From a virus, in the IMG/VR virus record IMGVR_UViG_3300042691_018254, positions 1 through 42,710 of that record: a DNA stretch of 42,710 nt; one strand, given 5' to 3'. The first letter of the stretch is position 1. The number at the start of each line of letters is the position of its first letter. Made by a program: the position numbers and the translations under genes. Shown here in pieces: positions 1-42,710 of the stretch. The notes beneath the pieces are model-generated. The model worked only from the letters and a program-made list of their open reading frames with translations. It had not been told where the DNA came from and searched no databases.

Positions 1-1
1 A

Positions 2-640
2 ATATATCATCCGGTAAATTACAAAGTGTTATTTGGATCAACTGCCGATTATTCTCTACAAGCACAATTTAAGATTGTTAAAAATCCAAACAAAACTATT
101 AACGACAATGATTTAAAAGTAAGAATTATTTCAGCTATTAACGATTTCTTTGATGTTGCCAATTGGGACTTTGGAGATAGATTCTATCTTGGTGAATTAA
201 TCACATATATCACAAATGCAGTTACTCCGGATCTAAGTAATCTAGTAATTGTGCCAAGACAACCAACACAGAGTTTTGGAAGTTTATTTGAAATTCAAAG
301 CGCCAACGATGAAATTTTTGTTAGTGGCGCCACAGTAGATGACATTGTTATTGTAACAGCAATTACGGCTAGCGAAATTAGAGTGGCAGCGAGTGCTATA
401 AGAAGTAATTTTAATGATCTTAATGTTGGAAGTATATCAAGTGGTACAAGTACAAGCAGTAGTGGGTCAAGCAGCAGTGGGTTAAGCAGTAGTGGATCAA
501 GCAGTAGTGGATCGAGCAGTAGTGGATCAAGCAGTAGTGGATCAAGCAGTAGTGGATCGAGCAGTAGTGGATCAAGCAGTAGTGGATCGAGCAGTAGTGG
601 ATCGAGCAGTAGTGGATCGAGCGGTGGAGGGTACTATTAA
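2..640 (+). CDS. Probable baseplate wedge protein (gp6-like), 3' part, with Ser/Gly repeat tail
   Basis: The frame is open to the left edge, so this is the C-terminal part of a longer gene; the GTG at 26 need not be a start. The segment with WDFGDRFYLGELITYI, TPDLSNLVIVPRQ and FGSLFEI resembles, from memory, the C-terminal part of T4-like gp6, the baseplate wedge subunit that forms the ring around the tail hub. The last third (about 455-637) is a low-complexity tail of Ser-Ser-Ser-Gly-Ser units ending GGGYY, which is not part of gp6 as I know it and may be a flexible linker or a display or modification site. The stop overlaps the next start by one base (TAATG), so the giant gene downstream is probably translationally coupled. 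The structural role is fairly safe; the gp6 assignment is moderate. Confidence 0.55.
   Translation: MYHPVNYKVLFGSTADYSLQAQFKIVKNPNKTINDNDLKVRIISAINDFFDVANWDFGDRFYLGELITYITNAVTPDLSNLVIVPRQPTQSFGSLFEIQSANDEIFVSGATVDDIVIVTAITASEIRVAASAIRSNFNDLNVGSISSGTSTSSSGSSSSGLSSSGSSSSGSSSSGSSSSGSSSSGSSSSGSSSSGSSSSGSSSSGSSGGGYY
455..619 (+). repeat. Eleven tandem 15-bp units encoding SSSG(S/L)
   Basis: Eleven consecutive 15-base units of the form AGC-AGT-AGT-GGA-TCA/TCG lie in frame in the baseplate gene. Units 3-11 differ only at the last base of the unit; units 1 and 2 carry extra substitutions (one gives Leu). Near-identity at DNA level points to recent expansion by slippage or recombination, so copy number probably varies between related phages. 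Because the unit length is a multiple of three, gain or loss keeps the frame. Confidence 0.95.
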
Positions 641-3600
641 TGGCAAATGAAATTTTTCCAGAAAGTGGGTTACCAATTCGTAGGACAGTAGATTTACTTC
701 CGCAGATTTTTAAAACTGAAACAAACAGTAAATTTATGGCCGGAGTCATTGACCCCCTGGTACAGCCGGGTGTTCTACAAAAGACAGTAGGATATGTTGG
801 GCGAAGACACGGCAAGACCTATAAAGGTTCTGACATTTATCTTGATAGCGACAACACATTACGCAGCAGATATCAATTAGAACCAGGTGTAGTATTAACT
901 GATGATCACAACAATATTGAAAATTTCTACGACTATATTGATTTTAAAAATCAATTACGATTTTTTAACAACTTCAACGAGCGTGATGATTTAATTACCA
1001 GCCAGGATCATTACAGTTGGGCTCCTCCTATTGAGTGGGATAAGTTTGTAAACTTTCGAGAATATTATTGGGTTCCAAGCGGTCCGCCAAGTATTAAAGT
1101 TCTTGGGCAGGGCAATGCAATTACCAGTACCTATCGAGTTCGTCAAGGTACAACATCAACATGGATCTTTTATCCAGACGGTGCAACAAATAATCCTACA
1201 CTAACTCTGTACAGAGGTCAAACTTACAATTTTGCAGTTAACAGTCCTAGAGAAGGATTTTATATTCGTACTGCTTTTGACACTGGCAGCTTAACATATA
1301 ATCCTTCTCTTCCATATATTCCTAATCAATTAGCAGTCTATGATGGCAAATTATGGAGATCATTAACCTTTGTTACCGCCAGTGTTGATGGTACAATTGT
1401 TGAAGGTCCAGAATGGGAACTTGTAGATGAAAATGTACAAACATCCAAGTTTGACTACTCAAGTGGTATAACAAATAATGGTGCAACTAATGGCACAGTT
1501 ACTTTTGAAGTCCCATTAGATGCTCCAGATATTCTCTACTATCAAAGCGCAATTAATCCTGATAGATTTGGTCGATTCTTAATACAAAACATTGAAGAAA
1601 ACACCAGTATTAATATTGATAAAGAAATTCTAGGTAAACAAACCTACACCAGCAGTAACGGCGTTGAGTTTACTAACGGCCTAATTGTAAGATTTGGCGG
1701 GAAAGTTACCCCTATAAAATATGCCAAAGACAACTGGTTGGTAGAGAAAGTTGGTAGAGAAATAACCCTAATTAAATTTTCTGATCTGGAAGTGCCCATC
1801 ATTACCAGCCAAATTCCTGAAGTAATTTTTGACAACACAGGATTTGATACAGAACCGTTCGATGACGCTACTTCATATCCTGGAGAAAAAGATTATATTG
1901 CAATTTGTAGATCTAGTATTGATTTCAACCCGTGGAGTCGATACAATCGTTGGTTCCATAAATCAACATTGGAACAAGCACACAAATTAAACGGCACAGA
2001 TTTTGAAGCAGGTGACAATTTTAGAGCCAAGCGTCCTATTATTGAATTTCGACCAAACCTTCAATTATTCAATCATGGTAGTGTTGCAAAAATTCCTGTA
2101 GATTTTATTGATACCTTTACAACTGATATATTTTCCACAATTGAAGGTAGTCAGGGATATAGTGTTGACGGTGAGTTTTTATATCAAGGTGCTCGAATTT
2201 TATTTGTTGCAGACACCGATCAATTAGCCAACAATAAAATTTATCAAGTTAATTTTATAACACACAACAATGTTAGACAAATTACACTAAAGACAACAGT
2301 TGATTCTGATCCTATCTTAGGAGAAGGTGTGTTAGTTAGAGGCGGAAATGTTAATAAAGGCCTAATGTATCACTTTAACGGTGTTAATTGGATACCAAGT
2401 CAAGAAAAAACTAAAGCTAATCAGATGCCCTTGTTTGATCTATTTGACAGCAACGGTATTAGTTTTTCTGATGCAACAACATATCCGTCGTCAACATTTG
2501 TTGGATCTCCTATCCTAAGCTATAAAGTAGGCAACAGTGTTGCTGACAGCGAATTAGGATTTAGTCTTGATTATTTAAACATTGATAATGTTGGTGACAT
2601 CTTATTCACATACAATCTTGATCTTGACAATTTTTCTTATTCTGTTAATCAAGAGACACTGACAAAAAATTTAAATACTGGCTTTTACAGATTTAACCCT
2701 TTAGATGAATTTGCTAACGGCTGGGTTAAATCAGACAGTAATTATCAGCAGCCAATTCTTGACAGTACAGTTGTTACTGAAGTAACAAATCAAATTAAAT
2801 TAGCAACAGTTGATTGGGCAGCATTTAGTAGTCTGCCTTCTACTGTAATTTTTTATCTAAACGGACAAAGGCATTTAGATAGTTATACTAGAGAATATGA
2901 GACATTTACATTTGCCAAAGAATTTGCAGTAAATGATGTAGTATCTATAAAAATCTATATTGATCTTGACCCAGACCAAGGATATTATCAAATCCCACAC
3001 GGACTAGAAAAGAATCCATTAAACGACAATCTAACATCCTTTACTCTAGGACAAGCAATTGATCATTTGTCGTCGGCTATGGAAATTGAAACAGAATTTT
3101 TAGGAGCATATCCAGGCAACAGTAACTTAAGAAATATTGACGGTTATCAACATCGTTGTATGCGTTTCTTAAAACATTCTGGTATTGCGCCAATGGCAGT
3201 GTCTTTGCTTTGCGATAAAAATATCAATATCATAAAGTCTATTCAGCATTCGTTGAGAGTATATAGCAATTTTAAAAATGAATTTTTAAAAAGAATTGCC
3301 GAAGCTGCACCGTTAGACAATGTGGTTAATTTTGTTGACGAAGTCATCGCGGCAATGACCATAACAAAGGATTCATCAGACCCATTTGCAGACAGTGATA
3401 TGATTGGAAACGGTGCCCATACTGATATTGTGTATCTAGTTGAAGACGAAGGAATAAAAGTATTTGCACTAAGTCAAACTTTTAATCTTACAGAACTTAG
3501 TCGTAGGGCAGTCTATGTTTATCGTAACGGTGAACAATTAATTTACGGAACAGATTATACATTTGACAGTACATTTGGATTTATTAGACTTTCGTTAACA

Positions 3601-6600
3601 CTAACCGAAGGCGATCAAATTGTAATTAGAGAATATTCGTCAACAGCATTTAACTATATTCCGTCAACTCCTACCAAGTTAGGTCTGTACAAAAAGTATC
3701 TGCCAAGAATTTATATTGATGACACATTTGTAACTCCTCGTCTAGTAATACAAGGACATGACGGTAGTATCACCGCCGCCTATGATGATTATAGAGATGA
3801 CGCAATTTTAGAATTAGAATTACGAATTTACAATAACATTAAACAAGAATATAACGAAAATATTTTTAACATTGACACAGTATTTGGTGGATACTACGGA
3901 AATGCATTATACACAAAACCAGAATTAGATGCTATTATCATGCAGGATTTCCTGCGCTGGGTAGCTAACACTGATATTGATTACACAAACAACGATCAAT
4001 ATTTTGATACTCAAAATAGTTTTACTTATACTTACAGTAACATGACAGATCCTACAGGACTGCAAAGTTTACCAGGATATTGGAGAGGAGTATATCAATG
4101 GTTCTATGACACTGATCGTCCACACACATGTCCCTGGGAAATTTTAGGATTTAGTGAAAAGCCAACATGGTGGGAAAGTGAATACGGACCTGCACCGTAC
4201 ACTAGAGGAAACTTAATTCTTTGGGAAGATATTCGCGACGGTGTTATTCGTCAAGGCGCTCGTGCTGGCACACATGCTCGTTATGCAAGACCTAGTATTT
4301 TAAATCATATTCCTACAGACGGCGATGGACGACTATTAAGTCCTCTTGATTCTGGAGTTGCCAACGACTTTACTTTAATTAATAATCAAGGTGATTATAG
4401 ACCGGGCGATGTTAGTCCAGCAGAAGCTGCGTGGAGATCTAGTAGCGAATGGCCGTTTTCTGTAATTTCAGCGTTGTGTCTATTAAAACCATTTGAATTT
4501 ATTACAGACAGTTTTGATAGGTCTAGGATGTCAGTGAATCAACTTGGACAAACTGTATCAGCTGAATCTGGGGTGTTTTCAAAGATTTCAAATTTGTTAG
4601 TTCCTGTAGTAGGTGGGACACAACTGTCAGGTTTGGTAACTTTTGTTTCCAGCTATGTTCGTAGTAAAAATTTAGATCCACAAGCATTGCTAACAAGATT
4701 GAATAATTTAGATGTTAAAATTTCTACAAGAATGTCTGGATTTGTTGATCAAACAGAACAGAAATATCTATTAGATAGTAAAAATCCAAGTGCAACATCT
4801 AGCAGTGTCTATGTTCCAAATGAAAATTACGATGTGATTTTTAATGTAGGAGTTCCAATGATAGGCATTGCCTATAGCGGAGTATTAATTGAAAAATTAG
4901 CCGAAGGTTGGAAAGTTAAAGGCTACGACAACCAACAACCCTATTTTAATTATTTCAAACCCATTGCCAGCAGCAGTGATCCATTGACATCAGTAGGAGG
5001 TACTAGTGTATCGTTCTTAGATTGGGCTGCTGACAAAGTTTATAGTAACGGCGATGTGGTAAGAACCCAAAATACATTTTATCGTGCATTAAAGTCGCAT
5101 ACCAGTACTGAGATATTTGATAAAAGTCTTTGGAAAATTTTACCCAAGTTACCAGTAGTTGGCGGAGTTGAAGCTTTCTTTAGAAAAACATTCAATCAAT
5201 TAACACCAATCCAGATGTATTACGGAACAGTTATTACCAAGGTTCAAGGGGTGGTAGATTTCTTGCTAGGTTATCAAGCCTATTTAAAAACACAGGGATT
5301 TAGCTTTGATCGATATGATGCTGAAAATCAAGTGGCCTACAACTGGGGAACTAGTTGTAAGGAATTTCTATTTTGGACCAAGCACAACTGGGCTGTGGGA
5401 TCTTTATTAACTCTAAGCCCTAGTGCTAGTCAAGTTGAAATGAAAATTCCGTTGGGTGTTGCTGACAGTCTCTTTGACAGTTTCTACGACTATCAAATTT
5501 TTAAAAGCGACGGAACACCGTTGTTACCAATATTCTTAAATGTTAACAGAGACTTCCAGGCAGTAACAGTTAGTACAGTTAATACCAACGAAGGCATCTA
5601 TTTTATCAAAGTGTATTTTGTTCTTAAGGAACATGTTACAGTATTTGATGATCGGACTGTGTTTAACGATGTTATCTATGACAAGACCACAGGCTATCGC
5701 CAAGAGCGCATCAAGAGCCGAGGATTCCGTACAGTGGACTGGGATGGTGATTACACCAGTCCAGGATTCTTGTTTGATAATGTAAACATTCAACCATGGA
5801 GTCCTTATACTGATTATAGATTAGGAGACATTGTTTCCTACAAGTCCTACAATTGGGTTAGTAAACTAAATGTTCAAGGCGCTGAGTTATTTGATACAAC
5901 AATCTGGGAAAAATTAGATACTACTCCTACTAAAGGATTAGTTGCAAACTTTGATTATAGAATTAATCAATTTGAAGATTACTATGATGTTGATGCTGAC
6001 GGATTAGGTAGCAGTCAGCGTGATCTAAGTCGACACGTCATTGGATATCAAACACGAGAGTATTTGCAGAACATGGCCGAAGATGCAGTTAGCCAGTTTA
6101 AGCTATATCAAGGATTTATTCGTGAAAAAGGCACAGCTAATGCTATCACTAAAGTATTTGACAAACTAAGCAGAACCAATTCTGGCAGTATCGAACTAAA
6201 CGAAGAATGGGCTTTCCGTGTGGGACGCCTTGGCGGAACTGAACAGTTTAACGAAACAGAATTTAGAATTTTAAAAAATGATTTTAAAATTAATCCACAA
6301 CCTGTAATTATTGCCCCTACAGATGCAACTACTGATGTATTAGACCTGTACATGCGTGTACCTGAAAAGAATTTTACAATTGCGCCAAGACCTTTCACAG
6401 CTAATATTAATCCTGTTAAGAAATATAAATTAACTCCTCGAACAGCGGGCTATGTAAATTCGTTTGATGTTGATTTTGCAGTTAAAAACTATGATGATAT
6501 TTTAACCTTAAACATTGCAGATTTTGTAGAAAATTCACATGTGTGGGTTACATTCTATAACACTACTTGGACTGTGTTGCGATACAATGTTTCTAGATTA

Positions 6601-9600
6601 TTGTTAATTACAGATGTTAATGTGGTTAAAACTAGAGTTGAAATTGTGTTAGTTAGAACACATGGATTATCAGTTGGTGATATTTTTGGTATTAGAAACA
6701 TTGAAAATCTAGAAGGATTTTATAAGATTACAGAAGTACCAGATAGAAAAACTATCGTAATTCAAATTAGCAAAGATGCCAAAGAACCAAAGTGGGAATC
6801 TAGCACATTTATCAATTTAGAATTGTTTAGCACTGCTAGATTTGATGATTATCAAGCAGTAGATCTTGCCAACGCTGCAACACTGACCAGTGGTGCTAAA
6901 TTTTGGATTGATAATAATGTAAATGATAATTGGGAAGTTGTTGAAAAACAACAATTATTTTCAGCAACAGAAATTTTAGAATACGGTACAACAGCGCCTT
7001 TGGGAAATGGTAAATCGGTATTGTACATTGATATACTAACGCAGATTGTTTCTTCAATGCCTGCAAGCAATCTAGTTGTATCCTATCTAGAAAGAGCACA
7101 AGGCCTTAAGCCGCTGCAAACTTTTGAAAGACCTAACAGTATAAGTTCAGCAGCCAACGGTGTATTTGGTGAAAGCCTAGCAGTGAGTCCCGACGGTAAA
7201 TGGTTGGCTATTGGTAGCCCAAGAGCAACCGGAGTTAGATCAGATTATAAAGAAATCTATAACAATGATTTAGATTATTTGCAAGGAGACATAGTTTTAC
7301 ATAAAGGTAAATTATACCGAGCTAAAGTTGATATCTATGCACAAGACTACACCGGTATTGACAGCACACGAATTGGTGCAGACAGTAGCTTGGCTAGAAT
7401 AGATACCACAATGGAAGATTGGGAAACAGTGACAGTAGTCACTGCTAACCAGCAAGGCACCAACACCGGATATAATGAACAAGGTGCAGTATCCTTGTAC
7501 GAATGGAGTGGTCAAAACTGGGTCGAACGCTATAGCTTCGTAAGTCCAAGACAAACAGCCAACGAGCAGTTCGGTTCTAATATAACCATTGGAGTTGACA
7601 GCGGTAACTATTACATGGCTATTTCAGCCCCAGGTGCAGAAAACAATAAAGGCCGAGTTTACCTGTACAAGTATTCACCACTTACAACCAACACTTCAGA
7701 AACCATAACATACTCAGTAACTGTGGCACCTTCGCAAGGGATGGATTCGGGTTACAAGTATTATATTAATGAGCAATATCGACCTAACCTGTCGTTGATG
7801 GTTGGTAATACCTACATCTTTGATCAAACAGATCTTAGTAATGTTTATTATCCTAACCCTGTAGATGGTACAGTAACTAACAAGCATCCGTTGAATTTTA
7901 GCAATGACAACATCAACGGAGTTCTTGGTGGCGGCACACTATATACCACAGGAGTAACATATCTTCTTGACAATCGAACAGTAACTCAAGCGCAGTATAT
8001 TTTGAGATTTAACTTAGCTACAACAAGAAAAGTTCAAATTACAGTAACAGAAAATACTGCTAGTATACTTTATTACTATTGTAATTCTCATTTGAACATG
8101 GGTAACTCTGTAATTAGAAAATATCCCACTATTGCTAAAGAATGGCAACTAATTGAAAATCAAAACTTTAAAGGTGTATACGATAATACCGGAGCAAGAT
8201 TTTACGAAGCCGGAGCCATTGTATGGTATAACAATGCATTATGGCAATCTCTAGAAGATCAAACAGGTGACGGAAGCACGATTTCTATTAACTCCAATCA
8301 ATGGACAAGATTAGATCCAATCTCAACTCAAAGTTCGCTACCTACAAATATTGCTCTTGAAGATGACAGTACAGATCCTACTGCGGGATCTTTGTTAACC
8401 GAGCAAATTGCTGAACTAGTTAAAGAAGGTGATAGATTTGGTTCTAGTATGACCATGAGTCGTGATGGCATGACATTGGTGATTGGATCACCAACTAGTG
8501 ATGGGCAATATTTTACCAACTATCGAGGCGTCTGGAATAGTTACCAGCCCTATATGTCCGGCGATGTAGTTAAGTGGACAAATAATTATTATAGATTAGG
8601 CGCAGCATCTTCTACAGGGGCAAATCCTGTATCTGGATCACCTTGGACCTTAGTTGAAGCAGTATCGGCCGCAACATCTGGCAAAGTCTACATCTACAAG
8701 ATGAATGACTACGGTTTTTACAGTTTGATACAAACAATTAACGCGGGTAGTTTAGCCGATGTTAATGATCTAACTTCTACTGAAATAATTAACTCTGGAG
8801 ATTTGTTTGGCTTTGCAGTTGACATCGATAATTCTGGAAACACTATTGCTATCTCTAGTCCACAAGCAGATATCAATTTACAAAATCAAGGTAGTGTTTA
8901 TATCTTTAGATACGATACAGATTCAACAGTTCCTGAGTATCGACTAAAACAAAAACTTCAAAGCTACGAAGTTTACAACAACGAATTATTTGGGTTTAGT
9001 ATTTCGGTCAGCGAGCGAGGTGAGAGAGTAGTAGTTGGAGCAAAGAATACTCCGTACAAACTACCAACACGATTTGATCTAGCAACTAGAACACGATTTG
9101 ATGGTGGCCGAACAACCTTCTCAGAAGATCAAGGATACCCAGGACAGGTATATGTATTTGAGCTCAAAGATCAAACATATTTCCTATCTGAAAAATTACA
9201 AGCTGACTTGTTAGACAACGAAGGATTTGGTTATGCATTAGATAGCACTGCTTCAGTAATTGTAACAGGCTCCCCTAATTATTCAACAACAGGTATGACT
9301 AGAATATTTAGAAAAGATGTTACTAAAAATAGCTTTACAGTTCTAGCAGAAGAAACACCTATGGTGAACATTGATTTCCTAAAAAGTGTAGCAGTCTATG
9401 ATGACGAAAACTATTTAAAAATTGCAGACTTAGACATTATTGATGTAAACAAATTAAAAATTCTAGGCCGCGCTGAGCAAGAGATTAAATTTAAAACACC
9501 TTATGATCCTGCAACTTATACCAACGGCGGTGATCAAGTTGAAGTTGACACTGATCAAGCATGGTTTGAAAAAAATGTTGGAGTGATTTGGTGGAATATT

Positions 9601-12600
9601 AGTGCAGCCAAGTGGGCTCATTACGAGCAAGGGGATCTTGCCTACCGAGCAGGCAACTGGAATCAACTAGCGCCGGGTGCTAGTATTGAAATCTGCGAGT
9701 GGGTTGAAAGTTCGTTGAGTCCAACTGATTGGGCTAAGATAGCAGACACCACTGACGGATTATCGGCAGGTGTTTCTGGACAACCATTATACAGCAACAC
9801 TGCATATTCTATCAAGAGATTTACAAATCCTAATACAGGTTTGTCGTTTGGTACAAAATATTATTTCTGGGTCAAGAATAAAACAATCATTCCTAATAAT
9901 GTAATAGGTAGAAACATTTCAGCTGCTAGTGTTGCTAACTTAATTGAAAACCCTGCTAGCGATGGCACACCAATATTGGCCATCATTGACACCAATAAGT
10001 TTTTGACCTACAATTTAAGTTCGGTTATTACTGGCGACTCTGCGTTGATAAACATTGAATATTATAATTCAGAACGCAGACCTAATTCTACTCACACTGA
10101 ATATCAGTTGCTAACAGAAGGCATTGCAGACAGTCTACCAAGCGCTCCATTAGAGCAAAAATGGATTGACAGTCTTGTTGGATTTAATCAAGCAGGAAAT
10201 CCTGTTCCTGATCCTACGCTGTTAGCCAAGCAACGATACGGGCTAGCATTTAGACCTATTCAAACAATGTTTGTTGATCGGGGAACTGCACTAAAGATTG
10301 TGATTGACCGAAGTAATGCAATACTAGAGACTCAACCATTTGCAGATCTAATTGATTTTAAAAACTTAAATCAAATTGAAAACATTCCCAATGAAACTTT
10401 AAACTTATATGATATAGCAGTAGACACATTTGTTGAATTAGCAGAAGTAGGTATTGTTAGGATTAGTCCTGCAATTTTAAGTGCAAATATTGTTGATGGA
10501 GAAATTGACACTATTGATATTGTTGATCCCGGGTTTGGATATCGTACAATACCACCGGTTAAGATAGTCGGTGATGGGCTGGGAGCTAAGGCAACAGTTA
10601 CTATAGACCTCCAAGGCAGAATCACATCAGTTACAGTTGTACAGAAAGGTAGAAAATATACCACAGCCGATGTGTCAGTAAGAAACTTCTCAGTGTTGGT
10701 TAAAAATGACACAACCTATAATAACTATTGGTCTATCTATTTCTGGGACAGTGTTAGAGAAGGATTTTTCAAAAGCACTGTTCAATCTTATGATACAACC
10801 AAGTATTGGACTTATACTGATTGGTATGCCAACGGCTATAGTGCAGTGACTCGAATTGTAAAAGAAATTTTAGATCTTTATTTTGAACCTACTATTAAAA
10901 TAAAAGTAGGAGATGTTATCAAGATCAAAGAATATGCTAATGGTGGTTGGGCACTGCTAGAAAGAGTAACCGACGGTACTGGAGATATTCTTGGCAAATA
11001 CATTTTAGTTGGCCGCAAAAATGGAACAATTAAAATTAACGAATCAATTTACAATGTTAAAGTCTACGACTATCAAACATCTTACGACGAAGTAACATAC
11101 GACAACCAACCAACTCAAGAATTGAGATTTATTTTTGCCGCCCTAAAAGAAAATATCTTTGTTGACAATTTACGAGCAGAATGGAACAAGTTATTCTTTG
11201 CCAGCATTCGTTATATTTTCTCAGAACAATTGTATGTTGACTGGGCATTCAAAACCAGTTTCTTAAACGCTATTCATAATATTGGTGATTTAGAACAAAA
11301 AACAAACTACAAGAATGATAACTTATCAAGTTTTCAAAATTATCTAGAAGAAGTAAAACCTTTTAGAACAACTATTAGAGAATATACTAGTAGATACACC
11401 AACATTGATCGTCAAGGAGCAGCAATAACAGATTTTGATGTACCACCTGCGTACGATATTAGAGAAGGTAAAATACTTCCTGTACTAGAAAATTCTAGTA
11501 TTATTGACACATATCCTTACAAATGGTGGAAAGACAACCATACATATTCTATCACTGAAATTGTTATTTCTAATGCAGGCGCAGATTATAAAGATGCCCC
11601 TCGTGTTGTAATTACTGGCGACGGTACCGGAGCAAGTGCTCAGGCATATGTTGCTAACGGTGTTATTTCTGGAATCAAAATGTTAACTGCTGGTACAGGC
11701 TACACAACTGCATCAGTTAGTATTGTTGGCGGCAACGGTACATCTACTAACATTGCAAAAGCTGTGGCAATTATTGGCAATACTAAAACAAGAACTTTTG
11801 ATCTTACAGTTAAATTTGATAGAATTACCAAAGAAGGAACTTATGCAGAATACACCTACAGTCAAGAATTTATTGCCGACGGATTTACTGCAATCTTTGA
11901 ACTAAATTATCCCCCAACTCGAGATAAGACAAAAATTGCAGTCACGATTAACGATGAAATTATACTAGATAGCGAATATGAAATTACATTCTATAAATCT
12001 AGCACAGACGCATACAGTCTATTAAGAGGCAAACTAAAGTTAGTGTCTTTACCAGTTGCTGGCGCAACTATTGTAATTAATTACGAAAAAGCTGACGAAA
12101 TTTTAGAAGCAGTAGATAGGATTAACAAATACTATAGTCCATCTCGTGGCATGATTGGTAAAGAAATTAATCAGTTAATGACCGGTATAGACTTCGGTGG
12201 TGTACAAATTCAAGGAACTACATTTGATGTTTCGGGAGGCTGGGATGCACTTCCTTGGTTTACAGATACCTGGGATTCTGTAGAACCAAATGCAGATTTC
12301 TATTATGTTGTTGACAGTCAAACATATACACTAACAGGACTTGACAGTCGGTCACTGACATGGAAGGCAGGATCTGTAGTCAAATACGGAACTAAACAGT
12401 ATCGTGCGGTAATCGACAACACCGATAAACCACCAGTTGAATTTCCAGAAGTATGGGAAGAATTAACAATCTTGTTGCCGTTTACTCCAGCAGTAGGACA
12501 ACAACTATCGGTATACCTAAAACGAAACGGATTAGGAGCTCCTAGAAGCATTGACACATTGGATTCAGCCGGAGCTCCCGTAGTTGTTTATGATCAAGGG

Positions 12601-15009
12601 ATTGAACCATCCCGCACAATCCGAATTGATGATACAAATTTTGGTGGTGCTGGAGTCACTAACATATTTGCTTTAATGCCAACAGTAGTAGGTGACGGTT
12701 CAACTAACAGTATTGATGTTCAACAATATGTTCAAATTGAAAATGGAGATACACTAATATTCCGCCCAATGGACAGCGACGGAACAGTTAATATCATCGA
12801 CATTAATATTATTGATACAAATTTAACAGGCGGATCATTGAGTGCGGTTAGTGGAGCCTATATTACTGCTACAGGTACAGCAGCAGAAGATATTGTGGTT
12901 GATGGTAGTAAATTTATTAGCCCTGATCAAGTGCCTGCTCCTGAAGAAAATATTCCCGGACAAGTTATTGACAGTGTTTCTATCAAAGTATTCCATACTG
13001 TACAAACCGGCGCAACACCATTGCAATCTCGTATATTAAAGAGTAACGGAACAGACAAACGTTTTGACATAGGACTAATTGTGCTTGATAGTGCATCTGT
13101 AATGGTGTATGTTGACAAAGTAAAGTGTGAAATTAATTCAGCAGATAGCAGCATAGAATATATCATAGATTACAACGCCAATGAAGTGGTGTTTACTAAT
13201 GCTCCAATTAGAGATGCTGTAATTGAAATTATATCAATAGGAGTTGGTGGAGCAGCCTTATTAGATTATCAAGAGTTTGAAGCAGATGGAGATACATTAT
13301 TATTCTTAACTAAAGCAAATTTTGTTGATACCGCGTCTGTAGTTGTAACAGTAGACGGAGTAGATATTGATACATTGCCTATTAACAGCTCTGAAGTATT
13401 AGATATTGCAAACAAAACACTAATACAATTGGCCAACAAACCAGAACGCCGACAGATTGTAAAAATTGTTTGCCTAGGAGCTAATTCTGATGTTGACTCA
13501 ACAGGAACATCTGTAGTAAGGGTTAATCAACAAACTTTAACATTTGACGGAAGTACATTAAGTTATGATCTTGATCACTTTGTAAATCTTGAAAGAGCCA
13601 GCGCATCCGGAGCAGTTCTAGTTGAAATTAATAGTATACAATTGAAAGGGGTTGATACTGAATTTGTAGTCTATAACGGAACTAATAATATTCTATCCAT
13701 CGGTCGAGACCCAATAGAAGCTCCTAATACTGCTACTCAGACAAACATTCAAGTTTATGTTAACAACGAATTAAAAAGAAATATTCTTGATTATGTCTAT
13801 GATGGAAACGAAAATACAGTGACTGTTAACCCTGAAGTGTTAGCAATCAACGATGAAATAAAAATTGTTGTAGATATTAGAAGTCAATATACTTTCTTAA
13901 ACAATAATATTGTATTTAACGGAACTAGTTTTGTAGAAAACGACAGTACAACTACACTACAGGAAGGCGATCAAATTACAGTTACCTGGTTCAGTGAGTA
14001 TCCAAGTATGAATATTATTTCTGATCAGTACACTGGAGGGAAAGTTCAGTACCGATTAGCAAGAGAGCCAATTAATGCTAGTTATATCTGGATTTATAAA
14101 AACGGCCGCAGACTAACACAAGAACAAGACTACCAAGTGTCTATTCCAAGAAATGTTGTCTACTTAAAAACAGCATCATTGATCACGGACGAAATTAAGA
14201 TAGTACAGTTTGGTAATTATGTAAGACGCCAGCCATTAGCTTACGAAGTGTTTAAAGACATGCTAAACATCTACCATTTCAATCGTTTTAGTATTGACAA
14301 AGCGGTAACTTTATCTCAAGACTTAAATTACTACGATCAAATAATACGAGTTACAGACACAACTAATTTATTTGAACCGGTTAAATCTAGAAATATTCCA
14401 GGCACTGTCTATATCAATGGAGAACGCATTGATTATTTTGAGAAAACAGCTACAACGTTGTCACAGTTAAGAAGAGGAACCAACGGAACAGCTATCAAAG
14501 AAGTACATACACTAGGTAGTAATGTAGTTGATGTTGGTCGAGTTGAAAATCTTCCGTATAATGAAAGTCAAGAAAGATTAGACTTTGTCAGCGACGGTAG
14601 TAGTTTGTTAATAGGTCCACTAAATTATGTTCCCGAAGCTGCAACAAGATCTAATTGGACAAGAGTAACAATCCCAGTAGGATATGAACCTTGCGATCAA
14701 ATTGAGGTTTTTGCAGCTGGTAAGCGTCTAAGAAAAGATCCTGTCACCGTCTATGACCAAACAGCTAATATTACTAGCCCACAGGCTGATACTGTACTAG
14801 AAGCTGAGTTTAGTGTTGACGGAGTAAACGATTATATTCGATTAACAGCCACGGTTCCTGCAGGAACTCGAATCACTATTATTAGACGAATTGGAAAAAC
14901 TTGGTATGATCGAGGAGAAACAACAGCTTCATCGGGAGTTACCTTGTTGAAAAATTCAAGCTCTATTGCTGAATTTCTAAAACAAAAGAGCACCGAACTG
15001 CCTGAATAA
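640..15009 (+). CDS. Giant multidomain virion structural protein (4789 aa), probably baseplate/tail appendage
   Basis: One uninterrupted 4789-residue frame, roughly half a megadalton. The N-terminus (LPQIFKTETNSKF, QPGVLQKTVGYVGRRHGK) and the C-terminus (IPGTVYINGERIDYF near 4590, ending IAEFLKQKSTELPE) resemble giant structural proteins of aquatic T4-like phages. Visible parts: a cupredoxin-like domain at about 186-315 without copper ligands; CBM5/12-like modules (GD-V--N--Y-A...W) near 223-265, 1459-1501, 1717-1760, 2208-2265, 2521-2560, 2631-2672 and 3904-3943; six FG-GAP-like blades between about 2176 and 2894 (FGESLAVSPDGKWLAIGSP type); a second cupredoxin-like domain at about 2355-2490 with His2416, Cys2481, His2484 and Met2487; two G-GY--P-V-I beta repeats near 3297 and 3646; then many small beta domains. 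There is no signal peptide or clear membrane segment. By position it could include the T4 gp7 role, but I see no clear gp7 similarity. It probably forms part of the baseplate periphery or a host-contact structure. Confidence 0.8.
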   Translation: MANEIFPESGLPIRRTVDLLPQIFKTETNSKFMAGVIDPLVQPGVLQKTVGYVGRRHGKTYKGSDIYLDSDNTLRSRYQLEPGVVLTDDHNNIENFYDYIDFKNQLRFFNNFNERDDLITSQDHYSWAPPIEWDKFVNFREYYWVPSGPPSIKVLGQGNAITSTYRVRQGTTSTWIFYPDGATNNPTLTLYRGQTYNFAVNSPREGFYIRTAFDTGSLTYNPSLPYIPNQLAVYDGKLWRSLTFVTASVDGTIVEGPEWELVDENVQTSKFDYSSGITNNGATNGTVTFEVPLDAPDILYYQSAINPDRFGRFLIQNIEENTSINIDKEILGKQTYTSSNGVEFTNGLIVRFGGKVTPIKYAKDNWLVEKVGREITLIKFSDLEVPIITSQIPEVIFDNTGFDTEPFDDATSYPGEKDYIAICRSSIDFNPWSRYNRWFHKSTLEQAHKLNGTDFEAGDNFRAKRPIIEFRPNLQLFNHGSVAKIPVDFIDTFTTDIFSTIEGSQGYSVDGEFLYQGARILFVADTDQLANNKIYQVNFITHNNVRQITLKTTVDSDPILGEGVLVRGGNVNKGLMYHFNGVNWIPSQEKTKANQMPLFDLFDSNGISFSDATTYPSSTFVGSPILSYKVGNSVADSELGFSLDYLNIDNVGDILFTYNLDLDNFSYSVNQETLTKNLNTGFYRFNPLDEFANGWVKSDSNYQQPILDSTVVTEVTNQIKLATVDWAAFSSLPSTVIFYLNGQRHLDSYTREYETFTFAKEFAVNDVVSIKIYIDLDPDQGYYQIPHGLEKNPLNDNLTSFTLGQAIDHLSSAMEIETEFLGAYPGNSNLRNIDGYQHRCMRFLKHSGIAPMAVSLLCDKNINIIKSIQHSLRVYSNFKNEFLKRIAEAAPLDNVVNFVDEVIAAMTITKDSSDPFADSDMIGNGAHTDIVYLVEDEGIKVFALSQTFNLTELSRRAVYVYRNGEQLIYGTDYTFDSTFGFIRLSLTLTEGDQIVIREYSSTAFNYIPSTPTKLGLYKKYLPRIYIDDTFVTPRLVIQGHDGSITAAYDDYRDDAILELELRIYNNIKQEYNENIFNIDTVFGGYYGNALYTKPELDAIIMQDFLRWVANTDIDYTNNDQYFDTQNSFTYTYSNMTDPTGLQSLPGYWRGVYQWFYDTDRPHTCPWEILGFSEKPTWWESEYGPAPYTRGNLILWEDIRDGVIRQGARAGTHARYARPSILNHIPTDGDGRLLSPLDSGVANDFTLINNQGDYRPGDVSPAEAAWRSSSEWPFSVISALCLLKPFEFITDSFDRSRMSVNQLGQTVSAESGVFSKISNLLVPVVGGTQLSGLVTFVSSYVRSKNLDPQALLTRLNNLDVKISTRMSGFVDQTEQKYLLDSKNPSATSSSVYVPNENYDVIFNVGVPMIGIAYSGVLIEKLAEGWKVKGYDNQQPYFNYFKPIASSSDPLTSVGGTSVSFLDWAADKVYSNGDVVRTQNTFYRALKSHTSTEIFDKSLWKILPKLPVVGGVEAFFRKTFNQLTPIQMYYGTVITKVQGVVDFLLGYQAYLKTQGFSFDRYDAENQVAYNWGTSCKEFLFWTKHNWAVGSLLTLSPSASQVEMKIPLGVADSLFDSFYDYQIFKSDGTPLLPIFLNVNRDFQAVTVSTVNTNEGIYFIKVYFVLKEHVTVFDDRTVFNDVIYDKTTGYRQERIKSRGFRTVDWDGDYTSPGFLFDNVNIQPWSPYTDYRLGDIVSYKSYNWVSKLNVQGAELFDTTIWEKLDTTPTKGLVANFDYRINQFEDYYDVDADGLGSSQRDLSRHVIGYQTREYLQNMAEDAVSQFKLYQGFIREKGTANAITKVFDKLSRTNSGSIELNEEWAFRVGRLGGTEQFNETEFRILKNDFKINPQPVIIAPTDATTDVLDLYMRVPEKNFTIAPRPFTANINPVKKYKLTPRTAGYVNSFDVDFAVKNYDDILTLNIADFVENSHVWVTFYNTTWTVLRYNVSRLLLITDVNVVKTRVEIVLVRTHGLSVGDIFGIRNIENLEGFYKITEVPDRKTIVIQISKDAKEPKWESSTFINLELFSTARFDDYQAVDLANAATLTSGAKFWIDNNVNDNWEVVEKQQLFSATEILEYGTTAPLGNGKSVLYIDILTQIVSSMPASNLVVSYLERAQGLKPLQTFERPNSISSAANGVFGESLAVSPDGKWLAIGSPRATGVRSDYKEIYNNDLDYLQGDIVLHKGKLYRAKVDIYAQDYTGIDSTRIGADSSLARIDTTMEDWETVTVVTANQQGTNTGYNEQGAVSLYEWSGQNWVERYSFVSPRQTANEQFGSNITIGVDSGNYYMAISAPGAENNKGRVYLYKYSPLTTNTSETITYSVTVAPSQGMDSGYKYYINEQYRPNLSLMVGNTYIFDQTDLSNVYYPNPVDGTVTNKHPLNFSNDNINGVLGGGTLYTTGVTYLLDNRTVTQAQYILRFNLATTRKVQITVTENTASILYYYCNSHLNMGNSVIRKYPTIAKEWQLIENQNFKGVYDNTGARFYEAGAIVWYNNALWQSLEDQTGDGSTISINSNQWTRLDPISTQSSLPTNIALEDDSTDPTAGSLLTEQIAELVKEGDRFGSSMTMSRDGMTLVIGSPTSDGQYFTNYRGVWNSYQPYMSGDVVKWTNNYYRLGAASSTGANPVSGSPWTLVEAVSAATSGKVYIYKMNDYGFYSLIQTINAGSLADVNDLTSTEIINSGDLFGFAVDIDNSGNTIAISSPQADINLQNQGSVYIFRYDTDSTVPEYRLKQKLQSYEVYNNELFGFSISVSERGERVVVGAKNTPYKLPTRFDLATRTRFDGGRTTFSEDQGYPGQVYVFELKDQTYFLSEKLQADLLDNEGFGYALDSTASVIVTGSPNYSTTGMTRIFRKDVTKNSFTVLAEETPMVNIDFLKSVAVYDDENYLKIADLDIIDVNKLKILGRAEQEIKFKTPYDPATYTNGGDQVEVDTDQAWFEKNVGVIWWNISAAKWAHYEQGDLAYRAGNWNQLAPGASIEICEWVESSLSPTDWAKIADTTDGLSAGVSGQPLYSNTAYSIKRFTNPNTGLSFGTKYYFWVKNKTIIPNNVIGRNISAASVANLIENPASDGTPILAIIDTNKFLTYNLSSVITGDSALINIEYYNSERRPNSTHTEYQLLTEGIADSLPSAPLEQKWIDSLVGFNQAGNPVPDPTLLAKQRYGLAFRPIQTMFVDRGTALKIVIDRSNAILETQPFADLIDFKNLNQIENIPNETLNLYDIAVDTFVELAEVGIVRISPAILSANIVDGEIDTIDIVDPGFGYRTIPPVKIVGDGLGAKATVTIDLQGRITSVTVVQKGRKYTTADVSVRNFSVLVKNDTTYNNYWSIYFWDSVREGFFKSTVQSYDTTKYWTYTDWYANGYSAVTRIVKEILDLYFEPTIKIKVGDVIKIKEYANGGWALLERVTDGTGDILGKYILVGRKNGTIKINESIYNVKVYDYQTSYDEVTYDNQPTQELRFIFAALKENIFVDNLRAEWNKLFFASIRYIFSEQLYVDWAFKTSFLNAIHNIGDLEQKTNYKNDNLSSFQNYLEEVKPFRTTIREYTSRYTNIDRQGAAITDFDVPPAYDIREGKILPVLENSSIIDTYPYKWWKDNHTYSITEIVISNAGADYKDAPRVVITGDGTGASAQAYVANGVISGIKMLTAGTGYTTASVSIVGGNGTSTNIAKAVAIIGNTKTRTFDLTVKFDRITKEGTYAEYTYSQEFIADGFTAIFELNYPPTRDKTKIAVTINDEIILDSEYEITFYKSSTDAYSLLRGKLKLVSLPVAGATIVINYEKADEILEAVDRINKYYSPSRGMIGKEINQLMTGIDFGGVQIQGTTFDVSGGWDALPWFTDTWDSVEPNADFYYVVDSQTYTLTGLDSRSLTWKAGSVVKYGTKQYRAVIDNTDKPPVEFPEVWEELTILLPFTPAVGQQLSVYLKRNGLGAPRSIDTLDSAGAPVVVYDQGIEPSRTIRIDDTNFGGAGVTNIFALMPTVVGDGSTNSIDVQQYVQIENGDTLIFRPMDSDGTVNIIDINIIDTNLTGGSLSAVSGAYITATGTAAEDIVVDGSKFISPDQVPAPEENIPGQVIDSVSIKVFHTVQTGATPLQSRILKSNGTDKRFDIGLIVLDSASVMVYVDKVKCEINSADSSIEYIIDYNANEVVFTNAPIRDAVIEIISIGVGGAALLDYQEFEADGDTLLFLTKANFVDTASVVVTVDGVDIDTLPINSSEVLDIANKTLIQLANKPERRQIVKIVCLGANSDVDSTGTSVVRVNQQTLTFDGSTLSYDLDHFVNLERASASGAVLVEINSIQLKGVDTEFVVYNGTNNILSIGRDPIEAPNTATQTNIQVYVNNELKRNILDYVYDGNENTVTVNPEVLAINDEIKIVVDIRSQYTFLNNNIVFNGTSFVENDSTTTLQEGDQITVTWFSEYPSMNIISDQYTGGKVQYRLAREPINASYIWIYKNGRRLTQEQDYQVSIPRNVVYLKTASLITDEIKIVQFGNYVRRQPLAYEVFKDMLNIYHFNRFSIDKAVTLSQDLNYYDQIIRVTDTTNLFEPVKSRNIPGTVYINGERIDYFEKTATTLSQLRRGTNGTAIKEVHTLGSNVVDVGRVENLPYNESQERLDFVSDGSSLLIGPLNYVPEAATRSNWTRVTIPVGYEPCDQIEVFAAGKRLRKDPVTVYDQTANITSPQADTVLEAEFSVDGVNDYIRLTATVPAGTRITIIRRIGKTWYDRGETTASSGVTLLKNSSSIAEFLKQKSTELPE

Positions 15010-15012
15010 ATA
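15005..15012 (+). promoter_or_regulatory. Candidate T4-type late promoter core AATAAATA
   Basis: AATAAATA matches the T4 late consensus TATAAATA at seven of eight positions and overlaps the stop of the giant gene. A start about six bases downstream would fall near 15018, just past the ATG at 15017, and would favour the later in-frame ATG at 15047. In AT-rich DNA such octamers also arise by chance. Confidence 0.3.
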
Positions 15013-15016
15013 TACT

Positions 15017-15682
15017 ATGGAACAGAAAAACACAAGTGAATTAACTATGAAAAATCAAACACCAAAGGAAAATTCTCAACCTAACGAGACTTTAGGCTGG
15101 CATTTTGAGGGCCACATCAAGATTTTTGATCCGGAGACCGGTGAAGTATTTCAAGATAAGCGTAACGCTATTCACTACGAAAATATGAGTGTTGCTATGG
15201 TTAACAGCCTAAGTAATCAAGGGCAGGGCTGGATTTATCAAATAGCATTTGGCAGTGGCGGAACAACAGTTGACCCTACCGGATTAATTACCTACTTAAC
15301 ACCAAATACTGTTGGTGTAAATACTGGGTTATATAATCAAACCTATGCTAAAATTGTTGATCAAAATGCCACAGAAAATGTAGACCCTACAAGAAACAAA
15401 ATGGAAATCCGCCATATTAGCGGAGCAACTTACAGCGATATTGTTATTAGCTGTTTACTAGATTACGGCGAGCCTGTTGGACAACAAGCCTTTGACAACA
15501 GTGTTGATATGAGCGGTAGCTATGTATTTGATGAGCTAGGTCTTAAAAGTTACAATCCAAATGGTGAAGGTAAATTGCTTACTCATGTGGTATTTCACCC
15601 TGTACAAAAATCATTAAACAGACTCTTACAAGTTGATTATACAATTCGCGTACAGAGCTTAACCGGCTTCACAGAGGTATAA
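15017..15682 (+). CDS. Conserved virion-associated protein of unknown function
   Basis: A 221-residue protein. The core begins at LGWHFEGHIKIFDPETGEVF and continues through IAFGSGGTTVDPTG; I recall this type of small protein next to baseplate and fibre genes in cyanophage-like genomes, but I know no function. It is rich in beta-type sequence, with no signal peptide or membrane segment. The start is uncertain. ATG 15017 lacks a convincing ribosome site. ATG 15047, ten codons later, also has a poor one but would fit a transcript from the candidate promoter at 15005. The next gene begins three bases after this stop, so it belongs to the tail operon, probably as a connector or baseplate component. 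Confidence 0.7.
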   Translation: MEQKNTSELTMKNQTPKENSQPNETLGWHFEGHIKIFDPETGEVFQDKRNAIHYENMSVAMVNSLSNQGQGWIYQIAFGSGGTTVDPTGLITYLTPNTVGVNTGLYNQTYAKIVDQNATENVDPTRNKMEIRHISGATYSDIVISCLLDYGEPVGQQAFDNSVDMSGSYVFDELGLKSYNPNGEGKLLTHVVFHPVQKSLNRLLQVDYTIRVQSLTGFTEV

Positions 15683-15685
15683 TAA

Positions 15686-17977
15686 ATGCCATATATTGTA
15701 AATTTTACCGATAGAGAAAACAAGACCCCTATTACGGTCTATGATAATACTTCTAATGCAGATACCAGTTTGGATTTTCCGGGACGCAATGTCACAGGAT
15801 ACGGACAAATTATTGCCGAAAACTTTTTATCATTATTAGAAAATTTTGCCAGCGGCGCAGCGCCGACTAACCCAGTTGAAGGGCAATTATGGTATAATTC
15901 CCTAGAAGGTATTTTACAAATTTGGGATAACACTCAGTGGAAAGCAGCCAGCAACATTCAAAAGAGTACCAGCGAACCCTCAGTAGAATCTGCTAGAGTT
16001 GGCGAACTTTGGGTTGATACAACCAACCAACAGTTGTATGTATTTTCAGGATCAAGTTGGATTTTAGTTGGACCTAACTTTTCAACAGGTTTACAATCTG
16101 GTCCTGTAGTAGAGTCTATTATTGATAGTGATAACTTTGATAGAGTTATTGTAACTTTTTATGTAGAAGACAAACCAATTATTATTATTAGTAAAGATAG
16201 TTTTACTCCTAAAAATTCTATTAACGGATTTGCAGCAATTAAAACAGGTATTAATATTACTAGTCTAGATGTTGGTGATGGAGGATTTCTTCCAAAGTTT
16301 TACGGAACTGCTGTTGCGGCAGATGCCCTTAATGTTGCCGGCATAGCAGTGGCCGCAGCTAAATTTTTAAGATCTGATACAACTAATACGACAGAACAAA
16401 ATTTTAATATTAGAAATAACGCCGGTCTTACTATTGGAATTGATGGAACATTCAGTTTAACATCAACCTCTACTGCCGCTAAAATCTATAATGCCACAGC
16501 CGGTGCTAGTATTGATTTACAAACTAATAGAAACGGCATTCCTGATACTGTTCTAAAAATAGTTAACAATACTATTGGTATCAATGTAGTCGCACCTGAC
16601 GAAGCATTAACAGTTAGTGGAAACATTAAAACTGATGGAAGTTTAATTCTTACTAATATTACCGAAAGCACAAACTTTAATAACGGTAGTTTTAGAACTG
16701 CAGGAGGCATCGCAGTAACAAAAAATGCACTTATTGGAAAAAATATTGATGTTTATGGACAGACTATCACAACATCAATTGAGCCAAGAGAAACAGAAAG
16801 ATATGATAACGGTAGTTTAACAAGACGATGGAATACTGTTAGAACTAAAACGCTAATCGCCGACACTTTAGTTGGAGCACTCGAGGGTAATATTATTGGT
16901 AATGCTACTACAGCAACTAACCTACGATTCCCAACAACATTCAAAATGCAAGGAGATGTAACTTCTGCAAATATTACCTTTGACGGTCAGGTTGGCGGCA
17001 CCACAAAAACTTTTGAAACAGTAATTACATCTGGTATTATTTCTAGTAAAGTTCAACCTAGTCCTAATGTATCAAAATCTGATGATTTTGTTCTAGTTTT
17101 TAGATCCGGAGAAGGATTATTAAAAGAAACTAGAGATGTATTTGTCGGAGACCTTGGTGTGCCTGTCGGTACAATTTTGCCTTTTGCGGGTTCTGCAGCA
17201 CCCTACGGTTATTTGTTATGTGATGGCGGCGAGCAGGAAATTGCCAAATATCTAGCATTGTATAATGTTATTGGCACTACCTACGGAACATCGTTTAGAG
17301 GTCAACAAACACCAAATAAGTTGACATTTGTGTTACCTGATATGCGTGGTCGTTTCCCTCTAGGCAAACACGACATGAACAATAATAATACAGTTCCGCT
17401 AGGCGGCGGCTTTGTTGATGCAGGCGGAGGCTTGCCTAACGGAGAAGCTATATCTGCACCAAATTTTGTTGTTGGTCGTCGTTATACCATTTCAAGCGTT
17501 GGTACAACTAACTGGACTGATCCAACAGTGGGTGTAGGTGCTAGTTCCTCAGCAGTTGGTACAGTATTCACTGCAACAAGGGCTGGCACCGGTACAGGAT
17601 CTGCAACGCTAGTTCCTAGGGTTGACGATGCAGAAGCTTCTACATTAGGCGGATCCAGCGGTGACTATAGAAACACATTAACTGCAACTAATCTTCCACA
17701 ACACGAACATAATTTTAAAGCATTAAACGATGCAGGAAACCCTGGCAACAACCAATATCATGCAACAAGATTGGATACTGCAAGTCCCCCAGGAATCGAA
17801 CCCGGAGAGGGCGCCTTCCTTGGGCGAGGCCCAACAACTCCTGGACAGATGCAATATCTTCCAAGTAGTGGAGGAGTATTAGGGTATACAACACCACAGT
17901 TAGGACAGAGTTTTTCAATTATGAATCCCTACCTAACACTGAACTATATTATTCGTTCAGGACCACCAGTATTCTAA
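15686..17977 (+). CDS. Tail fibre protein with shared N-terminal module and C-terminal phage tail collar domain
   Basis: A 763-residue protein. Residues 1-190 are the N-terminal module shared with four downstream fibres (GYGQIIAENFLSLLENFA, GQLWYN, GELWVDTTNQQLYVF, LVGPNF), probably the part that docks to the baseplate. The middle is a beta-rich shaft (sugar-fibre style, TAGGIAVTKNALIGK). From about 491 (VPVGTILPFAGSAAPYGYLLCDG, IGTTYG, LPDMRGRFPLG) it is a Phage Tail Collar domain, as in the T4 short tail fibre gp12 and microcystin-dependent-protein-like tips, finishing with LPQHEHNF near 670 and NPYLTLNYIIR at the end. A module of about 50 residues (YTISSVGTTNWTD...GTVFTATRAGTGTG, near 591-645) interrupts the collar region. 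The family role is receptor binding or irreversible attachment; exact equivalence to gp12 is an inference. Confidence 0.85.
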   Translation: MPYIVNFTDRENKTPITVYDNTSNADTSLDFPGRNVTGYGQIIAENFLSLLENFASGAAPTNPVEGQLWYNSLEGILQIWDNTQWKAASNIQKSTSEPSVESARVGELWVDTTNQQLYVFSGSSWILVGPNFSTGLQSGPVVESIIDSDNFDRVIVTFYVEDKPIIIISKDSFTPKNSINGFAAIKTGINITSLDVGDGGFLPKFYGTAVAADALNVAGIAVAAAKFLRSDTTNTTEQNFNIRNNAGLTIGIDGTFSLTSTSTAAKIYNATAGASIDLQTNRNGIPDTVLKIVNNTIGINVVAPDEALTVSGNIKTDGSLILTNITESTNFNNGSFRTAGGIAVTKNALIGKNIDVYGQTITTSIEPRETERYDNGSLTRRWNTVRTKTLIADTLVGALEGNIIGNATTATNLRFPTTFKMQGDVTSANITFDGQVGGTTKTFETVITSGIISSKVQPSPNVSKSDDFVLVFRSGEGLLKETRDVFVGDLGVPVGTILPFAGSAAPYGYLLCDGGEQEIAKYLALYNVIGTTYGTSFRGQQTPNKLTFVLPDMRGRFPLGKHDMNNNNTVPLGGGFVDAGGGLPNGEAISAPNFVVGRRYTISSVGTTNWTDPTVGVGASSSAVGTVFTATRAGTGTGSATLVPRVDDAEASTLGGSSGDYRNTLTATNLPQHEHNFKALNDAGNPGNNQYHATRLDTASPPGIEPGEGAFLGRGPTTPGQMQYLPSSGGVLGYTTPQLGQSFSIMNPYLTLNYIIRSGPPVF

Positions 17978-17987
17978 GAGATAAAAT

Positions 17988-19787
17988 ATGGCATATTTAA
18001 TTACCAAATCAGACGGAACTACATTAACCACAGTATCGGATGGACAGATAGATGACCTAACCACTAATCTTACGCTGATTGGAAAAAATTACAGCGGGTT
18101 TGGAGAAGCATTTAATGAAAATCTTATCAAGCTGTTGGAAAATTTTGCCAGTTCTGTAAGACCAACTCGTCCTGTACGAGGACAAATTTGGTTTGATGTT
18201 ACAGAATTAAAATTAAAAGTTTATAACGGCACAGCATTTCAACCAGTTAGTTCTGCAACCATTGCCGCAACACAACCAACATCATTGACTCCGGGCGATT
18301 TATGGTTTGACGATACAAACAAACAACTATATTTCTATGATGGTGTAAACACTCTATTACTTGGACCAAGCTACGGATTGAGTCAAGGTGTTAGTGGGAT
18401 TCGTGTTAGTACAATTTTAGATACTTTAAATCAAAGTAAGGTTATCACCGGCCTCTATAACAATGGAACTTTAATTGGTATTTTTTCAAGCAGTGAAACA
18501 GAGTTTACTCCAAAGATTCCTATTGGAGGATTTAGTGGAACTGTTATTCCTGGCTTTAATGCCAGTACTATTGCTGGTCTTAAATTTAATGTAACTGCAA
18601 CTAATTCTGAAAAGTTAGGTGGCGAGCCTGATACCAAATATGTTAGAAATGACCTTAGCGGAGTTATAGACGGAAAACTAGGAGTTACCCTAGGAGTTGA
18701 AATTGGTGACGCACAACAGGTAAAATTACTAGAAGCTAACGGAGACTTGTTATTACAAAACGTTGCGCAGAATAAATTTATTAAACTTAGTGCTCGTAGA
18801 GGTGCGGTACAAGATGATGCAATAGTCATTGAGCCAAGCTCTCAAACCATAAAACTCTATGATGGATTTTTAAGCAGTCAAACTATAGTAGGTGGTAACT
18901 TAACAGTCAACGGAGATCTACAAGTTCTAGGTAACACCGTAGCAGTTGATGTTGCAACTCTTCGAGTTGAAAACAAACAAATTGAATTAGGTACTTCTGC
19001 TGATAGTTCTATATTAACTAACGAGCAAGCTGACGGTGGCGGCATTATATTACGATCATCTGGCACAGGAGGCGACAAGGAGATTTATTGGAGCCTCTCT
19101 AGAGATGCTTGGGTGTCTAATCAAAACTTTGATTTAGAATATGGAAAATCATTTAGAATTAACGGAGTTGAAGTATTAACCTATAATGAAGGTGCAGCAA
19201 CATACGAGCTGACAAATGCAGTAACTCGAGCAACAGGTATTAACATTTTTGGTGTACAAGCAGAATTTACTATTGATAATATCTTTGTAAACAATAATAG
19301 GATTTCGTCAGTTAATGCCAATGGCAACATTGAATTATACCCCAACGGAAACGGTAATGTTGTACTAAACGGAACAGCAAGAATTACTGATGTCGGTGAA
19401 CCAGTAGGTATATCTGATGCTACTACTAAAAATTATGTTGATGTGCAAATCAAAGCAAAACCTTTGGCGCTATCAATGGATATCAGCGACGGCCGAACCA
19501 ATGAACAGATTGCAATAGATTTAGAATCTATTGCTCCTGTTGCAGAATATGATAACGGTACTGTTGCTAGAATTCTATGTACAATTATTACAGAAGCACG
19601 ACCAACGCTAAACATAAATTCGTATATCAATGAATCAACTGCAACATTTAATACTCCATCGGGTACAGGTTCTGCATTAACTGATGTATCGTTTAGTGAT
19701 ATTGACATCCCTGCCCCTGCATATAACATCAGTAGAATTGTAAAAACATATCAAGTAATTGCAAATGCATGGACATTTGTATCATAA
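17988..19787 (+). CDS. Tail fibre-like structural protein, shared N-terminal module (599 aa)
   Basis: Residues 1-190 repeat the shared module (LIGKNYSGFGEAFNENLIKLLENFA, split here by paralogue-specific changes, GQIWFDV, GDLWFDDTNKQLYFYDG, LLGPSYG). A beta-helical or fibre shaft follows, then a section near 302-402 (VNGDLQVLGNTVAVD, NKQIELGTSAD, DGGGIILRSSG, EIYWSLSRDAWVS) of a kind common in fibres of cyanophage-like viruses. The C-terminal 100 residues (AKPLALSMDISDGRTNEQ...) have no recognised tip domain. The gene starts ten bases after the preceding stop and is in the same operon. It could be a fibre shaft that needs a partner tip, or a complete fibre with an unfamiliar end. Confidence 0.75.
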   Translation: MAYLITKSDGTTLTTVSDGQIDDLTTNLTLIGKNYSGFGEAFNENLIKLLENFASSVRPTRPVRGQIWFDVTELKLKVYNGTAFQPVSSATIAATQPTSLTPGDLWFDDTNKQLYFYDGVNTLLLGPSYGLSQGVSGIRVSTILDTLNQSKVITGLYNNGTLIGIFSSSETEFTPKIPIGGFSGTVIPGFNASTIAGLKFNVTATNSEKLGGEPDTKYVRNDLSGVIDGKLGVTLGVEIGDAQQVKLLEANGDLLLQNVAQNKFIKLSARRGAVQDDAIVIEPSSQTIKLYDGFLSSQTIVGGNLTVNGDLQVLGNTVAVDVATLRVENKQIELGTSADSSILTNEQADGGGIILRSSGTGGDKEIYWSLSRDAWVSNQNFDLEYGKSFRINGVEVLTYNEGAATYELTNAVTRATGINIFGVQAEFTIDNIFVNNNRISSVNANGNIELYPNGNGNVVLNGTARITDVGEPVGISDATTKNYVDVQIKAKPLALSMDISDGRTNEQIAIDLESIAPVAEYDNGTVARILCTIITEARPTLNINSYINESTATFNTPSGTGSALTDVSFSDIDIPAPAYNISRIVKTYQVIANAWTFVS

Positions 19788-19805
19788 TGAAATACGGAGC
19801 GACTA

Positions 19806-22800
19806 ATGGCCTACATAATTAATAGATTTGACGGAACACAACTTACGATAGTTGATGATGGTATTTTAGATACCAGTACTCCTGTGGGCCTAATTGGTAG
19901 AAATTATACCGGATACGGCGAAGTTCAAAATGAAAACTTTATTTTCTTACTTGAGAACTTTGCCAATGCAAGTCCGCCCGCTCGTGCATTAAGCGGACAA
20001 GCATGGTACGATAAAGGTGCAAAAGCTCTAAAAGTTTACAACGGTACAACTTGGTTAAGCATTGGTAATGCCACAGTCAGTGAAACAGAACCAGCACATA
20101 GCAACGGCGGACTTTGGTTAAAAACTACCACTCAGCAATTGTTTGTCAGTGACGGTGTAACCTGGAGGCAAGTTGGTCCAGAAGCCGCCGAAGGTTTTGC
20201 CGTCACCAAGATGACTAGCACTGTTATTAAAGACAGTCTTGGAGCAAATAAGCCAGCAATTTTATCGCAAATCAACGGTGAAACCACAGCAATTATTGTT
20301 AACGAAGATTTTACAATAAATGCAGCTACAGAGATTTCAGGGTTTAGTCAATTAATTCGTGGTATTAATTTAAAATCTTCAAATTATTTTTCCGGCGCAT
20401 TAAAAGGCAATGCCGATTCTGCCAGTAGATTAGATACGGCCAGAACAATTAATTCTGTTGCGTTCAACGGCACATCTAATATTGAAGTTACCGCAGCAAC
20501 CAATCAGCCTTTAAAAGCCGGCGACTTTATTATTGGATCTGAATTTAATGGGGCATTTGAGACCACATGGAACATCAATGCCGAGTCAGAAAATATTATA
20601 GGTACTGTGGTAGCAAGAAACTCAGTAGGCGGTTTTTCAGCAACTTCTGTTAATGCTGATTTATTTGGTGATGTACAAGGTAATGTTACAGCAGTTACTG
20701 GTACTAGCACATTTAATAAGATTGTGGTTGATACAATTGATGGCGGCACATTTTCTGGAGTTTCAAGTCGAGCAGTTAGATTAGAAACTACTCGTTTTAT
20801 TAACACTGTGCCTTTTAATGGGACTCAAGATATTACATTACCTGTTCCTGCAGAAACACTAACGGGTAATACTCTAGCACCTAATGTTGTTGATTCGTCG
20901 TTAACAAGCCTAGGCAAACTCGTTGCGTTAGAAGTAGAAGCCCCTGGTATCATAGTTGGCGATGGTAACAATCTCAATATTAAAATTGAAGGATTTACAC
21001 CTACATTAGAATCCGATGTTTCTAATGCAATTAAATTAAAATTATTGACCGGCTCAGTAACAATTGCACCAACAACAATCACATTTGTATCTGCTAATGC
21101 TGCCAATGCCGACGGCATATTATCCCCAGCATTTGTTCCAGACTACACATTAACTACTCCTGCTAATCAACGACCGGTATTAGGATTGCCTAGCTATAGA
21201 TGGCGTGACATTTATTCTGCTGCGGCAACATTGGATGTGCTAAAAGCTACAACACTGAGTGGCAGGACAGTGGCTGATGAAGTTACAGTATCCAACAAAT
21301 TAATCGTTAATAACGGAACTTACAGTGCATTGTTTGGTAATGTAACTGGTAATCTAACTGGTAATGTAACAGGTGCTGCCAGTTTAAACATGTTAAAATC
21401 TGGAGATACTCTAACTGGAGATATCAGTTGGACTAGTTCTGGTAGAGGACTTGCATGGTCAATGAATACAGACACCGCAAGTATTCGTTATTATAATGTA
21501 GCTGATGGTGCTACAGACAACAGATTAGAATTTAATACCGGTGATAATACAAACGAATTTTTTAGATGGACACATACTCTAGGAGCATCGACTTACGAGT
21601 CTATGCGATTAACACCAAACAGTGACGGTGGTGCAGTTTTAAGAGTTGCTGGACAGCTCACAGTAGTTGGCGGCGGTGTGTCGGCCGCAACTTATATTGG
21701 AGATGCCAATCAACTTACTAATTTAAATGCTACTCAGTTATTAACTGGCACAATTCCAACAGCCAGACTTACTGGAACATACAATATAAGCATTGCAGGA
21801 AATGTTGCAGGTAATGTCACAGGCGACACCCAAGGAACCCATACTGGAGCTGTAATTGGAAATGTTACAGGTACAGCCAGCGGAAACCTAGCAGCGTCAG
21901 GCGGAACACTAACTGGTGATTTAAATTGGTCAACTACTGGTAGGGGTCTCAGCTGGGGCATGAACACCGATGGTGCAAGTATCCGTTTTTACAACACAGG
22001 CGATGGCGACGGCTCTAGCAGATTAGAATTTCAAACAACTGATAACGGCAATGAATATTTTAGCTGGACTCATGCTAGCGGCAGCACATTTGAATCAATG
22101 AGACTTGTGCCAAACAGTAACGGCAATGCTGCCCTTACTGTATTTGGTAATGCTACAATTAATGGTACAACAACAGGAACATTTAGCGGAGTTGGAACAT
22201 CTTTGACTCTCAATGCGGCCAATTTAACAACCGGCACAGTTCCAAGTGCTAGATTGACTGGGACCTATGCAATTAGCATTTCTGGAAACGCTAATTCAGC
22301 AACCACTGCTTCGACTGCAACAAACCAAGCCGGCGGTAGTGTAAATGCAACAACAGGTTCATTTAGCGGAAGAGTAGCACAATCTATCAGTGGTTTCCAT
22401 GCAGCTTCAAAAGAAGTTATTTCAACTAGAACTGACAGTGGATTCTACGATTGGTCAGCACCAACAACTGCCAACGGTTGGCCTGTAAATGGCAGCTGGC
22501 ATCACTTATTGTCTAGCACACATGTCAACGATGCCAACTATTATGCCATGCAGTTTAGTGCAGATTTCTATGGACAGAATCTATACTATAGAAGCACAGC
22601 AGGTAGCGGAGCAACGGCCTGGAACAAGATATTACACAGCACCAATTTCAACGATTATGCTCCTACCAAGGCCGGCGCCGGTGCAACCGGTACTTGGACA
22701 ATTTCTATTACCGGTAATTCTAACACAGTTACAACTTTAAACTCTGGTCAGATTGTATCAGCACTAGGTTACACTCCAGTTAATCCTGGAGCCCTAACTA

Positions 22801-24245
22801 ACCAATCAGGCACTGCTATCAATGGTACAACAGCAACCTTTAGCGGACAGGTAAATGTTTCGACAGCAGGTATTAGATTCCCAACTGATCCTTACGGCGG
22901 CAGCGGCGATGCCGCAAGTATTACCTATGAGTCAGTAGGCGGAGAGAAGACTAGATTGCGTTTTACTGTAGCCAACGATGCAGGCATTACTACAGTTGAT
23001 GACAAAGCAGAATTTCTAGTGCCAGACAACGACAGTTTATTAGTCAACGGTTATGTTACACTCAATGCTGCAAACTATAATAGTTATTCTCCAACACTCA
23101 CAGGCGGAAATGCCAGCGGTACTTGGAGCATCAACGTTACTGGATCAGCAGGATCTGCAGGTACTGTGGCCTGGACTGGAATAACCGGCAAACCTAATAT
23201 TATTTTAAACGATGGCAGTACCTACGGCATTAATATTAGTGGAAATGCCAATACAGCATCTAGTACATCAGTAATTAATAATTCTGGAAATATCACAGCC
23301 GAGACAGACGGCTTTGGTGAACCAAGCGGCTTAAGATTACGCAGTGTTTACAGTAATGGTTATCCAACAAGCTACGGTAATGCAATTACACTAGGCGGCG
23401 CCGGCGGCGGCGAGTTATTAATTGGTTGGAGCGGAAGCACGGGGTCTCATGCAGACAATTATGTTCGCAGTCGTAGAGACACAGGCAATATATGGAGCGC
23501 ATGGGCAAAATTAATTACAGATGTAAATTACAACAATTATTCTCCAACACTCACAGGCGGCAATGCCAGCGGTACTTGGAGCATCAACGTCACTGGCCAG
23601 TCTGGAACAGTTGCTAGTATTACTAACCAACAGGTGGTTAACGCACTAGGGTTTACTCCAGCCAATCAATCCGATCTAACTAGAGTTACAACCAGTCCAT
23701 TACAGGCTTCTAACATAACAGCTACTGGTACACTAACAGTGGCACAAGGTGCTGATCTTGGTATTCGTTGGCCTAATGATGCCTTTGGTGGCGGTGGCGA
23801 TACAGCAAGAATTACCTTAGAATCAGCAGGCGGTGAAGCCATCCGTATGCGATTTACAATGACTAACGATGCTGACGATCAATTTGAATTTTCAGCTCCT
23901 AGCTATAACGGTCTAACAATGAACGGTCATGTTGTTCGTCACGATGCAAACTTACAATTTACCTCTGGCACTAGTTATTCAAATAGCGGATTTACCAATC
24001 AAGTAGGTACATGGAATTTTGATTCTAACCACTTTGATGTTTATCCACCGGGGGGTTATAGTATGGGAAATCTTGTTGCTTTTATTCCATCCATCCACGC
24101 TATTCACTTTGCAGGTGGAGTCGATGGCAACGACTCGCTGGTGTGTACCTGGAGTAATTTAGGTGATCGAATTAGAGTATATGTACAAAATACAGAACAG
24201 CGTAGCACCCCAGCCGCAAACTGGCTGGCCATTTGGAGAAGATAA
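19806..24245 (+). CDS. Long tail fibre protein with internal duplications and pyocin-knob-like domains (1479 aa)
   Basis: This is the largest fibre of the row. Residues 1-190 are the shared docking module (LIGRNYTGYGEVQNENF, GQAWYDKGAKALKVYNG, LVGPE replaced by QVGPEAAEG). The shaft has GNVTGNLTGNVTG-type repeats. Residues about 535-690 and 700-840 are two copies of one unit (LTGD-W--GRGL-W-MNTD-ASIR-YN). Two pyocin-knob-like segments follow near 863-945 and 1158-1240 (GFYDWSAPTTANGWPVNGSW; WSAWAKLI), each leading into a T-x-NYNNYSPTLTGGNASGTW type linker. Two copies of another unit (GIRFPTDPYGGSGD / GIRWPNDAFGGGGD) flank the second knob. The C-terminus (SLVCTWSNLGDRIRVYVQ...WLAIWRR) is probably the distal tip. 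GGAG at 19796 precedes the start. Stop and next start overlap (TAATG). It is probably the main receptor-binding fibre. Confidence 0.85.
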   Translation: MAYIINRFDGTQLTIVDDGILDTSTPVGLIGRNYTGYGEVQNENFIFLLENFANASPPARALSGQAWYDKGAKALKVYNGTTWLSIGNATVSETEPAHSNGGLWLKTTTQQLFVSDGVTWRQVGPEAAEGFAVTKMTSTVIKDSLGANKPAILSQINGETTAIIVNEDFTINAATEISGFSQLIRGINLKSSNYFSGALKGNADSASRLDTARTINSVAFNGTSNIEVTAATNQPLKAGDFIIGSEFNGAFETTWNINAESENIIGTVVARNSVGGFSATSVNADLFGDVQGNVTAVTGTSTFNKIVVDTIDGGTFSGVSSRAVRLETTRFINTVPFNGTQDITLPVPAETLTGNTLAPNVVDSSLTSLGKLVALEVEAPGIIVGDGNNLNIKIEGFTPTLESDVSNAIKLKLLTGSVTIAPTTITFVSANAANADGILSPAFVPDYTLTTPANQRPVLGLPSYRWRDIYSAAATLDVLKATTLSGRTVADEVTVSNKLIVNNGTYSALFGNVTGNLTGNVTGAASLNMLKSGDTLTGDISWTSSGRGLAWSMNTDTASIRYYNVADGATDNRLEFNTGDNTNEFFRWTHTLGASTYESMRLTPNSDGGAVLRVAGQLTVVGGGVSAATYIGDANQLTNLNATQLLTGTIPTARLTGTYNISIAGNVAGNVTGDTQGTHTGAVIGNVTGTASGNLAASGGTLTGDLNWSTTGRGLSWGMNTDGASIRFYNTGDGDGSSRLEFQTTDNGNEYFSWTHASGSTFESMRLVPNSNGNAALTVFGNATINGTTTGTFSGVGTSLTLNAANLTTGTVPSARLTGTYAISISGNANSATTASTATNQAGGSVNATTGSFSGRVAQSISGFHAASKEVISTRTDSGFYDWSAPTTANGWPVNGSWHHLLSSTHVNDANYYAMQFSADFYGQNLYYRSTAGSGATAWNKILHSTNFNDYAPTKAGAGATGTWTISITGNSNTVTTLNSGQIVSALGYTPVNPGALTNQSGTAINGTTATFSGQVNVSTAGIRFPTDPYGGSGDAASITYESVGGEKTRLRFTVANDAGITTVDDKAEFLVPDNDSLLVNGYVTLNAANYNSYSPTLTGGNASGTWSINVTGSAGSAGTVAWTGITGKPNIILNDGSTYGINISGNANTASSTSVINNSGNITAETDGFGEPSGLRLRSVYSNGYPTSYGNAITLGGAGGGELLIGWSGSTGSHADNYVRSRRDTGNIWSAWAKLITDVNYNNYSPTLTGGNASGTWSINVTGQSGTVASITNQQVVNALGFTPANQSDLTRVTTSPLQASNITATGTLTVAQGADLGIRWPNDAFGGGGDTARITLESAGGEAIRMRFTMTNDADDQFEFSAPSYNGLTMNGHVVRHDANLQFTSGTSYSNSGFTNQVGTWNFDSNHFDVYPPGGYSMGNLVAFIPSIHAIHFAGGVDGNDSLVCTWSNLGDRIRVYVQNTEQRSTPAANWLAIWRR
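23084..23143 (+). repeat. 60-bp direct repeat, copy 1 (copy 2 at 23537-23596)
   Basis: The two 60-base copies lie about 450 bases apart in the long fibre gene and differ at only a couple of third positions. They encode the linker YSPTLTGGNASGTWSINVTG. This is much closer than the surrounding duplicated protein units, so they look recently copied or kept alike by recombination, and they could allow loss or exchange of the intervening knob domain. Confidence 0.9.
23537..23596 (+). repeat. 60-bp direct repeat, copy 2 (copy 1 at 23084-23143)
   Basis: Second copy of the linker-coding repeat in the long fibre gene, nearly identical to the copy at 23084. It begins directly after the second pyocin-knob-like segment. 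Confidence 0.9.
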
Positions 24246-24625
24246 TGTATTATATAGTTATTGAAAACGGTGGAATTTCTAGCATATTAAATTATGAACC
24301 CAATGTGCCCGAAACCCACACTGTGGTAGAAATTACCGATGCAGAACATGAAAGTATTGTAACAGCTAAAACTCATTATTTTGATCTAATAGATAACACC
24401 GTTAAGTCCTATAGCCAGACCTACATAGATACAGAAGCAGCCAAAGAAACTCAACGAATCACAAATGCTGAAAAAAGAAAGTTTTTAGCAGACTCTGACT
24501 GGAAAGTCATGCGTCACTTTAGAGAAAAAGCTCTAGGACAACCTACTAGCCTGACCGATCAACAGTACCTAGACCTAGAACAATCTAGGGCAACGGCTGC
24601 GGCAGCAATAGTAGAAATCCAATAA
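24245..24625 (+). CDS. Tail fibre assembly chaperone-like protein
   Basis: A 126-residue protein starting at ATG 24245, which shares its A with the stop of the long fibre gene; an in-frame ATG four codons earlier is less likely. The C-terminal half (NAEKRKFLADSDWKVMRH, then GQPTSLTDQQYLDLEQSRA) has the pattern of phage tail fibre assembly chaperones (Caudo_TAP / T4 gp38-lambda Tfa type): an N--R--L--SDWK--R core followed by an LT--EY--L---R helix. The N-terminal half (YYIVIENGGISSILNY) is a small beta domain. Chaperones of this family usually fold the fibre encoded just upstream, which fits the coupled start. It is expected to be cytoplasmic and may remain bound to the fibre tip. Confidence 0.7.
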   Translation: MYYIVIENGGISSILNYEPNVPETHTVVEITDAEHESIVTAKTHYFDLIDNTVKSYSQTYIDTEAAKETQRITNAEKRKFLADSDWKVMRHFREKALGQPTSLTDQQYLDLEQSRATAAAAIVEIQ

Positions 24626-24628
24626 ATA
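24621..24628 (+). promoter_or_regulatory. Candidate T4-type late promoter core AATAAATA
   Basis: The same octamer as at 15005, again overlapping a stop codon, 24 bases before the start at 24652. A transcript starting about six bases downstream would carry the GGAG at 24641-24644, well placed for that start. One mismatch to TATAAATA. Confidence 0.35.
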
Positions 24629-24651
24629 CATGAATAATCCGGAGTGAGTGA

Positions 24652-26190
24652 ATGGCATATCAAATAGACAGATTTAACGGAACATTTTTAGTTTCAGTCG
24701 ATGATCAAACACTGAACAGTACCGCTACGGATCTGCGCTTTGTAGGCCGTAATTACAGCGGCTACGGTGAAATTGAAAATGAAAATTTCCTGCACCTGTT
24801 AGAAAATTTTGCCAACAGTTCAGCGCCGCCTAGAGCTATTTCTGGACAAACATGGTTTGATACAACTACTAAAAAGTTAAAAATTTACGATGGCAATAAG
24901 TTTAAAGTCACAACAGGTGCAGAATCAAGTGCATCTGCTCCTGCAGGATTAGCTACTGGCGATTTTTGGTGGGATAATCAAAACGAACAGATTAAAGTTT
25001 GGAACGGTACAGAGTTTATACTAGTTGGACCTGAAAAATCTCCTATATATGGTGACACTTCAACTGCTCCGGCAGTGGTAAAAGATTCAGTAGGAAGTGA
25101 TCAACAGATTATCAAGTTTCAAGTTGGTGGCGAAACTATCGCTATTGTCAGCAGATCAACATTTAATCTCAATACAGTTATAAATCCCATTACAGGATTT
25201 GGTCTATTAAAACCCGGCATTAACTTTATCAACAGTGATCCAACTACAGGTGAAACCACCAGCACTCACAGATTTATTGGAACAGCATCAAATGCAGAAA
25301 GACTTGGCGGATTTACAGCTACAGATTTTCTAAGATCCGCTAATACCAGTTTTGAGTCTCGGGTAAACTTTAAAGACAACGGAATTGTTATTGGTGATCA
25401 AAATGATTTCCAAATAACAATTTTAAATGGATCAACTCCTACCTTAGAAAGTACACTAAACACGCCTTTTATATTTAGAATATCAAACGGTGGCGGTGAT
25501 GTTAAAGATGTTGCTGTGATTAAAACTACAGGTATTGATCCTGGATCTACAGGAATATACGATTTAGGATCAACAGCAGCCAAATGGAAACAGGTTAATG
25601 CTGAAACAGTTCGCGCAACAACATTCTACGGCAAGTTTATAGGTGAAGTAGAAACCACAACGCCGGGTACTCCACTAAGTTTGGTATCTGTTAATCTTGC
25701 AGGAAACTATGTACAATCGGGTGCAGACAAGAATTTTACAGTTGCAGTAACTGGAACAGGAACTATACAATTAAGTTCTGGAGTAACTGGCTCTTTAAAC
25801 AATTTTAACATTGGAGCAACTACTCCCGGAACCGCAGTCTTTACCACATTGGCATCAACTGGTACAGTAACTTTTGCAAATACTTCTGTGAGCACCGGTG
25901 TTGGAACAGGTGCATTAGTCGTAGCAGGCGGTGCCAGTGTTGGCGGCGCAATGTATGTGCAAGGTAACGGAATATTTGCAGGAACAGGTGCAATAAAACT
26001 ACCTACCGGTACAACAGGCACAAGACCCGCAGTGCCCTTGCAGGGCATGATTAGATTTAATTCTACAGACGGTGAATGGGAAGGATACGATGGTGTTGAA
26101 TGGAGATTCGTCGGCGGTGATGCCGACGAAGATTATGGGTCAATTACTTCTTCGTCTGATGTGTTTGTAGATTACGGCAGTTTAACATAA
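24652..26190 (+). CDS. Tail fibre-like structural protein, shared N-terminal module (512 aa)
   Basis: Residues 1-190 are the shared module (FVGRNYSGYGEIENENFLHL, GQTWFDTTTKKLKIYDG, GDFWWDNQNEQIKVWNG, LVGPEK). After ERLGGFTATDFLRS comes a beta-rich shaft with VFTTLASTGTV and VSTGVGTGALVVAGGASVGG motifs, common in phage fibres with a repeated trimeric shaft. Near the end, KLPTGTTGTRPAVPLQGMI and WEGYDGVEWRFVGG form a compact module often at fibre ends, followed by two copies of a DYGS(I/L) motif. GGAG at 24641 gives a good ribosome site. No enzymatic motif. A trimeric virion fibre is likely; the receptor is unknown. Confidence 0.8.
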   Translation: MAYQIDRFNGTFLVSVDDQTLNSTATDLRFVGRNYSGYGEIENENFLHLLENFANSSAPPRAISGQTWFDTTTKKLKIYDGNKFKVTTGAESSASAPAGLATGDFWWDNQNEQIKVWNGTEFILVGPEKSPIYGDTSTAPAVVKDSVGSDQQIIKFQVGGETIAIVSRSTFNLNTVINPITGFGLLKPGINFINSDPTTGETTSTHRFIGTASNAERLGGFTATDFLRSANTSFESRVNFKDNGIVIGDQNDFQITILNGSTPTLESTLNTPFIFRISNGGGDVKDVAVIKTTGIDPGSTGIYDLGSTAAKWKQVNAETVRATTFYGKFIGEVETTTPGTPLSLVSVNLAGNYVQSGADKNFTVAVTGTGTIQLSSGVTGSLNNFNIGATTPGTAVFTTLASTGTVTFANTSVSTGVGTGALVVAGGASVGGAMYVQGNGIFAGTGAIKLPTGTTGTRPAVPLQGMIRFNSTDGEWEGYDGVEWRFVGGDADEDYGSITSSSDVFVDYGSLT

Positions 26191-26208
26191 TATCAGGAGC
26201 ATTTAGGA

Positions 26209-26781
26209 ATGGCAAAAAGAATACAATTTAGGCGAGGAACTACAGCAGAGCATACTGTGTTTGTTGGTGCTCCCGGCGAATTAACCATCGACACCACTAA
26301 GAAAACAGTAGTAGTTCACGATGGAGTTACTCCTGGAGGATTTCCTGCAAGTCGTCTTGAATCAGTAGACGGCACTTCTACATTTAATGGACAAGTTAGG
26401 ATGCTTAACGCTGCCGCAAGTACTTCTACAACAACTGGCTCACTAATAGTCAGTGGCGGTGTTGGAGTTGCTGGTAGAGTAACTGCTAGTAATTTTGTTG
26501 AAACTTCAACTATCACAGTAAAAGAAAATGTAAATCCTATATTAAATGCGTTGAACAGTATTATGCAATTAACTGGAGTTATATATGATAGAAAAGACAA
26601 GTCATCTATCAATGAACCCGGATTGATTGCAGAAGAAGTCAATAAGGTATTGCCTAATCTAGTATCAAAAGATTCAGAAGGTAATCCTTACGGAATACAT
26701 TACACCAAGTTAGTTGCCTATTTGATCGAAGCAGTTAAAGATCAGCAAAAACAGATTGAAGAATTAAAGAAAAAGGTATAA
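26209..26781 (+). CDS. Short fibre protein: Mtd-like N-terminus plus S74 intramolecular chaperone-like C-terminus
   Basis: A 190-residue protein. Residues 1-45 (RIQFRRGTTAEHTVF, GELTIDTTKKTVVVHDG) match the small beta-prism start seen in many fibre proteins and in the major tropism determinant of Bordetella phage. Residues 75-90 (TGSLIVSGGVGVAG) are a short shaft. Residues 98-190 resemble the Peptidase_S74 intramolecular chaperone: KENVNPILNALNSI, TGVIYDRKD, PGLIAEEVNKVLPNLV, YTKLVAYLIEAVKDQQKQIEELKKK ending in a coiled coil. In that family the motif S-D-x-R-x-K marks the self-cleaving serine. Here it reads S100-T-I-T-V-K105, keeping Ser and Lys but not Asp and Arg, so cleavage is uncertain. 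With almost no shaft it may trimerise or cap another fibre. AGGAG precedes the start. Confidence 0.75.
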   Translation: MAKRIQFRRGTTAEHTVFVGAPGELTIDTTKKTVVVHDGVTPGGFPASRLESVDGTSTFNGQVRMLNAAASTSTTTGSLIVSGGVGVAGRVTASNFVETSTITVKENVNPILNALNSIMQLTGVIYDRKDKSSINEPGLIAEEVNKVLPNLVSKDSEGNPYGIHYTKLVAYLIEAVKDQQKQIEELKKKV

Positions 26782-26782
26782 A

Positions 26783-28585
26783 ATGGCCTATCAAGTTAAC
26801 CGATATAACGGTTCTTTTTTAGTTTCAGTTGCCGATGGTACAATTGATTCAACTACCAACATTAGATTTGTTGGTAAAAATTACGCTGGTTATGGACAAG
26901 TTCAGAACGAAAATTTTCTACATCTTCTAGAACATTTTGCCGGAGCAGTTCAACCTAGCAAGCCCTTGGCCGGACAATTATGGTATGACAGTACAGATAG
27001 AAAAATCAAAGTTTATGACGGTACACGATTTAGGCCAGTTGGTGGAGCCAACGCAACAGCCACAGCTCCTTTAGGACTAAGTGCTGGTGAATTTTGGTTT
27101 GACAGTCTTGCACAACAATTATATTGCTGGACCGGTAGTGAATACACATTAATTGGCCCAGAAAGTCCAAGCACACTGGGCGAAACCAGTGTTACATCAT
27201 TAACGGTTAAAGATGATGGAAATGAAAATAGAACTATTGCTAGAATTAAATCTGGTGGTGTTGATATTGCAATTGTTAGTAAAGATACTTTTAATCTAAG
27301 TGATGCTGATAAAACAACATTGCCTAGCTTTGGAAGAATAAAGAAGGGTATTACTCTAATTGGAACCGACAACGATAACGGTACCACAACAACAGCTAGT
27401 GGAGCAATAATTTGGGGTACAGCTTCGTCGGCTCAAAAATTAGTTAACGCTGCCGATAGTTCAATATTTTATACCAGCAATGATATTGTATTAAAAGCTG
27501 AACCAGTATTTCCATCGGTGGTAGATTTTAGTGCTAACGGCTTTACATTTTCGGCCAGTGCCGCAGTTAAGGCTTCGATTTTTTTAGAAGATGCTTCAAA
27601 TATTGTTATTCAAAATCAATCAGCAAACAACATTAAATTTAAAATTAGAATTTCATCTTCAGAAACTAGAACTTTGGCCAATATTACTAGCTCAGCTATT
27701 TTACCTGGTTTAGACAGTAGTTATAATTTAGGCAGCGACGAAATTCGTTGGTATCAAATATTTGCAGATAATATCGCCGGTAGTCTTGTAGGAGATGTTC
27801 TAGGTAATGTTACTGGAAATTTAAAAGCAACAGATACCACAGTATTAATTAATGCCACTTCAAAACAGATTGGTTATAGTGGAGCAACAATAGTAGGTAA
27901 TCTAACAGGTAATGTTGCAGGTAATCTAACAGGCAATGCAACAAGTGCTACTAATGCTAGTAGATTGAATAATGTTGAAGCTAGTGATAGTGCAACAGTA
28001 TCTACAATTGCTTCAAGAACTGCCAGCGGTAACCTAGTGGCCAACCAGTTTGTTGGGGTTGCTGATAGAGCAGATCGTATTAAAATTGACAATGATGCTG
28101 CCGATAATTCTGCATCTGCGTATAAGACTGCTAAAACAACAAAAACAGCCAACACAATTGCTGCTAGAGACAGCAGTGGAAATTTAAGTGCCAATGTATT
28201 CAACGGTACAGCCACAGCAGTGTCTGGTGCCGATCTTGCTGAAAAGTATCTAGCTGACAAAGAATATGAAGTTGGTACAGTGATAATTGTGGGCGGAGAA
28301 CAAGAAGTTACGGCTAGCGTTTGGGTAGGTCAACGAGCAGTTGGTGTAGTTAGTGGTGCACCTGGTCTAATGATGAATCAGGAGCTAGAAAGCGGTACTT
28401 ATATTGCCCTCAAAGGCCGCGTACCAGTTAGAGTAATTGGACATGTACGCAAGGGTGACAGATTGGTGGCAGCTCCAGATGGTTGTGCAATGGTTAGTGA
28501 AGATTCTAATGCCAATACTTTTGCAGTAGCATTAGAGTCTAGCTTAAATACAGAAGTAAAATTAATTGAAGCAATTGTTCTTTAA
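26783..28585 (+). CDS. Tail fibre-like protein, shared N-terminal module and G2-like C-terminal domain (600 aa)
   Basis: It begins one base after the preceding stop. Residues 1-190 are the shared docking module (FVGKNYAGYGQVQNENFLHL, GQLWYDSTDRKIKVYDG, GEFWFDSLAQQLYCW, IGPES). The shaft holds LGNVTGNLKATD and VGNLTGNVAGNLTGN repeats near 345-385. The last 120 residues (GADLAEKYLADKEYEVGTV, AVGVVSGAPGLMMN, YIALKGRVPVRVIGHV, KGDRLVAA) resemble C-terminal domains of many aquatic phage fibres and, more loosely, the Peptidase_G2 self-cleaving chaperone domain. I cannot confirm cleavage residues. The likely role is a fibre whose C-terminal domain drives trimer folding. Confidence 0.8.
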   Translation: MAYQVNRYNGSFLVSVADGTIDSTTNIRFVGKNYAGYGQVQNENFLHLLEHFAGAVQPSKPLAGQLWYDSTDRKIKVYDGTRFRPVGGANATATAPLGLSAGEFWFDSLAQQLYCWTGSEYTLIGPESPSTLGETSVTSLTVKDDGNENRTIARIKSGGVDIAIVSKDTFNLSDADKTTLPSFGRIKKGITLIGTDNDNGTTTTASGAIIWGTASSAQKLVNAADSSIFYTSNDIVLKAEPVFPSVVDFSANGFTFSASAAVKASIFLEDASNIVIQNQSANNIKFKIRISSSETRTLANITSSAILPGLDSSYNLGSDEIRWYQIFADNIAGSLVGDVLGNVTGNLKATDTTVLINATSKQIGYSGATIVGNLTGNVAGNLTGNATSATNASRLNNVEASDSATVSTIASRTASGNLVANQFVGVADRADRIKIDNDAADNSASAYKTAKTTKTANTIAARDSSGNLSANVFNGTATAVSGADLAEKYLADKEYEVGTVIIVGGEQEVTASVWVGQRAVGVVSGAPGLMMNQELESGTYIALKGRVPVRVIGHVRKGDRLVAAPDGCAMVSEDSNANTFAVALESSLNTEVKLIEAIVL

Positions 28586-28595
28586 GGATTAAGAA

Positions 28596-29483
28596 ATGGC
28601 AGGATCAGGAACCACAGCCCTTGCAACAGATGTTAGTACTCCGTATAGCACTGGGTTTAACGTCATGGGCACAGGATCATTAAGCAGAGGCTACGGGCAA
28701 ACTACATTTGGCGATAGCAAAAATGTAGGTGACATTATAACCGCTAACGATTTCAATAATATTCGATTTGATCTTTTGAATGCTAGTGCCCATCAGAATG
28801 GATCAGCAACCGCACTTAGTCTAGCCGGCAATGTTACAGGTGCAGTAATTAATTCTACAGACCCCAGTGCATTTGCCCCATATGCCACAACTATAGACAC
28901 TGACAGATTCAACTGCCATGCATCTAGAAAATCTACGGCAGCAGCTGGCGGCAATTCTAGAACAAGTTCGTGGCTCTACTTTGTAAGTGCTACATATACT
29001 CTTAATTTTTCAAGTGCAGATCAAGCAAGATGGTTTTGGAATGGTGGCGGCCGCATTAGATTTGCCAGTTCTAGAACGGGTGGTGCTGCTTCGGCACAAA
29101 ACGCTTCTTGGAGTAGTCTACTATCGTCTGCAGGTACCCAAGAATTTGGCGGAGCCGCGGTTTATAGTTACGGGACCGGATCTACACAAATATACTATGT
29201 TGCTTCAAGCGCACCATACGCATCAAATACCTATAGTATTTCAGTTACAACTAATGCAGCCGCAGGCTCAGCTACAGCTTTTAATTTTTTGTTATTATGG
29301 ATGGATGCGTATGCTGACCCAAGTCCAGGTAATCCGCCTGCCCCAGAAGACATTGTAGATGGAACATTAAGCTACTCGGTTGAAGTTACTGCTCCTACAG
29401 GAGGTCATGCACTTACTCCTAGTGGTACTTGGGTGCAGTACACCTACTCTAGTTTCTCAGCAGGTGCCATAACAGGCGGATAA
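28596..29483 (+). CDS. Putative tail-associated virion protein, unknown function (295 aa)
   Basis: A Ser/Thr/Gly/Ala-rich beta protein with no signal peptide and no catalytic motif I recognise. Markers are SRGYGQTTFGD and DFNNIRFDLLNASAHQNG near the N-terminus, ARWFWNGGGRIRFASSRTGG near 145-165, and SYSVEVTAPTGG near the C-terminus. I recall similar proteins close to fibre genes in cyanophage-like genomes, where they are called structural. The shared docking module of the neighbouring fibres is absent. It is the last gene of the tail row before the hairpin at 29493. The ribosome site is probably AAGGA just after the preceding stop. Confidence 0.65.
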   Translation: MAGSGTTALATDVSTPYSTGFNVMGTGSLSRGYGQTTFGDSKNVGDIITANDFNNIRFDLLNASAHQNGSATALSLAGNVTGAVINSTDPSAFAPYATTIDTDRFNCHASRKSTAAAGGNSRTSSWLYFVSATYTLNFSSADQARWFWNGGGRIRFASSRTGGAASAQNASWSSLLSSAGTQEFGGAAVYSYGTGSTQIYYVASSAPYASNTYSISVTTNAAAGSATAFNFLLLWMDAYADPSPGNPPAPEDIVDGTLSYSVEVTAPTGGHALTPSGTWVQYTYSSFSAGAITGG

Positions 29484-29492
29484 TATTTTGTG

Positions 29493-29535
29493 CTCCTAAC
29501 ATAGCTGGTAAATAAACTGCTATGTTTATTAGGAG
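29493..29535 (+). promoter_or_regulatory. RNA hairpin that hides the ribosome site of the next gene, with late-promoter-like core in the loop
   Basis: CTCCTAA (29493-29499) pairs with TTAGGAG (29529-29535), and CATAGC (29500-29505) pairs with GCTATG (29519-29524). The result is a 13-pair stem with a four-base bulge and a 13-base loop. The 3' arm contains AGGAG, the only good ribosome site for the GTG start at 29541. There is no following T-run, so it is not an ordinary terminator. The loop holds TAAATA (29509-29514), the core of the T4 late promoter. A start about six bases later would make an RNA without the 5' arm and so with a free ribosome site. Confidence 0.6.
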
Positions 29536-29540
29536 ATTCC

Positions 29541-29891
29541 GTGGACGACAGATTATCTAAGGCTCTTGAGTTTGCCAATTATCGCCAGACTCTAGCCATA
29601 CAAAGAAAAACCCTTAAAGAAAAAATTGCTGCAAAGTTGACCTACGGCCATGCTGGTGGCCTATTCAAAATCAATCGTGAGCTTATTGTATTTGTACAGA
29701 TGCTGATTGATCAAGGTCGTGTAGAAAATGTGCCTTTTATTGATGAAAATGGAAATCCAGTACTGGTAGCTGATCTATACTCTTTTAAAGATGAAATCAT
29801 AGACAGGTACTTTACTGCTACCTATGAATACTATGAAGATTATCAAAAGATTAAATCTAGTAGAACAGTTGAAAAGTTATTGGAACTATGA
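29541..29891 (+). CDS. Conserved small phage protein of unknown function, first gene of the modification cassette
   Basis: A 116-residue, mostly helical protein (RLSKALEFANYRQTLAIQRK, LTYGHAGGLFKINREL, IDRYFTATYEYYEDYQKIK). It starts at GTG with AGGAG five bases upstream, inside the hairpin at 29493. Similar short proteins occur in T4-like aquatic phages, but I know no function. There is no membrane segment or catalytic motif; charged helices suggest a coiled-coil or adaptor protein. Its stop overlaps the next start (ATGA), so it is coupled to the glycosyltransferase-like gene downstream. It is also worth considering as a late regulatory or scaffold protein. Confidence 0.7.
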   Translation: MDDRLSKALEFANYRQTLAIQRKTLKEKIAAKLTYGHAGGLFKINRELIVFVQMLIDQGRVENVPFIDENGNPVLVADLYSFKDEIIDRYFTATYEYYEDYQKIKSSRTVEKLLEL

Positions 29892-30748
29892 CTCAAGGCG
29901 TACTAATATTTGCTCATAATAGTCCCAATGTTGACTACGGACTTATGGCCACAATTGCCGGCGGACTAGCCAAGAAGAATCTAGGTGTTCCTGTGAGTTT
30001 GGTTACAGATTCTGGTACATTAGCGTGGCTACAAGAGTCTGGTACAATCTCTAAAGCAAGAGATGTCTTTGATCAAATTATAGAAGTAGCTCGTCCTTAC
30101 ACTAAGAATGTAAGAAATTTACATGACGGATTTGAAAGCAAAGTTATTCCATTTATAAATTCAAATAGATACAGCGTGTGGGAACTTAGTCCTTATAATC
30201 AAACTCTGATGATAGACAGCGACTACCTAATTTTTTCCAACAAGTTAAATGAGTATTGGTCAGTAGATGCGCCAGTAATGATGGGGCACAGCATGACAGA
30301 CCTCACAGGTGAGCGCGGAGGTATTCTGGACAGTCGTGTCAGTGAAACCGGCATTCATATGTTCTGGGCCACAACAGTAATGTTTGACAAGAGTGCAGAA
30401 AGCGAGTTCTTTTTTAAACTGGTAGACTTTGTCAAAGACAACTATGTTTACTATGCAGATCTGTTCCGTTTTAATTCCAAGCAGTTTAGAAATGACATTG
30501 CTTTCAGTGTTGCTAAACACATCATGAATGGATTTGAAACTGAGTTTGCTTACACTCTACCACCTATTCTTACAGTATTTGACAAAGACATTTTACATAC
30601 AGTTGACGGCGACAGATTGACATTCCTAGTCAGCCAACCACATGATGTTGCAGATTTTTGGGCTGCTACAACCAAAGGTGCTGATGTTCATATTATGAAT
30701 AAACAAAGCATAATTAGAAATGCAGACAGTCTTCTGGAGTTAATATGA
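29888..30748 (+). CDS. GT-A-type glycosyltransferase-like protein 1
   Basis: A 286-residue protein. It opens with a beta-strand typical of GT-A nucleotide-sugar enzymes (QGVLIFAHNSPNVDYG). The metal-binding DxD motif is D110-S-D112 in LMIDSDYLIF, preceded by KNVRNLHDGFESK, a place where GT8-like enzymes keep a Lys/Asn near the donor site. MMGHSMTDL and TGIHMFWATTVMF follow, then a helical part to the C-terminus. Such enzymes move a sugar from a nucleotide donor to an acceptor; neither can be deduced here. There is no signal peptide, so it would act in the cytoplasm. The start overlaps the stop of the previous gene and the stop overlaps the next start, both by four bases. Confidence 0.65.
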   Translation: MTQGVLIFAHNSPNVDYGLMATIAGGLAKKNLGVPVSLVTDSGTLAWLQESGTISKARDVFDQIIEVARPYTKNVRNLHDGFESKVIPFINSNRYSVWELSPYNQTLMIDSDYLIFSNKLNEYWSVDAPVMMGHSMTDLTGERGGILDSRVSETGIHMFWATTVMFDKSAESEFFFKLVDFVKDNYVYYADLFRFNSKQFRNDIAFSVAKHIMNGFETEFAYTLPPILTVFDKDILHTVDGDRLTFLVSQPHDVADFWAATTKGADVHIMNKQSIIRNADSLLELI

Positions 30749-31581
30749 ATTTTGGATACCTAATATTTGTAGCAATCCATCCTGACATAGACTACCTTAA
30801 GTTGGCCTATGCCCTAGCCTTAAGCATTAAGAATACACAAAAGCCAGGATACGATCGAGTAGCATTAGTGATCAATGACAAAACACCAGTTGACGAGTTA
30901 GCTAGCCCTTGGGTATTTGATAAGGTTATAGAGTGGCCCGAACAAAAGTTCTGGGACGGCCGTTCGTGGATGGATCAAATAACACCTTGGGAACACACAG
31001 TTTGTCTAGATGCAGACATGCTGTTCCTTAGAGATTACAGTCACTGGATTGATTACTTTGTAGAAAATACAGATCTATATGTGGCCAACCGTGCGTTCAC
31101 ATTTAGAGGTGAAGTAATTACTAGTGATGCTTACCGTAAGGCATTTACCAAAAATGATTTACCTAACTTGTATTCGATGTGGACATTCTTCAAGAAAGAC
31201 TCGGGTAAAGAGTTTTTTGAATTAGCCCGACAAATTTTTATTAACCCACAGGAATTTAAAAACTTGTATCTAAACAATTATATTCCTAAAGTTGTAGGCA
31301 CAGATGAAGCATTTGCACTAGCAGCTAAGTTGTTAGATATTGATAGTGAAATAGCCTATGCTTTAGATTTTCCTAGGGTAGTACACCTAAAGCCCCAGGT
31401 ACAGAATTGGCCTTGGGACGCAGAGCGTGTGACTGATCAAGCAGGATTTTATCTCAAGGGTAATGGTAGTCTAAAGATTGGCAATTACCAGCAGACTGAC
31501 ATTGTGCATTATGTTGAAAAAGATATTATTACCGATGAACTAGTAAGTATGTTAGAGGAGATAGCATGGAAGAAAAACTAG
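30745..31581 (+). CDS. GT-A-type glycosyltransferase-like protein 2
   Basis: A 278-residue protein, a diverged relative of the preceding gene: GYLIFVAIHPDIDYLKLAYALALS at the start (shown by FGYLIFVAIHP), an Arg/Trp-rich stretch (DGRSWMDQITPWEH) and a DxD motif D89-A-D91 in VCLDADMLFL. The later segment VVGTDEAFALAAKL is the kind of acceptor-side Asp/Glu loop seen in GT8-like folds, and FPRVVHLKPQ...W supplies a conserved His. It is expected to be a soluble, metal-dependent sugar transferase; substrates are unknown. Having two different DxD proteins side by side suggests successive transfers rather than redundancy. Confidence 0.65.
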   Translation: MNFGYLIFVAIHPDIDYLKLAYALALSIKNTQKPGYDRVALVINDKTPVDELASPWVFDKVIEWPEQKFWDGRSWMDQITPWEHTVCLDADMLFLRDYSHWIDYFVENTDLYVANRAFTFRGEVITSDAYRKAFTKNDLPNLYSMWTFFKKDSGKEFFELARQIFINPQEFKNLYLNNYIPKVVGTDEAFALAAKLLDIDSEIAYALDFPRVVHLKPQVQNWPWDAERVTDQAGFYLKGNGSLKIGNYQQTDIVHYVEKDIITDELVSMLEEIAWKKN

Positions 31582-32162
31582 ACCTTGCTCCCTTTGACCA
31601 ATGGATAAAAACTGTAGAAGTTCCTGAAGAAACTTATTTCTTTGAGTTTGATCTTGACGGAAATGTCACAGCATTGCATCCAGGACCAGGCGTTGATCAT
31701 ATCAAAAACAAAATACAAATTGATCTCGATGTTGTGTTAGCTATATATGAAAGGGGTGAAACCCTACGCCACTACAAAGTGGATGTGATTTCTGGTAAAG
31801 TTATAAAAGTAAATCTTGACAGTATAACGGGACTTACTAAAATAGATGATGTACTACACAGAGTTATAGATAAACGTTGGATTAATGTTACTAAACCTGA
31901 TATTGCTATAGAATACAACAGAGAAGAATGTTTATTAACATTTAAGATTAATCCTTTGCTAAAAACTGTAGAATGGCAAGGAGACCAGGACATGATATTT
32001 TTAATAACAGAATATAATGATCCTAACGTGTTACAAGAAATGATTAGTTTTAATGTTAATGAATTAGTAAAGTATCCTCAAAGAATTAATATAAATCTTC
32101 CTAATAAATTTAGCATCTATACACGACGACTTTTTGACAACTACACATTTGAATATCTATGA
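31566..32162 (+). CDS. Unknown protein within the glycosyltransferase cassette (198 aa)
   Basis: No family recognised. Its start overlaps the previous gene by 16 bases, and GAGGAG just upstream gives a strong ribosome site. Its stop overlaps the next start by four bases. The sequence is acidic and beta-rich (YFFEFDLDGNVTALHPGPG, HYKVDVISGKVIKV, LLTFKINPLL), suggesting two small beta-sandwich domains joined near residue 110. There are no cysteine clusters, DxD or membrane segment. Its fixed position between GT-like genes suggests a binding or adaptor partner, perhaps for the acceptor. Confidence 0.6.
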   Translation: MEEKLDLAPFDQWIKTVEVPEETYFFEFDLDGNVTALHPGPGVDHIKNKIQIDLDVVLAIYERGETLRHYKVDVISGKVIKVNLDSITGLTKIDDVLHRVIDKRWINVTKPDIAIEYNREECLLTFKINPLLKTVEWQGDQDMIFLITEYNDPNVLQEMISFNVNELVKYPQRININLPNKFSIYTRRLFDNYTFEYL

Positions 32163-33052
32163 GAACAGTAGAATTTGACATTATCTTTCTTAGTTATGAT
32201 GAGCCTAATGCTGATCAGCACTATGCTGACCTATGTAATAAAGTACCTTGGGCCAAACGCATACACGGAGTAAAAGGTAGTGATGCTGCACATAAAGCCG
32301 CAGCAAGAGCCAGTGACACTGAGTGGTTTATCACTGTAGATGGCGATAACATTGTAGATCCAAAATTCTTTTCGCTTGATATTGATATGAGTAAACCTGA
32401 GATACAGGCATACGGTTGGTGCGGCCGCAACAGAATTAATGGATTAAGATACGGCAACGGTGGACTTAAGATCTGGCGGAAAGACTTTGTGTTGAATATG
32501 AAAACACACGAAGAAAGTACCAGCGATCGTGCCCAGGTTGATTTTTGTTGGGAAAATGGTTATAAAAATTTCCCTAAAGTCTATAGTGAAAGCATAATAA
32601 ATGGTAGTAAATTTCAAGCATGGAGAGCAGGGTTTCGTGAAGGTGTAAAAATGACACTGTTGGATGGTGTACGGGTTCCTGTTGACGAAATAAAACAGCG
32701 TATTTGGTGGCATAATTTACATAGATTAAAAATTTGGTCAACAGTGGGTGCTCACGAGGAACATGGTTCATATGCAATCCACGGAGCAAGATTAGGTCAA
32801 TGGATGGCCAACTGCACTGCTTGGAATTATGTTGATGTTAGAGACTTTGAAATATTAAAAAATATATATAACGAAAATGTCAATCATGACAATCTAGAGC
32901 AAGATATACAAGACTTAGGATACCGTATTAAAAAAGATATGGGTTTTGATTATCCCTATTTAAATGCACAACAAAGCAAGTACACGCTGGATATCTATGA
33001 TGAAGCCATAGACTTGGGTCTAACCTATTATGCGGTGGTAGAAAATGTATGA
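32159..33052 (+). CDS. GT-A-type glycosyltransferase-like protein 3
   Basis: A 297-residue protein. The N-terminus FDIIFLSYDEPNADQHY is followed by VPWAKRIHGVKGSDAAHKAA and the metal-site-like motif D61-G-D63 in FITVDGDNIVD, the usual layout of a GT-A (GT2-like) fold. RINGLRYGNGGLKIW is a conserved loop also present in the next gene, as are FQAWRAGFREGVKM and GSYAIHGARLGQWM. The two are paralogues over this domain. It is cytoplasmic by sequence. The C-terminal 70 residues are helical. I am sure of the fold class and kinship, less sure that it is an active transferase. Start and stop overlap neighbours by four and eight bases. Confidence 0.65.
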   Translation: MRTVEFDIIFLSYDEPNADQHYADLCNKVPWAKRIHGVKGSDAAHKAAARASDTEWFITVDGDNIVDPKFFSLDIDMSKPEIQAYGWCGRNRINGLRYGNGGLKIWRKDFVLNMKTHEESTSDRAQVDFCWENGYKNFPKVYSESIINGSKFQAWRAGFREGVKMTLLDGVRVPVDEIKQRIWWHNLHRLKIWSTVGAHEEHGSYAIHGARLGQWMANCTAWNYVDVRDFEILKNIYNENVNHDNLEQDIQDLGYRIKKDMGFDYPYLNAQQSKYTLDIYDEAIDLGLTYYAVVENV

Positions 33053-35030
33053 CATTTTTTATGTATCAAGAACGCAAGGCAATACTCAAGAATGGCAGTC
33101 AATAAAATCTAAGTACCCCACAGCACAACGACTGGTTAACATTAATTCTTATCAAGAAATAAAATCTAGATCTCTAACAAAAATGTTTTGGGTAATCTGG
33201 GACGATGTTAGACTGGAAGATTCATTTGACCTATTTAATTATCAAGTAACCAAATGGGACGACATGTATGTTCATGTTTTTAAAAATGGAGAACACCATG
33301 ATGGTGTTTGTTTATTTTCTAAAAAAAACACAATAAGTCAACGCGAATTTGATAATAGATTCTTTATAGACAAAAAAGAAATTGATATTGTTGCCAGTTA
33401 TCCAAGATCTTTTAAAACATATACTCCTTTAACATTTGAAGAATATCAACAGATCGAGGACGAAATGTTTTGGATAGTTTGGTCTGAAGTTTCCGTAATC
33501 GACTCGTCGGTATTTAATTTATATTTTAGTCATCACAACAGCTATGACCGTAGAGAAAATCATGTATTTAAAAATTTGTGTAACGATACGGAATCATATC
33601 TAAGCGGCATTATTCTTTGCAGCAAACACAAGCCGTTGTCTAAACGAGAATTTGATCGCAAGTATCTTGTAGATAAAAAAGAACACGATACTGTTGCTAG
33701 CAAATATAGATATCCTCAATATTTCCCTATGTCTTATACAGAGTATCTAGAAATTTGCAATAAAGAAACATCTTCTATGTTTTGGTGTGTGTGGCCTAAT
33801 ATTGAAATTGTAAACAAAAATATTTTTGATCTTTACTTTGATCCATTAGATGGAAAGTACGATTATGATCGAAGTATAAATCATATGTTTAAAAATTCTT
33901 GTAACGGAGTGGAATCTTATTTAAACGGTATTGTATTATTTTCAACCAAAAGCCCAATTACTGAACGAGAGTTTAATCGAAAGTATCTTGTAGATAAAAA
34001 AGAAATAGATGTAGTGGCCAGCAAATATTGTTACCCCAGTTATACTGTCAATTCCTACGATGAATACTTAGAGATTTGTAATAAAGAAACATCGTCTTTA
34101 TTCTGGTGCATATGGCCTGAAATAAACATTGTTGATGATCTTGTGTTTGATTTCTATTTTGATCCCTTAAACGGAAAGTATGATCAGGATAGAACAATGA
34201 ATCATACATTCATGCACAGATTTAATAATGTTGACATTCGTATTAACGGTCTAATGTTGTTATCTAAACATTGCATTATTAGCCGCAAAGAATTTAATCA
34301 TAGATTTTTAATTAACAAAAAAGAACACGATCGAGTGGCGTCAGAGCATTGTGTATATGATGTAGTGTTTATTTCTTACAATGAGCCCAACGCTGATGAT
34401 AATTATGAAAAATTATTAAAACACTGTTCTAGAGCAAAGCGTGTACACGGTATAAAAGGAATTCATGCCGCACATTTTAAAGCAGCTGAGATGTGTAACA
34501 CTGATATGATATGGGTTGTTGATGGCGATGCAATTATTGAAAATGATTTTAATTTTGATCTAGTGATGTCAAGTTATGATTTAGATTGTGTACATGTTTG
34601 GAAAAGTCGTAACCCCATAAACAATCTAGAGTACGGCAATGGCGGTGTAAAATTGTTGCCAAGGCAATTAACATTAAAAATGGATTTTAATACTCCGGAC
34701 ATGACCACTAGTATATCAAATAAATTTAAAGCTATGGATATGATATCAAATACCAATGCATTTAACACTGATGAGTTTTCTACCTGGCGTTCTGCATTTA
34801 GAGAATGTTGTAAATTGGCCAGCGGAATAATCGATAGACAATATCAAGAAGAAACTAAACTACGGTTAGATACATGGTGCTCTGTTGGAGTTGACAAATC
34901 TTTTGGTACATACGCAATTAACGGAGCGCAGGCAGGCAGATTGTACGGCGAAACTAATAAAAATAATCCAGAAGCTCTTAATAAAATTAATGACTTTGAC
35001 TGGCTACAGGAACAGTTTAATGGAATATAA
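33045..35030 (+). CDS. Repeat protein fused to a C-terminal GT-A-like domain (661 aa)
   Basis: Residues about 47-436 are four tandem units of roughly 95-107 residues. Each starts (M/L)FW--W, runs through F-LYFDP--GKYD, H-FKN-CN, G--L-SK and REF--(K/R)(Y/F)L-(D/N)KKE, and ends DxVAS, with starts near 47, 141, 245 and 352. The middle units are closest, so duplication is partly recent. Residues 437-661 are a GT-A-like domain paralogous to the preceding gene: VYDVVFISYNEPNADDNY, AKRVHGIKGIHAAH, D493-G-D495, LEYGNGGVKLLP, FSTWRSAFRECCK, YAINGAQAGRLYG. Within each repeat, W---W--(I/V)-I-(V/L)D aligns roughly with the WVVDGDAIIEN stretch, so the repeats may be worn-down GT-A cores without the metal motif. 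The catalytic domain would then sit on a chain of binding domains. Confidence 0.7.
   Translation: MYDIFYVSRTQGNTQEWQSIKSKYPTAQRLVNINSYQEIKSRSLTKMFWVIWDDVRLEDSFDLFNYQVTKWDDMYVHVFKNGEHHDGVCLFSKKNTISQREFDNRFFIDKKEIDIVASYPRSFKTYTPLTFEEYQQIEDEMFWIVWSEVSVIDSSVFNLYFSHHNSYDRRENHVFKNLCNDTESYLSGIILCSKHKPLSKREFDRKYLVDKKEHDTVASKYRYPQYFPMSYTEYLEICNKETSSMFWCVWPNIEIVNKNIFDLYFDPLDGKYDYDRSINHMFKNSCNGVESYLNGIVLFSTKSPITEREFNRKYLVDKKEIDVVASKYCYPSYTVNSYDEYLEICNKETSSLFWCIWPEINIVDDLVFDFYFDPLNGKYDQDRTMNHTFMHRFNNVDIRINGLMLLSKHCIISRKEFNHRFLINKKEHDRVASEHCVYDVVFISYNEPNADDNYEKLLKHCSRAKRVHGIKGIHAAHFKAAEMCNTDMIWVVDGDAIIENDFNFDLVMSSYDLDCVHVWKSRNPINNLEYGNGGVKLLPRQLTLKMDFNTPDMTTSISNKFKAMDMISNTNAFNTDEFSTWRSAFRECCKLASGIIDRQYQEETKLRLDTWCSVGVDKSFGTYAINGAQAGRLYGETNKNNPEALNKINDFDWLQEQFNGI
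33183..34350 (+). repeat. Four tandem ~95-107-codon protein repeats
   Basis: In-frame repeats beginning near 33183, 33465, 33777 and 34098. They are clear at protein level; at DNA level only short blocks match, such as those encoding LVDKKE and EYLEICNKETSS between units two and four. The first unit is shortest and most diverged. Confidence 0.85.
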
Positions 35031-36444
35031 CCGTAACATAAAAGGTAATGAACTTAAAGAGATTAACGGTAGATATGAATCTCGATATCTTGCCGACGCC
35101 GAACATGTATATAAAGAACTAAACAAAGTTAGCCCTAGTTTTTGTCTTGCTAAGTGGTATAATGTCAGTGTGCATATTCCTACAGGTAAGACCCATAGTT
35201 GTTATCATCCCAGGGCACATCACATACCATTAGACGAAGTAACGATTGATGTAAGTGCATTGCACAACACCAAGTATAAAAAAGATCAACGTAAACAAAT
35301 GCTTGAGGGAATTCGTCCTACAGAATGTAATTTTTGTTGGCAAATTGAAGACAGCGGTACCCAATTAAGTGACCGTGCATATCGTAGCAAGGATGTATAT
35401 GAGCCCGGTCTTATTGAAGAAGCACTTACTATTGAAAATCCCAATCCACGTTATGTAGAAGTAAACTTTAATCAAGCATGTAATTTTAAGTGTTCATATT
35501 GCAGTCCACATCTTAGTACAGCATGGCACAACGATATTCAAACTAACGGAGCCTTCATTTTAAAAGATAGGTGGCATAACGACATTAAATGGATGGAAAG
35601 TCTCAAGATTGATAATGGCCCATCTAATCCATACTTGATAGCCTTCTGGAAATGGTTACCGCAGATATATCCAACACTACATACATTCCGTATGACTGGT
35701 GGCGAACCGTTGATGGATAAAAACACCTTTAAAATGTTTGATTATGTACTCGAGCACCCTAAAGAGGACTTACACCTATCTATAACATCAAATTGCTGTC
35801 CGCCCGGAAATCAGTGGAATAAGTTCATGATATCATTGAAGAAAATCACTGAAAAAAATGCAATTGACCACTTTATGTTATTTTGCAGTTTAGACTCGTG
35901 GGGGGAACAGGCCGAATATATACGCAATGGCATGGATTTTAACATATTATACACCAATATAACTGACTATCTTCAAAATGGTAATAAACATAGTTTGACA
36001 TTTATTGTTACTTTTAATGCGTTGTCGTACACACGATTTTACGAATACATAGAAAATATTTTAAAATTACGCAAACAATTTAACAAAGGTAGACAATTAG
36101 TTTGGTTTGATGTACCACAGTTAATTGATCCAGATTTTTTGAATCCTAAATTACTGCCTCAATTAGTTACTGAGTTAGAACGCACAATCGAGTTTATGAA
36201 ATATAATCCAGAAACCAAATGGAACGAGTTTAAAGGATTTAGCGATTTTGAAATTAGCAAAATTCAAAGACTAATTGATTGGATTAAATCGGATACTGGA
36301 TTTAACAGTGAATTAGCCAAAGAGAATTTTTACTTATTTTTTAGCCAGCAAGACAAGCGTCAAGGCACAAATTTTTTAAATACATTTCCAGAGTTAGAAA
36401 CTTTTTGGAAAGAATGCGAGGCAAAATGCAAGAAAATAGAGTGA
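35020..36444 (+). CDS. Radical SAM enzyme with N-terminal twitch-type cysteine domain, 1
   Basis: The chosen start is ATG 35020 (474 aa), overlapping the previous gene by 11 bases, with AGGA about nine bases upstream. The frame extends further upstream, but only inside the neighbour's reading frame. C154-x3-C158-x2-C161 (CNFKCSYC) is the radical SAM 4Fe-4S motif, and RMTGGEPLM is the GGE SAM-binding motif. Ahead of it lie C42, C61 (SCYHP), C103 and C106 (CNFCW), spaced like an auxiliary cluster site and matching the N-terminal twitch layout of radical SAM proteins known in aquatic phages. The reaction would be a radical step started by 5'-deoxyadenosyl; the substrate is unknown. The C-terminal DKRQGTNFLNTFPE motif is shared with the next gene. 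Confidence 0.85.
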   Translation: MEYNRNIKGNELKEINGRYESRYLADAEHVYKELNKVSPSFCLAKWYNVSVHIPTGKTHSCYHPRAHHIPLDEVTIDVSALHNTKYKKDQRKQMLEGIRPTECNFCWQIEDSGTQLSDRAYRSKDVYEPGLIEEALTIENPNPRYVEVNFNQACNFKCSYCSPHLSTAWHNDIQTNGAFILKDRWHNDIKWMESLKIDNGPSNPYLIAFWKWLPQIYPTLHTFRMTGGEPLMDKNTFKMFDYVLEHPKEDLHLSITSNCCPPGNQWNKFMISLKKITEKNAIDHFMLFCSLDSWGEQAEYIRNGMDFNILYTNITDYLQNGNKHSLTFIVTFNALSYTRFYEYIENILKLRKQFNKGRQLVWFDVPQLIDPDFLNPKLLPQLVTELERTIEFMKYNPETKWNEFKGFSDFEISKIQRLIDWIKSDTGFNSELAKENFYLFFSQQDKRQGTNFLNTFPELETFWKECEAKCKKIE

Positions 36445-37787
36445 CGTTTATTAAAAACGTGAGAGATAGATTAAACCAAGTTGGTCCGGGATTCTGCGCA
36501 ATGAAATGGCTGCATCAAACTTTGTATCTACACACTGGGGATAACCATAGTTGTTATCATCCACGACCACATCACATTGGCTTAGATGAAATTGCTGTTG
36601 ATCCTAGTGCGTTGCACAACACTAAATGGAAAAAAGAACAGCGTAAGACCATGTTAGAAGGTGGTCGTCCTAATGAATGTCAATACTGTTGGAACATTGA
36701 AGACTTGCCAGGTGAACATATCAGCGATAGAATGATTCATAGTTCAAGTGATTTCTCAGAACCGTTAATTGAAAAACTAGCAGAATTACCTTGGGATGCT
36801 CCAGTTAATCCTCGTTACTTAGAAGTTAGTTTTGGTAACGGTTGTAATTATCGTTGCGGCTATTGCTGTCCACAAGCAAGTACTATGTGGACCGAAGAGA
36901 TTAAAAAGCATGGCAACTATGACTTGACCTACAATCAGTATGGTATTGAGTTTATGACCAACGGCACATACTATGGTCCCAAGGATGATAATCCTTATAT
37001 TGAGGCATTCTGGAAGTGGTGGCCAAGTTTAAAAAATGACTTGCACACTCTTCGTATTACTGGTGGTGAGCCTCTAATGAATCCTGGTGCAATGCAGTTT
37101 TTTGATTTGCTAGAAACAGAACCCAGCCCGCATTTGGAAATTACACTTAACAGTAATCTAGGTGTAACCTTTGATCGTGTTGACAGGCTTATTGAAAGAG
37201 TAACTAGTCTAGTTCGTCAAAAGAAGATTCGTAAGTTTAGTTTTTTTACCAGCATTGATAGTTGGGGCGAGCAAGCAGAGTATATGCGTACAGGACTGAA
37301 ATGTGATCACTGGGAACGCAATATGATAGAAGTAATCAAGGCAGGTGCTACTGTGAATTTAATGTGTACCTATAATGTCTTATGCGTTACTAACTTTCAA
37401 CAACTATTAGAAAAGGTAATCGAATGGCGGGAGAAGTTTGGATTTGAGTCAGTCTCTTTTGATACTCCTTACTTAAAAGAACCACCCCACTGGATGATTA
37501 ACATTCTCACAGACGATTTCATAGCACACCAAGAACGCCAACTACAATTTATTGTAGATAACAAAAAATGGTTTACAGATGTTGAGTATGAAAAAATGCT
37601 TCGTGTCACGGATTATATGAAAGAAAATCCAGTGAGCAAGGAAAAGATTCACGCAGGCAGAAGAGATTTTTATAGTTTTTTTAAAGAAAATGACAAGAGA
37701 TTGGGTACGCATTTGTTAAAGACATTTCCCGAGTACACAGAATTTTACAATCTGTGTAAACAAATTTACGAAAATTATGACAAATAA
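36426..37787 (+). CDS. Radical SAM enzyme with N-terminal twitch-type cysteine domain, 2
   Basis: A close paralogue of the preceding gene (453 aa from ATG 36426; ATG 36414 is possible). GAGG lies four bases before the start, and the overlap with the previous gene is 19 bases. N-terminal ligand candidates are C24, C43 (SCYHP), C85 and C88 (CQYCW). The radical SAM motif is C140-x3-C144-x2-C147 (CNYRCGYC) with an extra C148, and RITGGEPLM follows. SALHNTK, KK-QRK-MLEG-RP-EC and DSWGEQAEY are nearly the same in both proteins, so they arose by duplication, but the segments between cluster and GGE differ (GIEFMTNGTYYGPKDDNP here), suggesting different substrates. It ends DKRLGTHLLKTFPE. Cytoplasmic, and oxygen-sensitive by family. 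Confidence 0.85.
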   Translation: MQENRVTFIKNVRDRLNQVGPGFCAMKWLHQTLYLHTGDNHSCYHPRPHHIGLDEIAVDPSALHNTKWKKEQRKTMLEGGRPNECQYCWNIEDLPGEHISDRMIHSSSDFSEPLIEKLAELPWDAPVNPRYLEVSFGNGCNYRCGYCCPQASTMWTEEIKKHGNYDLTYNQYGIEFMTNGTYYGPKDDNPYIEAFWKWWPSLKNDLHTLRITGGEPLMNPGAMQFFDLLETEPSPHLEITLNSNLGVTFDRVDRLIERVTSLVRQKKIRKFSFFTSIDSWGEQAEYMRTGLKCDHWERNMIEVIKAGATVNLMCTYNVLCVTNFQQLLEKVIEWREKFGFESVSFDTPYLKEPPHWMINILTDDFIAHQERQLQFIVDNKKWFTDVEYEKMLRVTDYMKENPVSKEKIHAGRRDFYSFFKENDKRLGTHLLKTFPEYTEFYNLCKQIYENYDK

Positions 37788-38985
37788 ATCTACTTATTGT
37801 GTCAACCCGTACATGAATTTAAGTATTCATCCTAAAGGCATAGTTAAAACATGCTGTATGAGCACTCGAGAGTTGGCCACTGACTCGGGAGAGAATACTA
37901 TTAACAATGCTAGTATTTTGGAATTTTGGAATAGCAAAGATCGTCAACGAATGATCGACGACCTTAATAACGGAATTAAAATATCCGAGTGTACAGCATG
38001 TTGGCAAGAAGAAGATGCTGGAAAAGAAAGTAAACGCATTAGAGATAATAAAATACATGCTGATTCAATTACCGGAAATGATATGTTACCAGTAGTCATG
38101 GACCTAAGTATGGGAAATTTGTGTAATTTAAAATGCAGGATCTGCTCCCCAACACATTCCACTCCTTGGATGATCGAAGAAGCTGTTATATATTTTCCAA
38201 ACAATAAAAAAGAATATCTAGAACAACCTAGGTGGAAAACTGCTAAAGATAGTTTTGATTATGAAAATAAATTCTTATGGAATGATATTACTGCGTTGTT
38301 GCCCAATGTGACCAAGTTTGATTTTGCCGGCGGTGAACCCTTTTATATTGAAAAACACTGGAGCATTGTACGCAAATGTGTTGAGGAAGGATGGAGCAAA
38401 AATCAACACATTCATTACAATACCAACGGTACTATCTATCCAGAAAAGTATATAGATTTGCTGAATGAATTTAAAATAGTAGATATACAAATCAGTAGTG
38501 ATGGTGTTAGTAATAAATTTGAATATTGTCGACATCCAGCTGTTTGGCAAGAAGTAGAAGAAAATATTGACAAGTTTATTGCTGCAAAAAATAACAGCAA
38601 TACCGAATGGTTGTTGTCTGCTTGTATTTCTATTTCGGCATTTAATGTATATGATTTCTTTGAAACATACGAGCATTATGCCAGCAAGGGCATTGGTATA
38701 TATGTTAACATAGTGCATGATCATCACGGCACCAAAGTGATACCTCAAGAACTAAAACAAGTAATAATTAATAGACTCAATGCATTTGAATCTAAATACT
38801 TGCCACAGCAGTGGAAAAATGATAGAGACATGGTTGTCAACCATTTATCCAACACAACATCAAATAAACAAGAATGGGTCAAGTTCTGGACAGAACTTGA
38901 AATGCGGGATACTATTAGGAAAGAAAGTTTTAAAGAAACATTTCCTGAATACTTTGAAGAAATAAAAAATTTAATACAGGATTAA
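37777..38985 (+). CDS. Radical SAM enzyme with N-terminal twitch-type cysteine domain, 3
   Basis: A 402-residue protein that overlaps the previous gene by 11 bases. The N-terminal cysteine set is of the shorter type: C8 (YCVNPY), C26-C27 (KTCCMS), C72 and C75 (CTACW). The radical SAM motif is C116-x3-C120-x2-C123 (CNLKCRIC), and FAGGEPF is the GGE motif. VDIQISSDG and YCRHPAVWQEVEENID match the central barrel of twitch/SPASM relatives. It ends KESFKETFPEYFEE, the same TFPE tail seen in the two genes before. It is more distant from them than they are from each other. Family members act on peptides or small metabolites; no substrate can be assigned. Confidence 0.85.
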   Translation: MTNKSTYCVNPYMNLSIHPKGIVKTCCMSTRELATDSGENTINNASILEFWNSKDRQRMIDDLNNGIKISECTACWQEEDAGKESKRIRDNKIHADSITGNDMLPVVMDLSMGNLCNLKCRICSPTHSTPWMIEEAVIYFPNNKKEYLEQPRWKTAKDSFDYENKFLWNDITALLPNVTKFDFAGGEPFYIEKHWSIVRKCVEEGWSKNQHIHYNTNGTIYPEKYIDLLNEFKIVDIQISSDGVSNKFEYCRHPAVWQEVEENIDKFIAAKNNSNTEWLLSACISISAFNVYDFFETYEHYASKGIGIYVNIVHDHHGTKVIPQELKQVIINRLNAFESKYLPQQWKNDRDMVVNHLSNTTSNKQEWVKFWTELEMRDTIRKESFKETFPEYFEEIKNLIQD

Positions 38986-38986
38986 C

Positions 38987-40216
38987 ATGTGGAATGATAA
39001 AATAACTCAGGTACATTGGGAGCCAACAGACAAATGCAACAGTGCATGTCCAATGTGTCCAAGGTACGATTCACAAGGATTTGAAATAGGCACCCTAGAA
39101 AATGCCGAGTGGACTTTAGAAAGTTTTAAAAAAGCATGGCCCGTTGAGTTTATCGGAGATCTTCAAAAGATACTAGCTTGCGGTAACTACGGCGATCCCT
39201 GTGCGTGTAAAGAATTTGTAGACATATATGAATATGTTAGAGAAATCAACCCCCATATTAGTCTAGCTTGTAATACTAATGGTAGCTTGCGTAATCCTGC
39301 ATGGTGGGCTCGATTAGGTGCGGTCATGAAGGAAGAACAATGTCCCGGTAACTACTGTACATTCAGTCTTGACGGTCTAGAAGATACAAACCATCTATAT
39401 CGTAGAAATACCAATTGGAAAAAGATCATGGAGAATGCCAAGGCATTTATTGATGCTGGAGGTATAGCTCATTGGGACTATATTGTTTTTGAACATAATG
39501 AGCATCAAGTTGACGAAGCTAGACAACTAGCAATTGACATGGGCTTTAAGAATTTTAACATCAAGCGTACCACTCGTTGGGCAAGTTATAAAGGTGTATT
39601 TAAAAAGAAAGGCCAGTATCCAGTTTACTGGAAGGGCAAACATCTGTATGATTTAAAACAGCCAAACGAAGATCGTTTTAAAGAAAATTTTCAAGATGCA
39701 AATTACTTTAAACAAAGCAAGTATCAAAGTATTACCTTGAACGACTTTAAAAACATGACTGGAATTAAGAACAACGACCCCCGATTTGTAAATGGGAAAT
39801 GGGAACTTGTTGATCTTACATCACTTAATATCGCATGTCGATCAGTTGCAAATACTAGGGAACACCAACCGGCAAATGAGATATTTGTTAGTGCCGGGGG
39901 TCATGTTGCTCCGTGTTGCTTCCTAGGATCAGAACCTTTTGTTGATACAGCAGTTAAAGAACAAGATAAAAACTATATTAGCATGATTAATGCCCAAGGT
40001 GGTCTTCACAGACTCAACATGCATCAACAAAATATATATGATATTTTGCAATTAGATATGTTTCAAAAGTGGATTCCTGACACATGGGATAACAAAAACG
40101 GTAATACTTCAATGCGTCCTGCCAAATGCGGTCAGTGTTGTGGAGTTGAATTTAACGGATTAGACTTTGGCGAACTAGGCGACAAGAAAGATTCTTACAT
40201 TGGAAAAAACAAATGA
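38987..40216 (+). CDS. Radical SAM enzyme with SPASM-like C-terminal cysteines
   Basis: A 409-residue protein that differs in architecture from its four radical SAM neighbours. The radical SAM motif is at the very N-terminus (C17-x3-C21-x2-C24, CNSACPMC), and there is no N-terminal twitch domain. ACGNYGDP takes the place of the GGE motif. CTFSLDGL and NTNWKKIMENAKAFI follow the usual barrel. The C-terminal region has C284, C310-C311 (VAPCCF), C381, C384 and C385 (CGQCC), a SPASM/twitch-like set for one or two auxiliary clusters, as in enzymes that modify peptides (anSME, PqqE, MftC types). There is a one-base gap from the previous gene and CAGGA before the start. An auxiliary cluster is likely; the substrate is unknown. 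Confidence 0.8.
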   Translation: MWNDKITQVHWEPTDKCNSACPMCPRYDSQGFEIGTLENAEWTLESFKKAWPVEFIGDLQKILACGNYGDPCACKEFVDIYEYVREINPHISLACNTNGSLRNPAWWARLGAVMKEEQCPGNYCTFSLDGLEDTNHLYRRNTNWKKIMENAKAFIDAGGIAHWDYIVFEHNEHQVDEARQLAIDMGFKNFNIKRTTRWASYKGVFKKKGQYPVYWKGKHLYDLKQPNEDRFKENFQDANYFKQSKYQSITLNDFKNMTGIKNNDPRFVNGKWELVDLTSLNIACRSVANTREHQPANEIFVSAGGHVAPCCFLGSEPFVDTAVKEQDKNYISMINAQGGLHRLNMHQQNIYDILQLDMFQKWIPDTWDNKNGNTSMRPAKCGQCCGVEFNGLDFGELGDKKDSYIGKNK

Positions 40217-41418
40217 AAAAGAATAAGTTGTGTGTACTTCCTTTTAATAGTATTAGTGTCGATGCAAATGGACAATTTCGTGCATGTTGCAGTAGCGGAA
40301 GCAACGGTTTTAATTTATATGCTAAAAATCTTAGTGTAGAAGAGTTTATCAATAATAACAAAATTGTAAACTTGCGCGAAAGTTTCTTGGCCGGAGAAAA
40401 ACCTAGTACATGCGATCGATGCTGGAAAATAGAAGCCATGGGTAATTCTAGTTTTAGACACATTGCCAACGAAAAGAAAATACACGGTATAAAAGATAAT
40501 ACAGTTATCGAATTTAAGAGTCATATAGGTTTTGAAAATATACAGTATATTGATATTACACTGGGTAATAAATGTAATCTTGCTTGTCGAATGTGTAATC
40601 CTTTTAGCAGTTCTTTAGTTGCCAAGCAGTTGAATATTATCAGTAAATCAAATATTCATCAAGAAATCATAGAATTTGATAGAGCAACTAAGGACAAAAT
40701 TTTAGATACTATTAATAAATCAGTAAACCTTACATCTATATATATGTTAGGAGGTGAACCGTTAGTATCTGATTTTCATGACGAGATTGTTGACCTATTG
40801 ATTAATACCGGAAGAGCGTCAAAAATAACTTTACATTACAACACAAATCTGCAAATCGATGCTGAACGAAAATTAGCAGTATGGGAAAAATTTTGTTGTA
40901 TTGATCTAAGTATTAGCATAGACGGGCACGGAGACACTTATGAGTATATAAGATGGCCAGGCGTGTGGAACAAATTATATAAGAACATACAATTAGTTCT
41001 AGACTATGCAAAAGATAATAAAGATATTATTCCAGGAATTGCAACCACTGTGCAAAATTTAAATGTAGATAATTTAGATCAACTTATCGACAGTATGAAT
41101 ACTCTGTCCGATAACGCATTGAGTTTTTATTTTATACCGGTAGTACAGTCTTGCGAATTAGATATTATGCCCACACATGCACTAGAAGAGGCTTATCGTA
41201 ATTTAGAAAAATACAAAAATACCGATCTGCACAGAGCAAATGAATTATTAAATATGATCAGTAATGCAATTAAAAAATCTAAAACTGTAAATCCTACAAG
41301 AGTTCATAAATTCTTTGAAGATCAAAGAAAATATGATGAGACTCGAAAACAAAATTTATTCGAATTAAAACCTCATTTTACAGAATACGCAAAGCAATTT
41401 GGAATAACTACATGGTGA
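40213..41418 (+). CDS. Radical SAM enzyme with N-terminal twitch-type cysteine domain, 4
   Basis: A 401-residue protein that starts inside the stop of the previous gene (ATGA). N-terminal cysteines are C7 (LCVLPF), C25-C26 (RACCSS), C67 and C70 (CDRCW), the same short-type twitch layout as the gene at 37777. The radical SAM motif is C121-x3-C125-x2-C128 (CNLACRMC), with MLGGEPLV and IDLSISIDGHGDTYEYIRW downstream. It is closer to the 37777 protein than to the SCYHP pair. The C-terminus is helical and lacks the TFPE ending, reading FELKPHFTEYAKQ instead. Two twitch subtypes in one cassette suggest at least two kinds of step or acceptor. Confidence 0.85.
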   Translation: MKKNKLCVLPFNSISVDANGQFRACCSSGSNGFNLYAKNLSVEEFINNNKIVNLRESFLAGEKPSTCDRCWKIEAMGNSSFRHIANEKKIHGIKDNTVIEFKSHIGFENIQYIDITLGNKCNLACRMCNPFSSSLVAKQLNIISKSNIHQEIIEFDRATKDKILDTINKSVNLTSIYMLGGEPLVSDFHDEIVDLLINTGRASKITLHYNTNLQIDAERKLAVWEKFCCIDLSISIDGHGDTYEYIRWPGVWNKLYKNIQLVLDYAKDNKDIIPGIATTVQNLNVDNLDQLIDSMNTLSDNALSFYFIPVVQSCELDIMPTHALEEAYRNLEKYKNTDLHRANELLNMISNAIKKSKTVNPTRVHKFFEDQRKYDETRKQNLFELKPHFTEYAKQFGITTW

Positions 41419-42254
41419 AAATTAGTATTAAAGATACCCCATTTGATATAAAAAGAATTGTAGCATTTGGATGCAGTTTTACAGCTGGTACTGAAATATT
41501 AGACTACCAATTAAATCCTTATTTTGTAGATTTAAAAAACAAATTAGACGCATACCAATGGTGGGAAAAACTTAAAGAAGATATAGAGCAGATGGAGTTT
41601 CAGATGGAACTTCGAAAAAAAGAACTTAATCATTCATGGGCTGCTCATCTAGCTATTCAGTTAGGTGTTGATTTTATAAATTTTGCAGAACCTGGTAATA
41701 GCAATGAAAAAATGTATTGGCAGATAGAACAAAAATTAGAGTCAGGAGAAATTACCAATGACGATTTAGTTTTAGTTGGATTAACTGGAGCTCAGCGCTC
41801 TATGTTTTTTTCTAGTGATCATCCATTTCCAGTTTCTTTTATATTATCAAATACTGGAAGTTATGTAAACCAGTTATCGGAAAATATTCTAAAATGGTTT
41901 TCAGATGATAGAATTGTTTGGAATTATTATAGGGATTTAAAATCTTTTGAATCTGTTAAACAAAAATTACACGGTAAACTGTTTGTAGTACCCATGGAAG
42001 CTATTTGTAAAGAAGTGTGTCCTTATCCTAGCACATACTATTACGGCACATATCGTGCAGGATCACTTGAGAATGCTTTATTCTTTAATAAAATAATAAA
42101 TCAATTACATAATTCTCAATTGTTTGTAGATACAAATTGTTGTTTATACGATTATAGAACGAAAGAAACTACATTACCGCACGGGCACCTAAATGAGGAT
42201 GCTCATAGATCTTTTGCTGAACAGATTAGCAGAGAGCATATTGCTCTTAAATAA
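41412..42254 (+). CDS. SGNH/GDSL-type hydrolase-like protein
   Basis: A 280-residue protein. IVAFGCSFTAGTE holds the block I serine (S22), NFAEPGNSNEK has the GNS(N) element typical of SGNH blocks, DLVLVGLTGAQR follows, and the C-terminal LPHGHLNEDAHRSFAEQI supplies a candidate Asp263/His265 pair. The spacing D-A-H is shorter than the usual D-x-x-H, so the dyad is uncertain. An acidic helical insert (KLKEDIEQMEFQMELRKKEL) sits after the first block. SGNH enzymes remove or move acyl groups on sugars, lipids or polysaccharides; in a glycan cassette a sugar O-deacetylase or acyltransferase-like role is reasonable. There is no signal peptide. It overlaps the previous gene by seven bases and is the last gene of the co-directional run. 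Confidence 0.7.
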   Translation: MVKISIKDTPFDIKRIVAFGCSFTAGTEILDYQLNPYFVDLKNKLDAYQWWEKLKEDIEQMEFQMELRKKELNHSWAAHLAIQLGVDFINFAEPGNSNEKMYWQIEQKLESGEITNDDLVLVGLTGAQRSMFFSSDHPFPVSFILSNTGSYVNQLSENILKWFSDDRIVWNYYRDLKSFESVKQKLHGKLFVVPMEAICKEVCPYPSTYYYGTYRAGSLENALFFNKIINQLHNSQLFVDTNCCLYDYRTKETTLPHGHLNEDAHRSFAEQISREHIALK

Positions 42255-42290
42255 TTAGACTTTAAAAATTGTTCTACTACAATTGGATTA

Positions 42291-42322
42291 ATGGATTTGT
42301 TATTATTCATTTTTAAATCCAT
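42291..42322. terminator. Weak inverted repeat in the convergent gap, possible two-way terminator
   Basis: ATGGATTT (42291-42298) and AAATCCAT (42315-42322) can pair around a 16-base loop with a short T-run at its 3' side. It is the best stem in the 94-base gap 42255-42348 between the convergent genes. The stem is short and AT-rich, so this rests mainly on position. Confidence 0.3.
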
Positions 42323-42348
42323 AGCCCAATACTTTTTAATTATTGAGC

Positions 42349-42654
42349 TTAGAATATATTTTTAGATGATTCTTGAATATCAGTTTTTAATCTTTCGATA
42401 TCCATCTGAAAATCCATTTTCTTAATATCGTTACGATATTCTTGAAAAATATTCAACAACTTGTCAGCAACTTCGTCTGAAGTTGAATTTGACAATTGCT
42501 CTTGAATGTTTATCTCCCATATTCGACCGTCGGCAAATTCCAACCGTAATTGATTTAGATATGCCACAGGCATGGTGTTCATGTAAAGATCTTCGAAGAT
42601 CTCTGGCCACTCACTAACCAAATGCCTGGGCGGTTTAAATAACGGTTTAGGCAC
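42349..42654 (-). CDS. Conserved small phage protein of unknown function
   Basis: A 101-residue protein starting at GTG (complement 42652-42654). The N-terminus PKPLFKPPRHLVSEWPEIFED and YMNTMPVAYLNQLRLEF, with DGRIWEINIQEQL, look like a conserved T4-like aquatic phage protein, but I know no function. The C-terminal 50 residues are helical and charged (EYRNDIKKMDFQMDIERLK). The start overlaps the stop of the upstream minus-strand gene by eight bases, which supports the GTG start over the internal ATGs. It is the first of a minus-strand transcription unit that converges on the cassette. Confidence 0.7.
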   Translation of the reverse strand: MPKPLFKPPRHLVSEWPEIFEDLYMNTMPVAYLNQLRLEFADGRIWEINIQEQLSNSTSDEVADKLLNIFQEYRNDIKKMDFQMDIERLKTDIQESSKNIF

Positions 42655-42710
42655 CTTCAGTTTCTTTTACCGTTACTTTTTTCTTTGGTGGATCAAGCGC
42701 ATCTGCTTCT
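42647..42710 (-). CDS. Partial minus-strand gene, C-terminal end only
   Basis: Only the last 20 codons lie in the window (EADALDPPKKKVTVKETEGA, then TAA at complement 42647-42649). The frame is open to the right edge and the stop overlaps the next minus-strand start. A Lys/Glu-rich tail like this gives no function. Confidence 0.55.
   Translation of the reverse strand, partial: EADALDPPKKKVTVKETEGA

Follow-up and report, generated by a model that had tools for sequence, protein, structure and literature searches.

A presumed late operon of glycosyltransferase and radical SAM genes in uncultured T4-like water phages

Clusters of several radical SAM (rSAM) genes in T4-like phages are already part of the literature. 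Interchangeable modules of five rSAM genes were published for the Campylobacter phages CP220 and CPt10, and as early as 2010 rSAM gene clusters in phages were described as highly unusual, no function being assigned to them (PMC2853527). For the pelagimyophages, the accessible part of PMC7029224 describes glycosyltransferase (GT) and rSAM cassettes in a host recognition cluster, an island located between VrlC and the neck gene gp14. The DNA considered here is a window of 42,710 nucleotides, which comprises the whole of the stretch analysed (IMG/VR record IMGVR_UViG_3300042691_018254) and includes a run of GT and rSAM genes (Table 1). Its initial annotation knew of no described pathway with this composition, which is too strong considering CP220/CPt10 (PMC2853527) and the pelagimyophage cassettes (PMC7029224, in part). 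What the operon adds is a link between phage rSAM clusters and two GT pairs located beside tail-fibre genes, by way of a conserved gene order, one late-promoter motif and a GT-rSAM fusion. The open puzzle of the rSAM clusters can thereby be turned into a testable claim, namely that glycans at the surface between phage and host are modified late.

Table 1. Features of the gene run and its borders, with nucleotide positions in the window.
Feature	Description	Position	Strand	Basis
Promoter motif	TAAATA core, presumed T4-type late promoter	29509..29514	+	26 bp before g1 start codon
Gene run	12 ORFs on one strand	29541..42254	+	ORF and start-codon analysis
g1	116 aa, no assigned family, starts with GTG, conserved in first position	29541..29891	+	ORF; synteny order
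g2	Putative GT8-like GT-A glycosyltransferase	29888..30748	+	Conserved motifs; weak glycogenin profile match; homology to g3
g3	Putative GT8-like GT-A glycosyltransferase	30745..31581	+	Conserved motifs; weak glycogenin profile match
g4	198 aa, no assigned family, predominantly beta, located between g3 and g5	31566..32162	+	56-sequence alignment; AF2
g5	Predicted GT-A glycosyltransferase (GT2-like)	32159..33052	+	Profile-profile homology to g6 C-terminal domain; VDGDN motif
g6	Tandem degenerate GT-A-like repeats and predicted C-terminal GT-A domain	33045..35030	+	AF2; Foldseek; repeat HMM
g7	rSAM with N-terminal twitch	35020..36444	+	NF033640, 304.8 bits
g8	rSAM with N-terminal twitch	36426..37787	+	NF033640, 295.1 bits; CxxxCxxC at 140
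g9	rSAM with N-terminal twitch/SPASM	37777..38985	+	NF033640, 283.8 bits; PF13186
g10	rSAM with C-terminal SPASM-like domain	38987..40216	+	PF04055, 38.3 bits
g11	rSAM with N-terminal twitch	40213..41418	+	NF033640, 274.6 bits
g12	SGNH/GDSL-like protein	41412..42254	+	PF00657, 21.0 bits, below 23.6 cut-off
Minus-strand block	Convergent, bounds the operon; start of the block	42349..42582	-	DNA match to L162 beyond 42255

The same-strand run of twelve genes reported earlier was confirmed by ORF and start-codon analysis, as was the statement that neighbours overlap by 4–19 bp or lie 1 bp apart: going from g1 to g12, the overlaps are 4, 4, 16, 4, 8, 11, 19 and 11 bp, followed by a 1 bp gap between g9 and g10 and by overlaps of 4 and 7 bp. 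The module located upstream matches baseplate and tail-fibre PHROGs. TAAATA is found at most 60 nt upstream of g1 in 88 of 93 non-redundant loci and in none of 417 cases within the same distance of g2–g5, the background rate being 2% of coding windows. In the window itself the hexamer is depleted (24 observed vs 69.6 expected), and the exact ATAAATA is not found before g1, where GTAAATA stands instead. Since the motif precedes g1 and is lacking before g2–g5, g1–g12 are presumed to form one late operon with a T4-type late promoter. TAAATA also occurs before g8 in 30 of 111 loci, at a distance of 43 or 45 nt in 18 of these, 27 nt in 8, 39 nt in 3 and 22 nt in 1, and may be a genuine promoter in some of them. 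A second promoter before g8 was not retained, as in the six loci inspected the motif is located inside the coding end of g7 (36377 in the window). Scans for sigma-70 promoters and terminators gave results near chance, and no tRNA was found.

The operon is carried by hundreds of uncultured T4-like water phages, and approximately 100 non-redundant IMG/VR loci are syntenic. The order g1-g2-g3-g4-g5-g6-rSAM forms a conserved core throughout these loci, downstream of which is a variable tail of rSAM, SGNH and sugar-enzyme genes, so the cassette of twelve genes is not a fixed one but a core with a swappable tail. An rSAM gene is found immediately 3' of g6 in 95 of 104 cases and, for 35 of the 38 loci retrieved via g4 or g5 alone, at most 10 genes away from g5; the loci are related, and these counts are therefore not independent. 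Scattered homologues without co-occurrence were looked for and not seen among these loci. Synteny and the distribution of the late-promoter motif indicate an arrangement beyond chance and, together with the robust GT-rSAM fusion described below, they bear out the earlier suggestion that the coupled genes act as one functional unit. In the same slot, relatives carry genes for a sugar epimerase, UDP-glucose/GDP-mannose dehydrogenase and carbamoyltransferase. Loci of the L162 type have flanks and g1–g5 that are 86–91% identical to the window and lack g9–g12, the DNA beyond 42255 being 91% identical to L162, and loci of the L001 type have g8–g12 at 81% identity and g2–g5 at only 66–71%. Judging by these sequence comparisons, g9–g12 look to have been exchanged by recombination. 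A second rSAM-rich island, which resembles a biosynthetic cluster, is present in record G001, and the neighbouring minus-strand block of relatives includes a QueE-like gene.

The four GTs form two homologous pairs, GT8-like (g2/g3) and GT2-like (g5/g6), none of which has a Pfam match above cut-off. The g2 and g3 proteins are homologous (E 2e-24), and the top PDB profile match of each is the GT8 enzyme glycogenin, with weak scores (E 0.03 and 0.023, respectively). D110/D112 and H268/K272 are invariant in the g2 alignment, as are D91 and H214/K216 in that of g3, where D89 is kept at 90% or more. The g5 protein is homologous to the C-terminal domain of g6 (profile-profile E 8e-46), and D61 of its VDGDN motif is invariant, D63 nearly so. 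In g6, four tandem degenerate GT-A-like repeats (residues 1–434, approximately), whose HMM matches the GT domain (E 2e-6), precede the C-terminal domain, in which both aspartates of the DxD motif (D493xD495) are invariant. Modelling (AF2, pLDDT 90) predicts a GT-A fold with DxD for g6, and likewise for g5 through its homology; in Foldseek, GTs are the top matches of the g6 model (best E 1e-5), but TM-scores are low. For g1 there is no match above threshold in PHROG, Pfam or phage records, and the g4 model (AF2, pLDDT 80, pTM 0.49) has no significant PDB fold match. The T4 glucosyltransferases, which modify phage DNA bases, are a precedent for DNA hypermodification, in which the GTs and rSAM enzymes would act on the bases of the phage DNA, and the QueE-like gene mentioned above would fit such a role. 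This is nevertheless very unlikely, as no match to a DNA glucosyltransferase was found for g2, g3, g5 or g6, and as the operon has a late-promoter motif whereas the QueE-like cluster has none (0/15).

A CxxxCxxC [4Fe-4S] motif is present in all five of g7–g11 and kept in all or nearly all homologues, and each of the five has a GGEP or GDP motif; in g7 they are at positions 154 (CxxxCxxC) and 227 (GGEP), with N-terminal cysteines at 42, 61, 103 and 106. With 274.6–304.8 bits, g7, g8, g9 and g11 exceed the curated 170-bit cut-off of NCBIfam NF033640 (N-terminal twitch rSAM), while g10 scores 38.1 bits vs 170 and is an rSAM enzyme of another subfamily. Pfam Radical_SAM (PF04055) is above cut-off for g8–g11 and below it for g7 (20.6 vs 29.5 bits). 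The SPASM family (PF13186) matches g9 at residues 8–76 with 26.4 bits, and the C-terminal SPASM match of g10 is weak (15.0 bits vs a cut-off of 21.5). With the viperin profile g7–g9 stay well below the curated cut-off (20.8–24.3 vs 180 bits), and scores with the PADLOC pVip profile are low (21.6–28.5 bits). The GT-rSAM fusion recurs in L130 and L137, which are distinct contigs and whose rSAM parts are 84% identical; one in L087 was dropped, since its poly-A run is longer by a single A than that of L103, so that the fusion is probably due to a frameshift or assembly error. The GDSL match of g12 is sub-threshold, and a GCSFT block was noticed by eye in its sequence. In six related loci, SGNH domains homologous to g12 are fused to DUF6492 or to an unassigned domain, and for the fusion in L068 the DUF6492 N-terminus could not be aligned to the g3 profile. 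Peptides, sugars and small molecules are all possible substrates of twitch/SPASM rSAM enzymes, which commonly modify peptides. This counts in favour of a RiPP-like chemistry directed mainly at a peptide, where a virion protein or a small peptide would be cross-linked or epimerised by the rSAM enzymes and glycosylated by the GTs, as does the presence of SunS, a peptide S-glycosyltransferase, among the fold matches of g6. Such a chemistry is however improbable, considering that these matches span many GT types, that the sugar enzymes of relatives point to glycans, and that the packed operon has no room for a free plus-strand precursor ORF, although a precursor could be encoded elsewhere.

The process originally suggested was the assembly and radical-based alteration of a glycan or glycopeptide, of which the glycan setting is supported by the two GT pairs and by the sugar-nucleotide and carbamoyl enzymes in the relatives' slot. 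The operon probably serves to assemble a sugar coat specific to the phage and to alter it chemically, whether on the virus itself or on the cell it infects. Our preferred reading, to which we give slightly less than an even chance, is late cytosolic glycan synthesis followed by radical tailoring, the likeliest acceptor being a virion protein. The two GT pairs would build a short glycan on the acceptor, after which g7–g11 would modify the sugars, or else the peptide that bears them, by radical chemistry and g12 would add or remove an acyl group, while the degenerate repeats of g6 may be a scaffold or acceptor-binding arm. The acceptor would most likely be a tail fibre or other outer virion protein encoded just upstream, and the chemistry would differ among close relatives through the swapping of the downstream half by recombination, on which selection at the phage-host surface probably acts. 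We infer the substrates, the order of the steps and the virion as target. A narrower version, in which the operon glycosylates the tail fibres of the phage itself and radical-edits the glycopeptide (GT and rSAM being fused in some relatives) as a swappable change in receptor recognition, is rather unlikely; if true, this kind of protein modification would be new for viruses.

LPS synthesis, too, typically involves GT8-like and GT2-like enzymes, and a late alteration of LPS or capsule could block superinfection or the re-adsorption of progeny to debris. Such remodelling of the host surface is the published reading for the GT islands of pelagimyophages (PMC7029224, in part) and jumbo cyanophages (PMC7824862), and it agrees with the sugar-nucleotide and carbamoyl enzymes of relatives and with the Bdellovibrionota locus L298, where related GT and rSAM genes are near further GT2-like genes. 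It is possible, if on the unlikely side, since the promoter motif is late and not early, the operon adjoins tail fibres, and the hydropathy scan of g1–g12 gave no 19-residue peak above 1.34 and hence no flippase, polymerase, ligase or membrane GT. The slot as a whole is nearly free of membrane proteins, the membrane threshold being exceeded, among 1137 plus-strand genes around the core in relatives, by three copies of one desaturase only. Late timing, tail-fibre adjacency and the lack of membrane proteins make virion proteins a more likely target than the host surface. As the window is only a fragment (42.7 kb) of the genome, membrane partners could be encoded outside it, and export could be provided by genes of the host. 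A diffusible small molecule, helping the infected host or harming competitors, has been proposed for a second jumbo-cyanophage cluster (PMC7824862), and would also suit the appearance of the second island of G001. We give it a slim chance here, as late timing and tail-fibre adjacency offer no reason for it and the operon has no transporter-like membrane protein.

None of the 50,697 cultured-phage records compared matches g1, g5, either of two divergent relatives of g5 or the GT domain of g6, and g7, g10 and g11 have distant rSAM matches there in Vibrio, Campylobacter and Pelagibacter phages and one marine phage. KVP40 is an example of a cultured phage in which twitch rSAM genes are linked. Genes for g5-like, g6-like, twitch rSAM and g10-like rSAM proteins are clustered in Bdellovibrionota contigs as they are in the operon, but these contigs are bacterial and their g6-like proteins, at 225–229 aa, are too short for the g6 repeats. 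Aeromonas phage 332-Vera, compared by description, likewise has rSAM genes (eight) among baseplate and tail-fibre genes; it belongs to the Chimallinviridae and is not T4-like, and the term 'glycosyl' is absent from the text (PMC12390700). Jumbo cyanophages such as P-SSM2 share GT clusters with sugar-modifying enzymes, read there as surface polysaccharide diversification, whereas the term radical SAM is absent from the main text on these clusters (PMC7824862). The pelagimyophage cluster resembles the locus in being a hypervariable island of T4-like aquatic phages with tail fibres, GTs (GT8 prominently) and rSAM cassettes, but the core g1–g6-rSAM order, the GT-rSAM fusion and the single late promoter are not among the features described in the accessible part of PMC7029224. 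As for CP220, its record has two annotated NDP-sugar-transferase-like genes in the module, near a baseplate lysozyme gene. Unlike in the window, three of its rSAM proteins match the g10-type profile only, and weakly (57–66 bits), the other module genes match none of the g2, g3, g5 and g6 profiles, and the CP220/CPt10 cluster has a glycine amidinotransferase, which Pfam does not detect among g1–g12. Both are nonetheless T4-like, and the CP220/CPt10 cluster of 10–12 genes, with five rSAM genes, is replaced wholesale between relatives (PMC2853527), which is similar to the window, where five rSAM genes are also present and the nearest relative has the conserved flanks without g9–g12 between them.

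ORF analysis agrees with the initial annotation on a coupled cassette of twelve genes (g1-g12), which fill the operon on one strand and either overlap their neighbours by 4-19 bp or sit 1 bp from them. Viral contigs were scanned five times, yielding about 260 loci, and with redundant ones removed about 100 have at least four cassette hits; in most of these, the core g1-g2-g3-g4-g5-g6-radical SAM enzyme (rSAM) is kept in this order, followed by a variable tail and, in many loci, by a conserved minus-strand block. Since loci fetched via g4 or g5 only reduce circularity, these alone (with at least 6 kb downstream) were used to count rSAMs at most 10 genes away, which were present in 35 of 38. An rSAM directly follows g6 in 95/104 cases, a set which includes loci fetched via rSAM queries. 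As the loci are related, none of these counts are independent. The unit is real and conserved.

Coordinates of the operon and of other features in the window and in a related record.
Feature	Position	Strand	Remark
Operon g1-g12	29541-42254	+	twelve ORFs
TAAATA of the operon	29509-29514		
ATAAATA	15006-15012		shortly precedes gene start 15017
ATAAATA	24622-24628		shortly precedes gene start 24652
Degenerate GT-A-like repeats of g6	33045-34346		four, in tandem
4,789-aa ORF	640-15009		flanked by baseplate wedge-like and tail-fibre genes
Second rSAM-rich island (L273 and L274)	G001:C1 222000-261999		in a 281,658 bp relative

The glycosyltransferase (GT) genes form two homologous pairs: g2 and g3, whose best PDB match is glycogenin (weak), and g5 and the GT domain of g6. 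The predicted g6 structure (pLDDT 90) shows four degenerate repeats and then a C-terminal domain; Foldseek returned GTs as top matches for g6 (best E 1e-5), but with low TM-scores. The repeats are similar to the GT domain (E 2e-6); all four lack its DxD, and repeats 3 and 4 share 57% identity. The g4 protein, of unknown family, gave no significant match in a fold search, and the GDSL match of g12 falls below threshold. Among the rSAMs, g7, g8, g9 and g11 score above the cut-off of the NCBIfam N-terminal twitch radical SAM model; g10 fails it, matching SPASM weakly in its C-terminal part. All five carry CxxxCxxC, as do their well-covered homologues (g7 166/166, g8 220/221, g9 129/129, g10 104/104, g11 53/53). 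A g6-type GT domain is fused in frame to a twitch rSAM in two loci from different source records, L130 (964 aa) and L137 (643 aa), with rSAM parts 84% identical; a third candidate, L087, was dropped as it looks like a one-base homopolymer artefact. In six loci a g12-like SGNH domain forms the C-terminal part of a larger protein, the N-terminal part of which matches DUF6492 in locus L068. In two further loci, L189 (817 aa) and L241 (825 aa), a protein consists of one twitch rSAM domain followed by another.

The window is depleted in both ATAAATA (2 observed, 21.3 expected, both tabulated) and TAAATA (24 against 69.6). Across the non-redundant loci, TAAATA stands no more than 60 nt before g1 in 88/93, compared with 2.1% of random coding windows, and before g2-g5 in 0/417. 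Further along it is found before g6 in 3/106, g7 in 3/68, g9 in 1/50, g10 in 3/44, g11 in 0/42 and g12 in 1/15. It precedes g8 in 30/111, lying within the coding end of g7 in the examples inspected; eight others of the 30 have it 27 nt before g8, where it may be a promoter in some loci. By analogy with the T4 consensus, we infer that the motif before g1 would be a late promoter. The relatives on longer records are, judging from their genes, T4-like, the gp23 major capsid family being found in 4/5 of those searched; the window is a complete IMG/VR virus record (42,710 bp) that is classed as linear, and it is probably a fragment.

Compared at the DNA level, L162/L027-type loci are 86-88% identical to the window through g5 and 78-80% over g6-g8, have no counterpart of g9-g12, and return to 91% beyond the operon. 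L001-type loci show 66-71% over g2-g5 and 81% over g8-g12, and their flank has no match to that of the window. This pattern fits recombination that has swapped the downstream part. In relatives, the slot holds NDP-sugar epimerase, UDP-glucose/GDP-mannose dehydrogenase, carbamoyltransferase, B12-binding rSAM and 2OG-Fe oxygenase genes. Predicted membrane segments are almost absent from it, and absent from g1-g12. The L273/L274 island, with many rSAMs, NDP-sugar dehydratase-like, SGNH-like and KedN5-like B12-binding rSAM genes, looks like a biosynthetic cluster.

The operon is probably late and glycan-related. Of the two targets initially considered, we favour the virion because of the late timing, the lack of membrane parts and the adjacency to tail fibres (the upstream genes are baseplate and tail-fibre-like by PHROG match); modification of the host surface is a close rival.

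In a genome collection, some g5 relatives are on contigs that binning assigns to marine bacteria, with the phage order g1-g2-g3-x-g5-rSAM kept. Those on Bdellovibrionota contigs mostly have an rSAM nearby and some have g6-like genes, while those of Rhodobacteraceae are without rSAM neighbours; L286-L288, L290, L292 and L293 (Rhodobacteraceae, Roseibium) have a single g5-like gene of this type, at a similar site in several. Six of the cassette's genes were searched for in cultured-phage records: g1, g5 and g6 (by its GT domain) matched nothing there, and g7, g10 and g11 gave distant rSAM matches only. Among published genomes, one T4-like marine phage has 12 rSAM genes (PMC5332604), an Aeromonas giant phage has a structural cluster with eight (PMC12390700), jumbo phages have GT islands (PMC7824862), and the pelagimyophage host recognition cluster holds GT and rSAM cassettes (PMC7029224). 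Clusters of rSAM genes in T4-like phages were already described as interchangeable modules in 2010, for CP220/CPt10 (PMC2853527).
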